Source: Gammaproteobacteria bacterium
Lineage (GTDB): Bacteria; Pseudomonadota; Gammaproteobacteria; Eutrophobiales; Eutrophobiaceae
Assembly: GCA_004297165.1 (NCBI GenBank)
Contig: SCUJ01000006.1
Location: 682,001 to 746,000 of the forward strand
Length of the DNA stretch: 64,000 bases
Direction of reading: 5' to 3'
Made by a program: the position numbers and the translations under genes. This document shows, piece after piece, positions 1 to 64,000 of the stretch. Numbering within the stretch: the stretch's first letter is position 1; each line of letters begins with the position of its first letter. The notes beneath the pieces are model-generated. The model was not told where the DNA came from and did no database searches. It worked only from the letters and a program-made list of their open reading frames with translations.

Positions 1-21
1 ATATTCCGCGATCCTTTCTTT

Positions 22-1272
22 TCAGATAGCCCGGGTGATGAGTTCGGTGAGATCGAAATATTTCATTGATTGCGCCTCGGCGGTCAGGGCATCTTCCAGG
101 TTCGATCGGCAGAAGGGACAAGCCGAGACCACGGCCGCTGCCCCCGTGGACGCCGCCTCCTCGATTCGATCCAGCGCCGTCTCTCGCGCCTGTTCGGGGA
201 AGGCGGAACGCACGCCGCCACCCGCGCCGCAACAATAGGCGTTCTCTTCGTTGCGGGTCATCTCCCGCAATTCCAGTCCGGGAATGGCGCGGAGGACCTC
301 GCGCGGGGCGTCGTAAACGCCGTTCGTTCCACGCCGCCATTGCTTCGGCGGGACATGCAGGCCAAAGGCCCTGATCTCGCCCTGCCAGGGGACGTACGGC
401 TCGGAGCACCGCCCCAGATGGCAGGGATCGTGATAAGTGACCTTCAGATCGACCGGCCGTTGAAAATTCAGGTAGCCTTCGCGCAGGGCATCGCGCGCCA
501 CCTCCGCGATGTGACGAACCTCGAAGTCGGGTTCCGAGTAACGGGGATAGATATTGCGCAAGGCGCCGAAACACTCCGCGCAACTCGTGATCACGGTCTT
601 GATCCCCCGCTCGCGCATGACCGCAAGGTTATGCTCGACCTGACGCGCCGCGGCCTCGCGCTGGCCCGTCTGCCACAGCGGATTGCCGCAGCAATATTCG
701 GCGCCGCCCAGGACGGTGAAATCCACGCCGCAGGCATTCAGGATCCGCGCGGTATTGCGGGCAATGTCGGTGTGCATGTAAGACGCCGAGCAACCCACGA
801 AGTAGGCGACGGGGCTCTCTGCCGAGACCTTGATTTCATCGGTCAACCAGTCCTGCCGTTTGGCGTGATCGTGACCGTAGATGTTATGGTTCTTCTCGAT
901 CCTCTCCGCCATCTCCCGGTGGGCGGGTAACGGCCCCTGTCCGTCCTCGACGCACTTCGCCCGCATGGCCAGGATCGTCTCCAGGACCTCCATGTCGCGG
1001 ACGGACTTGCAATTGACATCGCAGGCCCCGCAGGTCGTGCAGGAATAGATCAGATTGATGAGCCCCGGCTCGTACTGCAGGCGGCCTTCCAGCAGCTCAC
1101 GGGCGATATTGATCAACCCCTGGCCGGAATAGGCATCGAAATGAAATTGCGCATGGATCGGACAGATCTCGGCGAAGCGCCAGCCCCTGGTCTTGGGGCC
1201 CAGCAGCCACTTGCATTGCCCGCAGTGATTGCAGGATTCCATGGTATGACGGTAATCGGCCAGTTGCGTCAT
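22..1272 (-). CDS. GlcF-like (Fe-S)-binding oxidoreductase subunit, two CCG domains
   Basis: 416 residues. Two ferredoxin-type 4Fe-4S motifs are visible: C14/C17/C20 with C37, and C78/C81/C84 with C88. They are followed by two cysteine-rich CCG domains (segments YFVGC...CCGNPLW and HDPCHLG...CCGAGGG). This is the layout of glycolate oxidase GlcF and of heterodisulfide-reductase-like electron-transfer subunits. The start at 1272 (MTQLADYRH) leaves 10 bases after the stop of the upstream FAD gene; an in-frame ATG at 1362 would overlap it and gives a low-complexity leader. It probably passes electrons from the FAD partner to a quinone or other carrier. The substrate cannot be read from the sequence. 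Confidence 0.85.
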   Translation of the reverse strand: MTQLADYRHTMESCNHCGQCKWLLGPKTRGWRFAEICPIHAQFHFDAYSGQGLINIARELLEGRLQYEPGLINLIYSCTTCGACDVNCKSVRDMEVLETILAMRAKCVEDGQGPLPAHREMAERIEKNHNIYGHDHAKRQDWLTDEIKVSAESPVAYFVGCSASYMHTDIARNTARILNACGVDFTVLGGAEYCCGNPLWQTGQREAAARQVEHNLAVMRERGIKTVITSCAECFGALRNIYPRYSEPDFEVRHIAEVARDALREGYLNFQRPVDLKVTYHDPCHLGRCSEPYVPWQGEIRAFGLHVPPKQWRRGTNGVYDAPREVLRAIPGLELREMTRNEENAYCCGAGGGVRSAFPEQARETALDRIEEAASTGAAAVVSACPFCRSNLEDALTAEAQSMKYFDLTELITRAI

Positions 1273-1282
1273 TACGTCTCTC

Positions 1283-2728
1283 TCATTCGAAACAGAGCTT
1301 GCCGGGATTGAGGATATTGTTGGGATCGAAGATCCGCTTGAGCTCGCGCAAGGCAGCGACACCCTCCGCGTAATCCCGGTAGACGAGATCCGCCCAGGCG
1401 CCGTAAGGTCGGCTGAAAAAGGCCCCGTGATTCATGAGCGCCTCCGGCGCCTCCGCCGATAACCGGGCCAGGGCCGGGTCCGCGCCGGAGAAATGAAACT
1501 CGCAATGACATCCCCTCCCCTGCGTCACCGGTTGGATATAACCGCCGATCTCCCCATTAACGCCAGCGTCGCGCGCTAATTCCTGCATGAGCAGGATCAA
1601 CGAGGCCACCTTGCTCATCGGGCAGAGAAAAAAGATATCATGGGAATCCCCGGAGCGTAATTTCCAGTGCGGCGTCTCCGGCCAGGGATTTTCCAGACTT
1701 TCGAGCAACTCTGCGCCCCTGGCTCGAAGCCCCGGGAGATCGGGCTCGATGGCGATGCCCAAGCGGTCGCCGACATCGAACAGGTGTTTTTCCTGCACTC
1801 GCACCCGCTCCTCCGGCCGCCGTTGATAACCGGAAATGGCGAGCAGGATGGTCCAGGGCGGGAGCGCCGCCTGCAAGCGCGCGAATTCCCGCGCGTCATC
1901 CCCGGCCAGGATCGCCGCCAGGGTATGCCTGTTCAACGCCAGACATTCATCGACGATCCGCCGGCGTAGCAATTCATTCATGGGCGCGGTCAGTCTCCCA
2001 GGGTCGGTCACCGGGATGAAATACGGTCGCTTGATGACAGGCAACACCTCTGTCTTGAGCACGGCCCAGGTCACCAGACCCATGCTGCCCTGAGCCGCGG
2101 AAACAAAGCGGTAATAATCCAGCGACCCCGGTCCCCAGGGATTGACCTTGTCCGCCTTCAGGGTCTCCAGGCTGCCCGGTCCGGAGGCGGATCCGGTGCG
2201 GAAATCGTCCCCCGTTCCATACACTACTTCCAGTGTCAGCAGGGGATCGAGATGATCGTAATGGTATTTGGGGATCGTGCCCGGCTCACGCTCCAGATGG
2301 CAGGCCACGACCGATTTGTTCGCGCGCGGCAACAGGGGCGTGCTGATCCGCAAACCTTGCGCCTTCAGCGCCGGGATCACCGCCCCGAAGGTCGCGCCCG
2401 GCTCCAGCATCACGCTGCGGTTGTCCGGATCGATCCTGAGGATCCGGTTCATGCGGGAGAAATCCACGATCACACTGTCCGTTTTGCAGGCTGTGCCGCC
2501 GTGGAAGCGCGGCGGCCCCGAGCTCACCGGGACCAGGGGCATGCGTTTCTCGTTGGCGAGGCGCACTATTGCCTGTACCTCCGCCTTGGTCTCGGGGAAG
2601 ACGGCCAGCAATGGCCTGCCGCCGCCGTCATGCCTCAAACCCTGTTTGTAGACGTTCAATCCCAAGGGCGAGGCAGAGACTTTTCCGTCCTCCAACAGGT
2701 CGGTAAAGCGTTCAATTAATGACTGCAT
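1283..2728 (-). CDS. GlcD-like FAD-binding oxidoreductase (FAD-linked oxidase type 4)
   Basis: 481 residues. The N-terminal half is a PCMH-type FAD-binding domain (about residues 35-215, with the SSGPPRFHGGT segment). The C-terminal half is an FAD-oxidase C domain ending in the typical FDPNNILNPGKLCF. Family members oxidise 2-hydroxy acids such as glycolate or lactate. Ten bases separate it from the Fe-S subunit downstream, so the two are one operon and probably one enzyme. The mid-region sequence (for example LPRANKSVVACHLEREPGTIPKY cut across residues 135-157) is unlike textbook GlcD, so the substrate may differ from glycolate. Confidence 0.85.
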   Translation of the reverse strand: MQSLIERFTDLLEDGKVSASPLGLNVYKQGLRHDGGGRPLLAVFPETKAEVQAIVRLANEKRMPLVPVSSGPPRFHGGTACKTDSVIVDFSRMNRILRIDPDNRSVMLEPGATFGAVIPALKAQGLRISTPLLPRANKSVVACHLEREPGTIPKYHYDHLDPLLTLEVVYGTGDDFRTGSASGPGSLETLKADKVNPWGPGSLDYYRFVSAAQGSMGLVTWAVLKTEVLPVIKRPYFIPVTDPGRLTAPMNELLRRRIVDECLALNRHTLAAILAGDDAREFARLQAALPPWTILLAISGYQRRPEERVRVQEKHLFDVGDRLGIAIEPDLPGLRARGAELLESLENPWPETPHWKLRSGDSHDIFFLCPMSKVASLILLMQELARDAGVNGEIGGYIQPVTQGRGCHCEFHFSGADPALARLSAEAPEALMNHGAFFSRPYGAWADLVYRDYAEGVAALRELKRIFDPNNILNPGKLCFE

Positions 2729-2948
2729 GAAGTGACTGCGGCCCCCCTGTCGACCAGCAAACGCTCAGAATCTTTTGCAAACTGTCTGTGTTGACTGAAC
2801 TTATGTTTGTCGGACTTGATTATATTTGTATGTTACCGCGGCGACCATAGCAATTATCCGAGTCTGCTTGATCGGGGTTTTTTCCTGTACCACACTTAAG
2901 ATACAGACCGCCTCAAGGTCTTCCAGACCGAGTCCGGGAGTGCGAAAC

Positions 2949-3551
2949 ATGAAACGCCAGATAACTTCCATACCTTTGATCCACGCCAACCGGAGCCTGC
3001 CCGTCGCCTTGCCGGTCTCCGCCACCGAGCAGATCAATGACAACGATCCGGCCGAACGGGTCATGCTCGATTTCACCCAGGTATTCCCGGTGACTGTCGA
3101 GGGCTTCGTGGACATCGATCAGGCCCGCCGCAAGATGCAGGAAAACGGCGTCCGGTTTTTACTCGTCACGGACCCGGACGACCGCATAGCAGGAGTGCTC
3201 AACGCCTATCGCATCATGGGCGAGAAACCCATGCAATATGCGAAGGAGCATGGCATCGGTTATCGCGAGATCAACGTGGAGATGATGATGCAACCGTTGC
3301 ATCAAGTCCCGGCCATGGATTACGGCTATGTTCAGCAGTCCCTGGTCCGGCATGTCATCAGCACCATCCAGGTTCTGGATTATCCGTACGCCCTGGTCAT
3401 CGAGACCCTGCCGGAAAGCAGCAACCAAAGGATCCGCGGGATATTCACTTCATCCTACATAAGCCGGTTGTTGCGGCGGAGCGTCTTCACCCCGTTGCAC
3501 GCGGTCGAATCGCTCGCGGATATCCGGCAGGAACTTGAACACACTTCTTGA
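2949..3551 (+). CDS. CBS-domain protein
   Basis: 200 residues from the ATG at 2949, which has a GGGAG ribosome site about 8 bases upstream; an earlier in-frame start at 2826 gives an implausible leader. Two CBS-like motifs can be made out: one around FVDIDQARRKMQENGVRFLLV...GVLNAYRIMG and a weaker one around residues 120-180 ending in IRGIFTSSYISRLL. CBS pairs normally bind adenosyl ligands and regulate an attached or partner protein; no effector domain is attached here. It is transcribed divergently from the FAD oxidase and its stop abuts the stop of the isoaspartate methyltransferase gene. The partner is unknown. Confidence 0.75.
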   Translation: MKRQITSIPLIHANRSLPVALPVSATEQINDNDPAERVMLDFTQVFPVTVEGFVDIDQARRKMQENGVRFLLVTDPDDRIAGVLNAYRIMGEKPMQYAKEHGIGYREINVEMMMQPLHQVPAMDYGYVQQSLVRHVISTIQVLDYPYALVIETLPESSNQRIRGIFTSSYISRLLRRSVFTPLHAVESLADIRQELEHTS

Positions 3552-4283
3552 TTAATGGTCTCCAGTGAGCGGTACGAAGCCAACAGGCAACACCGATTGC
3601 TTGCTTACATGGCCCTCCGCATCCTTCCTCACCAACAGCAATGACTGTACCGCATTGGTTGCGCCCACCGGGATCACCAGCCTTCCTCCGGGCGCCAGTT
3701 GATCGATCAAGGATTGCGGTATTTCCTCCGGCGCGGCGGTCACAAGGATGGCATCAAAGGGGGCATGCACTGGCCAGCCGTTATAGCCGTCCCCGATCCG
3801 GACCGTGACATTCGAGTAGCCCAGTCTTTGGAGCACCCGCTCCGCCCGTTGACCCAACTCCTCGATAATCTCGATGGTATAGACGTGTCTTGCCAGTTCG
3901 GCGAGCACGGCGGCCTGATAACCCGAGCCCGTGCCAACTTCCAGCACCACGGAATCCTCGTCGATCTCCGCCAGATCGGTCATCAACGCGACGATATACG
4001 GTTGCGAGATGGTCTGCCCTTCGCCAATGGGCAAAGGCCGGTTCTCATAAGCGGAATCGCGCAACCGTCCTGCGGGGACAAATTCATGCCGGAGCACTTT
4101 TCGCATCGCGGCGATCACCTTGGGCGAGAGCGTCGCCCGCCCGGTGTACTCATGGCTGTCGGCGGCCATCTCCCGGATGGCCTCAATCATCCCCTCCCGC
4201 TTCGGGCCGTAGTCCTCCTCACCACGCAATGGCTGCATCATGGAAATAATCAACAGGATTCCGGTCAGTGTGCGTTTTTGCAT
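3552..4283 (-). CDS. pcm: Protein-L-isoaspartate O-methyltransferase with signal-like N-terminus
   Basis: 243 residues. The SAM-binding motif VLEVGTGSGYQAAVLAEL and downstream motifs (GDGYNGWP, DAILVTAAPEEIP, LAPGGRLVIPVG) are those of PCMT/PIMT, which methylates isoaspartyl residues in damaged proteins. The ATG at 4283 gives an N-terminus MQKRTLTGILLIISMMQPLRG, a basic start plus hydrophobic stretch that resembles a Sec signal peptide or membrane anchor. An upstream in-frame ATG at 4322 does not change this. Cytosolic Pcm normally lacks such a segment and often sits next to surE; here the neighbour is nfi, 52 bases upstream. Confidence 0.85.
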   Translation of the reverse strand: MQKRTLTGILLIISMMQPLRGEEDYGPKREGMIEAIREMAADSHEYTGRATLSPKVIAAMRKVLRHEFVPAGRLRDSAYENRPLPIGEGQTISQPYIVALMTDLAEIDEDSVVLEVGTGSGYQAAVLAELARHVYTIEIIEELGQRAERVLQRLGYSNVTVRIGDGYNGWPVHAPFDAILVTAAPEEIPQSLIDQLAPGGRLVIPVGATNAVQSLLLVRKDAEGHVSKQSVLPVGFVPLTGDH

Positions 4284-4335
4284 TGGAGTAAAAATCCCCT
4301 GCGTCTGAAACAAGCATAGCAAAATTCAGAACCTT

Positions 4336-5028
4336 TCAAGCAGCAGATGCCAGACGATGCGCGAGACGGGTCGTCTCGGGCAACCGATATCGGGTCGTGC
4401 AGGCGAGCACATAATGGATGGACTGCTCCAGGGTGATGCGATGACCGGCCGAGACATACACCGGTTTCACCCATGTGCGGGTGCACAGGACCGCGCCCAA
4501 CACCTCTTCGCCATCCAGGAGTGGCGTCCAGACACCCTTGCGAACTGGCAGTTTCCCGTGAACGCCGACGAGACGGGTCTTGGCCACGCCGATGGCGGGC
4601 AGACCCAGCCACAATCCGAGGTGACAGGCGAGACCGAAACGTCTCGGATGGGCGAAACCCTGGCCATCGCACAAGAGAAGATCGGGGGTCTGTTGCAGCT
4701 TGTCCATGGCGGCCAGGACGGCCGGGATCTCGCGAAAGGACAACAGACCGGGAATATAGGGAAACCGGGTTTCAATATTCGCAATCGCGGTTTCCAGCGG
4801 TTGTAACGACGGAAATTCCAAGACCGCAACCGCCGCTCGCGTGACCCGGCCTTCGTCTTCGAAGCCAACATCGATGCCGGCTACCGTCGCGGGTTCAGGA
4901 CAGCGCTGGTCGGTCCGGATGAACCGACACAATCGTTGCTGGATGGCTATCGCCTCCTTTGGACTGACATCCCAGGGATGTCTATGCCTCAACTCAGGGA
5001 AACCAGATTGCCTTTGGTTTCGAGCCAT
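4336..5028 (-). CDS. nfi: Endonuclease V
   Basis: 230 residues. Diagnostic motifs are in order: GIDVGF (metal-binding Asp), [26 protein letters not shown] and GVAKTRL. Endonuclease V cuts DNA near deaminated bases such as hypoxanthine. The ATG at 5028 overlaps the end of parE by 40 bases, so the two genes are probably translated from one transcript. Length and motifs are normal. Confidence 0.93.
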
Positions 5029-6881
5029 TCCCGACGATCCGCGGCGCGCTTGCGCGAGAGGAGCATGTCCATGATCTGATCCGTCTGCTGCTGTTTTTCA
5101 GGCAGTGTGAGCTGCACCAACCGCCGGGTCTCCTCGGCCATGGTGGTCTCTCGCAGTTGCAAGGGATTCATCTCGCCCAGCCCCTTGAATCGCTGTACCT
5201 CGATCTGTCCGCGTTTTTTTTCCGCGGCGATGCGATCCAGCAGGCCGTCCTTGTCCGAATCGTCCAGGGCATAGTAGACCTCCTTGCCCACGTCGATGCG
5301 ATACAACGGCGGCATGGCCACATAGACATGCCCTTGTTCCACCAGGGGACGGAAATGCTTCAGAAAGAGGGCGCATAACAACGTGGCTATGTGCAGGCCA
5401 TCGGAATCGGCATCCGCCAGGATGCAGACCTTTCCATAACGCAGACCGGCGAGGTTGTCGGAACCGGGATCCACGCCCACGGCCACGGCGATATCGTTCA
5501 CTTCCTTCGAGGCCAGGACCTCGGTGGGGTCCACCTCCCAGGTATTCAGGATCTTTCCGCGCAGGGGCATGACCGCCTGAAATTCCCGATCCCGCGCCTG
5601 TTTCGCCGAGCCGCCCGCGGAATCCCCTTCCACCAGGAACAATTCCGTCCGCGCGGCATCCTGCAACACACAATCCGCCAGCTTGCCGGGCAAGGCCGGA
5701 CCTCCGGAGATCTTCTTGCGCACTACCTGCTTGTTGGCGCGCAACCGGACCTGGGCGTGCTCGATGGCCAGCGCGGCGATCCGCTCCCCCATCTCCACAT
5801 GCTGGTGCAGCCATTGACTCAAGGCGTCATGGACAACGCCCGAGACAAAGCTGGTGCATTCGCGCGAGTTGAGGCGTTCCTTGGTCTGGCCGGCGAACTG
5901 CGGCTCATCCATCTTTACCGAGAGGATGTAGCAACAACGGTCCCAGACATCCTCGGCGGTAAGTTTGACCCCGCGCGGCAACAGATTGCGCGATTCGCAG
6001 AATTCCCGAATCGCCTCCAGCAATCCTTGCCGAAATCCGTTGACGTGCGTGCCGCCCTGGGGCGTGGGCACCAGATTCACGTAACTTTCGGCGACCGGTT
6101 CGCCAGCATCCGGCAGCCAGTGCACGGCCCAATCGATCGCCTCATGGCGGCCTTCCATCGAGCCCATGAAGGGTTCCGGAGGGAGCAATTCCTGCCCCGC
6201 CAGGGCTTCCGCGAGGTAAGTCTTGAGACCATCCGCGTATTGCCAGGTGGATTTCTCGCCGGTCGTTTCATCTTCCAGGGTCATGGCCAACCCCGGGCAC
6301 AAAACCGCCTTCGCGCGCAGGGCGTGTTTCAATCTTGGAATGGCGATCTTCGTGGTGTCGAAATATTTTGGATCGGGCACGAAGCGGATGCTGGTGCCGG
6401 TGTTGCGTTTGCCCACCTCGCCCACGACCTTGAGCGGACCTTGAGGCTCGCCGCCGGCAAAGCACATGTGGTGTTCCCGTCCGTCTCGTCGGACCCAGAC
6501 ATCGAGTCGCTCAGAGAGGGCGTTTACGACCGATACGCCGACGCCATGCAGACCGCCTGAAAACCGGTAGTTTTTCCCGGAAAACTTGCCCCCGGCATGC
6601 AGGCGCGTAAAGATGACCTCTACCCCGGAGACCTTCTCTCCCGGATGCGTGTCCACGGGCATGCCGCGGCCGTCATCCGTTACCGTGATGCCGCCGTCCT
6701 TGCCCAGGATGACGTCCACTTTTGCCGCCTGCCCGATGATCGCTTCATCCACGCTGTTGTCCACCACTTCCTGGATCAAGTGATTGGGACGGCTGGTGTC
6801 GGTGTACATCCCGGGGCGTTTGCGCACCGGATCGAGACCGGTCAGGACTTCTATGTCGGCGGCGTCGTAACGAGTTGACAA
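4989..6881 (-). CDS. parE: DNA topoisomerase IV subunit B
   Basis: 630 residues from a TTG start at 6881, the same length as E. coli ParE. The N-terminus [20 protein letters not shown] matches the ParE start region, and GAGG lies 6-9 bases upstream of the TTG. The longer open frame to 7049 adds an implausible leader. The GHKL ATPase motifs ([27 protein letters not shown]), the TOPRIM domain ([25 protein letters not shown]) and the C-terminal [11 protein letters not shown] are all present. With ParC it decatenates daughter chromosomes. parC is not in the window. Confidence 0.95.
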
Positions 6882-6990
6882 GCTGAACCTCAATGGCGGT
6901 GGATGGCTTGGAATAAGCCGGCGCGGATCATAACCCAAGCGCCCACCCCGGAGAAACGATTGGAGAGATTTACCGGGATTACCGGAAAGA

Positions 6991-7575
6991 TCAATCCAGA
7001 TCCGCGAGCAGCGCCAGTCGAATCGCTTCCGGAATTGGATCGATGGCATGCCGGTAGAAGGGATGATCGATGCCAGCGGAGAGTCCGGCGCCCTGCTTGA
7101 GCCGACTGATCATGGTCTGATCGAGTTCAAAGCGGAGAAAGTGCACAGCGGAGGTCTTGGTTTCCGTGGCCCGTTCCAGGTCCTCGTCAGCTATTGCGTA
7201 AACCTGCTTCTCGCCCACGAGACCCATCCAGACGGCATTTTCGATGCCCACGAGGCGGGCGAGTTGCTCCGCCCGTTCGGAGGGATCTTCGAATTCCACC
7301 ATCATGGTTGCCTTCCAGTTGCATCCATCCGGTATCAGCGGGTTGTAGACCTGCAATTCCTCGTTGATGCCCTCGGCTTCGAAGGTCTTTTCGATGCGCA
7401 GCATCTCCTGGATCTGGTATTGAATGGTGAGTCGATCCTCGAACATCAGGGTGACGTTAGGGCCGATGGCGATCTGCCGGTTTTGCTTGTGCCGCATGAC
7501 ATTCTCGCGGAATGCCTTGCGCCTCCCGGCATATTCCTCCAGGGAAAACAAATCTCCGCGTCGCAATTTATCCAC
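6991..7575 (-). CDS. DUF3501 family protein
   Basis: 194 residues. The GTG at 7575 starts the frame just inside the end of the upstream Fe-S gene (8-base overlap), giving VDKLRRGDLFSLEEYAGRR, which fits the DUF3501 N-terminus. The longer frame to 7746 is an antisense-like extension over the neighbouring gene. The function of DUF3501 is unknown. Its fixed partnership with the Fe-S oxidoreductase and rubrerythrin upstream suggests a role in redox or peroxide defence. No cofactor motif was recognised. Confidence 0.75.
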   Translation of the reverse strand: MDKLRRGDLFSLEEYAGRRKAFRENVMRHKQNRQIAIGPNVTLMFEDRLTIQYQIQEMLRIEKTFEAEGINEELQVYNPLIPDGCNWKATMMVEFEDPSERAEQLARLVGIENAVWMGLVGEKQVYAIADEDLERATETKTSAVHFLRFELDQTMISRLKQGAGLSAGIDHPFYRHAIDPIPEAIRLALLADLD

Positions 7576-7580
7576 CGTGG

Positions 7581-8930
7581 TTATTCCAGCGGCGCCAGGC
7601 CGTAAGCATAACGCAGCAACGAATATGGCGAAGACGCGCGGCTGCCGTCCGCAAGACCATCCTGTATATGAGTGGCTGCCATCGGGCAATCGCTGATGTA
7701 ATGATCGGCCTGGAACTGCTTCACCTTGGCGACGACTGGCCGGCATATCTTCATGGCAAGATCGTGAAATTCGCTCTTCACGGCATAGGTGCCGTCGTGG
7801 CCGGAACAGCGTTCAATCACCTCAATCTCCGTGCCCGGCACGAGTTTCAATATCTCCACGGTCTTCAACCCGATCTTCTGGACCCGCTGATGACAGGGCA
7901 CGTGGTAGGCGATCTTGCCCAGGGCATTCTTGAAACTGGTATTTAAACGACCTTCACGATGGAGCAGCGCGAGGTATTCGCAGGGATCACGAAACGCGGC
8001 CTGTACCTTGCGCACATCTGCATCGTCGGGAAACATGAGCGGCAGTTCCTGTTTGTACATAAGCACGCAAGACGGCACCTGGGCCATCAAATCCCACCCT
8101 TCATCCACCAACCTCGCCAGTCTCGGGATATTGAACTCCTTCGCCTGGGCGACCGCTTCCAGATCCCCCAGCTCCAGTTTCGGCATGCCGCAGCAACGTT
8201 CTTCATCCACTAGCCTTACGGGGATGCCATTGTGTTCCAGGACCCGCACCAGGTCGCCGCCCACCTCCGGGTTGTTGCGGTTGCCATAGCAGGTAGCAAA
8301 TAACGCGACTCGTCCATTGAGGTCACCGACCTTGACGGATTTAGTGGAACCTGTATGAGCCTTGAGGCGCTTGCGCAGGGTCCGGCTGTGAAACTCCGGG
8401 AGGGTGGCGTCGGCATGCACTCCAAAGGTCTTGTCCAGCACCTTGCGGAAGGGACGATTGCGATTGGTGGCGTTGACGATTGCAGCCACCACGGGGATCC
8501 CGGCGATATTGCCAACAGCATCCGTGGAAGTCAGGACCCTATCGCGAAACCGGGTGGCGCCTTTTCGGAAATTCACAGCCTTGGCCTGCAGCATGAGGTG
8601 AGGGAAATCGACATTCCACTCATGCGGCGGGACATAAGGGCATTTAGTCAGGTAGCAAAGGTCGCATAGATAACATTGCTCGACTACTTTGTAGTAATCG
8701 GTCTTGGCGACGCCATCCACTTCCAAGGTGGATGACGCATCCACCAGATCAAACAAGGTGGGAAAGGCATGACATAAACTGACACATCGGCGACACCCGT
8801 GGCAGATGTCAAAAACCCGCTCCAACTCCCTATTCAGCTTTTCCTCGTTGAAATAGTCGGGATTCCGCCAATCGATCGGATGACGGGTTGGCGCCGCCAA
8901 GCCACCCTCGCGTACTTCATTTTCGTTCAT
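7581..8930 (-). CDS. Fe-S oxidoreductase with CCG domains (rubrerythrin-associated)
   Basis: 449 residues. Two 4Fe-4S motifs lie near the N-terminus: C43/C46/C49/C53 and C86/C89/C92 with C97 (one residue longer spacing than the usual CxxCxxCxxxCP). Cysteine-rich segments follow (FATCYGNRNNPEVG, EERCCGMPKLELGDL, YHVPCHQR, ERCSGHDG). The ATG at 8930 (MNENEVREGG) is preferred over an ATG six codons upstream. It sits between rubrerythrin (76 bases upstream) and DUF3501 (overlapping downstream). It is likely to supply electrons to rubrerythrin (inference from the gene trio). Confidence 0.85.
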   Translation of the reverse strand: MNENEVREGGLAAPTRHPIDWRNPDYFNEEKLNRELERVFDICHGCRRCVSLCHAFPTLFDLVDASSTLEVDGVAKTDYYKVVEQCYLCDLCYLTKCPYVPPHEWNVDFPHLMLQAKAVNFRKGATRFRDRVLTSTDAVGNIAGIPVVAAIVNATNRNRPFRKVLDKTFGVHADATLPEFHSRTLRKRLKAHTGSTKSVKVGDLNGRVALFATCYGNRNNPEVGGDLVRVLEHNGIPVRLVDEERCCGMPKLELGDLEAVAQAKEFNIPRLARLVDEGWDLMAQVPSCVLMYKQELPLMFPDDADVRKVQAAFRDPCEYLALLHREGRLNTSFKNALGKIAYHVPCHQRVQKIGLKTVEILKLVPGTEIEVIERCSGHDGTYAVKSEFHDLAMKICRPVVAKVKQFQADHYISDCPMAATHIQDGLADGSRASSPYSLLRYAYGLAPLE

Positions 8931-9007
8931 GGCGCACCAATCCCCCAATATTGACGGACCGATCCGGCGATCGGTCCGTCATGCAGATGCCGACCATCAG
9001 TTGATAT

Positions 9008-9427
9008 TTAATTTCCTAGACTATCCAGGGCTTTCTGAAAACGGTTGGCATGTGAACGCTCGGCCTTGGCCAGTGTCTCGAACCACTCCGCGATTTCGCC
9101 GAAGCCTTCTGTGCGCGCGGTCTTGGCCATACCCGGATACATATCGCTGTATTCATGGGTTTCTCCAGCGATGGCCGCCTTCAGATTCAAGGCTGTCGTT
9201 CCGATGGGTTGACCGGTGGCAGGGTCCCCGACTTCCTCAAGATAGGCAAGGTGGCCGTGTGCGTGCCCAGTCTCGCCTTCCGCTGTGGAGCGAAAGACCG
9301 TAGAGACGTCGTTATAGCCCTCCACATCTGCCTTCTGGGCGAAAAACAGATAACGCCGGTTGGCCTGGGATTCGCCTGCGAATGCATCTTTGAGATTCTG
9401 TTCAGTCTTGCTACCTTTAAGTGCCAT
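9008..9427 (-). CDS. Rubrerythrin (diiron domain only)
   Basis: 139 residues. A four-helix ferritin-like diiron domain is shown by E19, the E52-x-x-H55 pair and the second-half ExxH-type segments (GETHEY, KAERSH). There is no C-terminal rubredoxin domain, so an external electron donor is needed; the adjacent Fe-S oxidoreductase is the obvious candidate. Rubrerythrins reduce hydrogen peroxide. A strong AGGAGA ribosome site lies 7 bases upstream of the ATG. Two overlapping perfect dyads lie upstream (see separate entry). Confidence 0.9.
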
Positions 9428-9725
9428 ATTATTTCTCCTATCTTATTGATCGTAAGACTAAATATAACAATTTAGAATTAGTCTAAATTTGGGGAAAACT
9501 TTACTCTTTCATCAGCAGAGTGTCAATTTCTTATAAAATCTTCTTTCAATCCAACTGATAAGCATTCGTTAAGAATAATCCTGTGGCGAAAAATTACAAC
9601 TTATCGAACAACCTGGAATCCTGACCGTAATCTTCCCATATTACTGTCAAATCCTCGAAAAAAAATATCCTAAATTCGATGCTCTTGGTAACATGCATCG
9701 GTCACTTTACGCCGGAGTCATAAGC
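9428..9725. other. AT-rich divergent intergenic region rubrerythrin / xseB
   Basis: About 298 bases with no convincing coding frame, clearly richer in A and T than the flanking genes. It must carry the promoters of the rubrerythrin operon (leftward) and of xseB-ispA (rightward). The only clear structure is the dyad pair at 9455-9487. Confidence 0.6.
9455..9487. promoter_or_regulatory. Overlapping perfect dyads upstream of rubrerythrin
   Basis: AGACTAA (9455-9461) pairs exactly with TTAGTCT (9478-9484) across 16 bases. TTTAGA (9471-9476) pairs exactly with TCTAAA (9482-9487) across 5 bases. They begin 28 bases upstream of the rubrerythrin start codon, a fitting position for a repressor or activator site. 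A redox regulator of the Rrf2/IscR or PerR/Fur type is plausible, but neither consensus is matched closely enough to name it. Confidence 0.45.
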
Positions 9726-9989
9726 GTGGCTAAAAAGAAGATCGAACCCAATTCCGAGTTCAACTTCGAACAGAGTTTAGCTGAACTTGAGGCGATCGTA
9801 GACCGGATGGAACGTGGCGATCTTGGCCTCGAAGAATCTATCAGACATTTTGAAAAAGGGATCAGTCTGACTCGGGCTTGCCAGAAGGCCTTGGCAGAGG
9901 CGGAACAAAAGGTGCAAACATTATTGCAGGAAAATGGCGACGAGATCCTCGCCGACTTCAAAGAAATGGAAACGGATCAGGAACCATAA
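9726..9989 (+). CDS. xseB: Exodeoxyribonuclease VII small subunit
   Basis: 87 residues from the GTG at 9726, with GGAG 10 bases upstream; the ATG at 9693 would add eleven unrelated residues. The motif [26 protein letters not shown] is diagnostic of XseB. The subunit forms the stalk of exonuclease VII together with XseA, which is not in this window. It is followed 5 bases later by ispA, the usual gammaproteobacterial order. Confidence 0.93.
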
Positions 9990-9994
9990 TTACA

Positions 9995-10897
9995 ATGACG
10001 GCAAATGAAGATATCAAGACCCTTATAAAGTCCTATCAAGAAAGAATCGAAACAGCGCTAGACCACTGGTTACCGGAAGCAAAGTCAGAACCCTTACATT
10101 TGCATGAGGCCATGCGCTATGCCGTACTCGGAAATGGCAAGCGGATCCGTCCCATACTCGTTTATGCCAGCGGCCGGGCTTTCGGCGTGCCCTGCGAGGA
10201 ACTGGACGGGCCGGCGACAGCGATCGAAATGATCCACGCCTACTCGCTGGTTCATGACGACCTGCCGGCCATGGATGACGATGACCTGCGTAGAGGGAAA
10301 CCCACCTGCCACAAGGCATTCGACGAGGCTACCGCCATACTTGCCGGCGATGCGCTCCAAGCCCTGGCATTTCACGTTCTCGCGCACGATACCAGAATAC
10401 GGGTTTCAGCCGAACAACGTCTGCGCATGATCGATATCCTCGCAGTCGCCAGCGGTTCCGTGGGCATGGCTGGAGGTCAGGCAATCGATCTCGCGGCGGT
10501 TGGCAAACAACTGAACCTGCAACAACTGGAAAACATGCACATGCACAAGACCGGCGCCCTGATCCGTTCGTGTGTCGAACTGGGCGCATTATCCTTTCAG
10601 GGTGTAGAACAGCGACGGATGGATCAGTTCGCCGATTATGCCCGCTGTATCGGGTTGGCCTTTCAGATCCGGGATGACATTCTCGATATCGAGGGAGATA
10701 CCGAGGTGATCGGGAAAACCCAGGGCTCGGACATTGCCCGCAACAAGCCCACCTACCCTAATCTTCTGGGATTGGATGGTGCTCATAAAGCCGCGCAGGA
10801 TCTGCACCGGCATGCGCTCACCAGCATTGCGGATTTCGATGAGCGCGCGGACGTACTGCGTTGGCTGGCCGATTACGTCATCACCCGGGAAAAATAA
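9995..10897 (+). CDS. ispA: Farnesyl diphosphate synthase (short-chain polyprenyl synthase)
   Basis: 300 residues from the ATG at 9995. The first aspartate-rich motif (DDLPAMDDDDLRRG) and the second (DDILDIEGD) are intact, as are GKRIRP and the GxxxGGQAIDL region. It condenses isopentenyl and dimethylallyl diphosphates to C15 for undecaprenol and quinone synthesis. In E. coli xseB-ispA is followed by dxs; here dxs is absent and folE2 follows after 142 bases. Confidence 0.93.
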   Translation: MTANEDIKTLIKSYQERIETALDHWLPEAKSEPLHLHEAMRYAVLGNGKRIRPILVYASGRAFGVPCEELDGPATAIEMIHAYSLVHDDLPAMDDDDLRRGKPTCHKAFDEATAILAGDALQALAFHVLAHDTRIRVSAEQRLRMIDILAVASGSVGMAGGQAIDLAAVGKQLNLQQLENMHMHKTGALIRSCVELGALSFQGVEQRRMDQFADYARCIGLAFQIRDDILDIEGDTEVIGKTQGSDIARNKPTYPNLLGLDGAHKAAQDLHRHALTSIADFDERADVLRWLADYVITREK

Positions 10898-11039
10898 CCC
10901 GACTCGATGTCTGTCAATATCGGATATGATGGACTCGCTCCATTTACCGAGTAAACTACATTTTATCTACAAGCAACCGGTCGCATACAGCCACTATCGT
11001 TCGTAGTCGGCTCAAACTCTCGACTGGAGGAATCTGTTA

Positions 11040-11846
11040 ATGAATCATGCGGTACATGAAGCAGCCAATCCCATCTCCGATATTCAGAGCAGCCAGGATA
11101 ACCGCCATATCCCCATTGATCGGGTCGGCATCAAGGACATCAAGCATCCGATCGTGGTAAGCGACCGTTCAGGGGGCGAACAACATACCGTCGCCCGCTT
11201 CAACATGTACGTCAGCCTGCCGCACAATTTCAAGGGCACGCATATGTCCCGGTTCGTTGAGATCCTCAACAACCACGAGTATGAGATTACAGTGGAATCG
11301 TTCAAACGCATCATCAAGGAAATGACCCACATCCTGGACGCAGAATCAGGTCACATCGAGATGACTTTCCCGTATTTCATGAAAAAGAAGGCGCCGGTTT
11401 CCGGCGTGCAGAGTCTCATGGACTATGATGTGACATTCATCGGCGAGATTCACGATAAGAAGCCCATCGTTTCCGTAAAAATCATCGTCCCCGTCACCAG
11501 TCTCTGTCCCTGCTCCAAGGACATCTCGGAGCGGGGAGCGCACAATCAGCGTTCCCATGTGACGATCCTGGTCAGAATGCGGGATTTCATCTGGATAGAG
11601 GATTTGATCGAGACGGTTGAGAAGGTAGCGTCATGCGAACTTTACGGTTTGCTCAAACGCCCGGATGAAAAATTCGTCACTGAACGGGCCTACGACAACC
11701 CCAAATTTGTCGAGGATCTGGTGCGGGATGTGGCGGTAAGGTTTAACGAAGACGACCGGATCAGCGCCTATACGGTGGAATCGGAAAATTTCGAATCAAT
11801 CCACAACCATTCCGCGTACGCGATGCTGCGTAAGGTAAAAACCTGA
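11040..11846 (+). CDS. folE2: GTP cyclohydrolase FolE2 (type IB)
   Basis: 268 residues. The central [21 protein letters not shown] segment (residues 158-178 region) carries the metal-binding cysteine of the COG1469 family. FolE2 makes 7,8-dihydroneopterin triphosphate, the first step to tetrahydrofolate, and is known as an alternative to zinc-dependent FolE. The ATG at 11040 has a GGAGGA site 9 bases upstream. The 142 bases before it show no clear Zur-like operator by eye. Confidence 0.93.
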
Positions 11847-11857
11847 GCATGAAAGAT

Positions 11858-12649
11858 TCATTGATTTTTGGCCTCTTGCCATAAGATTTCAAGTTCATCC
11901 AGGCTTGCATTCTCAGGACGCCGGCCTTGCCTCGCAAGCGTTGTTACGATATAGCCGAACCGCTTTTCAAACCTCCTGTTGCACAAACGCAAGGCATTTT
12001 CCGCATCGATACCGCAGTGGCGCGCCAGATTCACGCTACTGAACAGCACATCTCCTATCTCCGACTCGATACGATTTCTATCACCATCGCCCAGCAGTTC
12101 ATCCCTGAGTTCAGCGATCTCCTCTTCCAGTTTTTGCAGGACCGGCAGGCGTTCTTTCCAATCGAAACCGACGCCGGCGGCGCGCCGTTGCAGTTTCAGT
12201 GCGCGAATCATGGCCGGTAATGTCTTGCCAATCCCGGCGAAAGTGGAGATCTGCGCAGTCTCGTTCAACTTTTGACTCTCGCGCTCGTCTTGTTTAATAC
12301 CTTCCCATGACGCAGTCCGATCATTGCCGCTCATATTCTCGCTTGGTCCGAATACGTGCGGGTGCCGCCGCAACAATTTGTCGCATATAACCCGCGCGAC
12401 GTCCGCCAGGGTGAACTGACCCTCCTCTTCCGAGATGCGCGCGTAAAAGATAATATGAAATAACAGGTCACCCAGCTCATCGCGTACAGCCTCCCACTTC
12501 CCCCCATCGATGGCCTCTGCGAGTTCATGAATCTCTTCGAAGCTGTAAGGCAGGATGGTATTGATCGTTTGTGCGCGGTCCCAAGGACAGCCAGAGAGTG
12601 GATCGCGCAATCTTTCCATGATGGCGGCAAGTTCATCAATTTCCTTCAT
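11858..12649 (-). CDS. mazG: Nucleoside triphosphate pyrophosphohydrolase MazG
   Basis: 263 residues starting at MKEIDELAAIMERLRDP (12649); a longer frame to 12700 is not needed. The N-terminal MazG domain has the metal-binding EEIHELAEAID...DELGDLLFH pattern. A second, weaker MazG repeat follows (EEEIAELRDEL...EIGDVLFSSVNLARH). It hydrolyses (d)NTPs to monophosphates as house-cleaning. Its stop is 11 bases from that of the convergent folE2. Confidence 0.92.
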   Translation of the reverse strand: MKEIDELAAIMERLRDPLSGCPWDRAQTINTILPYSFEEIHELAEAIDGGKWEAVRDELGDLLFHIIFYARISEEEGQFTLADVARVICDKLLRRHPHVFGPSENMSGNDRTASWEGIKQDERESQKLNETAQISTFAGIGKTLPAMIRALKLQRRAAGVGFDWKERLPVLQKLEEEIAELRDELLGDGDRNRIESEIGDVLFSSVNLARHCGIDAENALRLCNRRFEKRFGYIVTTLARQGRRPENASLDELEILWQEAKNQ

Positions 12650-12780
12650 GTTTGTTCCCGAGACTTCTTTCAGGTAGAATTTGCCGAGTAATATACTCAA
12701 TAAAACATGCAGTTACATCTGGCGGATAGAAACAGACGGGCAGAATCTCAAGGTTATGCGGATATATCGGGAATAACGTC

Positions 12781-13353
12781 ATGACACCTCTCATCCTGCG
12801 TTTGGATCTCTCAGGGGCGCCGATTACCTGGATCCCATGGCAGGACGCCGTATGCCTGTACAGTCGTGACATGATCGCCTGGACGGCCGGCGATCAGGCA
12901 TTTCGTTTCCTTGGCGGGATCTGCCGTAGAACGGGGAACCGCTCGTCAATAGATATCAGTTCGATAATCGCAGTTAAGCGATCGAACCCCAAGCGCTATC
13001 CGCAGAAGACGATTCCACCGCTGACCAATCGCGAACTCTTCAATCGGGATGCCAATCTCTGCATGTATTGCGGCCATCTGTTTCCGGACTTCGAACTGAC
13101 CAGGGACCATGTCCTTCCCATGTCTCGCGGCGGAAAGGATATCTGGTCGAACGTAATCACCGCCTGCCGGACCTGCAACATGCGTAAAGGCAACCGCAAG
13201 CCTGAAGAGGCCGGGATGCCTTTGCTCGCGATCCCATACGAGCCGAACTGGGCGGAATATCTCGCGCTCTCGAACCGGAAGATCCTCGCTGACCAGATGA
13301 ATTTTTTGAAGACTCGTTTCTCGGGAAGACCTTTGGCGTTCAGCCGCCAGTAA
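12781..13353 (+). CDS. HNH endonuclease family protein
   Basis: 190 residues. The C-terminal half carries a zinc-ribbon HNH domain: CMYC, then RDHVLPMSRGG, then CRTCNMRKGN, all in the McrA/HNH5 order. The N-terminal 60 residues have no recognised motif. Such small single-domain HNH proteins are widespread in proteobacterial chromosomes, and their target is unknown. It is divergent from mazG, with about 130 bases between. Confidence 0.85.
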   Translation: MTPLILRLDLSGAPITWIPWQDAVCLYSRDMIAWTAGDQAFRFLGGICRRTGNRSSIDISSIIAVKRSNPKRYPQKTIPPLTNRELFNRDANLCMYCGHLFPDFELTRDHVLPMSRGGKDIWSNVITACRTCNMRKGNRKPEEAGMPLLAIPYEPNWAEYLALSNRKILADQMNFLKTRFSGRPLAFSRQ

Positions 13354-13393
13354 TGACTTTAAAATTTGCGCTTAAAATATTGCGGCACAATGT

Positions 13394-13399
13394 TATAAT
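13394..13399 (+). promoter_or_regulatory. Candidate -10 box for the OprI/Lpp-like lipoprotein gene
   Basis: A perfect TATAAT preceded by TG two bases upstream. The best -35 candidate is a weak TTAAAA 16 bases further upstream. It would give a leader of roughly 135 bases before the lipoprotein ATG at 13541, long enough to hold leader-level control. Confidence 0.5.
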
Positions 13400-13540
13400 G
13401 CGCACCGAGTGGCCTTCTCACAGGGGCTGAAACCATTTGATAATGCGATTCAGATCAGTCATCATTACGAACACCGGAGTGCCGCGTTAACCGGATATAA
13501 ATTATCCAAAAAGACAAGATAAGTACTAGGAGAAGCAATT

Positions 13541-13810
13541 ATGAAGAAAACACTTGTTATTGCCATGCTGCTCAGCCTGATAGCTGGTTGCGCGACGACC
13601 GAGCAGATCAAGCAGATTCAGGCAACCGCTGACAAGGCATTGGCTACCGCCAACAGTGCATCGTCAAGCGCCGACAACGCCCTGCAAACTGCCAACCGCG
13701 CGCTGGAAGCGGCGCGGAATGCCCAATCTGCTGCCGATTCCGCACAGGCATGTTGCAACGATAACAAAGCCAAGATCGATCAAATGTTCGAAAAGGCTAT
13801 GAAGAAATAA
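13541..13810 (+). CDS. Lpp/OprI-type alanine-zipper outer-membrane lipoprotein
   Basis: 89 residues. A lipoprotein signal peptide ends in a lipobox with C17 (LSLIAGC). The mature part is an Ala/Ser/Asp/Lys-rich coiled coil with heptad-like repeats (NSASSSADNALQTANRAL), as in OprI of pseudomonads. The C-terminus ends in Lys-Lys, and a terminal lysine is the residue that L,D-transpeptidases link to peptidoglycan in E. coli Lpp. An AGGAG site precedes the ATG and a strong terminator follows. The convergent neighbour is a LysM/YkuD L,D-transpeptidase, a good candidate for the anchoring enzyme. Confidence 0.88.
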   Translation: MKKTLVIAMLLSLIAGCATTEQIKQIQATADKALATANSASSSADNALQTANRALEAARNAQSAADSAQACCNDNKAKIDQMFEKAMKK

Positions 13811-13835
13811 TTCCGGGATCCACTCGGAAATGATT

Positions 13836-13868
13836 AAAAACCCTGTGCCTCGCACAGGGTTTTTTTTG
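13836..13868 (+). terminator. Rho-independent terminator after the lipoprotein gene
   Basis: CCCTGTGC (13841-13848) pairs perfectly with GCACAGGG (13852-13859) across a 3-base loop. It is preceded by an A run and followed by eight T, so it may also work leftward. Confidence 0.93.
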
Positions 13869-13902
13869 TCCATTCGCTTCTTAACTTCTATTCGATCTAG
13901 CG

Positions 13903-14925
13903 CTAGGGCAGAGCGTTTTCCATCCGCAACTTCAGGCGGTCTGTACTTCTTGAATCTTTCTCGCTAAATCTCTCCACGACCATCTCCTGGACTGACTTTA
14001 ACCGGCCGATAGCCACCGGCACACCGCGCAGTTCATCCACCGCCTGCTGGGCGAGCTTCCAATCGATCTCATAACCGTTTTCCTGTGTTAGGTTGACCAG
14101 CATTCGGACGACACTGGTCAGACTGCCGTTATACTCATCACTATCTTCATCGAGGGAGGGATGCGCCTCCAGATATATCCGATCACCCTTGATGCCTACC
14201 TTGTAAGGTTGATTGACAATATTGACCTGCGTACCCACACCCACTCTGGGAAACAACGCCTCGATGTCTTCCGGGTATAGGCGGATACAGCCATGACTGA
14301 CGCGCATGCCGACACCATAGGGTTTGTTGGTGCCGTGGATGAGATAGGAGGGCAGGCCCATATACATCGCATAACTGCCCAATGGATTGTTCGGGCCGGG
14401 CCCCACCACACGGGGCAGGATGTCTCCTTCTTCCGCATGCTCCTTTCGGACTGAGGCTGTAGGCGTCCAGGATGGGTTGGTGACCTTGCCAGTGATCCTG
14501 GTCTTGGCATACGGCGTTTGCCAGCCCTGCCGACCAATGCCCAGCGGATAGGTATACACCGTGCGCGGTTTGCCTGGCTTCACCTGTGGGAAATAATACA
14601 GCCGCATCTCCGGAATATTGAGCACCAAACCGGTCTGTTCCGCCTGTGGCAAGACAAATTGCAACGGCAGGACGACATCCTCTCCCTCCTCGATCATCCA
14701 AGTCTCCAGGTTCGGGTTTACGAGTTTTACCTCCTTGTATCCGACATCGAAACGTCTGGCGATATCGGGGATGCTGTCCCCGGCGCGGGATTTAACGTGC
14801 CGGATTTCACCTACGAGTGTGTCGCCGTTATTCTCCAGGATGTATTCACTCGCCGCTGTGGGCGCAGGCGAGATAATTCCCAACAGCAAACAGCCAAAAA
14901 ATAATATGGAATTACTATATTTCAT
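13903..14925 (-). CDS. LysM and YkuD-domain L,D-transpeptidase
   Basis: 340 residues with a signal peptide (about residues 1-25). A LysM-like peptidoglycan-binding segment follows (SRAGDSIPDIARRFDVG...LVNPN, about 45-88), then a YkuD domain with the catalytic HGT...SHGCIRL signature (Cys near residue 213). This is the ErfK/YbiS/YcfS/YnhG architecture, whose E. coli members attach Lpp to peptidoglycan. A C-terminal extension of about 90 residues follows. It is encoded convergently with the Lpp-like gene. Confidence 0.92.
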   Translation of the reverse strand: MKYSNSILFFGCLLLGIISPAPTAASEYILENNGDTLVGEIRHVKSRAGDSIPDIARRFDVGYKEVKLVNPNLETWMIEEGEDVVLPLQFVLPQAEQTGLVLNIPEMRLYYFPQVKPGKPRTVYTYPLGIGRQGWQTPYAKTRITGKVTNPSWTPTASVRKEHAEEGDILPRVVGPGPNNPLGSYAMYMGLPSYLIHGTNKPYGVGMRVSHGCIRLYPEDIEALFPRVGVGTQVNIVNQPYKVGIKGDRIYLEAHPSLDEDSDEYNGSLTSVVRMLVNLTQENGYEIDWKLAQQAVDELRGVPVAIGRLKSVQEMVVERFSEKDSRSTDRLKLRMENALP

Positions 14926-14934
14926 GTCAGCACA

Positions 14935-15462
14935 TCAACGTTCACGAAGTCTTGGCATCAGCTCAACCAGATTGCAGGGGTTGGTTCGATAATCCAGTTG
15001 CGCGGCAATGATCCGGTCCCACCCGGTGGCGCAGGCCCCTGTGGAACCTGGCATACAGAAGATATAGGTGCCGTTACTCACACCCGCGATGGCCCGCGAT
15101 TGAATGCTCGAGGTGCCTATCTCCTCGTAGGAGATCATGCGAAAGAGTTCGCCGAAACCTTCGATCTCCTTCTCGAACAACACCCGGACAGCCTCTGGAG
15201 TGCCATCCCTGCCTGTGACGCCTGTACCTCCAGTTATCAATACCGCGTTGACCTCTTCATCGGCGCACCAACCTGCCACCACCGCGCGGATGCGATAAAT
15301 ATCATCCGGCACAATCCGTTTCTCATACAACTTATGCCCGGCTTCCAGCAGACGCTGTTCGAGCAGTTTGCCCGATCTATCGGTGGATTCCGTGCGCGAA
15401 TCAGAGACCACCAATACCGCGATATTCAGCGGCAGAAAGGCTTTGGGGTTGTGTTCGGTCAT
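14935..15462 (-). CDS. moaB: Molybdenum cofactor biosynthesis protein MoaB
   Basis: 175 residues with the MoCF-binding motif ITGGTGVTGRDGTPEAV and the later CMPGSTGACATGWD. MoaB/MogA-type proteins adenylylate molybdopterin before metal insertion. It lies 9 bases upstream of the L,D-transpeptidase gene on the same strand. It is about 10 kb from the main moa/mob/moe operon. Confidence 0.93.
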   Translation of the reverse strand: MTEHNPKAFLPLNIAVLVVSDSRTESTDRSGKLLEQRLLEAGHKLYEKRIVPDDIYRIRAVVAGWCADEEVNAVLITGGTGVTGRDGTPEAVRVLFEKEIEGFGELFRMISYEEIGTSSIQSRAIAGVSNGTYIFCMPGSTGACATGWDRIIAAQLDYRTNPCNLVELMPRLRER

Positions 15463-15673
15463 GCGTTATTCCAGATGAGTTGTGAGGTGTTCATGGAGGA
15501 TGTGGCGGATCATACCGCAGTAACGGCGCCCGCGTCAGCACTCCGGTCAAGCACCGGTCCGCCCTCGCACCACCACCACGGGCTGTGACGCAATGATAGC
15601 CGGGAGTAGAATGACTCTTGTAACGAAATCCGGCTTCGAACCGGCCGTGTCATGACAAATTCAAGGATCTCCC

Positions 15674-16606
15674 ATGCGTGGTAACACCGCCGTCGAGGCA
15701 ATCTCAAGCAACATCCGCAAGGTCATCAAGGGGCAAGACAAGGCCGTGCGCAAGTTGCTGGCGGCATTCATCAGCGGTGGGCATGTCTTGCTGGAGGATG
15801 TGCCGGGCACCGGCAAAACGACCCTGGCCAAGACCCTGGCGAAATCCATCGCAGCGGAATACAGGCGCATCCAATTCACGCCGGATCTGTTGCCCACGGA
15901 CATCCTTGGGGTGTCCGTGTTCGACCAGCGCGATCAACATTTTCATTTCCATGAAGGTCCGGTCTTCACCAACATCCTGCTGGCGGATGAGATCAACCGG
16001 GCCTCGCCCCGGACTCAATCCGCCCTCCTCGAGGCGATGGCGGAGGCTCAGGTCAGTGTCGATGGCACAGTGCGTCCCCTCGACCCCTTGTTTTTCGTGA
16101 TCGCCACTCAGAACCCAATCGAATTTCATGGTACTTATCCTCTGCCCGAGGCGCAGATGGACCGTTTCGCGATGCGTTTCGATCTCGGTTATGTGGAACC
16201 CGCGGAAGAAGTATCGATTCTGTCCGAACACACCATCCGGCGACCGCTGGACGAGATTTCGGCGTGCGTCACCAGGGCAGATCTGCTCGATCTACGCGCC
16301 CGGTCGGGTGCGATCCGGATCAGCGAGGAAATGAAACATTATATCGTCGCCCTCGTTCGCGGCACCCGCAATTATACTGGAGTGCTTATCGGCGCGAGCC
16401 CGAGGGCCTCGCTGGCATTGATGAAAACCGCCCAGACGCTCGCCCTGTTCGACGGAATGGAATTTGTCACCCCCGATCATATCCAGGAAATCGCCATGCC
16501 GGTCATCGCCCACCGTCTGATGCTGGACTCCCAAGCCCGGTTCTCCGGGATGACGAGCAGCCAGGTGGTCGAGGAAGTCATCAAGACAACACCGGTTCCT
16601 GTCTGA
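15674..16606 (+). CDS. MoxR-family AAA+ ATPase
   Basis: 310 residues. Walker A is in LLEDVPGTGKTTLAKTLA, Walker B in ILLADEINRASPRTQSALLEAMAE, and sensor 1 in FFVIATQNPIEFHGTYPLPEAQ. MoxR ATPases act as chaperones or activators for vWA and envelope proteins. It is the first gene of a three-gene operon with DUF58 and transglutaminase proteins, spaced by 4 and 2 bases. No vWA gene is in the operon, though a vWA-FHA gene lies near 48.6 kb. Confidence 0.93.
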   Translation: MRGNTAVEAISSNIRKVIKGQDKAVRKLLAAFISGGHVLLEDVPGTGKTTLAKTLAKSIAAEYRRIQFTPDLLPTDILGVSVFDQRDQHFHFHEGPVFTNILLADEINRASPRTQSALLEAMAEAQVSVDGTVRPLDPLFFVIATQNPIEFHGTYPLPEAQMDRFAMRFDLGYVEPAEEVSILSEHTIRRPLDEISACVTRADLLDLRARSGAIRISEEMKHYIVALVRGTRNYTGVLIGASPRASLALMKTAQTLALFDGMEFVTPDHIQEIAMPVIAHRLMLDSQARFSGMTSSQVVEEVIKTTPVPV

Positions 16607-16610
16607 AGAG

Positions 16611-17969
16611 ATGCTGCGGAAGTTTCTGTACGCCAATTTTCGCCTGGCATACAGGCTCAGCAGATACGCACAATCCCGGTTTACTCCTGGGGGACAACTA
16701 ATCCTCGGCACGCTAGTCTTCTCGGGAATCTTCGGCTTCGATACGCGGCAGACTCTCGCCTTCCAAATCTTCTCACTCTGCGTGAGCTTATTGCTGATCG
16801 CCTTTTTCACCAGCCTGATATTTCGTGGCAACCTGCTGGTACGGCGTTTGTTGCCCGAATTCGGCACGGTGGGTCACCCGCTCAAATACAAGGTCTTCAT
16901 CGATAATCGCGGGAAACACCCACAACGCGATCTTGTCCTGCTGGATGAGTTGCATGAAGATCTGCCGGATCAGAAGGATTTCTTTGCGGCCCGCGACCAG
17001 GAGGATGCCGGCCGGAACTGGTTTGACCGCGTAGTCGGTTACCCGCGCCTGGTCAGCATGATCGAGCAAAGGCAGGGAGCTTCTATCGCGCCCGCGCCAA
17101 TCGTGGATCTTGCCCCCGGAGACAATGCCGAAATACTGGTTGAATTGCAACCCGTTCGGCGTGGTTACCTGCGGTTTAACGCCGCGAAGATAGCCAGACC
17201 GGATCCACTCGGCCTGATGCAGGCCGTGCGCAAGAATTCCCTCCCGGATACGCTGCTTATCCTGCCGCGTCTCTATCGCGTCCCGCTGCTTAAACTCCCC
17301 GACGGCAGAAAATACCAGCAGGGAGGCCTGACCTCGGTGAACAGTCTCGGCGATTCCCAGGAATTCATCTCCCTGCGCGACTATCGTCCGGGCGACCCTC
17401 TGCGCTCGATACACTGGCGCAGTTACGCGAAACTCGGACGCCCCGTGGTCAAGGAATTCCAGAACGAATTCATCGTCCGGCAGGGGCTGGTGCTGGACAC
17501 ATTCATCGAGAACGAATCCGCGCAGGTCTTCGAGGACGCCGTCTCATTGGCAGCCTCCTTTGCGCATACACTGACCCGCGGCAGCTTTGATTCCCTGCTG
17601 GATTTGATGTTCGTTGGCGCCCGGGCCTATCGCTTCACCACCGGGCGAGGGGTCGCGGAACCGGAAAGCATGCTGGAGATCCTCGCTTGCGTGGAACCCT
17701 GTCGGGATCAGTCATTTCAGCTGCTACGCGATCTGGTCCAGCGGCACGTCGGCGAGACCAGCGGTCTGATCTGCATCTTCGTGAAATGGGATGAACAGCG
17801 CCGCGCCCTCCTTGAACACCTGCTTGCCGCGGCATTGCCGGTGTATGTATTTATGGTCCAGCGGGGATCGGAGACGGTCGACCCTGGCGCTGCAATCACT
17901 GCGAGTTGCCGGTTCATCAATTTGAATTGCGGGGCCATCCAGGAACAACTCGATCAACTCGACGGTTGA
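16611..17969 (+). CDS. DUF58 domain membrane protein
   Basis: 452 residues. Two hydrophobic segments lie near residues 20-65. The conserved DUF58 core is GDSQEFISLRDYRPGDPLR followed by SIHWRSYAKLGRPVVKEF (about residues 245-285). DUF58 proteins are standard partners of MoxR and transglutaminase-like membrane proteins; their molecular function is not known. It starts 4 bases after moxR. Confidence 0.9.
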   Translation: MLRKFLYANFRLAYRLSRYAQSRFTPGGQLILGTLVFSGIFGFDTRQTLAFQIFSLCVSLLLIAFFTSLIFRGNLLVRRLLPEFGTVGHPLKYKVFIDNRGKHPQRDLVLLDELHEDLPDQKDFFAARDQEDAGRNWFDRVVGYPRLVSMIEQRQGASIAPAPIVDLAPGDNAEILVELQPVRRGYLRFNAAKIARPDPLGLMQAVRKNSLPDTLLILPRLYRVPLLKLPDGRKYQQGGLTSVNSLGDSQEFISLRDYRPGDPLRSIHWRSYAKLGRPVVKEFQNEFIVRQGLVLDTFIENESAQVFEDAVSLAASFAHTLTRGSFDSLLDLMFVGARAYRFTTGRGVAEPESMLEILACVEPCRDQSFQLLRDLVQRHVGETSGLICIFVKWDEQRRALLEHLLAAALPVYVFMVQRGSETVDPGAAITASCRFINLNCGAIQEQLDQLDG

Positions 17970-17971
17970 AT

Positions 17972-19981
17972 ATGCGCCTGAACCCCACACGTCTGCGCCC
18001 CGCCCCAATTTTCCTCATCGGGGCAACGCTGCTTGTATGGGGTTGGCAAAACAATCTACTCCCATATGCGCTGATCATGGCCGTACTACTGGAGGCGCCC
18101 CGCTGGGTACATTGGCGTTGGCATATCAGCGATGTTGAATTCAACCGCCTTTCGGATCTCTCCGGGGTAATCTTCTTCCTCTGCATCCTTTATATTTTTA
18201 ACGAAAAAGGTCCCGGCGGCATCTACGTAATCCTTAGCATCCTGCCCTTCGTGCTCTTTCTGCTGCTACTGGCGCAACGCTATAGCGTCCGTGGCGCCAT
18301 CCGGCTGAGTTCTCTCTTTATCAGTCTGCGCCGGCAGGAACGAAAGGCGGGGGCGCCACGATCCGCGGAACTCGATCTCAGCCTGCCCTACTGCATGATC
18401 GGTCTGCTCTCGGCCAGCGCCGGCAATTTCCGGACAATCTGGTTCTTCGTATCGGTGTGTGGTTTCCTCGGCATCACCTTGTGGTGTCTGCGGCCAGGTA
18501 GATACGGCGTCACCGCCTGGCTCAGTTTGCTGGCGATCGCCATTCTCGCGGCCTTCGCGGCGCAAACCGGCGTGCGCGAATTGCAATCGATCATGGAGCG
18601 CCAATTCCTGGCCTTCTTCGATCAATATATGTGGCGGTATCGCGATCCGGATCGGACGACGACGTCCATAGGCATGCTGGGCCGTCTGAAATTTTCGGAT
18701 CGCATCATGGTGCGCATCGCTACCGATGAACCTCTCCGGGAGACACTGTATCTACGGGAAGCAACTTACAATACTTACGGGTATGGGGTCTGGAGCGCGG
18801 GTATAACTGACCTGTCCACCATCGATCCCGACAAAGAGGGCAACAGTTGGACTTTGAATCCCGGACGATCCATTCATGCCGCCACGGTATCCACCTATCT
18901 AACGCGCGAGGAAGGCGTGGTGCCCCTGCCGCTCGGCGCCAGCAGAGTCTGGGGCGAGGGAGTTATTGGCATCGAACAGAACCGTTATGCCACCGTAAAG
19001 TTGGAATTCAGGAAGGGCTGGATCAGCTATCAGACCGGGTATGACGATACGACGTTCCAGGACACCCCACCCGATCACGATGATCTGTACCTCCCCAGCA
19101 GTAATCGCGAAGATTTCGAGCGCCTGGCGCGGGAACTCGAACTGACTGACAAGCCGCCAGAGACTGCCCTGCGCACCATCAAGGATTACTTCACCCGCAA
19201 TTTCCTCTACTCCATCAGCCCCCGCCAGCGTTATCCGCGGGGCGGTTATCTGCACGATTTCCTGTTCAGTAATCGCCAGGGTCATTGCGAGTATTTTGCC
19301 ACCGCAACCGTACTGCTGTTGCGCGCCGCCGGCATACCCGCCCGATATGCCGTCGGTTTTGCGACCCGCGAATACAGCGAACTGGAGGAACTGTATATCG
19401 CGCGTTCCCGTCATGCCCATGCCTGGACGATGGCCTGGACGGGGGACCGCTGGCAAATCCTAGACACCACCCCCGCCAACTGGGCGCCACTCGAAGACGA
19501 GATGGCGCCGGATTACCAGCCCCTGCTGGATGTATTCGCCTGGCTCCGCTACAAGTACCAGATGTGGCGCGCCGAAGATATCGAAGATGAAACGGAGAAC
19601 GATTTAACAACATTGTTATGGCTGTTAATCCCGCTGGGAATCTTGCTGGGCTGGCGACTCTGGCGCAAGGACCGCGTCAGGCAGGCAAGGGCCGGTGCGC
19701 AGGATTCTGCCAGTGCGACCCATCCCGGCATGGATTCCGAATTCTTTTCAGTGTTCGCGATCTTGACCAGCAAGGGCCGTGAACGCCGACCTGGAGAGAC
19801 AACCTTGCGCTGGATCAAACGGGTTCAACCGGCGGCCACATTGCATGGTCTGGAACAATCGCTGAACTTGCATTACCGCTATCGCTTCGACCCCACCGTC
19901 CCTGATGAACAGTCCCGCAATCTGCTGCGCTCGCTGGTCTCCGAGCTGTTGCCGCAATTGCGCCGGCTCAGCCGCCTGTGA
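17972..19981 (+). CDS. TgpA-like transmembrane transglutaminase-fold protein
   Basis: 669 residues from the ATG at 17972, two bases after the DUF58 stop. About six membrane helices occupy the first 200 residues. A periplasmic region follows with a transglutaminase core: Cys in RQGHCEYFATA, His in RHAHAWTMAW and Asp in WQILDTTPA, the expected triad. A further membrane helix (about 555-575) and a cytosolic tail end the protein. It resembles TgpA of Pseudomonas, which is essential there; its substrate is unknown. The gene end overlaps the convergent CMD/Rieske gene by 14 bases. Confidence 0.9.
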   Translation: MRLNPTRLRPAPIFLIGATLLVWGWQNNLLPYALIMAVLLEAPRWVHWRWHISDVEFNRLSDLSGVIFFLCILYIFNEKGPGGIYVILSILPFVLFLLLLAQRYSVRGAIRLSSLFISLRRQERKAGAPRSAELDLSLPYCMIGLLSASAGNFRTIWFFVSVCGFLGITLWCLRPGRYGVTAWLSLLAIAILAAFAAQTGVRELQSIMERQFLAFFDQYMWRYRDPDRTTTSIGMLGRLKFSDRIMVRIATDEPLRETLYLREATYNTYGYGVWSAGITDLSTIDPDKEGNSWTLNPGRSIHAATVSTYLTREEGVVPLPLGASRVWGEGVIGIEQNRYATVKLEFRKGWISYQTGYDDTTFQDTPPDHDDLYLPSSNREDFERLARELELTDKPPETALRTIKDYFTRNFLYSISPRQRYPRGGYLHDFLFSNRQGHCEYFATATVLLLRAAGIPARYAVGFATREYSELEELYIARSRHAHAWTMAWTGDRWQILDTTPANWAPLEDEMAPDYQPLLDVFAWLRYKYQMWRAEDIEDETENDLTTLLWLLIPLGILLGWRLWRKDRVRQARAGAQDSASATHPGMDSEFFSVFAILTSKGRERRPGETTLRWIKRVQPAATLHGLEQSLNLHYRYRFDPTVPDEQSRNLLRSLVSELLPQLRRLSRL

Positions 19982-20609
19982 TTTGCAAATGTTCCCCGCA
20001 GACCCGGGATTCGAGACGTCTCAGCGACTCGCCGGTATTCGCCACGCCCAGGCCGGTACGCAGATCGAAGACATGGCCGTGGCCGTGACATACCAGGGTC
20101 TCGCCAGTGACGTCCTCGGGTTTGAAATGGATCTGGCGATGGGGGCAAACACCATCCCAGACAAGAGCCTCACCGTCGCGAAGTGTGACGAAGACATGCC
20201 GACCGTTGGCCGCGAAACAATGGATACGGTCCGACTGCAACTCCGCGAATCGCACCAAGTCACGCCACACGGGGAGATCCGTTTTCCCCTGTTGCGACGC
20301 GGCCAATCTGAATTCTGGCAGGTCCATTTCCAACAGTTGGTCCACGGCCCAGACGATCTTCGTCAGGCCCAGGGTCGGAAAAGCCAACAATAGCGCATCC
20401 AGGATCTCGGCGGCGCTCACACCTTCTTGCAGGGCCCGTTTGAGATATTGACGAAAACCCGCTGGCGTCTGGTTATCCACCTTGGTGATGACCGATATTA
20501 TCGCCCTGGTACGGGGATCCAGCCGCTGGCCCGCGAGTTTCAGGAATTTAAAATAGGCCTGCATCGCCTCAGGCCGCGCCTGCATTAGGTAATCCAGCGC
20601 CTCACTCAT
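19968..20609 (-). CDS. Carboxymuconolactone-decarboxylase-like / Rieske 2Fe-2S fusion protein
   Basis: 213 residues from the ATG at 20609. Residues about 1-95 look like the AhpD/CMD fold (LDPRTRAIISVITK...GVSAAEILDALLLAF), but the CxxC peroxidase pair expected near residues 46-55 is missing. Residues about 113-205 form a Rieske domain with C155-x-H157 and C174-x-x-H177, the complete 2Fe-2S ligand set. The combination is uncommon. A redox role is likely from the intact Rieske site; the substrate is unknown. Confidence 0.75.
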   Translation of the reverse strand: MSEALDYLMQARPEAMQAYFKFLKLAGQRLDPRTRAIISVITKVDNQTPAGFRQYLKRALQEGVSAAEILDALLLAFPTLGLTKIVWAVDQLLEMDLPEFRLAASQQGKTDLPVWRDLVRFAELQSDRIHCFAANGRHVFVTLRDGEALVWDGVCPHRQIHFKPEDVTGETLVCHGHGHVFDLRTGLGVANTGESLRRLESRVCGEHLQITGG

Positions 20610-20896
20610 AAACAATCAACCCGCATCGTCAGTCACATGAGCCATTATCTTACTCCATTACGTTGTCTTATCGATCTTCCGGTCACGCAGGCGAAGAAGT
20701 CTTTTACATACGGCGCTGGTCCCTGGCACCCAGTGATTGGCGTATAACTAGCGATTGTCTAGGAGATGGCGGGACTGGTACGATATGAACACGATATCGG
20801 ACGCTGATCCATGATTTTGAATAACCTGTATTTATTGTGAAAAACAATCATAATTCAAACAGATAACATTTAAGCTAGCATACGCGGGGATGACAC
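20610..20896. other. Divergent intergenic region CMD/Rieske / PP2C
   Basis: 287 bases between two divergent genes. A 36-codon frame from 20637 has no ribosome site or homology cue and was not called. No convincing operator or terminator was seen. Confidence 0.5.
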
Positions 20897-22813
20897 ATGG
20901 CACTCCAGTTTGAACTGGCGGGATCACAGATAGACGGGGCCCGTGATTATCAGGAAGATGCCTTTCTGATCACCCATCTGACCGATGCCGAAGGCAACCC
21001 CAGCGCACTGGTGATCGTTGCCGACGGCATGGGCGGCCATGCCGCAGGTAACGTAGCCAGCAACATGGCGGTGCAGGCGTTCAACAAGCAAGTCTCCTCG
21101 AACTATCCTGCCGGAAATCCCGCGGATATCCTGCATGAGTGTGTCCTCAAGGCAAACGCCTCGATAAGGGAAACCATCAAGGAAACGCCCGCACTCGCGG
21201 GCATGGGTTGCACGATGGTCGCCGCAATCCTCGAAGGCAACAGACTCTGGTGGGCGAGCGTCGGGGACTCCCATCTCTATCTGCTCCGTGACAAGGAATT
21301 GATAAAGAAAAACGCCGATCACAGTTACGGCGGTTATCTCGATCAGATGGCGGCGGCCGGAACTCCGATGGAACCGGAGAAAGGCCTGTCGCGAAACATG
21401 TTGATGAGCGCCATTACCGGCGATGAAATCAACATGATCGATGTGCCCGCCGAACCCTTCGAGTTGCTGCCGGGCGATCGGCTGCTGATCTGCAGCGACG
21501 GGCTGGATACCCTGAGCGCCGGGAAAATTATTCAATATTCGGAATGGTCGGAATCGCCCAAGGAATGCGCGGACGCCTTGATGAAGGCCGTGACCGAGGC
21601 CGCCATGCCCAAGCAGGACAACACCACCGCGGTCGTCGTCAATATCAAGGAGAGGGTGGTTGCGCAGGCACAGGCCCCAGCCCCAGCCCCAGCACCGGCG
21701 ACGGCAACCGCCGATTTGGACCGTACCTTCGATCAGGAAATCGGTGCGCAAAAACCAGCGCGCGAGGCCCCGGCCGAAGTCGTGGAACTCCCGCGCAAGG
21801 CTGGCAAATCCGGGCTTTATATAGGGATTGCGGCCGCACTCCTCGTCGCGATTGGCGTGGGGGGCTATCTGTTCATGGGTGGAGAAAAAGAACCATCGTC
21901 CACTGTTGCGACCACAGAAGAACCGGCGCCCACAGCGGAATTGGAGACCTCCGAAGCGGCTGAGGAAACGACTGCGGTGACCAGCGAGCCGGAGGTTGAG
22001 CCCGCAGATGCGCCGGTGGAAGCGGCTGCGCCACCTAAAACCGAGGTAGTCTCGGCGGATATTGATGCCAGTCAGGACAGCAAGGAATTTCAGGATCGGC
22101 TCAAGGATGGCGCCAACGGTCCAATCATGGTTAACATCCCGGGTGGTAGCTTCGAAATGGGCAGCCCGAATTCGTCTCGTAATACCGATGAGCGACCACG
22201 GCACGCGGTAACCGTTCGCCGCTTTGCGATGAGCAAACTGGAAGTAAGTTTCGCGGAATATGAGCGCTTCGCCAAGGCGACCAACCGCAAGGTTCCCGAC
22301 AACCTGTACATGGAAAAAGACACGCATCCGGTCATCTTCGTCACCTGGGACGATGCGTATTATTACGCCCGCTGGCTGTCGGAGCAGACCGGTAAACGCT
22401 ATCGATTGCCGTCCGAGGCGGAATGGGAATATGCGGCGGGGACGGGGAAACGCTCGCCCTTCTGGTGGGGCTTCAATGAAGAAAACGGCTACGGGCATTG
22501 CTTCGGTTGCGGCGCCACGGGCCTGGATCCCCGTAAACCGACCGAGCGCGGCAGCTTCAAACCGAACCCCTTCGGCATCTACGACACCACCGGCAATGTG
22601 GCGGAATGGGTTCAGGATTGCTGGCATGATAATTACAATGAGGCCCCAAGCGATGGACAAGTCTGGGAAGGCGGCGATTGCGCCCTGCGCGTGGCGCGGG
22701 GTGGGGCTTATTCCAGCCCCTTCCAATCCGTGCGGCACACCAAGCGCGACAAGTACAAATCCGATCAGCTATACGATCACATCGGCATCCGGGTGGTCCG
22801 CGACCTGGATTAG
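20897..22813 (+). CDS. PP2C Ser/Thr phosphatase - TM - FGE-like domain protein
   Basis: 638 residues. Residues about 1-252 are a PP2C domain with metal motifs ARDYQED, VADGMGGHAAG, SVGDSHLYLL, CSDGLDTL and KQDNTTAVVV. An Ala-Pro linker and one membrane helix (about 305-325) follow, then an acidic Thr/Pro/Glu-rich linker. The C-terminal domain (about 405-636) is of the formylglycine-generating-enzyme/sulfatase-modifying type (MVNIPGGSFEMGS, LPSEAEWEYAAG, GNVAEWVQDCW). The catalytic cysteine pair of true FGE is absent: the aligned segment reads RGGAYSSPFQSVRHTKR. The phosphatase should face the cytosol and the FGE-like domain the periplasm, so it may be a transmembrane sensor. Confidence 0.88.
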   Translation: MALQFELAGSQIDGARDYQEDAFLITHLTDAEGNPSALVIVADGMGGHAAGNVASNMAVQAFNKQVSSNYPAGNPADILHECVLKANASIRETIKETPALAGMGCTMVAAILEGNRLWWASVGDSHLYLLRDKELIKKNADHSYGGYLDQMAAAGTPMEPEKGLSRNMLMSAITGDEINMIDVPAEPFELLPGDRLLICSDGLDTLSAGKIIQYSEWSESPKECADALMKAVTEAAMPKQDNTTAVVVNIKERVVAQAQAPAPAPAPATATADLDRTFDQEIGAQKPAREAPAEVVELPRKAGKSGLYIGIAAALLVAIGVGGYLFMGGEKEPSSTVATTEEPAPTAELETSEAAEETTAVTSEPEVEPADAPVEAAAPPKTEVVSADIDASQDSKEFQDRLKDGANGPIMVNIPGGSFEMGSPNSSRNTDERPRHAVTVRRFAMSKLEVSFAEYERFAKATNRKVPDNLYMEKDTHPVIFVTWDDAYYYARWLSEQTGKRYRLPSEAEWEYAAGTGKRSPFWWGFNEENGYGHCFGCGATGLDPRKPTERGSFKPNPFGIYDTTGNVAEWVQDCWHDNYNEAPSDGQVWEGGDCALRVARGGAYSSPFQSVRHTKRDKYKSDQLYDHIGIRVVRDLD

Positions 22814-22893
22814 CGACTGAGATAGTCGCGGCCTTGAACCACGGCTCTTGATGGTTGTCTTAACAACGCACCCATTACCTCTAGGTGGTTAAG

Positions 22894-23406
22894 ATGGCTA
22901 TCTCCTTCGCCTCGAAGTTACTGACGATCGCTACATTGTTAGCAGGGATGCACGCCGGCATGGCCGCGGGTCTCACGATCCGCATTGGCAACACCGGAAA
23001 TAATCCGTACGGAAATCGTTACGCCACCCAACGCCATCCCTACACAACGACATTTCGTGCCCCGCTCACGATTCGATACAACTCGGGCAACCAGTTCGGC
23101 AATTATCGTACCTTCGACCAGCCGATAAATGGTCGAAGCATCATTCTATACGATGGCGACAACCGGTGTGATGCCCTCTGCCGGCAGGACCAGACCAACG
23201 AGTATTACCGTAACATCCGCCGCCAAAACGAACGCAATCCGAAAGCAAATTATTCCGGCTACCACAGTTACCGGCAAGGTTATCGGGATGGTTACTTTGA
23301 TGGACGGCGATCGGCACGTGAGCGCGACAACGATTGGGATCGGCGTGACGATAACAATCGCCATGAAGATCGTCGCCGGGATGGCGATCGACGTCCCGGC
23401 AGATAA
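22894..23406 (+). CDS. Secreted hypothetical protein with charged Arg/Asp tail
   Basis: 170 residues from the ATG at 22894, with AGGTGG 5 bases upstream; a GTG three codons earlier is less likely. There is a Sec signal peptide (about 1-25, ending in GMAAG). The middle is rich in Asn, Tyr and Gly (NTGNNPYGNRY). The C-terminal 35 residues alternate Arg and Asp (RRDDNNRHEDRRRDGDRR) and look disordered. A YHSYRQGYRDGYFDGRR segment precedes the tail. No family was recognised. It is downstream of the PP2C-FGE gene on the same strand, with 80 bases between. Confidence 0.7.
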   Translation: MAISFASKLLTIATLLAGMHAGMAAGLTIRIGNTGNNPYGNRYATQRHPYTTTFRAPLTIRYNSGNQFGNYRTFDQPINGRSIILYDGDNRCDALCRQDQTNEYYRNIRRQNERNPKANYSGYHSYRQGYRDGYFDGRRSARERDNDWDRRDDNNRHEDRRRDGDRRPGR

Positions 23407-23419
23407 CTAATCGGAACGA

Positions 23420-24817
23420 TCAAGGCGGTTTGACCGCGGGGTCCGGATACCTGAAGTTCATCGCGCAGAGGACGATTGCCGGTACGCCGAGGAGGGCGAC
23501 ATAGATGAAAAACAATTCATATCCGATGCTGTCCACTATCCTCCCCGAAAAACCGCTGATGATCTTTCCCGGCAGGGTCATGAGAGAACTGAACAGGGCA
23601 AATTGCGTTGCGGTATAGGCCCGATTGGTAAGGCTGGACATGTAGGCGACCAGGGCGGTCGCCGCAAAACCGTTACTGAAATTATCGCCGGTAATCACAA
23701 TCAGCAGCCGGGAATACTCGATGTTCAGGTCGATGAAACCGGGGTTGAACACCCAGATTTCGGCTGGCAGCCCCGCTAGCCACGCGAATAACAGGCTGGT
23801 GCCGGAGACCAGGATCGCGCCCATGAGCAGGATCAGACGCAACCCGTAACGGACGATCAACATGCCACTGACCACGGCGCCGAAAATTGTCACGACTATT
23901 CCATAAATCTTTGTGATATTGGCGATATGAACCTTGCTGAAACCCAGGTCGAGGTAAAGGGGATTGGCCATCATCAACATCGAGATATCACTCAGCTTGT
24001 ATAACGCCACCAGCGACAGGACCAGGGCCGCCTTGCGCAACCCGTTGCGGGAAAAAAAATCCGTGAAGGGCGAGATCACGGCGGTGCTGAACCAATGCAG
24101 GAATCCGGCCCTGTCGCCGGATATGCCCATACTGGCCGCCACCATTCGGTAAGTCTGGTTCTCCTTTATCTCGGTTTCCTTGTCCGTCCGGCGCGCCGGC
24201 TCCCGGATCCACAGCGTTGTGATCAGGCCGACCAGCATGCACGAACTCATCACTGCATACGAGAATGACCAACTGAAATACTGCGCGAGATACAAGGCGA
24301 CCGCCCCGGAAACGATCATCGCCAGACGGTAGCCGATGATGTAAGTCGAGGACATGATGCCCTGAAGATCGACAGGGACGATCTCGATCCGCCAGGCATC
24401 GATGCAGATGTCCTGCGTCGCCGAACTGAAGGCCATGACCAGCGCCAGGGCCGCGAATGCCGGCAGGTTATCCGCTGGACCTGTAGCCGCCATCGCCAGG
24501 AGACCCGCGGCAAGCAGGATTTGGGAAATCAGCATCCAACTGCGGCGCCGGCCCAGCTTCTTGTCGAGCCAGGGCAAGGGGGAGCGATCCACCACCGGCG
24601 CCCAGAGGAATTTGATAGAAAGGGTGATGCCAACCCAGGCAAAATAACCGATGACGGTGCGCGAAACCCCCGCATCCCGCAACCAGGCGGACAACGTTGC
24701 GAAGATCAGCAGATAAGGCAGGCCGGCGGAAAAACCCAGCAACAATATCGCCAGGACCTCCCGGCGCAGATAGTTTTTGAGAACCTGACCGCGCTGGGAT
24801 TGCGTGCCTGTGTTCAT
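23420..24817 (-). CDS. ampG: AmpG-like muropeptide permease (MFS)
   Basis: 465 residues from the ATG at 24817 (MNTGTQSQRG). About 12 to 14 hydrophobic segments are visible. The region REVLAILLLGFSAGLPYLL and the later SSATQDICIDAWRIE are typical of AmpG, which imports anhydromuropeptides from the periplasm for cell-wall recycling. The frame upstream of 24817 to 25045 has no membrane or family features and runs into the divergent CYTH gene region. Confidence 0.88.
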   Translation of the reverse strand: MNTGTQSQRGQVLKNYLRREVLAILLLGFSAGLPYLLIFATLSAWLRDAGVSRTVIGYFAWVGITLSIKFLWAPVVDRSPLPWLDKKLGRRRSWMLISQILLAAGLLAMAATGPADNLPAFAALALVMAFSSATQDICIDAWRIEIVPVDLQGIMSSTYIIGYRLAMIVSGAVALYLAQYFSWSFSYAVMSSCMLVGLITTLWIREPARRTDKETEIKENQTYRMVAASMGISGDRAGFLHWFSTAVISPFTDFFSRNGLRKAALVLSLVALYKLSDISMLMMANPLYLDLGFSKVHIANITKIYGIVVTIFGAVVSGMLIVRYGLRLILLMGAILVSGTSLLFAWLAGLPAEIWVFNPGFIDLNIEYSRLLIVITGDNFSNGFAATALVAYMSSLTNRAYTATQFALFSSLMTLPGKIISGFSGRIVDSIGYELFFIYVALLGVPAIVLCAMNFRYPDPAVKPP

Positions 24818-24973
24818 CGTCGCAGAATTCCTTGTGATCGGCGCGGTAACAGAACCGCCATAAGAGACATTCCGGTATGCGTCGCGGTGTCTTGAAATTG
24901 TAATTGCGGCTAGAATACTACATTCCGCAAATCCCCTACTCACCAAATTACCGAGGCATCTCCAGAGTCTGGC

Positions 24974-25441
24974 ATGGGCAGAGAAATAGAACGAAAATTC
25001 CTGGTCAAGAACGATACCTGGCGCATGGCGGCGGACCGCAAACAACAGGTCATCCAGGGTTACCTGGCAAACAACGAACGCTGCTCAGTGCGTGTGCGCC
25101 TGTCTGGCGATAGCGGTTATCTGAACATCAAGAGCATGAAAATCGGCGTCTCCCGCGCGGAATACGAGTACACGATCCCGGCCGCTGAGGCGCGCGAGAT
25201 CCTCCATACGTTATGCGCCCCGGGGCTCATCGAAAAGACCCGTCACTATGTGGCCCGGGGACCGCATGTCTGGGAGATTGATGTCTTCGAAGGCGTCAAC
25301 CAGGGCCTGGTCGTGGCGGAAATCGAATTGTCTGCAGAGGATGAAATATTCGAGCATCCCGCGTGGTTGGGCGAGGAAGTTACGGACGATTCCAGGTATT
25401 ACAATGTGTGTCTGGCCCAGGCGCCTTACAACACATGGTGA
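24974..25441 (+). CDS. CYTH / triphosphate tunnel metalloenzyme family protein
   Basis: 155 residues. It begins with the signature ExExK (GREIERKFLV), followed by RVRLSGDSGYLNIK, YEYTIP and WEIDVFEG...LVVAEIEL, the ordered acidic and basic strands of the tunnel fold. Small bacterial members are inorganic triphosphatases or related enzymes. It is divergent from ampG and 126 bases upstream of moaA. Confidence 0.9.
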   Translation: MGREIERKFLVKNDTWRMAADRKQQVIQGYLANNERCSVRVRLSGDSGYLNIKSMKIGVSRAEYEYTIPAAEAREILHTLCAPGLIEKTRHYVARGPHVWEIDVFEGVNQGLVVAEIELSAEDEIFEHPAWLGEEVTDDSRYYNVCLAQAPYNTW

Positions 25442-25498
25442 TGTGGCTCGCAGTGTTATCCCTGTGGATTGTGTGTACTTCAGTTACGGGACAGAGGG

Positions 25499-25525
25499 AC
25501 TTTGACCCTGTCACACAGTCAAAGT
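25499..25525. promoter_or_regulatory. Perfect inverted repeat upstream of moaA
   Basis: ACTTTGAC (25499-25506) and GTCAAAGT (25518-25525) are an exact 8-base inverted repeat with an 11-base spacer, 43 bases before the moaA ATG. TGTACTT at 25474-25480 can also pair with AAGTACA at 25522-25528, so two exclusive hairpins are possible in RNA. It could be an operator or leader structure for the Mo-cofactor operon; no known consensus was recognised. Confidence 0.4.
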
Positions 25526-25567
25526 ACAATAATGACCTACTAATTTGCTCGGATATTTGTGCCGTAA

Positions 25568-26581
25568 ATGTCGATGACGATGAACGCCAAGACTGATTGC
25601 CTGACCGACCGTTTCGGACGCACGGTGAATTATCTCCGTATGTCAGTCACCGATCGGTGCGATTTCCGTTGTGTCTACTGCATGGAAGAGGAAATGACCT
25701 TCGTGCCCAGGGCACAACTCCTGACACTGGAAGAACTGGCCTTCATCGGCCGCGCCTTCTCGGAAATGGGCGTGCGAAAGATCCGCATCACCGGCGGTGA
25801 ACCCCTGGTGCGACGCGACATCGACAAGCTGTTGCATGACCTGGGACGCCTGCCCGGTCTCGCGGAATTGGTGTTGACCACCAACGCCTCGCAATTGGAA
25901 TCGATGGCCCCGGTCCTGCGCGATGTCGGCGTCAGCCGCATCAATATCAGTCTCGATTCGCTGGATCCGGACCGTTTCAAACGCATCACCCGCGTGGGCG
26001 ACTTGAACAAGGTCATGCGCGGCATCGAAAGTGCGCGGCAGACGGGATTCAGGCGGATCAAACTCAATACAGTGATCTTGAAAAACCGGAATCACGATGA
26101 AGTTGTCGATCTGGTCCGGTTTGCGATCGACAAGGGCCTGGATATCACATTCATCGAAGAGATGCCGCTCGGATTCAACAACGACCATGACCGCGCCGAG
26201 GTCTATTATTCCAGCGACCGGATCCGCGTCGATTTGGAGCAGGTGTTTACCCTGATCCCCACCACGGAAACGACCGGTGGACCGGCCAGATATTTCAAAC
26301 TCCCGGACGCCGACACCCGGATTGGATTCATCTCCCCTCACAGTCACAACTTCTGCGAAGACTGTAATCGCGTGCGTCTTACCTGCGAGGGACGCTTGCT
26401 GCTCTGTCTGGGCCAGGAACACTCCATGGACCTGCGTCATGTGGTGCGAGCCTGGCCGGGCGATATGGAGAAGCTCAAGCAGGCGATACGCGATGCGATG
26501 CAGATCAAACCCAAGGGTCACGAATTCGATCTTAAGGCCAAACCGCTGATCTTCCGGCATATGAACTCTACCGGGGGTTGA
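25568..26581 (+). CDS. moaA: GTP 3',8-cyclase MoaA
   Basis: 337 residues. The radical-SAM cluster motif is C31/C35/C38. A second 4Fe-4S site is formed by the C-terminal FCEDCNRVRLTCEG...LLC, and the protein ends in Gly-Gly, as functional MoaA does. It converts GTP to the cyclic precursor on the way to cyclic pyranopterin monophosphate, together with MoaC. It is first gene of a tight five-gene operon (moaA-fdhD-mobA-mobB-moeA). Three in-frame ATGs lie within the first five codons. Confidence 0.95.
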   Translation: MSMTMNAKTDCLTDRFGRTVNYLRMSVTDRCDFRCVYCMEEEMTFVPRAQLLTLEELAFIGRAFSEMGVRKIRITGGEPLVRRDIDKLLHDLGRLPGLAELVLTTNASQLESMAPVLRDVGVSRINISLDSLDPDRFKRITRVGDLNKVMRGIESARQTGFRRIKLNTVILKNRNHDEVVDLVRFAIDKGLDITFIEEMPLGFNNDHDRAEVYYSSDRIRVDLEQVFTLIPTTETTGGPARYFKLPDADTRIGFISPHSHNFCEDCNRVRLTCEGRLLLCLGQEHSMDLRHVVRAWPGDMEKLKQAIRDAMQIKPKGHEFDLKAKPLIFRHMNSTGG

Positions 26582-26582
26582 G

Positions 26583-27461
26583 ATGCGCGCCATGTACCGG
26601 CCGGAGATGACTCACGCCGGCCTCGATCCCACGATCGCGGTGATTGCGGTGGATGAATACCGCAACCGGCGCGAGATGAACATCGCCGAAGAACGGCCTC
26701 TGACCATCTATCTCGATCGCCACGAAATTGTAACTTTGATGACGCTCGGCACCCATCCCGAGTTGTTGTGCCTCGGGTATCTCCGCAATCAAGGTATCGT
26801 CAAGGATCTGCATGACATCCGTTCCATCCACGTCGATTGGTCGGTGAATGCGGCGGCGGTGGCGACCCATTCGGAATCCGTCGCCTGGCGCGAGCAGTTG
26901 GGATCCCGCATCGTGACCACGGGTTGCGGTCAAGGCACCGTATTCAGCAATATCATGGAACGACTGTCCGAGATCAGGTTGAAGCCGTATCAACTCAAAC
27001 AATCGGTGATCTACGGATTGCTTCGCGAACTGGGCAGGAGCAACGACGTCTACCGGAACGCCGGGGCCGTACACGGCTGCGCCTTGTGCCAGGCCGAGCA
27101 GGTGCTGTGCTTCATCGAGGATGTGGGTCGGCACAACGCGGTGGACGCCATCGCCGGAAAGATGTGGCTGCAAGATGCCGCAGGGGCCGACAAGATCTTC
27201 TATACCACCGGACGCCTGACCTCCGAAATGGTCATCAAGGTCGCGCAGATGGGGATACCCATTCTGCTCTCCCGCTCCGGCATAACCCAGATGGGCCTGA
27301 AACTCGCACGGGATCTCGGCGTAACCCTGCTGGCGCGGGCCAATGGCAAACATTTCCTCATTTACAATGGCGAGGAAAACATCGTTTTCGACGAAAAACT
27401 CCCCCCCAAACTCGAAGTCGCCAATCTGGCCGGGCGACCCGATCAAACTGCGGCTTCATGA
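26583..27461 (+). CDS. fdhD: Formate dehydrogenase accessory sulfurtransferase FdhD
   Basis: 292 residues. The essential Cys pair is in GAVHGCALCQAEQ, and EDVGRHNAVDAIAGKM plus TTGRLTSEMVIK are FdhD signatures. FdhD delivers sulfur to the molybdenum cofactor of formate dehydrogenase, so the genome should encode a Mo/W formate dehydrogenase, although none is in the window. It starts 1 base after moaA and overlaps mobA by 4 bases. Confidence 0.95.
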   Translation: MRAMYRPEMTHAGLDPTIAVIAVDEYRNRREMNIAEERPLTIYLDRHEIVTLMTLGTHPELLCLGYLRNQGIVKDLHDIRSIHVDWSVNAAAVATHSESVAWREQLGSRIVTTGCGQGTVFSNIMERLSEIRLKPYQLKQSVIYGLLRELGRSNDVYRNAGAVHGCALCQAEQVLCFIEDVGRHNAVDAIAGKMWLQDAAGADKIFYTTGRLTSEMVIKVAQMGIPILLSRSGITQMGLKLARDLGVTLLARANGKHFLIYNGEENIVFDEKLPPKLEVANLAGRPDQTAAS

Positions 27462-28078
27462 ACATAAATTACCTGAATAAATTCGCCGATGTGACGGGCG
27501 TCATTCTGGCCGGGGGTCTGGCGCGGCGAATGGGCGGCCAGGACAAGGGGCTGATCGACTACAACGGCCGGCCGTTGATTGAACACGTCCTGCCGCGGCT
27601 GACGGCACAGGTTCAGGACGTGGTAATCAATGCGAATCGCAACCTCGATATCTATGCCAATTACGGCTGGCAGGTGATCAAAGATGATCTGGATGGTTTT
27701 CACGGCCCACTCGCCGGCATGGCAACCTGCCTCGCGCGAGTAAAGACGCCATATCTGGCTACAGTACCGTGCGACACCCCGTATATGCCGTCCGATCTGA
27801 TCGCCCGTCTCCGTCGCGATCTGCTCGCGAACGACGCCGAGATTTGCGTCGCCCACGACGGGCGCCGGATCCAGCCGGTCTTCGCACTGTTGAAGGCCGG
27901 CCTCCAGGATTCGATCCTGGCTTATCTTCAGGACGGCGATCACCGGACCGATCTCTGGTTCTCTAGGCATCGCCTGACGCTGTCCGATTTTTCCGATGTG
28001 CCGGACGCGTTCTTCAATATCAATCACCCGGAAGACATAATGCCAGGAAACGAAACCAGGATGAGGAACGCGCTGTGA
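27458..28078 (+). CDS. mobA: Molybdenum cofactor guanylyltransferase MobA
   Basis: 206 residues from an ATG at 27458 that overlaps the fdhD stop as ATGA. The nucleotide-binding signature GVILAGGLARRMGGQDKGL is followed by GPLAGMATCL and TVPCDTPYMP. It transfers GMP to Mo-molybdopterin to make the guanine dinucleotide cofactor used by DMSO-reductase-family enzymes such as formate dehydrogenase. Confidence 0.95.
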   Translation: MNINYLNKFADVTGVILAGGLARRMGGQDKGLIDYNGRPLIEHVLPRLTAQVQDVVINANRNLDIYANYGWQVIKDDLDGFHGPLAGMATCLARVKTPYLATVPCDTPYMPSDLIARLRRDLLANDAEICVAHDGRRIQPVFALLKAGLQDSILAYLQDGDHRTDLWFSRHRLTLSDFSDVPDAFFNINHPEDIMPGNETRMRNAL

Positions 28079-28620
28079 GGGATATCAAGATTCCGCTCAT
28101 CGGATTTGCCGCGTACAGCGGCACCGGCAAGACCACCTTGCTGGTCAGCCTGATCAGGATCTTCAAGGAACGCAGTCTGCGAGTGGGGATGATCAAGCAC
28201 GCCCACCACAACTTTGAGATTGATTATCCCGGCAAAGACAGCTTCGAGTTGCGCAAGGCGGGGGCGACCCAGGTTTATGTCTGTTCCGGAACGCGCTGGG
28301 CCTTGATGGTGGAACGCGAACCAGGTCCCGCGGACACGCTCCAGGATCATATCGATCGCCTGGATGCGAAAAACCTGGATCTGATCCTGGTTGAAGGATT
28401 CAAGCCTGCTATCATACCCAAGATCGAACTGCATCGACCAATACTCGGCAAGCCGCTATTATTTCCACAGGATAGTTCCATCATCGCCATCGCGACGGAT
28501 AAACCGGAACTCATGACGACGGCGCTGCCCGTGCTCGATTTGAACGATCCGGAGGCCATTGCGGCCTTCATCAGCGAACATATTCTGCATCAACACGCCG
28601 CCAACGCTGTTGAAATTTAA
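28075..28620 (+). CDS. mobB: Molybdopterin-guanine dinucleotide biosynthesis protein MobB
   Basis: 181 residues from a GTG at 28075 overlapping the mobA stop (GTGA). The P-loop is AAYSGTGKTTLLVSLI, followed by VGMIKHAHH and LILVEGFKPAIIPKIE. MobB is a GTP-binding adaptor that aids MobA but is not strictly essential in E. coli. Confidence 0.93.
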   Translation: MRDIKIPLIGFAAYSGTGKTTLLVSLIRIFKERSLRVGMIKHAHHNFEIDYPGKDSFELRKAGATQVYVCSGTRWALMVEREPGPADTLQDHIDRLDAKNLDLILVEGFKPAIIPKIELHRPILGKPLLFPQDSSIIAIATDKPELMTTALPVLDLNDPEAIAAFISEHILHQHAANAVEI

Positions 28621-28635
28621 TTGCGAGCCGTACAC

Positions 28636-29904
28636 ATGTCTGAAACATCAATAACTGCCGAAACCTGTTGCCAGGACGATTCTGACCCGCATTCCCTGAC
28701 CCCCGCCGCGGCCCTGTCCCGTATTCTTACGACCATTACGCCGCTGGCGGATACGGAAAAGGCGACGCTGGGCGAGGCATTGAACCGGGTCCTCGCGGAG
28801 GATATTCATTCACGGATTGATGTGCCGAATTGCACGAACTCCGCCATGGACGGTTACGCGGTCCAGGGCGCCGATATCCCCGGTGGCGGAACCAGGGAAT
28901 TGCGGATCGTCGGCACTGTATTCGCCGGCAAACCCTTCCCTGGAAAGATCGAGTCGGGTGCTTGTGCGCGCATCATGACCGGCGGCGTGATGCCTGCCGG
29001 CGCCGATACCGTGATCACCCAGGAGTCTGTGGAGAGAAACGGCGACATCATCCGGATCGATGACCGAACCCGTCCGGGCGATAATGTCCGGGAGGCCGGC
29101 GAGGACGTTCGCGCCGGCGATCGCATCCTTACGCAGGGCGCCCGGCTGACACCGGCTGACATCGGCCTTCTGGCCTCGCTTGGCCTTGCCGAGATTCCCG
29201 TCACGCGCCGCCCCAAGGTTGCATTTTTATCAACCGGCGATGAACTTCGTTCGGTCGGGGAAACGCTGGACGCAGGCCAGGTCTATGACAGCAATCGCTA
29301 CACAATCCGCGGCATGCTCGAACGGCTCGGAGTCGAGACCATCGATTTCGGGGTCATCCGCGACACCAGAGAAGAGATTGAACGAGCGTTGCGGGAAGCA
29401 GCCGCAGAGGCAGATGTGGTCATTACCTCCGGGGGCGTCTCGGTCGGTGAGGCGGATTATGTCAAGGAGACACTGGTTAAACTGGGCGCCATCAATTTCT
29501 GGAAGATTGCCATCAAGCCCGGCCGTCCGCTGGCCTTCGGGACGATCGATCACAGCTACTTTTTCGGCCTGCCCGGCAACCCGGTATCGGTCATGGTGAC
29601 CTTCTATCAGTTCGTCCAACCCGCGTTGCTGCGCCTCATGGGCGCAAAATCGGAGGAACCGCTGACTGCCAACGCCATCTCTCTCTCCAGCCTGAACAAG
29701 GCGCCTGGCCGGGTGGAATACCAGCGCGGCATCCTGGGCAAGGATGAACAAGGGCGCCACGTTGTCCGCAAGACCGGCGCACAGGGCTCGGGGATCCTGA
29801 GTTCAATGTCCCAGGCCAACTGCTTCATCGTGCTGCCGATGGAGTGCGCGGGGATCAAGGCCGGAATGGAAGTCGAGGTGCAGCCATTCCACGGCCTGAT
29901 CTGA
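28636..29904 (+). CDS. moeA: Molybdopterin molybdenumtransferase MoeA
   Basis: 422 residues from the ATG at 28636, 15 bases after mobB. Motifs: NSAMDGYAV, GVMPAGADTVI, GQVYDSNRYTI, TSGGVSVGEADYVKE and GLPGNPVSVMV. It inserts molybdate into adenylylated molybdopterin. A TTG-based extension of five codons is possible but not needed. Confidence 0.95.
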   Translation: MSETSITAETCCQDDSDPHSLTPAAALSRILTTITPLADTEKATLGEALNRVLAEDIHSRIDVPNCTNSAMDGYAVQGADIPGGGTRELRIVGTVFAGKPFPGKIESGACARIMTGGVMPAGADTVITQESVERNGDIIRIDDRTRPGDNVREAGEDVRAGDRILTQGARLTPADIGLLASLGLAEIPVTRRPKVAFLSTGDELRSVGETLDAGQVYDSNRYTIRGMLERLGVETIDFGVIRDTREEIERALREAAAEADVVITSGGVSVGEADYVKETLVKLGAINFWKIAIKPGRPLAFGTIDHSYFFGLPGNPVSVMVTFYQFVQPALLRLMGAKSEEPLTANAISLSSLNKAPGRVEYQRGILGKDEQGRHVVRKTGAQGSGILSSMSQANCFIVLPMECAGIKAGMEVEVQPFHGLI

Positions 29905-29940
29905 GCCTCGTATCAATACAGATTCCCTGACCGGATCAGG

Positions 29941-31278
29941 TTAGGCCCCGTACTCCTTGCAGAAGGAAATCATCGCCCGGACATTATCGGCCTTGACATC
30001 CTCGAAGCCGGCGCCCGTCGACATGATATATCCTCCGTCGCGCCCCACCTTGTCGATGAGGTTCCGGCAATATCCTGTCACGCTCTCAGGAGTGCCGGTG
30101 CACATCAGGGACAACGGTACATTGCCCATGATGCAGGCGACATCGCCCAGGGTCTCCTTGGCCTTGATCATGTCCGTTTGGTCGAACCACCAGATCACCG
30201 AGCCCTTCGGCAGATCCCGGATCGCCTCCAGACGTTTGTTATAGGAACCTTCGGCAAACAACAACGGCACGCAACCATCGTTGATCAGACCGATAAGAAC
30301 CTTGCGGAAACTCGGCCAGTAGAATTTATCGAACTGCGCCTGCGACATGAAACTGTCCGCGCCCTTGTGCAGGGGCATGAAGACCAGCGGATTGCCGCTG
30401 GCCCTGGTAGAAGCCACGCCGATCTTTATCATGAATGGGACCATCCGCTCGCAGGCCTCGAGCAACAGATCCGGACGTTTGTAGATGTCCATCATGACCC
30501 CGACCGTTCCGCGCATGCTGTCGCCGATGGCATCCAGCGGGGCCTTGGAGAACCCACCATACAATGTGGGATAGCCCTTGCCCATGATCTTGAGATTCAC
30601 TCCGGTCTGGGCCTTGAACCAGTCATTGACCTCTTGTCCGGCCTCCGTCAGTTTCTGCAGCAGACCACTAAACTCAGGCGTCCCGAAAGGCCGGACTCCG
30701 GCCGAGATCATCGGGATCTCGAGCTGGGCGGGAATCAGCGGCAAAGCCGCGAGCGGTGCGAGATTCCCGGCGATGCGGGGGAAATACACGCTCAGCATGT
30801 AGCCGGTGGGGTCATCGATGAAATCCTGATACTCATCGGCCTTCATGTATTCCTTCTCGATGTACTGGAAGGATTTGTCGTTCCCGATACCTGCCCCCGC
30901 CCATTTATACAGCCGATAATCGAGCAGGTCGAGAATTTTGCCGGAGACGAGATTGCCCGGCGTGTTGTATGTATCAGGCTGGAATTCGTCGTAATACTTC
31001 TCCCAGACAACGGCGAGTTTGGCGTTATCGTAATGCGCGTCGCGGAACGAGATGCCGCCGTATTGCACCGGATAAAATCCAGGCGATGGACAGACCGGAA
31101 TACGTTTTGGTTTCTTTTCAAGGCTCAGGGCGTCGACAAGCATATCGACCTTCTCCTGATAGACCGCTATCGCCGCCGGACTGGAAAACGGCACATGTTC
31201 GGCCTCGCGCCAGATCCTGAATCGTTCCTGACGTTTCGCTTGCGCATCCGCTGCGACTGTTAACCACCGTTCTTTCAT
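29941..31278 (-). CDS. UroD-family (MtaA/CmuA-type) corrinoid methyltransferase, substrate unknown
   Basis: 445 residues of the uroporphyrinogen-decarboxylase superfamily (COG0407): GKGYPTLYGGFSKAPLD, GNPLVFMPLHKGADSFMS, IMGNVPLSLMCTGTPESV. It is much longer than HemE and sits in a corrinoid methyltransferase locus, so it is probably the substrate:corrinoid methyltransferase (MT-I) rather than a heme enzyme. The HxC...C zinc signature of MtaA/CmuA is not visible: the aligned segments read LLFAEGSYNK and STGAGFED. It is divergent from the LuxR regulator; the corrinoid protein is 3 kb further on the opposite strand. Confidence 0.8.
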   Translation of the reverse strand: MKERWLTVAADAQAKRQERFRIWREAEHVPFSSPAAIAVYQEKVDMLVDALSLEKKPKRIPVCPSPGFYPVQYGGISFRDAHYDNAKLAVVWEKYYDEFQPDTYNTPGNLVSGKILDLLDYRLYKWAGAGIGNDKSFQYIEKEYMKADEYQDFIDDPTGYMLSVYFPRIAGNLAPLAALPLIPAQLEIPMISAGVRPFGTPEFSGLLQKLTEAGQEVNDWFKAQTGVNLKIMGKGYPTLYGGFSKAPLDAIGDSMRGTVGVMMDIYKRPDLLLEACERMVPFMIKIGVASTRASGNPLVFMPLHKGADSFMSQAQFDKFYWPSFRKVLIGLINDGCVPLLFAEGSYNKRLEAIRDLPKGSVIWWFDQTDMIKAKETLGDVACIMGNVPLSLMCTGTPESVTGYCRNLIDKVGRDGGYIMSTGAGFEDVKADNVRAMISFCKEYGA

Positions 31279-31516
31279 ACCACCACTCTCGAATTATTGG
31301 AATTAATAGACAATTGGCGAGGAAGTTTCATAAACCAGGGCGACAGCCGGGCGCCGCCGGAAAAGCGGCGACACTCTAACAGTTTTTACCCGGTCTTGCC
31401 ATTTCAAGGCGGTAGACAGCGGCAAACCGCGCTGCGGAATGCGGGAGTACGGGAGAAATTCCAAGCGGTGTTGTTGTGCTATCATGATCGAAAAAATATC
31501 TTGGTAGAACGGGGTT

Positions 31517-32329
31517 ATGAGCAGCATTCCAACAACAACGGGGATTACGGAACTCACGGCCGAACTGGTTCGGGCCATTTCCCATCCGGACTTTCCTCAG
31601 AAAGTGCTGGCCTACACCAAGCATTTCACCGCCGTGGACCATTTCAGTCTCATCGTCTATGGACCGACGCTGGAACCGATCCTCATCGAGTCAGCCAGTT
31701 ACTGGAAGGCCAAACAACTCGATCAGGCCGAACAGACCTACCGGAAACGGGATTACCGCTTCGATCCGGTAATAGAACGGATCCGTAACGCAAACCCGTC
31801 CACCGATGGCCATGATTTCATCCGGGTCAAGACCGAGGACCTGATCCATTCGAACCACCCCTGGGGACCGGGGTATGTCGAGCGTAAACACGCGGAGCGC
31901 GTGTCGCAGTTGTGCCAGACGACCTCCCTCTGGTATCTGCTCAGCTATTATCGCAGCACTGACACCGGCATCTTCAGGGCCAGGGATCTCGAACGCCTGA
32001 CACAGGCGGTCGTGGTGGTAAGGGCCGCGGTGGAACAGCATCTGGCCTCGCCCATCGCCGCGGAACTGAAATTCGGCAAGCGCCCCTCCACGGTCTGGAT
32101 GGAGCGCCTGCTGGCCAAGACGAGCAATAACCTTAGCCCGCGTGAGATCGAGGTCTCGGCGCGCGCCTTGCTCGGCATGACCCGGAAAGGGATTTCCCTG
32201 GATCTCGAGATATCGGAGAGTACCGTAAATACCCTGAAGAAGCGCTGTTATACCAAATTGAACATCAACTCCCTGAATCAACTCTTTGCCCTTTGCCTAA
32301 GACAGCTCAGCGAAGTCTCTCCTGCCTGA
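31517..32329 (+). CDS. LuxR-family transcriptional regulator
   Basis: 270 residues. The C-terminal GerE-type HTH is clear (LSPREIEVSARALLGMTRKGIS, then LEISESTVNTLKKRCYTKLNI). The N-terminal ~180 residues look like a ligand-sensing domain but match no named sensor by eye. It is transcribed divergently from the UroD-type gene across 238 bases, which makes it the best candidate local regulator of that gene. Confidence 0.85.
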   Translation: MSSIPTTTGITELTAELVRAISHPDFPQKVLAYTKHFTAVDHFSLIVYGPTLEPILIESASYWKAKQLDQAEQTYRKRDYRFDPVIERIRNANPSTDGHDFIRVKTEDLIHSNHPWGPGYVERKHAERVSQLCQTTSLWYLLSYYRSTDTGIFRARDLERLTQAVVVVRAAVEQHLASPIAAELKFGKRPSTVWMERLLAKTSNNLSPREIEVSARALLGMTRKGISLDLEISESTVNTLKKRCYTKLNINSLNQLFALCLRQLSEVSPA

Positions 32330-32332
32330 CAA

Positions 32333-32471
32333 GCCGTTAAAAAACTGCTGCGCTAGGCATAACGGCGTTGCGCGCGGTCTCGAAATCCTCATTTACTGAC
32401 GCGTAAACTGCGGTTTCTCGCCCGTGCGCGTCTGGTTCTGCCGTCGCTCGCGACGTTTTTTCAACAGCCTG
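32333..32471. repeat. Imperfect palindromic intergenic repeat (MITE-like)
   Basis: About 139 bases between the convergent LuxR and NAT genes. The left end GCCGTTAAAAAAC and the right end (read on the other strand) GCTGTTGAAAAAAC are near-identical inverted termini. The centre contains TTTACTGACGCGTAAA, also imperfectly palindromic. The TTTTTTCAACAGCCTG end resembles a dispersed repeat type common in gammaproteobacterial intergenic regions (recalled, not searched). It could act as a two-way terminator. Confidence 0.6.
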
Positions 32472-32477
32472 TTAATT

Positions 32478-33278
32478 CTACAAGGCTTTGAAATCCTCAT
32501 AATTCGCATCCAGACAGATCCCGAAACGGGCCTTCAGCATCTCCATATACTCTGGACCCGCCTCGATGTTCTGCAATTCCTCACGGCCATCCTGGATTAA
32601 CCGGAGAGAGTGGTTCAGGAGGGATGTTGCGCCTCCGGGATTGGGGAGATGCGCGACACGAAAACGGACGAAGGTCGAATGGGGATGGGTCTCGGTAAAA
32701 TGATTGCTCATCTGGATATCCGCAGCGGTGACGATGCCGGTATCGAAACTATAAACATCCTGCCACCCTTCCTGATGCTCTATCTGCAGAAGATTGCCAA
32801 ATCCGCCGTCTTCAATAAGCCGAAAATGGAAACCATCCTGCACGGTCATATAACCCGGTTCCAGCGGCATGGGCGCCCGCAGGCCGGAAGCGCCGAATCC
32901 CACATCCAAGATAAAATCGCGACCGCGATTGCGCACCAGCGTGATGAGATGACTGCGACCGGTAACCTCGCCCCTGCGACGGACCCGGGCCAATGCCGAT
33001 CTGGCTTCGAAGCCGAAAGCCAGCAGGGCCGTCCGCATCAGCGTGTTCAACTCGAAGCAATACCCTCCCCTCCTGCCCAGGACGATCTTGTGAAACAGCG
33101 AGCGAGGGTGGAGATCGAGTTTTCGCCCCAACTGAATGTCCATATTCTCAAAGGGGATGGCGAATAACTGGGCGCGGCACAACCGCGTTAGACCTGCTTC
33201 GGAAACAGAGATCGGTCCGGTCAGATTTATCCGCTCCAGGTAAACTTCCCAATCGAATTCGTTATCTGCCTCGGTCAT
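32478..33278 (-). CDS. Arylamine N-acetyltransferase
   Basis: 266 residues from the ATG at 33278, with GGGGA 6 bases upstream. The catalytic triad is intact: C74 in RRGGYCFELN, H110 in GRSHLITLV and D125 in FILDVGFG. NATs acetylate aromatic amines and hydrazines with acetyl-CoA. It lies inside the methyltransferase locus, divergent from the TetR gene by 156 bases. This hints at, but does not prove, an aromatic substrate for the locus. Confidence 0.92.
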   Translation of the reverse strand: MTEADNEFDWEVYLERINLTGPISVSEAGLTRLCRAQLFAIPFENMDIQLGRKLDLHPRSLFHKIVLGRRGGYCFELNTLMRTALLAFGFEARSALARVRRRGEVTGRSHLITLVRNRGRDFILDVGFGASGLRAPMPLEPGYMTVQDGFHFRLIEDGGFGNLLQIEHQEGWQDVYSFDTGIVTAADIQMSNHFTETHPHSTFVRFRVAHLPNPGGATSLLNHSLRLIQDGREELQNIEAGPEYMEMLKARFGICLDANYEDFKAL

Positions 33279-33434
33279 GATCATTCCCCGATTTACACAC
33301 CTCATCGTATCAAAAATCTTCCCGTGGCGTATTCGGCGTCGGCGGGAACGCCGCCGCATACCGAACCGTAATTCGCTTCCGCATGCGTTATACGGATCTT
33401 ATAATCCAGCAGGCAAGCCTTTGAGGATGCCCCC

Positions 33435-34055
33435 ATGGAGAATAAAAGCAGAGTCGCGACCCGGAAGTACCAGGGCATCCTGGACGCCGCAACGGATCTG
33501 TTTCTTGAGCACGGATACCAAGAGGCCAGCATCTCCAAACTGCTGAGCCGATTCGGTGGTTCGCGCGAGACCATTTATCGTCACTTCCGGAGCAAGGAAG
33601 AACTGTTTGCCGCAGTGCTCGATCATCAGTTGCAGGATTATCTCGAATTCATGCTGGCCCTCGACATTCAAAGCGATGATCTGAAGCAGGGGCTTCGCGA
33701 ATGGTCAAATGCCCTGATGGGCATCGTGACCTCGGAGCGTTACATCAGGTTGCGAAGACTGGTCATCAGCGAGGTAACCAACCGGCCGGTGCTCGGCCAG
33801 ATTTATTACGAACATACCTACATGAAAGGCACCACGGCCATCACCGGATTTCTCAGACGGCAGCAGCAAAAAGGCCGACTCAAATCGATAAACTGCAAAC
33901 GCATGACGAGCTACCTCGTCGGCATGATGCTGTATGAAATCATGCACAAGCGGATTATGAACATCGTCCCTGCACCTACCAAAGAACAGATATGCATGCA
34001 TACGGAAGAGGTTCTGGATGACTTCATAAGCCTATTTGGAATCAACAAGATATAG
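33435..34055 (+). CDS. TetR-family transcriptional regulator
   Basis: 206 residues. The N-terminal HTH is typical (ILDAATDLFLEHGYQEASISKLLSRFGGSRETIYRHFRSKEELFAAVL, residues about 15-62). A C-terminal ligand domain of the AefR-like type follows (TSERYIRLRRLVISEV). It is upstream of the corrinoid-protein gene on the same strand. A 19-base dyad at 34143-34161, downstream of it, is a candidate operator. Confidence 0.93.
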   Translation: MENKSRVATRKYQGILDAATDLFLEHGYQEASISKLLSRFGGSRETIYRHFRSKEELFAAVLDHQLQDYLEFMLALDIQSDDLKQGLREWSNALMGIVTSERYIRLRRLVISEVTNRPVLGQIYYEHTYMKGTTAITGFLRRQQQKGRLKSINCKRMTSYLVGMMLYEIMHKRIMNIVPAPTKEQICMHTEEVLDDFISLFGINKI

Positions 34056-34379
34056 CTGTATAACAGGCCATTTCCCTATTCTCCCGCAGTATTCTTTCCG
34101 ACGCTTCACCGGAAAGTTAGGTATTGTCATGATTTACATCAATTTACAGTTTGACAGTAAATGGTTTTTGCCCATAATGCGGCTTCGACTCTGGAATCGC
34201 CGTTCGAACACATTCCAGGGGTTCCGTAAATCGCGTTGCCTGCATGCATCGGCTTAGATCGATACTGTCGTATCCATGTATGACATACCATTGACTCGCG
34301 GCTGCATAAAATAACGATGTTTTTTCTCTGGGATTAAGCCGGGTAACTGAAAATTATAATTATTTGGAGATTTTCAATT
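34056..34379. other. Intergenic region upstream of the corrinoid-protein operon
   Basis: 324 bases without a convincing gene. A 73-codon frame from 34036 overlaps the TetR end and has no protein-like features. It holds two dyads: 34143-34161 and a short GTATG-A-CATAC at 34278-34288. The promoter of the corrinoid operon must lie here. No cobalamin-riboswitch core was recognised. Confidence 0.55.
34143..34161. promoter_or_regulatory. Candidate TetR-type operator
   Basis: TTTACAGT-TTG-ACAGTAAA is an 8-3-8 inverted repeat with one mismatch per arm pair, about 90 bases after the TetR stop and 220 bases before the corrinoid-protein start. A further TTTACA lies just upstream (34133-34138). Confidence 0.45.
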
Positions 34380-35033
34380 ATGAGCGAACAGCAGCAGAAA
34401 CTGATTGATTTGATTGCCGACATGAATGAAGAGGAAGCCATTAAATTGGCGAACTCGATGCTCGACAGCGGCTACGATCCGATGAAACTCCTGGAACACT
34501 GCCGCGCCGGGATGGACGTCGTAGGCAAACGCTTCGAATCAGGCGAATATTTCCTGCCCGAACTCATGCTCGCCGGTGAAATGCTCACCGAAATCAGTAA
34601 AAAAGCAAAACCGCTCATCCAGGAATCCCAGACGGGAGGCGCCGCCTCCACCAAGGGCACGGTCATCATCGGCACTGTCCATGGCGACCTCCACGATATC
34701 GGCAAGAATATCGTTACCTTCATGCTCGACATCAATGGTTATAAAGTGATCGACCTCGGCATCGACGTCCCCGTCGATACCTTCATCGATTCCATCAAGG
34801 AACACAAGCCTTCCGTGGTGGGTCTTTCGGGCTTCCTGACACTCGCCTTCGATTCCATGAAGGAAACCATCGAGGCCATCAAGGCCGCGGGGTTGCGTGA
34901 TGACATCAAGATCATGATCGGCGGCGGCCAGGTGGACGACACCATCCGGGATTACACCGGCGCGGATGCCTTCGGCCTTAACGCCATGTCCGCTGTCAGC
35001 CTGTGCAGCGGTTGGATCAAGGCAGCCGCCTGA
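34380..35033 (+). CDS. Corrinoid protein (MtaC/MttC-like cobalamin-binding methyl carrier)
   Basis: 217 residues. An N-terminal helical cap (about 1-90, GEYFLPELMLAGEML) precedes a Rossmann-like B12 domain. The cobalt-ligating motif is D103-L-H105-D-I-G108, followed by GLSGFLTLAFDSM and IMIGGGQVDDTIRDYTGADAFG. It carries the methyl group between the two methyltransferases of the locus. GGAG lies 9 bases upstream of the ATG. Confidence 0.95.
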   Translation: MSEQQQKLIDLIADMNEEEAIKLANSMLDSGYDPMKLLEHCRAGMDVVGKRFESGEYFLPELMLAGEMLTEISKKAKPLIQESQTGGAASTKGTVIIGTVHGDLHDIGKNIVTFMLDINGYKVIDLGIDVPVDTFIDSIKEHKPSVVGLSGFLTLAFDSMKETIEAIKAAGLRDDIKIMIGGGQVDDTIRDYTGADAFGLNAMSAVSLCSGWIKAAA

Positions 35034-35164
35034 TCCCTGCTTGAAATCGGACATCAAGCTGGCGTGGCAATTGGTCAGCGGGAAGGTCCGACAGCAAGCC
35101 GCCTGCGAAACATCCGGCCCCGATTCGCAATCGAGGCATAACGGAGGCGTCTGTTTAACAAGCC

Positions 35165-35875
35165 ATGCCAGTCATCGACGATTTCAATCTCGCAATCGAC
35201 CCGGATGAGATCCTGCAACTACGCACCGTAGGCGACAATCCCCGGACCCGGCCGCGCATGGCGAAGCTGGTCCGGGAAATCCTGGATGAATTGGAAATAC
35301 AGTCCCTGATCCGGCCACGCGCGACATATGCCTTTGTGGCGGTGACTGAAATGATGCCCGGGCAGGTCACACTCGCCGAAGGCACTGTATTCCACGCCCC
35401 ACTCCTGACACATCACATGGCGGGCGCGGCACACCTGGTTCCTGTCGTGGTGACCATTGGTCAGGCGATCGACGCCGCAATCAGCGACTGTTTTGCCCGC
35501 GGCGCCAGTCTGAAGGCGGTACTTCTGGAAGAGATCGCCAATCAATTTCTCTTCAAGGCCGGCGAACACTGCGAGAAATCGATCGCCGCGACTGCCGCCG
35601 GCCTGAACCTGCAAACCAGTGGCACGCTCGCGCCGGGGCATGAAGGGATCGAGTTCGATAATCAGGTCAAGGTCCTGAAGTTGTCCGGCGCCGACTACAT
35701 AGGCATCCGGATGTCCCGTACGGGAGTCATGGACCCGGTACACTCCACTTCCTTCATCATCGGCGCCGGTTCGCGTATGCGCTATTGGACCCAGGCTGAA
35801 AATTGTCAGACCTGCGCGGCCAGGGTGAAATGTCCACACCGCCGTGAAACCAGCGCCTATGCCGAGTGCGCCTAG
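35165..35875 (+). CDS. MetH-activation-domain-like protein with C-terminal cysteine cluster
   Basis: 236 residues. The region LAPGHEGIEFDNQVKVLKLSG...GVMDPVHSTSFIIG matches the reactivation domain of cobalamin-dependent methionine synthase, where this fold binds SAM for reductive methylation of cob(II)alamin. The C-terminus adds C214, C217, C223 and C235 (CQTCAARVKC), a likely Fe-S or metal site. It lies directly before the RACE gene, with no gap. It probably helps to keep the corrinoid protein active; whether it binds SAM is not known. Confidence 0.8.
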   Translation: MPVIDDFNLAIDPDEILQLRTVGDNPRTRPRMAKLVREILDELEIQSLIRPRATYAFVAVTEMMPGQVTLAEGTVFHAPLLTHHMAGAAHLVPVVVTIGQAIDAAISDCFARGASLKAVLLEEIANQFLFKAGEHCEKSIAATAAGLNLQTSGTLAPGHEGIEFDNQVKVLKLSGADYIGIRMSRTGVMDPVHSTSFIIGAGSRMRYWTQAENCQTCAARVKCPHRRETSAYAECA

Positions 35876-37696
35876 ATGACCCATGATTCCACTCAACCCA
35901 CACGGATAGAATTCGATCCGGATGGGGTTGCGATCGAGCCCCGGCCCGGAGAAACGTTACTGGAGAGCGCGCACCGGGCCAAGGTGCGGATCGCCAGCGC
36001 TTGCGGCGGCAGAGGGATATGTAAATCCTGCATTATTCACTTTACCGGCGGCGAGACCCCGCCGCCTTCTCCGAGCGATCGCGATTTTTTCAGCGCCGTC
36101 AAACTGGAGCGTGGCTGGCGCCGCGCCTGCCAATGCTCGGTCTCCGGCAGCAGCCGGGTCCACATACCGGCGCGGGCGCGGGCCGAATCCACGCGAATGC
36201 AGGTCGACGGTTCCGATTTCTGGGTGCAGCCGGAACCTATCGTGGCAAGCATCGAAGTCAAACTGACGAAACCCTCCCTGAATTATCCGGAAGCGGATTT
36301 CGAAAGACTGGTTGAAGCGCTTAACCAGGAACGCGAACCCACGACCTGGAGCATCGATCCGGAAGCCGCGCGCAACCTCCCGGAAGTCCTGCGCCAGAAC
36401 AATTGGGCGGTCCAGGCGGTGGTCCGCAATGATGAGATCATCGCGGTACAGCCGGTCAAGACCCGGCTCGTCGGCCTCGCGGTCGATCTGGGCACCACAA
36501 ATATTGGCCTCTTCCTGGCGGATCTGCACAGCGGCACGACCATCGCCTCGACGGGCATCGAGAATCCGCAAGGCATTTATGGAAGCGATGTCGTCTCGCG
36601 GGTCGGGGCCGCGGCGACCGATGCCGACAAGGCAATACAGATGCAACGTTTGGTGATCGACGCCATCAATCAGCGTGTACAGGGCATGTGCGATGCCCAT
36701 AACCTGACCCCGTGGCAGATCGTGGATGTTGTGGTCGCGGGGAACACTGCCATGCACCACATCTTTGCCCGTCTTCAGGTCAGGGGACTCGGTCTTGCGC
36801 CATTTACCCCGGTGATCACCGGCCCCTTGCAGATTAAAACCAGAGAACTCGGACTGGCATGCGCCCCCGGCGCGCAGATTCACATGGTTCCCAACATCGC
36901 CGGATTTGTCGGCGGCGATCACACCGCCATGCTTATCGGCATCAGTGCGCACACGGAGAAGCGCACCGTCATCGCCCTGGACATCGGCACGAATACCGAG
37001 ATATCCCTTTTACATAACGGCGCTATAACCAGTCTCTCCTGCCCTTCCGGCCCGGCCCTCGAAGGCGGGCATATCTCCTGTGGCATGCGCGCCGCCGCGG
37101 GCGCCATCGAATCCGTCAAGATTAACGGCGAGGACCTGGAGATCAAGACCATCGGCGACGCCGAACCGATCGGCCTGTGCGGTTCCGGCGTGCTGGATGT
37201 CACCGCCGCCTTTTTCCTGTCCGGCGGACTAAATCCACGCGGACAGATCAACCGTGAATACCGCCATACCGTGCTGCAGGATGATGAGCCGGTTTTTATG
37301 CTGCATCAGGGTGAAACCAATGTGGTCTTCACCCAACGTGACGTCCGCTCCGTGCAATTGGCCAAAGGCTCCATCCGCGCCGGTATCGAATTGTTGCTGG
37401 AACACGCAGGTCTCCACTACGAGCAACTGGATAAAGTGGTGGTGGCAGGCGCCTTCGGCAATTACATCAGCATCGAAAGCGCCTGCACGATCGGATTATT
37501 ACCCCCGCTGCCGCTGGATCGCTTCGAACAGATTGGCAACGCCGCAGGCACGGGGGCCAAACTGATCCTGCTCTCCAAGACCCTGCGCGACACAGCCACG
37601 AATCTCGCGGCCCGCAGCACCCATCTGGTTCAGGCCGGCAACCCGCGCTTCAATAAGCATTTCATGCATACGATAAATTTCCATGACATTAATTGA
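35876..37696 (+). CDS. RACE-type corrinoid activation ATPase (2Fe-2S plus ASKHA domain)
   Basis: 606 residues. An N-terminal plant-type 2Fe-2S domain has C43, C49, C52 and C85. A linker follows, then the ATPase domain beginning at VDLGTTNIGLFLADLHSG with later phosphate and adenosine motifs (ALDIGTNTEISL, GLCGSGVLDVTAAFFLSGGL, VAGAFGNYISIESA). RACE proteins use ATP to reduce inactive cob(II)amide on corrinoid carriers. Its ATG immediately follows the stop of the MetH-activation-like gene. Confidence 0.93.
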   Translation: MTHDSTQPTRIEFDPDGVAIEPRPGETLLESAHRAKVRIASACGGRGICKSCIIHFTGGETPPPSPSDRDFFSAVKLERGWRRACQCSVSGSSRVHIPARARAESTRMQVDGSDFWVQPEPIVASIEVKLTKPSLNYPEADFERLVEALNQEREPTTWSIDPEAARNLPEVLRQNNWAVQAVVRNDEIIAVQPVKTRLVGLAVDLGTTNIGLFLADLHSGTTIASTGIENPQGIYGSDVVSRVGAAATDADKAIQMQRLVIDAINQRVQGMCDAHNLTPWQIVDVVVAGNTAMHHIFARLQVRGLGLAPFTPVITGPLQIKTRELGLACAPGAQIHMVPNIAGFVGGDHTAMLIGISAHTEKRTVIALDIGTNTEISLLHNGAITSLSCPSGPALEGGHISCGMRAAAGAIESVKINGEDLEIKTIGDAEPIGLCGSGVLDVTAAFFLSGGLNPRGQINREYRHTVLQDDEPVFMLHQGETNVVFTQRDVRSVQLAKGSIRAGIELLLEHAGLHYEQLDKVVVAGAFGNYISIESACTIGLLPPLPLDRFEQIGNAAGTGAKLILLSKTLRDTATNLAARSTHLVQAGNPRFNKHFMHTINFHDIN

Positions 37697-37735
37697 GATT
37701 TTCAATCCAGACCATCAACCAACAGGAAAGAAGTA

Positions 37736-38617
37736 ATGAGCATACCTAATCTTGCCATCATCGGGGATCGAATCAACCCAGGGTTCAAGGCGACCCGGAC
37801 CATGATCGAACAACGGGACTTCAAAGGCATCCAGGATCTGGCAAAGCGGCAGGTGCAAACCGGCGCCATCTATCTCGATGTCACGATCGGTCCCAAGGGT
37901 TATGAGGACTACGGCTTGCTGTCCGAGGTGATACAGTCGATTCAGGCGGCGGTGGATACCCCCTTATGTTTCGACTACCCGCATAAGAATGTCCTCGAGG
38001 CCTGTCTCAAGACCTATGATCCCGCGAAGGCAGGCGGCAGGCGCCCGTTGATCAATTCTCTCGCGGAGACCCGCTGGGAGATCATGGATCTGATGGACAT
38101 TCAGCCCTTCAACGTCATCCTCATGGCCTCGGAGCGTCTGGACGAAGGGGCGGCAAAACCTAACAAGCGTTGCGAAGATGTGCACAAGACGGCCAAGCGT
38201 TCAGCCGAGAGGTTGGTAAAGGAGCATGGTCTCGAGCTCAACGATATTTACATCGACGTCACTGTCAGTACGCTGGTCTCAGATACGGAAGGCTTGGTCA
38301 GGATGGCCCTGGACGCCATCGAGTCGATCGGTCTGGACCCCGACCTCAAGGGCATCCATATCGTGGGCGGCCTGACCAACATCGGAAACATGCTGCCGCC
38401 GGTTGAGTTTGACGGCATGAAGCTGCGACATGTCATGGAGAGCGCATTCCTGACAGTCGCTGTCCCTTACGGTTTCGATACGGTCCTCGGCACGCCGTGG
38501 AACGAGTTCCGCATGCTGCCGGAGGACCATGTGGTATTGCAGACCTTCCGCGAGGTGATCGATCTCAAGGGTCTGGATGCCATGCGGAGACTGCGGAAGC
38601 TCTGGGCAAACAAGTAA
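37736..38617 (+). CDS. Methyltetrahydrofolate:corrinoid methyltransferase (MeTr family)
   Basis: 293 residues of the pterin-binding TIM-barrel family (AcsE/MetH-type): IIGDRINPGFKATR, QVQTGAIYLDVTIGPKGYEDYG, CFDYPHKNVLEACLKTY, and GGLTNIGNMLPP. In these systems it exchanges methyl groups between the corrinoid carrier and tetrahydrofolate. It follows RACE by 39 bases with AGGAAAG before the ATG and is closed by a strong terminator, which marks the end of the corrinoid operon. Confidence 0.92.
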   Translation: MSIPNLAIIGDRINPGFKATRTMIEQRDFKGIQDLAKRQVQTGAIYLDVTIGPKGYEDYGLLSEVIQSIQAAVDTPLCFDYPHKNVLEACLKTYDPAKAGGRRPLINSLAETRWEIMDLMDIQPFNVILMASERLDEGAAKPNKRCEDVHKTAKRSAERLVKEHGLELNDIYIDVTVSTLVSDTEGLVRMALDAIESIGLDPDLKGIHIVGGLTNIGNMLPPVEFDGMKLRHVMESAFLTVAVPYGFDTVLGTPWNEFRMLPEDHVVLQTFREVIDLKGLDAMRRLRKLWANK

Positions 38618-38650
38618 GAGACCCGAGCCGGGGTTGATTTGGCTGAACCG

Positions 38651-38677
38651 AAGGGCGGGACAACCCCGCCCTTTTTT
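38651..38677 (+). terminator. Rho-independent terminator ending the corrinoid operon
   Basis: AAGGGCGGG (38651-38659) pairs perfectly with CCCGCCCTT (38665-38673) across 5 bases and ends in six T. It overlaps the stop codon of the convergent moaE. Confidence 0.92.
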
Positions 38678-39131
38678 AATTTCGTTCCTTTACGGCGTAA
38701 CCGTCCGTATTTCCTTCCACCCAGCGACCCCGATCCTGAAGCTTCTCCTTTTTCCAGAAGGGCGCGGTATGCTTGAGTTCCTCCATGATGGCGCGACAGG
38801 CATCGAAGGCATCGCCCCGATGCGCCGCCCGGACACAAACGAGGACGATGGCCTCGCCTACCCGGATCTCGCCAACGCGGTGTAATACGAGGACATCGCG
38901 CAGGGTCCACCGGCCGGCAGCCGCCTCGCATATTGTGTGTAACTGGCGTTCCGTCATCCCCGGATAATGTTCCAGATACAGTCCTTCAACCTTGTCTCCC
39001 GCATTAAAATCCCGCATCGAACCGACGAACACCGCTGTAGCGCCGCAATCGCCGGCAAGGGACATCTGCGCCTCATGCGCCCGCAGTTCCTGCCAGGGAT
39101 CGAAAGTCTCGGTCCGCAACTCGATGCGCAA
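38676..39131 (-). CDS. moaE: Molybdopterin synthase catalytic subunit MoaE
   Basis: 151 residues from a TTG at 39131 (LRIELRTETFDPWQEL, the usual MoaE beginning). Its GGAGG site is formed by the last glycine codons of moaD and the TTG lies four bases after the moaD stop, so translation is coupled. FVGSMRDFN and the C-terminal HTAPFWKKE with the catalytic lysine are present. It adds dithiolene sulfurs to precursor Z using MoaD thiocarboxylate. Confidence 0.93.
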   Translation of the reverse strand: MRIELRTETFDPWQELRAHEAQMSLAGDCGATAVFVGSMRDFNAGDKVEGLYLEHYPGMTERQLHTICEAAAGRWTLRDVLVLHRVGEIRVGEAIVLVCVRAAHRGDAFDACRAIMEELKHTAPFWKKEKLQDRGRWVEGNTDGYAVKERN

Positions 39132-39135
39132 GATG

Positions 39136-39369
39136 TCAGCCTCCGGATACCATCGGAAAAAACGCCACTTCATCGTTATCCCTTATGACGACATCGTCCT
39201 TGGCATATTCCATGTTGACCGCGGTCAACATGCCGAGGGGGCGTTCCTTGCCTTTGGCGGCGGCCTTCCAGACATCCGCAATCTTCATATCAGGCACATA
39301 CTCAACAGTGGTTGAGCTGATGCCTACGGATTCGCGCAGATTGGCAAAAAATTTAACGGTTACAGCCAT
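39136..39369 (-). CDS. moaD: Molybdopterin synthase sulfur carrier MoaD
   Basis: 77 residues from the ATG at 39369, with GAGGA 5 bases upstream. It has a ubiquitin-like fold segment (VKFFANLRESVGIS) and ends in the Gly-Gly (FFPMVSGG) that becomes the thiocarboxylate. It is directly upstream of moaE and divergent from moaC. Confidence 0.92.
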   Translation of the reverse strand: MAVTVKFFANLRESVGISSTTVEYVPDMKIADVWKAAAKGKERPLGMLTAVNMEYAKDDVVIRDNDEVAFFPMVSGG

Positions 39370-39471
39370 AACATTCCTCATCGCGTTTCATCTACAGGAA
39401 ATTTCAACGTATTATAGGCTGATGACGCCGCGAACGGCACCCCATTCCCCTGTATGCATGGATCACCAGCG

Positions 39472-39951
39472 ATGACCGGACTGACTCATTTCAACCGACA
39501 AGGCGATGCCCACATGGTGGATGTGGGCAGCAAGGCCAGCACCCATCGTAGCGCCGTCGCCGAAGGCCGTATTCGCATGCTGCCTGAAACCCTCACGCTG
39601 ATCTTGGAAGGCGGGGCCAGGAAAGGCGATGTCCTGGGCGTCGCCCGAATCGCCGGGATCATGGCCGCAAAGAAAACGGCGGAACTCGTTCCGCTGTGTC
39701 ACCCCCTGGCCATCAGTCATATCGATATCGATCTGGAACCGTTGCCGGATCGGAGCGAGGTACGCTGCCGCGCGAGGGTCGAAACCACGGGCCAGACCGG
39801 TGTGGAGATGGAAGCCCTCACGGCGGTGCAGGTCACCCTGCTCACCATTTATGACATGTGCAAGGCAGTGGACCGCGGGATGTGCATGGAAGGTATACGG
39901 CTCCTGGAAAAATCCGGGGGTAAATCGGGAACCTGGAAAAGACCTGATTAA
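39472..39951 (+). CDS. moaC: Cyclic pyranopterin monophosphate synthase MoaC
   Basis: 159 residues from the ATG at 39472 ([19 protein letters not shown], matching the E. coli start). [42 protein letters not shown] and the C-terminal KSGGKSG are MoaC signatures. It works after MoaA. Its stop is 3 bases from the convergent folP stop. Confidence 0.95.
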
Positions 39952-39954
39952 TCC

Positions 39955-40779
39955 TTAAATACTCTTCTTTATCGCCCAGGCCACGGCGGCGGCCTGCCGG
40001 TTCTCCTTGACATCATGAACTCGGAACAGCCTCACCCCGGCGAGAACCCCTAACGCGGTAGTAGCGCAAGTCGCCCCTACCAACTCCTTCCTATCTGCCT
40101 CATCACAAATCTGCGCCAGGGACGCCTTGCGGCTGGCGCCGAGCAGGATGGGGTATCCGAGATTAACGAATGTCTCCAGGTTCGCCATCAATTGCAAATT
40201 GTGCTGCAAGGTTTTGCCGAAACCGATCCCTGGATCGAGGATGATTCGATCCGTGTGTATACCACTGCGTAAAGCCATCTCCGCCCGCTCCAGGAGGTAA
40301 TCCTTGATCTCCGCCACCACGTTGGCATAGCCGGGTTGATCCTGCATATCTGCAGGCATACCCTGCTTGTGCATCAGGACGATCGGGACTTTCCGCTCCG
40401 CCGCCAGCCGTAATATCCCCGGGTCGTCCTCGCCCGCCGAGATATCATTCACCATGGTCGCGCCTGCGAGGCACGCCTGTTCGGCAACCCCGGCCAGGGT
40501 GGTATCGATACTGATTCCGGTCCCCGGCCTTAACCTCTCCCGGAGAGCCCTGATTACCGGCAGGACCCGCTGCAATTGCTGATGCTCCGGAACTCGATCT
40601 GCGCCAGGCCGGGTCGATTCCCCGCCGACATCGATAATATCCGCGCCGGCTGCCTCCATGGCCAGGGCATGCTCCACTGCCCGATGCGGATCGAGAAAAG
40701 TCCCGCCATCGGAAAAGCTGTCCGGGGTGATGTTGAGGATCCCCATAATCCACGGTGGCGAATCCGGCGTGAACGGCAT
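39955..40779 (-). CDS. folP: Dihydropteroate synthase
   Basis: 274 residues from the ATG at 40779, with GAGGA 4 bases upstream. Motifs: GILNITPDSFSDGG, DVGGESTRPGADRV, MVNDISAG, DPGIGFGKTLQHN. It joins p-aminobenzoate to dihydropterin diphosphate in folate synthesis. A terminator hairpin for the upstream barrel gene lies just before it, so it likely has its own weak promoter or depends on read-through. Confidence 0.95.
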   Translation of the reverse strand: MPFTPDSPPWIMGILNITPDSFSDGGTFLDPHRAVEHALAMEAAGADIIDVGGESTRPGADRVPEHQQLQRVLPVIRALRERLRPGTGISIDTTLAGVAEQACLAGATMVNDISAGEDDPGILRLAAERKVPIVLMHKQGMPADMQDQPGYANVVAEIKDYLLERAEMALRSGIHTDRIILDPGIGFGKTLQHNLQLMANLETFVNLGYPILLGASRKASLAQICDEADRKELVGATCATTALGVLAGVRLFRVHDVKENRQAAAVAWAIKKSI

Positions 40780-40801
40780 ATTTTCCTCACCCTGAAATGA
40801 A

Positions 40802-40826
40802 AAACGCACTACGGGAGTGCGTTTTC
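40802..40826 (-). terminator. Rho-independent terminator after the outer-membrane barrel gene
   Basis: AAAACGCACT (40802-40811) is an exact inverted repeat of AGTGCGTTTT (40817-40826) with a 5-base loop. Read leftward it ends in five T. Confidence 0.85.
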
Positions 40827-40848
40827 CGGAATGGATGTTGAAACAACT

Positions 40849-41727
40849 TTACCAGCGGATATACCCGCCCACCGAGATCTGCCGCGATTCATCGGCCGCA
40901 GTGCCGTTCGCATCGTAGTCGCTCAATTCCGCAGTCAGCTTGAACCAATTATTGACTTCATGGTGAATGCCGACGGTCCAGAGTTCGCTGTTCCCCTCGA
41001 TCCGGCCCAGTTGATGCGCAAACTGGGAAGATTCGCCATAACTGATATCGAGTTGGGTGGCGCCGAAGCGATAGCCGCCTCGAACGATATAACCCTGACC
41101 CTCGTCGCCAAGGCAGGAAGACAGATAACAATCGTAACCGCTTCTCCTTGCCTGTTGGGTGTTCAATCGCATCAAATCCGCCAATTCCCCGTCAAAATAG
41201 CTGCCGGCGAGGTTGAAACCCGCGAGATTGAAGTCGATGCCGAAATTATAACCCACGGATTCCACCGTTCGGCGCTCCCGCAACAAGGCATGCTGTTCCT
41301 GGTCCTGCCACGTGGCGCCCAACCAGAGATCGACATTCCCGCCGTTGAATCGACCGCTGTAGACCGCCTTCGCCTGAAGCTGGAGGGTCCTGCCGGCGTT
41401 TTCCTCACGCTGGGGGGCAAGGTACTTGTAAACGTCTTCATTCAGATTGCCGGCTTGTAGATACAAATCCGCGGACCCGTGTAAACCATGCAGATCCGGG
41501 CTCTTCACGGAGAGGGTATGCAGAACCGGAAAGAGGGTTTCGTTGATGGCGATATCCTGCTCGCTGATCTCATCCGTCAGGGTAATCCGGCTGTGGGTTT
41601 CGTTCAGGTCGAGTAACTTGTCATAGTCGATATCCCAACTCTGGGCCCCTGCCGACATTGTGATGCCGGAAAACAGTGTTCCCAAGGCGATTCTGGCGGA
41701 TGTAACCCGGAAAGACCGTGTAATCAT
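40849..41727 (-). CDS. Outer-membrane beta-barrel (porin-like) protein
   Basis: 292 residues. Signal peptide ends near ITMSAGAQS (about residue 28). The rest alternates short amphipathic strands rich in Tyr, Gly and Leu (YNFGIDFNLAGFNLAGSYFDGEL), and the protein ends in a C-terminal aromatic signal (ISVGGYIRW) recognised by the BAM complex. A CYLSSC loop may be disulfide-bonded. No specific porin family was recognised. Confidence 0.75.
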   Translation of the reverse strand: MITRSFRVTSARIALGTLFSGITMSAGAQSWDIDYDKLLDLNETHSRITLTDEISEQDIAINETLFPVLHTLSVKSPDLHGLHGSADLYLQAGNLNEDVYKYLAPQREENAGRTLQLQAKAVYSGRFNGGNVDLWLGATWQDQEQHALLRERRTVESVGYNFGIDFNLAGFNLAGSYFDGELADLMRLNTQQARRSGYDCYLSSCLGDEGQGYIVRGGYRFGATQLDISYGESSQFAHQLGRIEGNSELWTVGIHHEVNNWFKLTAELSDYDANGTAADESRQISVGGYIRW

Positions 41728-41825
41728 CGCTCCTCCACAAAATACTTAATGTGCTTTTAGCTTCTCTTTATTGTCAAGCTAGTACAAGCTTGGCTCCAAT
41801 GCAATGATAAATCCCCGATCCTGGC

Positions 41826-42035
41826 TTATTTGCCTTCCAGAAGAGCCCGGACTTTTGGATGACTCCCAAGACCGGAGACATCATCTACTCCGAAGGCAAC
41901 TTTCAGACGCCTGGCTGTTTCGGCGACCACATGAAACGGCAGGGACAGGTGTTTGGATGCCTCGCTGGTCCGGTACCCCTGGACAAGCAATCGCAGTATC
42001 TGTGCCTCTTCCGGACTCAAATTTGACAGGTTCAT
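41826..42035 (-). CDS. Small LuxR/GerE-type HTH protein
   Basis: 69 residues from the ATG at 42035; a TTG at 42077 would give 83. LSPEEAQILRLLVQGYRTSEASKHLSLP looks like a GerE helix-turn-helix without a receiver or sensor domain. It may be a stand-alone regulator or a remnant of a larger one. Neither start has a good ribosome site. Confidence 0.6.
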   Translation of the reverse strand: MNLSNLSPEEAQILRLLVQGYRTSEASKHLSLPFHVVAETARRLKVAFGVDDVSGLGSHPKVRALLEGK

Positions 42036-42109
42036 GGGGTTATCTTCGTACGGATAGATACTCCGATTCCTGTCCAAGGGGGCGATATTCTAACCCACAC
42101 ATCCCGAGC

Positions 42110-42138
42110 TTGAAATACAAGTCTCTATCCTATATTTT
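42110..42138 (+). promoter_or_regulatory. sigma70-type promoter for tRNA-Thr
   Basis: TTGAAA (42110-42115) and TATTTT (42133-42138) are spaced by 17 bases and end 19 bases before the tRNA 5' end. Confidence 0.65.
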
Positions 42139-42157
42139 TGAGCACCTTTTAAGACCC

Positions 42158-42233
42158 GCCGGATTAGCTCAGTTGGTAGAGCGCCCGCCTTGTAAGCGGA
42201 TGGTCCCTGGTTCGATTCCGGGATCCGGCACCA
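42158..42233 (+). tRNA. tRNA-Thr (anticodon TGT)
   Basis: 76 bases. Acceptor arm GCCGGAT / ATCCGGC, D-arm with GCTCAGTTGGTAGAGC, anticodon loop CTTGTAA (TGT), T-arm CCTGGTTCGATTCCGGG-like, and an encoded CCA end. All stems pair. Confidence 0.97.
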
Positions 42234-42297
42234 TCCCCTGATTCAAAGAAGTTCAAAAACATCAACGATCCTTGTTGTTTCACACAGTTGGTGGGAA

Positions 42298-43992
42298 TCA
42301 ACCCGAAGGCAACTCCTTCTGTATCACCCGGCAATGGTCGCTTTCCGCGCTGCCCGCCGCGACAGCCTGGCACAGGGAGCGCAGTTCCCCATAAAAAGCA
42401 GCCAGCACGGACCGGTCTTGCGGATCGACGGGATGGGCCTTTTCCCAGCCGCGAACCGCCCTGACCAGGGTCTGCAGCCGGCCAAAATTCCTGCCGGTGA
42501 GCACATCCCGCGGGTCATCGAGTTCCCGCAGCACCATGCCCGCTGTCCGGGTGATGGGTTCGCTGGCATGGGGTGACAGCCGGGTCATCCCGTCAACGTA
42601 TTCCACACCCCACTGGAAGCGGGTCGCGCTTCCGGTAGATTCGTTATAGGCGCGCTCCAGCCAGACGATGGCTTGTGCTTGGTTACCCAGTTTTTCTTCC
42701 AGGCTGGCCAGTCCGCTCATGAAGTAGTAGGGGGCATGGGATTTTTCCAGTTCGGCCAGCAGGACTGTCCGCGACTCGTCATAGAGATGGGCCGCCTGTA
42801 AGACCTGGTATACCTTGTTGATGACCGTCTGCCGGGCGTTGCCCAGAGTCGTTTTATCCACTTCATCGATATGCGCGAGTACGGCCTTTTCGATAGTGAC
42901 TGACAGGCGCTCGGCTTGCGGGTCGTTGATCCAGTACATGTACAACTGCGGATACCAGGTCGCCAACTGTTCCGCCGTGGAAAGCGCCGGCAGGAAGCGA
43001 ACCCGGTCCATTGCCTCCGTCCAGGCGGTGGTGAGCAGCCGGCGGGATTCCCCTGCCTCCGTCAACAGGGGAATGAAATCGTGGGCATAGAAGGCTGCAT
43101 AGTCGATGTTTGCCAGGACCTGCTCTTGGTTTGCGAGTATTTTCAGTAACTCTTCCCGTGTCTGTTTTTTTTCAGCCGCAGTGAGACTGGTACCGGAGGC
43201 GCCTTGTTCGTTCAGGACGGCGGCCAGGGAATGAAAAAACAGGCGCGAGGCGGCCAGGCCGTTATTGACCGCACGGGCGGAATTGGCGAGCCGCTGATAG
43301 GTGTCCGATTCGATGGCAAGATTTTCGGGTAAATTCGCCTGGTCCCAGTCATAGAAGGCCAGTTGCGTGTATTCCCCGGCGCTCAATGCCTGCGGTGACT
43401 CCAGCGCGAACTGCAACAATTCCACGGTGTTTTGCATGCTGTCCAGGGCCAGATGGAACACCTCGATGTAACTTTGGGTTTCGATGCCGCCGGGTATCCG
43501 GGTCAATTCCTCACCCGCAGGCGAAAACAGCACCATGGTCGGGTATCCCGACACAACATAGCGATCGGCCCAATACTGGGCCCGTTCCGTATCCCCATCG
43601 AGAAACACCGGAACGAATCGCCGGGTGAGGGCCAGGAACCCGGGATGCTTGAAGACGGTTTGCTTGATCTGCTCGCAGGGCGGGCACCATACCGCACCCC
43701 AGTAAAGAAAAAGGGGTTGTCCGCTTTGCTGCGCGTGGGCAAAAGCCTCCTCGATGGACCCCGGATACCAGGCTATGGTGGCGGGCGCGGATTCGGAGGC
43801 AATCCCGGTGACGAATACCTCGTCCGTAGTCTGCGGTGTTGAGGATGACCCATCCGGTTTCTCTGCGGACGGCGTTTCCGATGATCGCTCGCAGCCGCCG
43901 AGAAAAATACCGATCAGTCCCAGTATCAAGAGGGTGAACAGGGTTGTGTGCCTGGGAAAATCAGGCAACTGGCAAGTGTGCGAATGTAACAT
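42298..43992 (-). CDS. Thioredoxin-fold lipoprotein
   Basis: 564 residues. The N-terminus has a hydrophobic stretch and a lipobox LGGC (C34), so it is probably a lipoprotein facing the periplasm. A thioredoxin-like domain (about 75-180) has the redox motif W102-C-P-P-C106 and the cis-proline region SGYPTMVLFSPAG. The remaining 380 residues are mostly helical and TPR-like. AGGTGA precedes the ATG. A periplasmic disulfide role is likely; the partner is unknown. Confidence 0.82.
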   Translation of the reverse strand: MLHSHTCQLPDFPRHTTLFTLLILGLIGIFLGGCERSSETPSAEKPDGSSSTPQTTDEVFVTGIASESAPATIAWYPGSIEEAFAHAQQSGQPLFLYWGAVWCPPCEQIKQTVFKHPGFLALTRRFVPVFLDGDTERAQYWADRYVVSGYPTMVLFSPAGEELTRIPGGIETQSYIEVFHLALDSMQNTVELLQFALESPQALSAGEYTQLAFYDWDQANLPENLAIESDTYQRLANSARAVNNGLAASRLFFHSLAAVLNEQGASGTSLTAAEKKQTREELLKILANQEQVLANIDYAAFYAHDFIPLLTEAGESRRLLTTAWTEAMDRVRFLPALSTAEQLATWYPQLYMYWINDPQAERLSVTIEKAVLAHIDEVDKTTLGNARQTVINKVYQVLQAAHLYDESRTVLLAELEKSHAPYYFMSGLASLEEKLGNQAQAIVWLERAYNESTGSATRFQWGVEYVDGMTRLSPHASEPITRTAGMVLRELDDPRDVLTGRNFGRLQTLVRAVRGWEKAHPVDPQDRSVLAAFYGELRSLCQAVAAGSAESDHCRVIQKELPSG

Positions 43993-44169
43993 GCTCGATC
44001 ACCTTACAGTCTGTGTGTTGTCAGCGTCCGGGAGAGCAGTCTAACACTTCGGCGAATTGGGATTAGCCTGACTTTCGCTGCTCGCGGCTGTAGATTTGTA
44101 TCCTCGGGAGACAGATGGGCGGCATTCGCCTACTATTGTGGCTTGGAATCCCGGAGTGCTCGAACACTT

Positions 44170-44448
44170 ATGAAAAACGAAACCATTACGGTCATTAATA
44201 CGGAAAGTGGGCAGCCCATGGAGGTCGTCGTCATGAGCAAACGGGCTAATCTAATCACCGTGGTCATTGGCCAGGGTGTACATAATATGCAGTGTGATCT
44301 TACCCCGACCAAAAATGGTCAAGCCTATGCCGGGAGTGTGAGGGGCCGGGAGGTCGTCTACCATCGCAGTCATGCGCAGGTACAGGCTGACCTGGACCAC
44401 GATAACCCGGCCTTGAAAAAATCCAGGACCTTCAAGAAACACACCTGA
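44170..44448 (+). CDS. Small hypothetical protein
   Basis: 92 residues from the ATG at 44170 (MKNETITVINTESG); an earlier start at 44143 is possible. It is probably a small beta-rich cytosolic protein (VVVMSKRANLITVVIGQGVHNMQCDL) with a basic tail (KKSRTFKKHT). No family was recognised. It lies 37 bases upstream of the beta-helix gene. Confidence 0.6.
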   Translation: MKNETITVINTESGQPMEVVVMSKRANLITVVIGQGVHNMQCDLTPTKNGQAYAGSVRGREVVYHRSHAQVQADLDHDNPALKKSRTFKKHT

Positions 44449-44485
44449 TTTCAGGGCCGGTGGGATGGATGCTGGAGATTAGAGA

Positions 44486-46489
44486 ATGAAACAGGCCATC
44501 GCTATTACGTTATTGTTCCTCATCGCGCCCACCATCGCCTGGGCGGAAAATATCACGACCACCGGCGATCTGATCGTCGATCCCCCCACGCTTATGGCGA
44601 TTGGCATCGCCTGGCCCATCCAGGGGGATGACAACCGCAACGCACAGGTTTCCATCACCTATCGTAAAAATGGCAATCCGGAATGGTCCCGGGGGCTCGA
44701 TCCGTTGCGTCTTCAGAACGAGATAACCTACACACGCGGTGCGCTGGACTACACGGCCCCCAACATGTTCGCCGGCAGCCTCTTCGATCTTGAAGAGGAT
44801 ACGGAATATGAAGTACGGGTGCAGTTACAGGACCCGGATGGAATCCAGGGCGAATCTGAAAAGACGGTCGTCATCCGGACGCGCGCCGAGCCAAAGCCGG
44901 CGACCGACGGCCGCGTGTTACATGTCTATCCTCCGGGATATGAGGGGGATCGTCAGGCGCCCGCATTCTCCGGCCTGCTGGAGGCGTACTACATGGCCGC
45001 ACTGGGCGGGGACTGGAGCCGCGCCTCGCCACCACGGGTGCGTCCGGGGGATATCATCAAGGTTCACGCCGGTATTTATCTGAGCAAACACGATCATTAC
45101 TCACATGAGCTGAATTCGAGGTACACGACCTGTTGCGGAACGCCGTGGGATGGAACCTATTATCTGACCCAGGACGGTACCGCCGAGCGCCCGATCGCCA
45201 TCGTGGCGGCGGGGGATGGCGAAGCGATCTTCGATGGCGACGGCAATGCCGTGCTGTTCAATCTCATGGGAGCGCAATATCACCACTTCGAAGGCATCAC
45301 CTTCCGCAATACAGGCACCGCGATTGAAGCCGGGATGAAAGACATTGCCGGTGCCAAAGGCCTCACGGTCAAATATTCCCGGTTCGAGAATATCGGTACC
45401 GCTATACACTCGGACTGGTCCGGATCGAGCGGCTTCTATATCGCCGACAATGACATGCTCGGCCGGGAAGACTTAAATTATGTATTCACCTGGTATGCGA
45501 TCAAACCGTGGTCCGATCGACCGGATTTCGCGGAGCGCGCCAAGCTGAAATCCTTTTATGCCATCTCCATTTATGGCCAGGGACATGTGATCGCCTATAA
45601 CCGCGTGCGGGGATTCCATGACGGGATTGACCACGCCACCTACGGGATGCCAGACAACTATCCGGATACCCCGCCGGATCGATTGCCCGTGGCGATTGAT
45701 ATCTACAACAACGATGTATCGGTCGTGCACGATAACTGTTTCGAGGCTGACGGATCCGTGCGTAATGTAAGGGTGATGCGCAACCGCTGCTTCAACGCCC
45801 CGCTCGGGGCGATGAGCCCGCAACCGGTGCTCGGCGGTCCGGCATACTTCATCCGCAATGTCGTGTACAACGCGTGGTGGGGACCGGTGAAGATCCATGG
45901 CGAACCTTCCGGGGTTTATTACCTGAATAATACTTATATCGGGGAATTCCGGCAGCTCACGCCCATGTCCAATGTGCATCTGCGCAACAACCTGCTCCTC
46001 GGGCAGGGCACGTCGCCGAGGGTCCTGTCACTGGACACATTCACCAACTACAGCTCTTCAGACTACAACGGTTTTCGTCCGAATCCTGGATCGAAGGAGG
46101 CCTTTGCCTGGAACTCTCCGCCATTCGAGGAGGTCAGGAATTTCTATCCGGCGCATCGCGATCCACAGCAGGCTATACCCATTAAGTTGACACAACGAAT
46201 CTTCCCGACTCTTGAGGCATACTCTCAGGGGACGGGACAGGACCGTCACAGCGGGCTCGTTGACTTCGATATCTTCGTCAAGGCCCCACGGCCGGATTTC
46301 TCCGATCCCACCCACGTGGTTGCCGTTGATTCGGTGGACCTGCGGTTACGCGCGGATGCGGCCGCCATTGATGCCGGCATCGAATTACAGAACGTGACCG
46401 ATGGTTTCAAGGGAAGCGCGCCTGACCTCGGGGCATATGAATTCGGAGATCCGCTGCCGCATTATGGACCCCGTCCTAAGCCCGACTAA
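44486..46489 (+). CDS. Secreted right-handed parallel beta-helix protein
   Basis: 667 residues. Signal peptide with cleavage after AWA (about residue 20). Residues about 30-135 resemble a fibronectin-type-III-like domain (EEDTEYEVRVQLQDPDG). The main part is a parallel beta-helix with many repeats of the form FEGITFRNTGTAIE and NYRV/NVVYN, as in pectate-lyase or alginate-epimerase-like proteins. It ends with the common GSAPDLGAYEFG motif. A polysaccharide target is plausible; catalytic residues were not identified. Confidence 0.82.
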   Translation: MKQAIAITLLFLIAPTIAWAENITTTGDLIVDPPTLMAIGIAWPIQGDDNRNAQVSITYRKNGNPEWSRGLDPLRLQNEITYTRGALDYTAPNMFAGSLFDLEEDTEYEVRVQLQDPDGIQGESEKTVVIRTRAEPKPATDGRVLHVYPPGYEGDRQAPAFSGLLEAYYMAALGGDWSRASPPRVRPGDIIKVHAGIYLSKHDHYSHELNSRYTTCCGTPWDGTYYLTQDGTAERPIAIVAAGDGEAIFDGDGNAVLFNLMGAQYHHFEGITFRNTGTAIEAGMKDIAGAKGLTVKYSRFENIGTAIHSDWSGSSGFYIADNDMLGREDLNYVFTWYAIKPWSDRPDFAERAKLKSFYAISIYGQGHVIAYNRVRGFHDGIDHATYGMPDNYPDTPPDRLPVAIDIYNNDVSVVHDNCFEADGSVRNVRVMRNRCFNAPLGAMSPQPVLGGPAYFIRNVVYNAWWGPVKIHGEPSGVYYLNNTYIGEFRQLTPMSNVHLRNNLLLGQGTSPRVLSLDTFTNYSSSDYNGFRPNPGSKEAFAWNSPPFEEVRNFYPAHRDPQQAIPIKLTQRIFPTLEAYSQGTGQDRHSGLVDFDIFVKAPRPDFSDPTHVVAVDSVDLRLRADAAAIDAGIELQNVTDGFKGSAPDLGAYEFGDPLPHYGPRPKPD

Positions 46490-46643
46490 CTCGTATGTGC
46501 CGCGCACTGAAAATTATAGAACAGACCTGCGATACGCTCTGTATGCCATTGAAAGGATGGCGCATAATAGATACAAAGCGTTGTTGTGGGTCGTTAACAA
46601 TCAACAGACAGAAAACCAATACATTCAACAGGTGAGATTAAAG

Positions 46644-47594
46644 ATGTCGTTCCCAAAGCTGAACCAGGGCAGCTCATATATCGTCATCAAATTGCTAACA
46701 TCACTCTTGCTGTTCTGCACCACGTTGTTTGGCGCCGATGCGATCGGCGCACAACCGACAACCGAGGCGGAGAAGATCATCATCTCAGGGGCCTCAGGAC
46801 AACTCGGCAGCCTGGTAGTCAAGGAACTTCTTGCCCGGGGCGTTGCGCCTGCAAGGTTGATCCTGGTCAGCCGTACGCCGGAAACCCTCAAGGAATACGC
46901 GGTTCAGGGGGCGAGCGTGCGCTTCGGTGATTTCACCAAGCCAGAATCCCTGCCCGCCGCCTATGCCGGAGGCAGCAGGATGCTGCTCATCAGTATTAAT
47001 TCCGGTGGCGGGCAGCGGCCGGAATTGCACAAGCAGGCCATCGACGCCGCGGTAGCGGCAGGCGTACGGCATATCGCCTACACTTCCTTCGTGAACATGG
47101 ACAATAACCCCTCCCCGCTCGCCGCCGACCATCGCCGGTCCGAGGAATACCTCAAAGCCAGCGGCGCTGCGTGGACCATGCTGCGCAATCATCTCTATAT
47201 GGACATCCTTTTGAATCAGGCCAGGGAGATGTCGGCATCGGGCCAGGCGGCCATCGCGCTGGATGAGACGCCGATGGGTTATGTCACGCGCGGCGATTGC
47301 GCGTCGGCCGCGGCGGCGGTTCTGATCGCGCCAGGACACGAGAACAAGGTCTACGACATTACCGGACCGGAACTCATCAGCCGCAAGGAACTCGCCGAAA
47401 CCATCACTGCCATCACCGGCAGACAAATCTCTTTAACCTCCGCGACACAGGGCGCCGGCGGATCGGGGGGCTTCCGTCTCTCTGGAGACTATCTCAAGAT
47501 CACGAGCGCCGCGGTCGCGGACCTTACTGGCCGGCCGGCCACGACACTGCGAGAGTTTCTCGAGGCCAACCGCGATAAATGGATGCCCCAATGA
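46644..47594 (+). CDS. NmrA/QorB-like NAD(P)-binding protein with signal peptide
   Basis: 316 residues from the ATG at 46644, with AGGTGAG 8 bases upstream; the longer frame from 46401 overlaps the beta-helix gene. The nucleotide-binding motif is IIISGASGQLGSLVVKELL. The remainder (YTSFVNMDNNPSPLAADHRRSEEYLKASGAAWTMLRNHLYM) matches quinone reductase QorB/NmrA-like proteins. The first ~35 residues (IKLLTSLLLFCTTLFGADAIGAQP) are a Sec signal peptide or anchor, unexpected for a NADPH enzyme. Confidence 0.85.
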   Translation: MSFPKLNQGSSYIVIKLLTSLLLFCTTLFGADAIGAQPTTEAEKIIISGASGQLGSLVVKELLARGVAPARLILVSRTPETLKEYAVQGASVRFGDFTKPESLPAAYAGGSRMLLISINSGGGQRPELHKQAIDAAVAAGVRHIAYTSFVNMDNNPSPLAADHRRSEEYLKASGAAWTMLRNHLYMDILLNQAREMSASGQAAIALDETPMGYVTRGDCASAAAAVLIAPGHENKVYDITGPELISRKELAETITAITGRQISLTSATQGAGGSGGFRLSGDYLKITSAAVADLTGRPATTLREFLEANRDKWMPQ

Positions 47595-47941
47595 ATAAAG
47601 ATCGCCGGCGCGACCCACGCACCAACGCCGCAACCCATATCCATGTCAAGATCCAGTCGGCGCCAGGCGCACACGAACTGGAAGGCCGCACCATCCCCAC
47701 CAAATCCATGGACATCTCGGTGGGCGGTTTATGCATGAAACTCGAGTTACCTCTGCCGGCGCACAGTTTTCTGGAATTACAGATTACCTTTCTGGACACA
47801 TCCGAACGATTTCTGCTTACTGGATCTGTCGTCTGGAACGATCCGAAATCGCACATCGTTGGCATCCAGTTCAATCTGGCGAATTATCCCCGCCTCGATG
47901 CCTGGAAACACGCATTCGCCCGGTTGACGCCGATCGACTGA
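47591..47941 (+). CDS. PilZ domain protein
   Basis: 116 residues from an ATG at 47591 that overlaps the previous stop (ATGA). The c-di-GMP-binding signatures are present: RRRDPR near the N-terminus and DISVGGLCM later. Single-domain PilZ proteins relay c-di-GMP signals to motility or exopolysaccharide systems. No c-di-GMP enzyme is in the window. Confidence 0.88.
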   Translation: MNKDRRRDPRTNAATHIHVKIQSAPGAHELEGRTIPTKSMDISVGGLCMKLELPLPAHSFLELQITFLDTSERFLLTGSVVWNDPKSHIVGIQFNLANYPRLDAWKHAFARLTPID

Positions 47942-48070
47942 CATTTGTGTATTACTGACACTAAAGCGTATAACCGCATAAAACCATGCGAATTTCCGTG
48001 ATCAATTCCCAAACGTAAATCCGCTATACTGATATCTGTATTCTGACGTGATAAACCTGAATCCCGAGCC

Positions 48071-48655
48071 ATGCACGCAGTGACACATTTATCCGGGGCC
48101 TGGAAACCCTGTTGCATCCTGTTGCTTTGGTTTATCACCGGCGCCGCAGGCGCTGTCACATCCGGGAAATATCAAATCGAGATTAATAAGTCCGCGCGGG
48201 AATTGAACGTGCTCTCCGGATCGAATGTGATTCGCAGCTTTCGCATCTCCATCGGGCGGGCGGAACACGGCACCAAACGGGTCCGTGGCGATAACCGGAC
48301 ACCGGTCGGAACCTATCGGGTGGTGGATTTCAACGATGACAGCAAATTTTATTTCTTCATGCTCCTCAACTATCCCAACACCGTGGACGCTTGGCACGGT
48401 TACCGCAATGAGTTGATCAGCGCCGGTGAATTCCGGGAAATCGTGATGGCCATAAAGGCCGGCAAGACCCCGCCGCAGAATACCGCCCTGGGAGGATTCG
48501 TCGGCATACATGGCCTCGGCGAGGAGACCGGCGAGACGCTCGAGATTCATGCAACCTTCAACTGGACCGAGGGCTGCATCGCGCTGACTAACGAAGAAAT
48601 AACGGAATTACGCAAATATGTGTCTCCTGGCACGAAGGTCGTGATCCATGAGTAA
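48071..48655 (+). CDS. YkuD-fold (YafK-like) L,D-transpeptidase or related enzyme
   Basis: 194 residues with a signal peptide (about 1-28). The YkuD core is TRTP-like (RGDNRTPVGTYRV), then GIHGLGEETG, and a catalytic-type Cys in TEGCIALT. The histidine of the usual SHGC motif is replaced by glutamate, as in some YafK/ErfK subgroups. It may cleave or form peptidoglycan-linked bonds. It overlaps the vWA-FHA gene by 8 bases, so the two are co-expressed. Confidence 0.85.
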   Translation: MHAVTHLSGAWKPCCILLLWFITGAAGAVTSGKYQIEINKSARELNVLSGSNVIRSFRISIGRAEHGTKRVRGDNRTPVGTYRVVDFNDDSKFYFFMLLNYPNTVDAWHGYRNELISAGEFREIVMAIKAGKTPPQNTALGGFVGIHGLGEETGETLEIHATFNWTEGCIALTNEEITELRKYVSPGTKVVIHE

Positions 48656-50210
48656 ACGCATGTGCAAATACACCCTGGGCAACATTGCAGGATATGTTTC
48701 CCGCAAAGTCTTGCATCTGTTGCCACTGCTGCTTCTGATCGGGCTGGCGGGCATCGGACAGGCCCAGGCCTGGGATATTCTGAACAATAATCTATACGTC
48801 ACCTGCCTGCAGGAGGATGCCCAAGCCCTGAATTGCGACTACCGCATGCTTATCCCTGAACCGCCGCTCGATATCCGCGCGGAAACGAGCGAAACCAACC
48901 TCAACATCACCGGGCGCGAAACCTACCCATGGCCGGGCGCCGTGACCGCGATTCTTATATTGGTGGATACCAGCGACCCGGGCAGACAGAACGTGGTTGA
49001 GAACAATATCGGGCAGATCTCCGGACTGGTGGAATCCAGCGAACCCCATCACAAACTGGGACTGGCAAATTTCGACAAGGGGCTGGTCATCAAAGCGCCC
49101 ATCGGCGCCGATCGCGCCACTCTTATAGCCTCATTGCGTGACCTGCGCGCCACCGGCAAGACCACCGAGCTCTACCGGAGCGTCATCAAGGCTATAGAGG
49201 TCCTGGCCGGCATCGAGGCGAATCGCAAATCCATCTTTCTGTTTTCCGACGGGCAGGCGGAAGATACCGCCTATTACCACGCGGATGTCATCGCGGCCGC
49301 GAGAAAGGCTCAGGTTGTCATCAACAGCTTCGGTTTCCCCCGCTCCGCCGCCCTGTCCGTAGCCTTGCAGACCTTGCGCCGGTTGAGCGAGGAGACAGGC
49401 GGCGCTTACATTGAATCGGACAATCAGTTCAACCTGCCCGAGAGATACGCGCAAACGGCCTACGAGAATCTCGACAATGGCGGCAGGTTCACAGTCGACC
49501 TTAAATCGGCGCCGGAAAGTCTCTTGCGCGCGAACCCCGCGGTAACGATTAATTTCGCAACGGATATCGGTGATATCGAAATTGAGGCGCCGCTCATCCT
49601 GCCTCGATTCGAATCCGATCGAGTTGCAACGCCGACTGGCGTCTTACCCGTCGCTGCGCCGAATGCCGGGGTCCAACCCGCGTACACCATTGTCGCCGCG
49701 CCTCCCACTGAATCCAGGGGTACGGATTGGTTGTGGTATGGCATACCCGTCGTGCTGTTGATCCTCCTCGTCCTGATGATTGTTATTCTGGTCGTCATCT
49801 TCCAGGAAAATAAAAACATCAAGAATATCCAGACCAAGACCTCGACCGCCTACAAACCCTTCGCCTATCTCGTCGTCCAGGATGAGAAGGCCACCCGCTA
49901 CCCGATCACCAATACCATCTGGCGCATTGGACGCACCCGTGATAACGAACTCACCTTGAACGACGCCTCTGTGTCCCGCCGCCACGCCGAAATACAACGC
50001 TCTGGCAATGGGGTCTTCAACATCTTCGATGTAGAGTCAACCAATGGCCTCTACATCAACGGCGAAAAGATCAAAAAGAAGAAACTTCAGGAAGGGGACA
50101 TCATCGAGATAGGCGACATCTTTCTGCGTTTCACCCTCTACTCCTCGGATTACAATCTCGATGAAGTCACGGCCATGCAGCATACCAGGGCCCCGGCCAT
50201 CACTGGCTGA
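48648..50210 (+). CDS. Membrane vWA-TM-FHA protein
   Basis: 520 residues. Signal peptide (about 1-42), a periplasmic vWA domain (about 95-280), a beta-rich segment, one membrane helix (about 366-390, WYGIPVVLLILLVLMIVILVV), and a cytosolic FHA domain (about 410-500) with WRIGRTRDNELTL, SVSRRHAEI and VESTNGLYING. The FHA core looks intact for phosphothreonine binding. The vWA metal motif reads DTSDP rather than DxSxS, so metal binding is uncertain. A Thr-containing tail (DEVTAMQHT) follows the FHA. Confidence 0.88.
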   Translation: MSKRMCKYTLGNIAGYVSRKVLHLLPLLLLIGLAGIGQAQAWDILNNNLYVTCLQEDAQALNCDYRMLIPEPPLDIRAETSETNLNITGRETYPWPGAVTAILILVDTSDPGRQNVVENNIGQISGLVESSEPHHKLGLANFDKGLVIKAPIGADRATLIASLRDLRATGKTTELYRSVIKAIEVLAGIEANRKSIFLFSDGQAEDTAYYHADVIAAARKAQVVINSFGFPRSAALSVALQTLRRLSEETGGAYIESDNQFNLPERYAQTAYENLDNGGRFTVDLKSAPESLLRANPAVTINFATDIGDIEIEAPLILPRFESDRVATPTGVLPVAAPNAGVQPAYTIVAAPPTESRGTDWLWYGIPVVLLILLVLMIVILVVIFQENKNIKNIQTKTSTAYKPFAYLVVQDEKATRYPITNTIWRIGRTRDNELTLNDASVSRRHAEIQRSGNGVFNIFDVESTNGLYINGEKIKKKKLQEGDIIEIGDIFLRFTLYSSDYNLDEVTAMQHTRAPAITG

Positions 50211-50235
50211 CCAAAAGACTGTGGAATAGAGTTCT

Positions 50236-51597
50236 TCACCAGTCTGCTGACGGAGCAACAACTTCGGATTGTGACGACCAGGAGATTGCCCAACCCGGCT
50301 CATTTTTGCCGGCGGCAACTTCCCCTGACATCCACATCCCGGCCACCGCCGCCAAACGATCCCCGATGAACAACAGCGGGACCCAATTACGGTACCAGGG
50401 AAATACGCCTCGTTGCTGGAAGAGTTTCCTGAGATCCCGGTGATGCGCATCGCCCTCGGGTCTGATGCGCTCACCGCCATTCCGGTAATGGACCCGCAGG
50501 CGATCATGCTCAATGGCATCGCGCCGGATCCCCCGGCCCTGAACCAGTTCGGCCTGCAACACGCCCATGGGGGTGACGCAACTTTCATGGAGGTCCCATT
50601 CCGTTGTCCACTCGGGGACAGGCGGAGGCAATCTGGAGGCGGCGCATACGGCATAGCGGTAACGTCGTACTTCGGCATCACCCCAGTTGACACAGGGGTT
50701 CGCCTCGCACCGGGAATGGACCACAGTTTCGATCATCTGCTGTATCTTGGCACTGTTCGGCAGGGGCAATCCAAGTTCCTCCAGCCAATGCCTGAGGAGA
50801 TTCGCCAGCCGCGGGCGATCGATGGCCTGCAAACGTCTGTTGTCCAGGATATTCGCTCGCTCCAACCTCAGATCGCGCAGGTCTTCCTGCGCCAGGCAGG
50901 CGAGCAGTGCAGCGGCTTCCGCCTGATGCGCGGCCGCGCGCGCCAAGGTCCGTGTCGCTCCCGGCCAGTGTTCCTGCAATTTCGGCCAGATCTGGCGGCG
51001 TAAATAATTTCGATCGAGACATTCATCCGTATTGCTGTGATCCTCGACCCATTGCAGCCCGTTCCGGTTGGCGTAGCCGAGGACCTGCTCCCGAGTAAAT
51101 CCCAACAGCGGCCGCGCCTGCCAGCCGTCATGAAAGCGCTGGATTCGCGGCATGGCCGAGAGCCCTTTCGCGCCGCTGCCGCGGAGGAGTTGCAAAAGCA
51201 GGGTTTCCGCCTGGTCCTGTTGATGATGGGCGGTCAGCAGGATTTCCCCCGAACGCAGATGTTGCGCCAACAGTTCATAACGTCGTTCGCGCGCCCAGGC
51301 CTCGAGGCTGGCGCCGTCGGGCCGCGGCGAGGTTATCCGCGCTACCACGAACGGGATCCCGAGTTGTTCGCACACGCGCTCGCAGTGACGCGACCAGGAC
51401 ACAGCCTCTGTCATCAGACCGTGATTTACATGAATCGCACGGATACCGGCCTTGAGTTCGGACCGCAGACTCACGATAAGATGTAGCAGCACATGCGAAT
51501 CCACGCCCCCGCTGTAGGCGACCCAGTAACATCCAGCCGGCGGGAGATCGGTGAGGATCTTCAGGATTGCTTGGGGTGTAAGTTCAGGAGGGGTCAA
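50236..51597 (-). CDS. tilS: tRNA(Ile)-lysidine synthase
   Basis: 453 residues from a TTG at 51597. The PP-loop SGGVDSHVLLHL is followed by the TilS signature HVNHGL, LLTAHHQQDQAETLLLQL and RPLLGF; C-terminal substrate-binding domains follow. It converts the wobble C of tRNA-Ile(CAU) to lysidine and is essential. It begins 6 bases after accA ends. Confidence 0.95.
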   Translation of the reverse strand: MTPPELTPQAILKILTDLPPAGCYWVAYSGGVDSHVLLHLIVSLRSELKAGIRAIHVNHGLMTEAVSWSRHCERVCEQLGIPFVVARITSPRPDGASLEAWARERRYELLAQHLRSGEILLTAHHQQDQAETLLLQLLRGSGAKGLSAMPRIQRFHDGWQARPLLGFTREQVLGYANRNGLQWVEDHSNTDECLDRNYLRRQIWPKLQEHWPGATRTLARAAAHQAEAAALLACLAQEDLRDLRLERANILDNRRLQAIDRPRLANLLRHWLEELGLPLPNSAKIQQMIETVVHSRCEANPCVNWGDAEVRRYRYAVCAASRLPPPVPEWTTEWDLHESCVTPMGVLQAELVQGRGIRRDAIEHDRLRVHYRNGGERIRPEGDAHHRDLRKLFQQRGVFPWYRNWVPLLFIGDRLAAVAGMWMSGEVAAGKNEPGWAISWSSQSEVVAPSADW

Positions 51598-51603
51598 TCT
51601 TGG

Positions 51604-52560
51604 TTACTGTACAAAACCGCAGGTCCGCAACCGCTGCTGGCGTGCGGCGATGAGTTCCGCAGTGCCTTGTTTCCGCAGCTCAGACAGATTCCGCAGCAAC
51701 GCTGCGCGCACACTTTCCGCGATTGCGTCCGGGTCCCGATGCGCACCGCCCAGAGGTTCCTTGATGACCTCATCCACCACATTCATTTCAAACAGCCTCG
51801 CGGAGGTCAGGCCCATGGCCTCTGCCGCCGCCTCGGCCTTGTCTGAATTCTTCCACAGGATGGAGGCGCAACCTTCCGGGCTGATTACGGCATAGGTGCT
51901 GTATTCGAGGATGATGACCCGATCGGCCACTCCAATCGCGAGCGCGCCACCCGATCCTCCCTCCCCGATCACCGTGGCAATGATAGGCGTCTGTAATGAA
52001 GACATGACCTCCAGATTTTTTGCAATCGCCTCGCTCTGGCCGCGCTCTTCCGCGCCAATGCCGGGATAGGCCCCGGGTGTGTCGATGAAGGTCAGGATCG
52101 GGAGTTGGAACCGTTCGGCCAGTTGCATGATGCGCAATGCCTTGCGATAGCCTTCTGGTTTCGGCATGCCAAAATTTCTGTAGCCGCGTTCCTTGATGTC
52201 GCGTCCCTTTTGGTGGCCGATGACGACGATCGGCTGTTCCGCCAGTCGGGCGAGACCTGCAACGATGGCGGGGTCATCCGCGAAGGTCCTATCTCCGTGC
52301 AGCTCGATAAAATCAGAACAGATCCGATTCAGGTAATCGAGGGTATAAGGCCGCAGCGGGTGTCTGGCGACGCGCGAGATCTGCCAGGGCGAGAGTTTCG
52401 CGAAGATTGAGAGCTTCAGATCGCGGCACTGCCTTTCGAGGCGGAGGATCTCGTCATTGATATCGACGCCGGGCGCTGTGCCAACATGCCGCAACTCCTC
52501 GATCTTCGCCTCCAGTTCCGCGATCGGCTGTTCAAAATCCTCAAAATTCATGTCCGGCAT
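51604..52560 (-). CDS. accA: Acetyl-CoA carboxylase carboxyltransferase alpha subunit
   Basis: 318 residues (315 if the ATG at 52551, closer to the E. coli N-terminus [17 protein letters not shown], is used). [43 protein letters not shown] and [17 protein letters not shown] are diagnostic. It forms the carboxyltransferase with AccD, the committed step of fatty acid synthesis. Confidence 0.96.
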
Positions 52561-52582
52561 GGCCTTTTGCTACCGCGTGCGG

Positions 52583-55500
52583 TCAGCTTGAAAAATACTG
52601 AGATAACTGTCGATAATCGACGTGAACCTGATCCGCGCCGAGCAAACCCCGCAGATTGCCTAACAAGGCATCGTCAAATCTGACCTTCCATTCCCCGTCG
52701 GGACTGAGTAATCCTACGGCGTCGCCGTTGTCGTATTCGAACACGACCGGGCGGGCATCGCCCCGGAAGGATTGCAGGATTGCCTTTAATTTTTGCAGCA
52801 CGCCATTCGCCGCGGTTTCCCGGTTCAAGGTCAGGCGCAGCACTCCGCAGCGATTACGGATCTCGTCCAGATCGTGGACCGAATCCACGCGAATATAATA
52901 CCCTGAATTATGATAATCGTCCTCAACCGCCTCGCCGCAGACGATGATCAGGCGATCCTTGTTCAACAAGGTACGGTAACGATCGTACACCTCTGAATAT
53001 AGGGTCAACTGCATCCGCGCCGTGCGGTCATCGAGCCGGATCTCCGCCATCCGGCCGCGCGTTCCCGTCCGGATGCGAATATTTTCGACATAACCGGCGA
53101 CCCGCAGGCGATCCTTTTTTACCTGTCGTAACCGCACCGTGACAATCTCCGCCAATTCCGGTTCATAGCGGCTGATGGGGTGACCCTCCAGGTAAAATCC
53201 CAGGGTCTCCTTCTCCCACTGGAGACGCTCATGTTCATCCCAGTCCGGCGCGGCGACAAACGTAATTGTGTCCGCTGTCGCCTCGTTCGCCGGGCCCGAG
53301 CCGCTTCCAGTACCCAGACCGAAAAGATCGTCCTGGCCTGTATCTCGGTTGCTCAGATGCTGTTCGGCGAGTTGGGTGGCCTTGGGCAGGCTCGCCATCA
53401 GGGTGCTGCGCCCTGGTCCCAGTTCATCCAGCGCGCCGGCGCGCACCAGGGCCTCATACACCCGCTTGTTGACCTTGCGATTGTCAACGCGGCGGCACAG
53501 ATCGAAGAGATCGTGATACATACCGTGTTCACGCCGATCCCGCAGGATGTTCTCGATCGCCGCGGCCCCCACGCCTTTGATGGCGCCGAGGCCGAACTGG
53601 ATGGTCGCGGCATCGATGACCTGGAAGCGATATTCGCCCCGGTTTATGGCAGGCGGCACCAGCCGGATCCGCATCTGCCGCAATTCCTCGCGCAGCATGA
53701 CGATCTTGTCGGTATTGTCCATGTCCGCGGACAGCACCGCGGACATGAATGCCGCGGGGTAATGCGCCTTAAGCCAGGCTGTTTGATACGCCAGCAGCGC
53801 GTAGGCCGCGGAGTGAGATTTGTTGAAACCGTAACCGGCAAACTTCTCCATCAGGTCGAAGATATGGGTGGCCTTGCGCTCCTCCACGCCGCGCGCGACC
53901 GCCCCCTGGACAAAGACGCCGCGTTGCTTGGCCATTTCTTCGGGTTTCTTCTTGCCCATCGCCCGCCGCAGGAGATCCGCCGACCCCAGCGAATACCCCG
54001 CGAGTATCTGGGCAATCTGCATGACCTGTTCCTGGTAAAGAATCACCCCGTAGGTCGGTCCGAGGACCTGCTCCAGTTTCGGGTGCGGATAATCCACCCT
54101 GGACCCGTGCTTGCGGTCGATGTAGTCGTCAACCATGCCGGACTGCAACGGTCCGGGCCGGAACAGCGCCACCAGCGCGATAAGGTCGTTGAAGGTATCC
54201 GGCCGCAAGCGCTTGATGAGCTTTTTCATGCCGTCGGACTCGAGTTGAAAGACCGCCGTTGTCTCCATCCGCTGGATCAAGCGGAAGGTCTCCGGGTCAT
54301 CGAGCGGTAGGTCATTGACAGCCAACGGGGTCTCGCCATTACCCAGCAGAAACCGGTTGATATCCTTAACTGCGTTGTGAATGATGGTCAGGGTTCGCAG
54401 ACCGAGGAAATCGAATTTGACCAGGCCGATGGACTCCACATCGCCCATGTCGAACTGGGTCGAGATCGCCGCGGAACCCTGTTCGCAGTAGAGCGGCATG
54501 TATTCGGTCAACGGCCTGGGTGCGATTACGAGCCCGCCCGCGTGCCGTCCGGCATTGCGCGAGAGACCTTCCAGTTTCATCGCCAGATCGATCAGGGTCG
54601 CGACTTCTTCTTCCTTCTCGTAACGGAGACGCAGCAATTCCTCCTGTTCCAGCGCGCGTTCGAGCGTCATATCCAGTTCGAAGGGGATCAGTTTTGCGAT
54701 CTGATCCACAAATCCATACGGATGTCCCAGTACCCTGCCGACATCGCGGACCACGGCCTTGGCGGCCATGCTGCCGAAGGTGATTATTTGCGAGACCCGA
54801 TCGCGGCCATAGCGTTCGGCCACGTATTCGATCACCTCATCGCGGCGATCCATGCAGAAGTCCACATCGAAATCCGGCAGCGATACCCGCTCCGGATTGA
54901 GAAACCGTTCGAACAGCAATTCGTAGCGGATGGGATCCAGCTCGGTGATGCCAAGCGCGTATGCAACCAGCGAACCGGCGCCGGAACCGCGCCCCGGTCC
55001 CACCGGGATATCGTGTTGCTTGGCCCAGCGGATAAAGTCGGCCACGATCAGAAAATATCCCGGGAAACCCATCTCGATGATGACTGCCAGTTCGCTCGCC
55101 AGGCGTTGCCGGTAGGGTTCGTTACCCCCCGCGCTGCCGCGCAGATGCCCCGCCTGCTCCAGACGTTCCAGCCCCGCCTCCGCTTCCCGCCGCAGCCAGG
55201 AACCCTGATTGAAACCTTCCGGAACGGGAAATTCCGGCAGGTAGTAGGCGCCGAAACTGAGGTCGAGATTGCAACGCATGGCGATCGCGATCGTGTTTTC
55301 GATCGCCTCGGGGAGATCCTGAAACAAGAGCGCCATCTCCTCGGGACTGCGCAAATATTGCTGTTCCGAATACACTCGCGCGCGACGCGGGTCATTCAGA
55401 ACCGCGCCCTGGTGGATGCACACGCGCGCCTCGTGTGCCTCAAAATCGGCCGCTTGCAGGAATCTTACGTCGTTGGTGGCGACCACCGGGACAGCATGCT

Positions 55501-56065
55501 TCGTTGCGAGTTCGAGCGCCCCTTCGACGCAGACATTATCGTGTTCCCTCCCCGTGCGTTGCAGTTCTAGGTAGTAGCGGTCCGGGAATAACGTCAACCA
55601 CCGAGCCAGGAGCCCTGACGCCAGATCCATGCGGCCGTTGCGGATGGCCTGCCCGACATCGCCTTCGGCGGCGCCGGAGAGGGCCAGCAAGCCATCGGTG
55701 GCGCCCTGCAACCACTCATGACTGACCCAGGGCACGCCGTGGGTCTGGCCCTCCGTGTAGCTGCGGGTGATGAGGCGGGAGAGATTCAGATAGCCGGTCT
55801 GGTTCTGGCACAGGAGCACCAGATTGCCTCTGCCGCCCCGTTGCGTGTCCATGATCCGCACTTCGCTGCCTATGATGGGTTTGATCCCGGCTTCCTGACA
55901 GGCGCGGTAAAACTTGACCAGCGAATAGAGATTGCCGAGCTCGGTAAGCGCCAGGGCGGGCATGCGCATGGCCGCCGTTTCCCGGATCAGGTCCGGGATG
56001 CGGATCGTGCCATCCACCAGCGAATATTCGCTGTGCAGATGCAGATGTATGAACGAAGGGGACAA
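52583..56065 (-). CDS. dnaE: DNA polymerase III alpha subunit
   Basis: 1160 residues, the E. coli length, from a TTG at 56065. PHP domain at the N-terminus (FIHLHLHSEYSLVDGT), polymerase core with PDFDVDFCMDRRDEVIEYV (catalytic aspartates) and GPGRGSGAGSLVAY, then helix-hairpin-helix and OB-fold regions (VAGYVENIRIRTGTRGRMAEIRLDD). It is the main replicative polymerase. Confidence 0.97.
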   Translation of the reverse strand: MSPSFIHLHLHSEYSLVDGTIRIPDLIRETAAMRMPALALTELGNLYSLVKFYRACQEAGIKPIIGSEVRIMDTQRGGRGNLVLLCQNQTGYLNLSRLITRSYTEGQTHGVPWVSHEWLQGATDGLLALSGAAEGDVGQAIRNGRMDLASGLLARWLTLFPDRYYLELQRTGREHDNVCVEGALELATKHAVPVVATNDVRFLQAADFEAHEARVCIHQGAVLNDPRRARVYSEQQYLRSPEEMALLFQDLPEAIENTIAIAMRCNLDLSFGAYYLPEFPVPEGFNQGSWLRREAEAGLERLEQAGHLRGSAGGNEPYRQRLASELAVIIEMGFPGYFLIVADFIRWAKQHDIPVGPGRGSGAGSLVAYALGITELDPIRYELLFERFLNPERVSLPDFDVDFCMDRRDEVIEYVAERYGRDRVSQIITFGSMAAKAVVRDVGRVLGHPYGFVDQIAKLIPFELDMTLERALEQEELLRLRYEKEEEVATLIDLAMKLEGLSRNAGRHAGGLVIAPRPLTEYMPLYCEQGSAAISTQFDMGDVESIGLVKFDFLGLRTLTIIHNAVKDINRFLLGNGETPLAVNDLPLDDPETFRLIQRMETTAVFQLESDGMKKLIKRLRPDTFNDLIALVALFRPGPLQSGMVDDYIDRKHGSRVDYPHPKLEQVLGPTYGVILYQEQVMQIAQILAGYSLGSADLLRRAMGKKKPEEMAKQRGVFVQGAVARGVEERKATHIFDLMEKFAGYGFNKSHSAAYALLAYQTAWLKAHYPAAFMSAVLSADMDNTDKIVMLREELRQMRIRLVPPAINRGEYRFQVIDAATIQFGLGAIKGVGAAAIENILRDRREHGMYHDLFDLCRRVDNRKVNKRVYEALVRAGALDELGPGRSTLMASLPKATQLAEQHLSNRDTGQDDLFGLGTGSGSGPANEATADTITFVAAPDWDEHERLQWEKETLGFYLEGHPISRYEPELAEIVTVRLRQVKKDRLRVAGYVENIRIRTGTRGRMAEIRLDDRTARMQLTLYSEVYDRYRTLLNKDRLIIVCGEAVEDDYHNSGYYIRVDSVHDLDEIRNRCGVLRLTLNRETAANGVLQKLKAILQSFRGDARPVVFEYDNGDAVGLLSPDGEWKVRFDDALLGNLRGLLGADQVHVDYRQLSQYFSS

Positions 56066-56155
56066 CGCCTTACCCGGTTATTGCATGGACGGAAGAGGTG
56101 ACAATATCATTGGCATCCTGCGTATAAGCGCAGAGTATTTTTTGTGATGCCGAGA

Positions 56156-56749
56156 TCATAACAACTTTCTGACCGGGGCGAATGACCGGCGATGCTGCGG
56201 GCATGGGCCCAGTTCCTGAAGGGCCCGGATATGAGCCGGAGTGGGATAACCTTTGTGTTTTGCGAACCCATATCCAGGGTAACGGGCGTCCAGCGCTGTC
56301 ATTTCCGCGTCGCGGACCACCTTCGCCAGGATGGAAGCGGCGCTGATCGCCGGGATCAAGCGGTCCCCGCCAACCACCGTGGTCACCCGGCATTCCAGTT
56401 TGGGGCTCTGATTGCCGTCCACCATCGCCGCCATCGGTTTCGGGTCGAGCCCCGCGATGGCGCGCTGCATGGCGAGCAGCGTGGCCTGGAGAATGTTCAG
56501 TCGATCGATTTCATCCACTTCGGCGCGGCCGAGCGACCACGCCAGGGCATCGCGCCGGATGATTCCCGCCAGGGTCTCCCGCTGCCGGGCTGACAATTCC
56601 TTGGAGTCGCGCAAACCATGGATGGTCCGTGCCTCATCGAGGATCACCGCGGCGGCGATGACGGGGCCGGCGAGCGGTCCGCGGCCGACCTCGTCGACGC
56701 CCGCGATCAGACTCTCAACAGGGAACCGGACCGGCTGTTCCGAACTCAA
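56156..56749 (-). CDS. rnhB: Ribonuclease HII
   Basis: 197 residues from a TTG at 56749 that overlaps the lpxB stop (TTGA), with GGGA 8 bases upstream. [25 protein letters not shown] and [14 protein letters not shown] are RNase HII signatures. It removes ribonucleotides from DNA. The usual lpxB-rnhB-dnaE order is kept. Confidence 0.95.
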
Positions 56750-57897
56750 GGCGTCATTCCCAACAATTGTAATACGGCCATGGCGGCGGTATCACCCTCC
56801 GCCGGCAGGAGTTGCGAATGCATGGCGTAGAATCTTTGCCGCAGTTTGGCCACTGCCTTGGCATCTGTCAGCCAGCGCTTTAACCCCTCCGCCAGTCTCT
56901 CCGGCCGGCAATCGCCTTGCAGGTATTCGGGAACCAATTCCTCGCCTGCCAGGATGTTGGGCAAGGCGGCGAATCTGGTTTTTACGAGCGCACGTATCAC
57001 AGGATAACTCAGCCAGTGCAGGCGATAAGCGACGACCATGGGTTTCTTGTATAGCAGACATTCCAGCGTAACGGTCCCGGAGGTGAGCAATGCCAGGTCC
57101 GCCGCTTCCAATACATCATGCGCCTGCCCCTTGAAAAGGGCGAGCGGCAGGTCTTCCTGGGCAATCGTTGATTGAATTTCCCGCATCTGCCGTATGGCCG
57201 CATCATCCAGCAGGCTGGCGGCAAAGCGTAATTCCGGGTATTGCTTGTGCAGCAACGCGGCGGTTTGCAGGAAGGGCGGCGTCATACGTTGCAATTCCAA
57301 CTTGCGGCTGCCAGGCAGCAATGCGATGAGTGTGCCTGCGTGAGGCAGTCCCAGCCGGTTGCGCGCGGCCTCGATGCAGGGCCGCATGGGGATCCGGGCC
57401 GCCAGCGGGTGACCGACATGGCAAACCCGAATCCCCCGCGACCGGTAGTAATCCTGTTCAAACGGAAACAGTACGAGCATAAGGTCCACGGCGCGGGCGA
57501 TCTTTCGCAGCCGATACTCGCGCCAGGCCCAGACCTGCGGACTCACGTAATGCACCGTCCGGATGCCTTGCGCGCGCAATCGGCATTCAAGGCCCAGATT
57601 AAAGTCCGGGGCATCGATCCCGATAAAGACATCCGGAGGGTCATCCAGAAAAAACCGGGTAAGCCGATTGCGTATCCCGGACAACTCCCGGTAATGACGG
57701 ATGACCTCCACCAGGCCCATCACGGAGAGCTTTTCCATGGGGTAGAGGTTCCGGCAACCCGCCGCTGTCATCCTGGCCCCGCCGATGCCTGTCACTTCGA
57801 TATCCGGGACAAGCCGGCGGAGCCCATCGATAAGCCCAGCGCCCAGATAATCCCCGGAGGGTTCTCCGGCTACAATCCCGATCCGGAGCTTGCGCAT
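56746..57897 (-). CDS. lpxB: Lipid-A-disaccharide synthase
   Basis: 383 residues. [13 protein letters not shown] at the N-terminus, [36 protein letters not shown] and [22 protein letters not shown] are LpxB motifs. It joins two acylated glucosamines in lipid A synthesis. Length is normal. Confidence 0.96.
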
Positions 57898-57962
57898 ATC
57901 ACGCCCCGGCCATCACCCGACCCGCGCAATCGATTCGGAAAAGCCCATCGACCCTAATGAGG

Positions 57963-58736
57963 TCATCGGACGATGCCCCGCGTCGATTCATCGATAAACC
58001 GAACGAATGCCAGCACCTCCGGACAGTCCTGGTTGGCTTCACGGATAGCATTCAGGGCGTCGGTAAGCAGGAGTCCGCCCCGATACAGCGTCTTGTACGC
58101 CGCATTCAATCGCTGCGCGATTTTCTGGTCCAGGTTGTGCCGGCGTATACCCTCGCGATTCAACCCGCTGGGGCGAGCCGTGTTGCCTGAAACGATAAGA
58201 AAAGGCGGGATGTCCTTGACCACTACGGAAGCGATTGCGGTCAGACTGTAGGCGCCGATGCGGCAGAATTGATGCACCCCAGTAAAACCGCCAAGGATGG
58301 CATAATTCCCGATGGTGACATGCCCGGCCAGAGTGGCGTTATTGGCTAAGACGGTCCCGTTGCCCACATGGCAGTCATGCGCGATGTGTACGTAGGCCAT
58401 GATCCAGTTGTCGTCGCCGACACTTGTTTCGCCCCCACCGCCGTCGGTTCCCCGGTTTATCGTACAGAACTCACGGATCGTATTGCCGTTGCCGATGATC
58501 AGCCGAGAGTTGCGATCATTCTTATATTTCTTGTCCTGCGGATCGTCGCCGAGCGAGGCAAATTGATAAATACGGTTGCGCTCGCCCATGATTGTGGGAC
58601 CGTTAATGACCGCATGCGGGCCGACCCAGGTATTCTTGCCGATCGTCACACCCGGCCCGACGATTGTATAGGCCCCTATTTCGACACCTTCCGCGACTTC
58701 GGCCTCGGGGTGGATAATGGCGGTTGAATGAATCAA
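57963..58736 (-). CDS. lpxA: UDP-N-acetylglucosamine acyltransferase
   Basis: 257 residues from a TTG at 58736 that overlaps the fabZ stop (TTGA). Left-handed beta-helix hexapeptide repeats, with the catalytic histidine in AHDCHVGNGTVLANNATLAGHV, and a helical C-terminus. First step of lipid A synthesis. A 65-base gap separates it from lpxB. Confidence 0.96.
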   Translation of the reverse strand: MIHSTAIIHPEAEVAEGVEIGAYTIVGPGVTIGKNTWVGPHAVINGPTIMGERNRIYQFASLGDDPQDKKYKNDRNSRLIIGNGNTIREFCTINRGTDGGGGETSVGDDNWIMAYVHIAHDCHVGNGTVLANNATLAGHVTIGNYAILGGFTGVHQFCRIGAYSLTAIASVVVKDIPPFLIVSGNTARPSGLNREGIRRHNLDQKIAQRLNAAYKTLYRGGLLLTDALNAIREANQDCPEVLAFVRFIDESTRGIVR

Positions 58737-59188
58737 GCTTCCGGTATCGCGACAGTGGTAAGCAGTTCCGCGGAGGCGACTTCCCGGCCTTCCACACTCG
58801 CGACCGCAGAAAACTTCCAGATATTTCGTTTCACGGACAGATACTCAACCTCGATCCGCAACTGATCGCCCGGTTCCACGATCTGCCGAAATCTAGCCTT
58901 GTCGATTCCGACCAGATAATAGAGAGCTTCCTCCGCCGGTTTCCCCTTCAGGGACCGTTCGCCCAGAATCGCTGCGGCCTGCGCCATGGCCTCGATAATC
59001 AGGACCCCCGGCATGATTGGTCTATCGGGGAAATGCCCCTGAAAGTGCGGTTCGTTTACGGTAATGTTTTTCAGCGCGACGATCTTCTTGAAAGGCTCGC
59101 AGCTCTGGATTCGATCCAGCAGAAGAAACGGATAGCGGTGCGGCAGCAGATTGGCGATCTGCCCTACCTTCATGGTTGTCATCGGCAT
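58733..59188 (-). CDS. fabZ: 3-hydroxyacyl-ACP dehydratase FabZ
   Basis: 151 residues. LLPHRYPFLLLDRI and the catalytic NEPHFQGHFPDRPIMPGVLIIEAMAQ (His and Glu) are present. It dehydrates 3-hydroxyacyl-ACP in fatty acid elongation and shares the hydroxyacyl pool with LpxA and LpxD. The ATG at 59188 is used; an in-frame ATG lies two codons later. Confidence 0.96.
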   Translation of the reverse strand: MPMTTMKVGQIANLLPHRYPFLLLDRIQSCEPFKKIVALKNITVNEPHFQGHFPDRPIMPGVLIIEAMAQAAAILGERSLKGKPAEEALYYLVGIDKARFRQIVEPGDQLRIEVEYLSVKRNIWKFSAVASVEGREVASAELLTTVAIPEA

Positions 59189-59212
59189 GTCTCTGGTAAA
59201 GAAGTCTTAGCG

Positions 59213-60241
59213 TTATCGGGATTTGTTGTTATCGACGAGGTCTTCCAGTCGATTCAGGCGCCTGGCAATCTCGTCCAGATGCTTCAGCCTGACTATATTT
59301 TTTCGCCAACTGGCGACTTCCATTGCCGGCGTCGCGGAACCGTATTGTCCAGGCTGTTTGATGGAATTCGTAATCCCGGACATTCCGTTGATGACGACGT
59401 TATCCGCAATCTCGATATGACCGCTGATCGCGGACAAGCCGCCGATCATGCAATTTCTGCCTATGGTCACACTGCCGGCCACGGCGACGCATCCGGCGAT
59501 CGCGGTGTTGGCGCCAATGAACGCATTATGACCGATTTGCACCTGATTATCGATCTTGACGCCGTTTTCGATCACGGTATCGCTCAGCGCGCCACGATCG
59601 ATGGTGGTATTGGCGCCGATCTCCACGTCATCTCCGATTATCACACTGCCGACCTGGGGGATCTTCAGCCAATGGTCCCGGTCCTTGACGATCCCAAAGC
59701 CATCGGCGCCAATGACGACGCCGGGGTGCAGAATGCCGTTTTTACCCAGGGTCACGCCCCGGCAAAGCGTAACGTTTGCCGTCAGCCTCGTGCCTGCACC
59801 GATGGTGACCCGATGGTCGATGACGGAACCGGGACCGACAAATACCCTGTCGGCAATGGTCACATCATCGCCGATGAATACATGCGCGCCGATATGGGCG
59901 GAACTGGCGATCCTGGCGCTGTGACTGATCTCCGCGGTCGGGTCGATCCCCGGCAGGAACGATTCGACCGGGTGAAAAAACCGGAGAATCCTGACAAAGG
60001 CTAGATAGGGATCATCCGCGATCAGCGCGTTGACCGGGCAATGCGGCGCATCTTCCCTTTTGACAACCACGGCCGAGGCGTTGGTATTCTGCAGATAGCG
60101 GAAATACCTGCGATTGGCGAGAAAACTGATATCCCCGGGACCTGCAGTCTGCAGGGTCGCCACCCCCGCAATCAGACAGCCTGCGTCACCCGTTAACTCA
60201 GTTCCCGAAAGATCCCGCAGTTCTGCCAGCGTTGTGGGCAT
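59213..60241 (-). CDS. lpxD: UDP-3-O-(hydroxymyristoyl)glucosamine N-acyltransferase
   Basis: 342 residues. A short N-terminal domain (about 1-100) is followed by hexapeptide repeats ([19 protein letters not shown] and others) with the catalytic His in [16 protein letters not shown]. Third step of lipid A synthesis. It lies between fabZ and the Skp gene as in E. coli. Confidence 0.96.
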
Positions 60242-60307
60242 CCATCACGACTCGCGTCATAACGCCCGGTCGGAGCTGCGGGTATCCTGGAAATCCCCGT
60301 GTATCGA

Positions 60308-60859
60308 TCAGGGAGTGGCCTTGGCCGGGGCGGCCGCCGGGGCGGGCGCGTTCTTCTTGATGTAATCGATGACCTGCTGGGTGATATCCACCTTGGCGCT
60401 GATAAAGACCACGGCGCTGTCGGGCAGGACGATATCGAAACTCTGTGCCGACGCCACTGCCTGGATGGCCTTGAGCAGTTCGGTCTGAACGTTCGCGATC
60501 TCCTCGTTACGCCGGAAGGTGACATCATCGCGATACTCGTTCTGATTGCGCTGCGAGTCGCGTTGCAAGGTCACCAAGTCGCGTTCCAGGCGCTTGCGCT
60601 CAGCCTCGCTCATGATGGCGGCATCCTTCTGCAACCGATCCTGGAGATCCTTCAGTTTCTTCTGCTCCTCGATGAGCGCGCGCTCCCTGGCGCCGAACTC
60701 CTTTTCCAGTTTCGTCCGGACGTCCGCCGCCTGGGGCGATTCATTGAACAATCTGCCCACGTTCACCGCGCCGATCTTGTAATCATCAGCCGCGACATTG
60801 GCGGTCATCGAGATAGCTAACAAACCGGCCGCGGCCAGACTAATTATTTTCGTTTTCAA
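60308..60859 (-). CDS. skp: Periplasmic chaperone OmpH/Skp
   Basis: 183 residues from a TTG at 60859, with GGAG 7 bases upstream. Signal peptide (about 1-23, ending in ANVAADD). The rest is the Skp hydrophilic coiled coil (EFGARERALIEEQKKLKDLQDRL) plus an Ala/Pro-rich C-terminal tail (PAPAAAPAKATP) longer than in E. coli Skp. It holds unfolded outer-membrane proteins for BamA. Confidence 0.92.
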   Translation of the reverse strand: MKTKIISLAAAGLLAISMTANVAADDYKIGAVNVGRLFNESPQAADVRTKLEKEFGARERALIEEQKKLKDLQDRLQKDAAIMSEAERKRLERDLVTLQRDSQRNQNEYRDDVTFRRNEEIANVQTELLKAIQAVASAQSFDIVLPDSAVVFISAKVDITQQVIDYIKKNAPAPAAAPAKATP

Positions 60860-60894
60860 TTGTCTACTCCAGGTTATTTACATGTATTGGTTGA

Positions 60895-63210
60895 CTAATA
60901 TTGCGTCCCGAAACTGAATTGGAACTGCTGTGTTCGATCACCTGCCCGCACCCCATAGGGTTTGGCCAGACTGGCGCTTACCAAGCCGAAGGGGGACTGC
61001 CAGATGGCGCCGATTCCGATTGAATAGCGTATCTTACTCAAATCCACATCCTCGGCAAGACCATATACGTTACCTGCGTCCAGGAATGCCGAAATTCGGG
61101 CGCTATCCGCCGCCTTTTCGATGAAGGGTATGGGAAATACCATTTCGGCCCCGGCGAGAAATTTTACATTCCCGCCCAATGGATTCCCAACAGAATCTCG
61201 CGGGCCGAGGGTATTTTCCTCAAACCCTCTTACCGATTTTGGGCCACCTGCGTAGAAATTCTCGAAGAAGGGGTAAGTATCCGTGGCGCCATATGAGTTC
61301 CCATAGCCGGCCTCGCCCCGGACTGTGAATATGATACGGCGATAGATTGGACGGTACCATTGCGACCGGTAAGTTAATTTATAAAATTCCAGGGAGTTAC
61401 CCCAGGAAGGCGCCCCCATCTCGGCGCTCACGCGATGCACCATCCCCCATTCGGGAAAGATTGACTTATTGCGGGAGTCGTAGGCAAATCCGGCGCTCAG
61501 ACGAAGGACGTCGAATTTGCAATCCCCAGGCCCGCCTTCATCCTGGCAGAACGACAATACCTCGCTGGCGAAGAACCCGTCCGCCATGATGGTAGTATTC
61601 TCGTAGTCCAGAGATGTGAAAATGGAATTGTTCTCGCTGATGGGAATGCCAAAATTCACGCCGCCGCCGAAGACCCGGTTATCAAAGGCGGTGATGTTGA
61701 GATCGATACCGTTGGTTTCCGAGTATTTGGCGTTGAATCCGCGGCTGATGCCATCTACCGTGTAATAGGGATTGACATAACCGACTGCGAAGATCCGATT
61801 ATAATCGCTGTTATTGAAGGAGAATGAAATCCGTTTGCCGCTGCCCATAAAATTGTCCTGCGTGACGCTGGTCTGCACGATAAGGCCCTGACCCTGGGAA
61901 TAGCCCAGTCCCGCCATGAAATTACCGAAGGGTTTCTCTTCCACGGTATAGTTGACATCGACCTGATCGACGGTGCCGGGGACCGCCGGAGTTTCAACAT
62001 TGACCTCTTCCTCGTTGAAGTACCCAAGGCGCTGCAAGCGCAATTTGCCGCGCTCAACGAATGGCGTTGAGATCCAGGCGCCTTCCAACTGGCGCATCTC
62101 GCGCCGCAAGACCTCATCCCTGGTTCGGGTGTTGCCGGTGAAGTTCACTCGCCGGACGTAAACTCGCTTGCCGGGGTCGATAAAAAAGGTCATTGCGACA
62201 GTCTTGTTCTCTTCGTCGATATCGGGGATGTAGTTCACGTTGGCAAAGGCATATCCTTCATGCCCGAGCCGCATGGTCAGCGCCTCGCTGGTATCCGTGG
62301 CCTGCTTACGGGAAAACAGGGCGCCCTTGCGCACGCTGACCAGGGGGAACAGGAGGTCCTCGGGGAGAATAAACTCACCCGCCAACTTGACGTCATTGAC
62401 GTTGTATTGCTCGCCCTCCGTGATGTTGATGGTGATGTAAATCTCGTTCTTGTCCGGAGTAATCGTCACCGGGGCGGAATCCACGCGGAAATTGATGTAC
62501 CCATTATCCAGATAATGCGATGTAAGATTCTCCAGGTCGGAGGATAATTTGGTCTTGGAATATTGGTCCGTCTTGGTGAAGTACGAAATCAAGTTCTTTG
62601 GGGTAAGCTCAAAAAGATCGAGCAGTTCATCCTCCGGATAGGACTCGTTGCCGACGATATTGATCTGTTTGATGCGCGCAGCCTTGCCTTCGGAAATATC
62701 CACCGCAACCGAGACCCGGTTGTTGCCCAAGGGCGATACCTTGGAGGTGATGCGCACCCCGTATTTGCCCCGGGAGAAATATTGCCGCCGCAATTCCTTC
62801 TCCAGGGTATCGAGCTTGGATTGATCGAAAACCTGTCCGGTGGAGAACCCGACCTGATCCAGACCCTTCGTGAGATCCTCGGTCTTGATATCCTTGTTGC
62901 CGGTGATATTTATGGCGCCGATGGCGGGTCTTTCCTTGACGATCACAACGAGAACATTGCCATCCCGCTCCAGGCGAACATCGTCGAAAAACCCCGTATT
63001 GAACAAAGACCTTACCGCCTCGCGCGAGATCTGGTCATCGTAGGTATCACCCACCTCAAGCGGCAGGTAATTGAAGATGGTGCCAGGCGTCAGTCTTTGC
63101 AGACCTTCCACCCGGATGTCTTCGATCACGAAGTTTTCGGCGGCTGAACTATATAGGCTTGTGCAACACAATATAATGCAACAAATACTCTGAAATAGTC
63201 TGCTTATCAT
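60895..63210 (-). CDS. bamA: Outer-membrane protein assembly factor BamA
   Basis: 771 residues from the ATG at 63210; the open frame extends to 63297 but the signal peptide (ISRLFQSICCIILCCTSLYSSAAEN) begins here. Five POTRA domains occupy about residues 25-425 (EDIRVEGLQRLTPGTIFNYLP marks the first). The barrel ends in FQFSFGTQY, an aromatic-terminated beta-signal. No clear ribosome site precedes the ATG. It inserts beta-barrel proteins into the outer membrane. Confidence 0.95.
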   Translation of the reverse strand: MISRLFQSICCIILCCTSLYSSAAENFVIEDIRVEGLQRLTPGTIFNYLPLEVGDTYDDQISREAVRSLFNTGFFDDVRLERDGNVLVVIVKERPAIGAINITGNKDIKTEDLTKGLDQVGFSTGQVFDQSKLDTLEKELRRQYFSRGKYGVRITSKVSPLGNNRVSVAVDISEGKAARIKQINIVGNESYPEDELLDLFELTPKNLISYFTKTDQYSKTKLSSDLENLTSHYLDNGYINFRVDSAPVTITPDKNEIYITINITEGEQYNVNDVKLAGEFILPEDLLFPLVSVRKGALFSRKQATDTSEALTMRLGHEGYAFANVNYIPDIDEENKTVAMTFFIDPGKRVYVRRVNFTGNTRTRDEVLRREMRQLEGAWISTPFVERGKLRLQRLGYFNEEEVNVETPAVPGTVDQVDVNYTVEEKPFGNFMAGLGYSQGQGLIVQTSVTQDNFMGSGKRISFSFNNSDYNRIFAVGYVNPYYTVDGISRGFNAKYSETNGIDLNITAFDNRVFGGGVNFGIPISENNSIFTSLDYENTTIMADGFFASEVLSFCQDEGGPGDCKFDVLRLSAGFAYDSRNKSIFPEWGMVHRVSAEMGAPSWGNSLEFYKLTYRSQWYRPIYRRIIFTVRGEAGYGNSYGATDTYPFFENFYAGGPKSVRGFEENTLGPRDSVGNPLGGNVKFLAGAEMVFPIPFIEKAADSARISAFLDAGNVYGLAEDVDLSKIRYSIGIGAIWQSPFGLVSASLAKPYGVRAGDRTQQFQFSFGTQY

Positions 63211-63271
63211 TTTGAAGTAGATGAAAATATTGTTCTTATGAGTTTTTATGAGCGCCGTGGACGATAGCGAC

Positions 63272-64000
63272 TCATCCGACCAGACGCAGTATATCATTAT
63301 AAAAGGCCAGCCCCATCAACCCGAGCAACAACAAAATTCCGACCTGCTGACCGATGGCTTGCAAGGATTCTGATACTGGACTGCCTTTGATCCCCTCGAT
63401 GATAAAATAAAACAGGTGGCCGCCATCGAGCAGGGGGATGGGCAAGAGGTTCAATACCCCAAGACTCACGCTTACCATCGCGAGAAAACCCAGGAATACT
63501 GCAAGTCCCAATCCGGCGCTGTATCCGGCATATTGCGCGATGCTGATCGGACCGCTCAGATTTTTGACCGACGCCTCTCCTATAATCATCTTACCGAGAA
63601 TATTCAGCGTCATCGCCGACATCTCCCAAGTCCTGGCGCAGGCCCGTGGCAAGGCAACAAAGACTGAATACCTCTCCACGGCTACGAATTCGGCATCCAG
63701 CCGGTAATTTTCATCCACGGCGGCGCCAATCTTACCAATCTTCTTGCCCTCTTCAGTAACGACTTCCGGTATCAGACTAATGTCAATCTCCTGTCCATCG
63801 CGCAGGACGCGAAGCGAGAGCGTTTCGCCAGGATGCCCACGCACCGATTTCACCCAAGTCGGCCAGTCAGCCAACGGTTCGCCATTGACGCTGAGGATAC
63901 GATCGCCGGCCCGCATCCCGGCCGCTTCGGCCGCGCCGCCGGGCAGTATCTGGCCCAGTATCGCGGGCACTTTCGGCCGCAATGGTTGCATCCCGACCGC
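63272..64000 (-). CDS. rseP: Site-2 protease RseP, C-terminal part (cut by the window edge)
   Basis: 243 residues visible; the N-terminal HExxH zinc motif lies beyond the window. A PDZ domain (AEAAGMRAGDRILSVNGEPLADWPTWV) and the C-terminal membrane part with the second metal motif (LNLLPIPLLDGGHLFYF) are present. RseP cleaves the anti-sigma factor RseA to release sigma-E under envelope stress. Order rseP-bamA is conserved. Confidence 0.93.
   Translation of the reverse strand, partial: AVGMQPLRPKVPAILGQILPGGAAEAAGMRAGDRILSVNGEPLADWPTWVKSVRGHPGETLSLRVLRDGQEIDISLIPEVVTEEGKKIGKIGAAVDENYRLDAEFVAVERYSVFVALPRACARTWEMSAMTLNILGKMIIGEASVKNLSGPISIAQYAGYSAGLGLAVFLGFLAMVSVSLGVLNLLPIPLLDGGHLFYFIIEGIKGSPVSESLQAIGQQVGILLLLGLMGLAFYNDILRLVG

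Follow-up and report, generated by a model that had tools for sequence, protein, structure and literature searches.

A 64,000-nucleotide stretch of a gammaproteobacterial genome (the window) contains a locus that probably, at a likelihood we put at about 60%, encodes the shared core of a corrinoid-dependent system for the O-demethylation of methoxylated aromatics, in which the methyl group would be oxidised to CO2 with nitrate as the electron acceptor. From the gene set of this locus, its conservation, the genome-wide copy numbers of its components and the presence of most of the pathway genes, we infer the reactions, their direction and the class of substrate.

The core is a four-gene operon on the plus strand (34380-38617) that encodes a corrinoid (B12-binding) protein of 217 aa as putative methyl carrier (34380-35033), a 236-aa protein resembling the reactivation domain of MetH (35165-35875), a RACo-type ATP-dependent corrinoid activator of 606 aa (35876-37696), and a MeTr-type methyltransferase II (MT-II) of 293 aa predicted to pass the methyl group from methyl-corrinoid to tetrahydrofolate (THF; 37736-38617). 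The gene for a UroD-superfamily corrinoid methyltransferase I (MT-I; 445 aa, minus strand, 29941-31278) lies outside the operon, 3.1 kb away on the opposite strand; at locus L008 an MT-I 56% identical to that of the window is encoded directly 5′ of a corrinoid protein gene. Divergent from the MT-I gene is a gene for a LuxR-type regulator with a GerE domain (PF00196; plus strand, 31517-32329), and upstream of the operon is one for a TetR/AefR-like regulator (PF00440 and PF14246; plus strand, 33435-34055). Between the two regulators lies an arylamine N-acetyltransferase-family gene (PF00797; minus strand, 32478-33359), whose real start may be downstream of the longest ORF start. The gene set is well past chance expectation. 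The initial annotation had placed an MT-I, a corrinoid carrier, an MT-II and an activator within 9 kb, together with two local regulators, and domain matches bear out each of these; its picture of a complete four-role module holds as far as the roles go, but overlooked the fifth gene (35165-35875) and the position of the UroD gene outside the operon. An Rfam scan of the whole window returned no riboswitch, such as one for cobalamin, its sole match being a tRNA at 42158-42230.

The MT-I matches PF01208 over its C-terminal half only (72.3 bits) and adopts a UroD fold in structure comparison (Z 26.7). Two other identities were considered for it and rejected. Identity with HemE is ruled out by a score of 19.8 bits against the hemE model (cut-off 302.95) and by the presence of a true HemE (468 bits) on another contig, C5, so that the grouping with heme-synthesis decarboxylases that the initial annotation named as a reason to abandon the module does not hold. 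A thiol-type MtaA/CmuA identity is disfavoured by a score of 34.4 bits against TIGR01463 (cut-off 235.4) and by the absence of HxC, the zinc motif that marks thiol methyltransferases, from all 15 MT-Is examined across the family. In a fold search against structures available to April 2026, the top of the ranking was taken by HemE structures and a Methanosarcina methyltransferase, and CdmB, the nearest solved relative of the protein, was not returned; the HemE structures at the head of this ranking are not evidence for a HemE function. Judged by these model scores, the protein is a UroD-superfamily methyltransferase I distinct from HemE.

The corrinoid protein combines PF02607 and PF02310 domains, carries the motif DLHDIG (DxHxxG), and scores 174 bits against the model for methyltransferase cognate corrinoid proteins (TIGR02370), below its cut-off of 215. 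Against the MetH model, with a cut-off of 1010.85 bits, the corrinoid protein and the MeTr reach 128.9 and 56 bits, and the alternative that the carrier is a MetH fragment, also raised in the initial annotation, is not borne out. As the corrinoid protein is the single PF02607 match in the genome, MetH is absent. The activator has an N-terminal 2Fe-2S (Fer2) domain followed by RACo linker, middle and C-terminal domains (PF00111, PF17650, PF17651, PF14574), its nearest solved chain being 3zyy (E 1e-84). The MeTr matches PF00809 and, at 115 bits and below the cut-off of 259, NF005719 (methyl-THF:corrinoid methyltransferase); its nearest solved relative is 2yci, with 4o0q also matched. The 236-aa protein, which has no Pfam label, matches 1j6r, a MetH reactivation domain, with E 0.0026 when searched alone and 1.2e-8 when a family profile is used, and contains a C-x2-C-x5-C motif. 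Its single-sequence fold (pLDDT 35) was set aside in favour of the profile search against solved sequences. The position of its gene before that of RACo is conserved, and when its profile was run on loci from other phyla no relatives were found. We propose the protein as a candidate second activation factor.

Profile searches of the genome, together with chosen stretches, found a single corrinoid protein and a single RACo-type activator but five divergent MT-Is, of which one is encoded next to the core and the other four are dispersed; the locus therefore looks like a shared hub. Thus, although corrinoid methyl transfer stands, the self-contained module first envisaged is better described as one hub for five MT-Is. 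Synteny of the module extends to another species of the genus, and the order of the core genes is kept in genomes G001, G002 and G020; in G017 these pieces are distributed over two contigs. G001 also retains the LuxR-type gene next to the UroD gene, the arylamine N-acetyltransferase-family gene and the TetR/AefR-like gene, and encodes MetV-MetF directly after MeTr, within the operon. G020 has the core and Oah, a marker of the benzoyl-CoA pathway, but a search there for such an MT-I found none, which counts against the O-demethylation reading; G016, of the same family, seems to carry an MttB-type system.

The genome encodes most of a route from methyl-THF to CO2. Outside the window, HdrA (1564 aa), MvhD, MetV, MetF and HdrBC are encoded in one acetogen-like cluster; the protein following MetF looks like an HdrB-HdrC fusion, and MvhD, named from its motif and position without a family model, has an in-frame TGA. 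SelA, SelB and tRNA-Sec are present, as are Fhs (formate-THF ligase), two FdhA formate dehydrogenases and NarG, whereas a search of the genome for acetyl-CoA synthase (CdhC/ACS) found none. The cluster resembles the Hdr-type MTHFR of Moorella and Sporomusa, HdrCBA-MvhD-MetVF (PMC9430772), from which it differs in the long HdrA, the fusion, the TGA in MvhD and the failure to find acetyl-CoA synthase; here it is probably used for methyl-THF oxidation. The oxidation to formate and CO2 that the initial annotation proposed is thus encoded, but by genes that lie elsewhere, and its pointer to that route does not carry the argument: the Mo-cofactor cluster moaA-fdhD-mobA-mobB-moeA (plus strand, 25568-29904), whose adjacency to the module is conserved within the genus (G001), serves every Mo enzyme, NarG and FdhA included, and is no specific part of the module. 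The contrast with the anaerobes from which the initial annotation knew such systems best also softens. The module is real, but the host is no typical aerobe: it encodes NarG, Hdr proteins, a formate dehydrogenase of the Sec type, and AFOR-family and 2-oxoacid:ferredoxin oxidoreductases, and in such a host an anaerobe-like module is less unexpected than the name of the class implies.

The initial annotation left the substrate wholly open. Methoxylated aromatics are made the most likely substrates by gene neighbourhoods in related genomes and by the joint occurrence of the core and the benzoyl-CoA pathway, which their demethylated products would enter; for the window's own MT-I its caution still applies, and such compounds are a putative substrate. 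In G002, an MT-I gene directly follows a run of genes for a benzoate-type (3-hydroxybenzoate) CoA ligase, Had, Oah, Dch and a thiolase, although this MT-I is only 39% identical to that of the window. Oah was found in 9 of 77 genomes, among them all five core-operon genomes of the family, a count uncorrected for shared descent; on the other side, three genomes have Oah without RACo. Had, Oah and Dch were also found in the window's own genome. Methoxylated aromatics or haloalkanes are the substrates of the known UroD-superfamily MT-Is of this type (PMC13222342, PMC8630106), and the Odm/Vdm (Acetobacterium), Mtv (Moorella) and Mto (Methermicoccus) systems combine such an MT-I with a separate corrinoid protein, a pterin-dependent MT-II and an ATP-dependent activator (PMC13222342, PMC8630106). 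All four component types, with an Fe-S activator, are encoded here too; the differences are that one corrinoid protein serves five MT-Is, that the operon has an extra MetH-reactivation-like gene, and that methoxyaromatic activity, here putative, would take place in a gammaproteobacterium that encodes nitrate reductase and in which CdhC was not found.

The same machinery could instead serve a window MT-I that takes its methyl group from a different kind of donor, for example a haloalkane such as chloromethane, an osmolyte carrying methyl groups, or an ether of the steroid or terpenoid type, an alternative that we regard as unlikely but the strongest of those considered. In its favour is the closeness to CdmB, a chloromethane MT-I that shares with the MT-I described here the MT-I/corrinoid protein/MT-II logic of the Acetobacterium Cdm system; no substrate gene and no aromatic genes flank the window's MT-I. 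Our MT-I tree has no biochemically characterised references and therefore cannot assign a substrate; long branches leave several of its joins unsure. Nor does superfamily membership tell the substrate, CdmB being nearest to the O-demethylase MtoB yet inactive on methoxylated aromatics (PMC13222342). However, identity to CdmB is only about 33% over the C-terminal part, at active-site positions the clade of the window's MT-I shows PLH and FxEG in place of the PVW and FQG of CdmB, and the MT-Is of the host vary, with relatives situated among aromatic-degradation genes. The linkage to and co-occurrence with the benzoyl-CoA pathway also argue against another donor. For betaine and methylamines in particular, the MT-I in systems of this class is usually of the MttB, MtbB or MtmB type rather than UroD.

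A split methionine synthase, in which MeTr would load the corrinoid protein from methyl-THF and a separate enzyme would pass the methyl group to homocysteine in place of MetH, is improbable as the main function of the core but plausible as a second one. The genome lacks MetH, the core resembles MetH cut into modules, reactivation-like protein included, and MetE-like proteins are possible acceptor enzymes, although they may equally suffice for methionine. There is also a precedent in the MtgBCD(E) systems of roseobacters and other marine bacteria, which are modular, occur in Proteobacteria without MetH, and use RamA-type activation and H4F-linked C1 oxidation; in R. pomeroyi, MtgC and MtgD function in methionine synthesis as well as in the demethylation of betaine (PMC12478193). 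The locus described here is likewise a modular corrinoid methyltransferase in a proteobacterium without MetH, but has a UroD-type MT-I and a reactivation-domain-like protein where those systems have the glycine-betaine MT-I MtgB and a DUF1638 protein. A methionine synthase needs no five MT-Is, and the absence of HxC from the MT-Is examined, MetVF within the G001 operon and the co-occurrence of the core with the aromatic pathway all speak against this as the main role.

Transfer in the methylating direction, as in the Denitratisoma estrogen methyltransferase, where methyl-corrinoid methylates the substrate to begin degradation, is very unlikely. We first considered EMT-type estrogen methylation in view of EmtABCD in steroid-degrading nitrate reducers, among them a gammaproteobacterium, with a gene for a RACE-like protein nearby (PMC7448270); however, EmtA is described as MtmB-like rather than UroD-type and the donor is SAM rather than methyl-THF, and we dropped it. 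MeTr, MetVF-Hdr, Fhs and formate dehydrogenase together fit oxidation. Finally, chance neighbourhood of a HemE paralogue and MetH fragments, for which one could cite that UroD and B12-binding domains are common to HemE and MetH, or a contaminating contig, is refuted in substance by the model scores, the copy numbers, the 1.78-Mb contig of a genome 99% complete and 0% contaminated, the synteny and the GC content, which is 0.561 in the module and 0.570 across the window.

For corrinoid-dependent O-demethylation of methoxylated aromatics, then, we propose that RACo, probably helped by the MetH-reactivation-like protein, spends ATP and electrons on maintaining the single corrinoid protein as Co(I), onto which each of the five UroD-superfamily MT-Is would move a methyl group from its own substrate. 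MeTr would transfer the methyl group to THF, methyl-THF would be converted to formate through the Hdr-linked MetVF complex, C1-folate enzymes and Fhs, and formate dehydrogenase would yield CO2, with the electrons ending on nitrate. More tentatively, in a nitrate-respiring lineage one hub with five MT-Is may demethylate several methoxylated aromatics and also replace the lost MetH, with methyl groups oxidised by a reversed selenoprotein Hdr-MetVF complex, without acetyl-CoA synthase, and the ring degraded through the benzoyl-CoA pathway.

Where lignin-type compounds are O-demethylated anaerobically, most of the credit has gone to strict anaerobes, among them acetogens and some methanogens. A literature search whose coverage largely excluded subscription papers, and which is therefore weak evidence of novelty, returned no corrinoid O-demethylase in gammaproteobacteria or nitrate reducers. 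The locus would offer a clear-cut example in which one corrinoid carrier is common to several substrate enzymes, and its 236-aa protein, with its CxxC-x5-C motif, makes the idea of a second activation protein directly testable. If our reading is correct, a nitrate-reducing gammaproteobacterial lineage strips methoxy groups and burns both methyl and ring, which would tie lignin-derived carbon to nitrate reduction.

The initial annotation had assigned to positions 29941-38617 of the window the four roles of a corrinoid methyl-transfer system: a substrate methyltransferase (MT-I), a corrinoid carrier, an enzyme that moves the methyl group from the corrinoid to tetrahydrofolate (MeTr, or MT-II) and an ATP-dependent corrinoid activator (RACo). 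That gene set is correct, and slightly incomplete, the gene for a 236-aa protein having been absent from the list. The region lies on contig C13 of a 3.53 Mb genome (13 contigs, 99% completeness, 0% contamination). Its first gene, on the minus strand, encodes the UroD-superfamily MT-I (445 aa) and is followed by genes for a LuxR-type regulator (plus strand), an arylamine N-acetyltransferase-family protein (minus strand) and a TetR/AefR-like regulator (plus strand). Four tightly spaced genes, all on the plus strand, then form what we call the core; they encode the corrinoid protein (34380-35033), the 236-aa protein (35165-35875), which resembles the reactivation domain of methionine synthase (MetH), a RACo-type activator (35876-37696) and a MeTr-type pterin-binding methyltransferase (37736-38617). 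Elsewhere in the window (22-2728 and 7581-9427) we note GlcD/GlcF-like FAD oxidase and Fe-S proteins, a further CCG-domain Fe-S protein and, by eye, a rubrerythrin-like gene.

The MT-I does not group with uroporphyrinogen decarboxylase (HemE), an identity that the initial annotation had recognized would undo the module. It scores 19.8 against a hemE cut-off of 303, and the true HemE, encoded on contig C5, matches PF01208 with 468 bits in a search of the genome, compared with 67 bits for the window protein, whose match covers just the second half of the model. Assignment to the MtaA/CmuA type was also rejected (34 against a cut-off of 235). Among solved proteins, the window MT-I is closest to CdmB, which acts as MT-I in the chloromethane system of Acetobacterium. 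The predicted structure of the window MT-I (pLDDT 92) has a UroD fold with a Z of 26.7; a Z of 26.4 has been published for CdmB compared with human UroD (PMC13222342). The window MT-I has no HxC zinc motif of the thiol methyltransferases and keeps the near-invariant PLH, FxEG and C382 positions. Nor is the corrinoid protein a MetH fragment: it is the sole PF02607 protein in the whole genome, which therefore contains no MetH. The 236-aa protein has no match in Pfam or NCBIfam; a profile built from four orthologues matched 1j6r, a methionine-synthase reactivation-domain protein (E 1.2e-8), and next, weakly, MetH reactivation domains. Three cysteines (C-x2-C-x5-C) are invariant in all four orthologues.

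The order of the core genes is kept in three other genomes of the family (G001, of the same genus, G002 and G020), and the same pieces are split over two contigs in a fourth, G017. In G001 the positions of the regulators, the N-acetyltransferase gene and the Mo-cofactor cluster are kept as well, MetV and MetF lie downstream of MeTr, and a second MTHFR-like gene lies upstream of the corrinoid protein. Between the TetR and N-acetyltransferase genes this sister species has a zinc alcohol dehydrogenase with the look of a glutathione-dependent formaldehyde dehydrogenase (L051 12667-13776), whereas the window has none there. RACo is absent from most other genomes of the family and is just ~32% identical in the g16 genomes. 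At locus L056 of G016, from the same family, RACo belongs to a different corrinoid system, with what reads as an MttB-type methyltransferase, a corrinoid protein, MTHFR genes and MeTr. Locus L055 of G062, from another family of the class, clusters a UroD-type protein, a corrinoid protein, RACo, a MetV-MetF fusion, MeTr, a FolD-like gene and a protein that weakly matches Met_synt_B12, with a Rieske-type oxygenase nearby by eye.

The window locus appears to be a shared hub rather than a module serving one MT-I. The genome encodes five members of this MT-I family, on three contigs, as against one PF02607 protein and one RACo. Their mutual identity is only 32-45%, and they occupy separate, interleaved branches of a tree among Chloroflexota, Myxococcota, Spirochaetota and other sequences, so recent duplication does not account for them. 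Outside the genus, the nearest homologue of the window MT-I (56% identical; L008, Myxococcota) has a corrinoid-protein gene immediately downstream, and Dehalococcoidia have a corrinoid protein, MeTr and a tandem series of four to seven MT-Is in one cluster. These arrangements indicate that the association between this kind of MT-I and this kind of carrier is conserved across phyla. In the single runs on Dehalococcoidia/Chloroflexi contigs (L010, L013, L014, L015, L016, L017 and L019), a whole series of substrate enzymes is thus encoded with a single carrier.

Roseobacters use MtgC and MtgD to demethylate glycine betaine as well as to make methionine (PMC12478193), and the window genome resembles theirs in having MetH-like modules beside a missing MetH. 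By this analogy a dual role of the core, in demethylation and methionine synthesis, is plausible; a purely anabolic role in making methionine is unlikely because the genome has five MT-Is.

For the demethylating role, our best guess is that methoxylated aromatics are the substrates of the MT-I set as a whole, based on evidence from outside the window and on known O-demethylases, which belong to the same superfamily as the window MT-I (PMC13222342, PMC8630106). In G002 an MT-I gene starts ~12 bp past a thiolase gene, in a run with a 3-hydroxybenzoate-CoA-ligase-like gene and the benzoyl-CoA-pathway genes Had, Oah and Dch, these three above curated cut-offs; in G017 a different MT-I shares a contig with a corrinoid protein and a thiolase. 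Of the 77 genomes sampled, 9 have the marker Oah, among them all five with this core (hypergeometric count, 6e-6 for genomes and 9e-5 for genera, shared descent being ignored). G020, although it has the core and Oah, yielded no MT-I of this family. In the window's genome, Had, Oah and Dch all exceed their cut-offs, and an AFOR-family oxidoreductase and 2-oxoacid:ferredoxin oxidoreductase-like proteins lie within some 4-18 kb of them. The AFOR-family protein (L115 387-2705, contig C13), ~4 kb from these three genes, carries a C-terminal ThiS domain and may be either a BamB-type benzoyl-CoA reductase or an aldehyde oxidoreductase. One MT-I of the genome lies among two FAD_binding_4/FAD-oxidase_C oxidases, one adjoining cytochrome c, and an MFS transporter, and a FAD_binding_4 oxidase also occurs in an MT-I cluster of Anaerolineae (L021). 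For the window MT-I alone, we put a methoxylated aromatic substrate at roughly 60%.

The proposal that the methyl group is loaded onto THF and oxidized to formate and CO2 holds in outline; the adjacency of fdhD, cited in its favor, argues for it only weakly, and other parts of the genome offer stronger support. A single cluster ~33-42 kb upstream of the window on contig C13 (L057 2253-10575) encodes an unusually long HdrA (1564 aa), MvhD, MetV, MetF and a protein resembling an HdrB-HdrC fusion. In acetogens this set of genes specifies the Hdr-type methylene-THF reductase (PMC9430772); here it occurs in a gammaproteobacterium. The genome also encodes formate-THF ligase (Fhs), NarG and two formate dehydrogenase alpha subunits (FdhA) above cut-off. 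In-frame TGA codons occur in MvhD (within VAG-U-LPGRCHY; L057 6937-7428) and in one FdhA (HCARL-U-HAPT), and selenocysteine decoding is credible because SelB, SelA and tRNA-Sec are encoded on contig C2 (L099 3653-5557, 7593-9002 and 12812-12899). A small ORF adjoining SelB (L099 5765-6085) looks UGSC-like by eye. A search of the genome for CdhC of acetyl-CoA synthase found none. Taken together, these genes lead us to favor oxidation of the methyl group to CO2 over acetogenesis.

Judging from its family, RACo would use ATP to bring Co(II) to Co(I), assisted by the reactivation-like protein, perhaps, speculatively, as an electron entry point or a SAM-type second activator. The MT-I would transfer the methyl group of the substrate to Co(I), and MeTr would yield methyl-THF, which the Hdr-MetVF complex, Fhs and FdhA, if running in the oxidative direction, would oxidize, with electrons presumably passing to nitrate through NarG. 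The window system is a known kind of corrinoid system, in a variant form and an unusual lineage.
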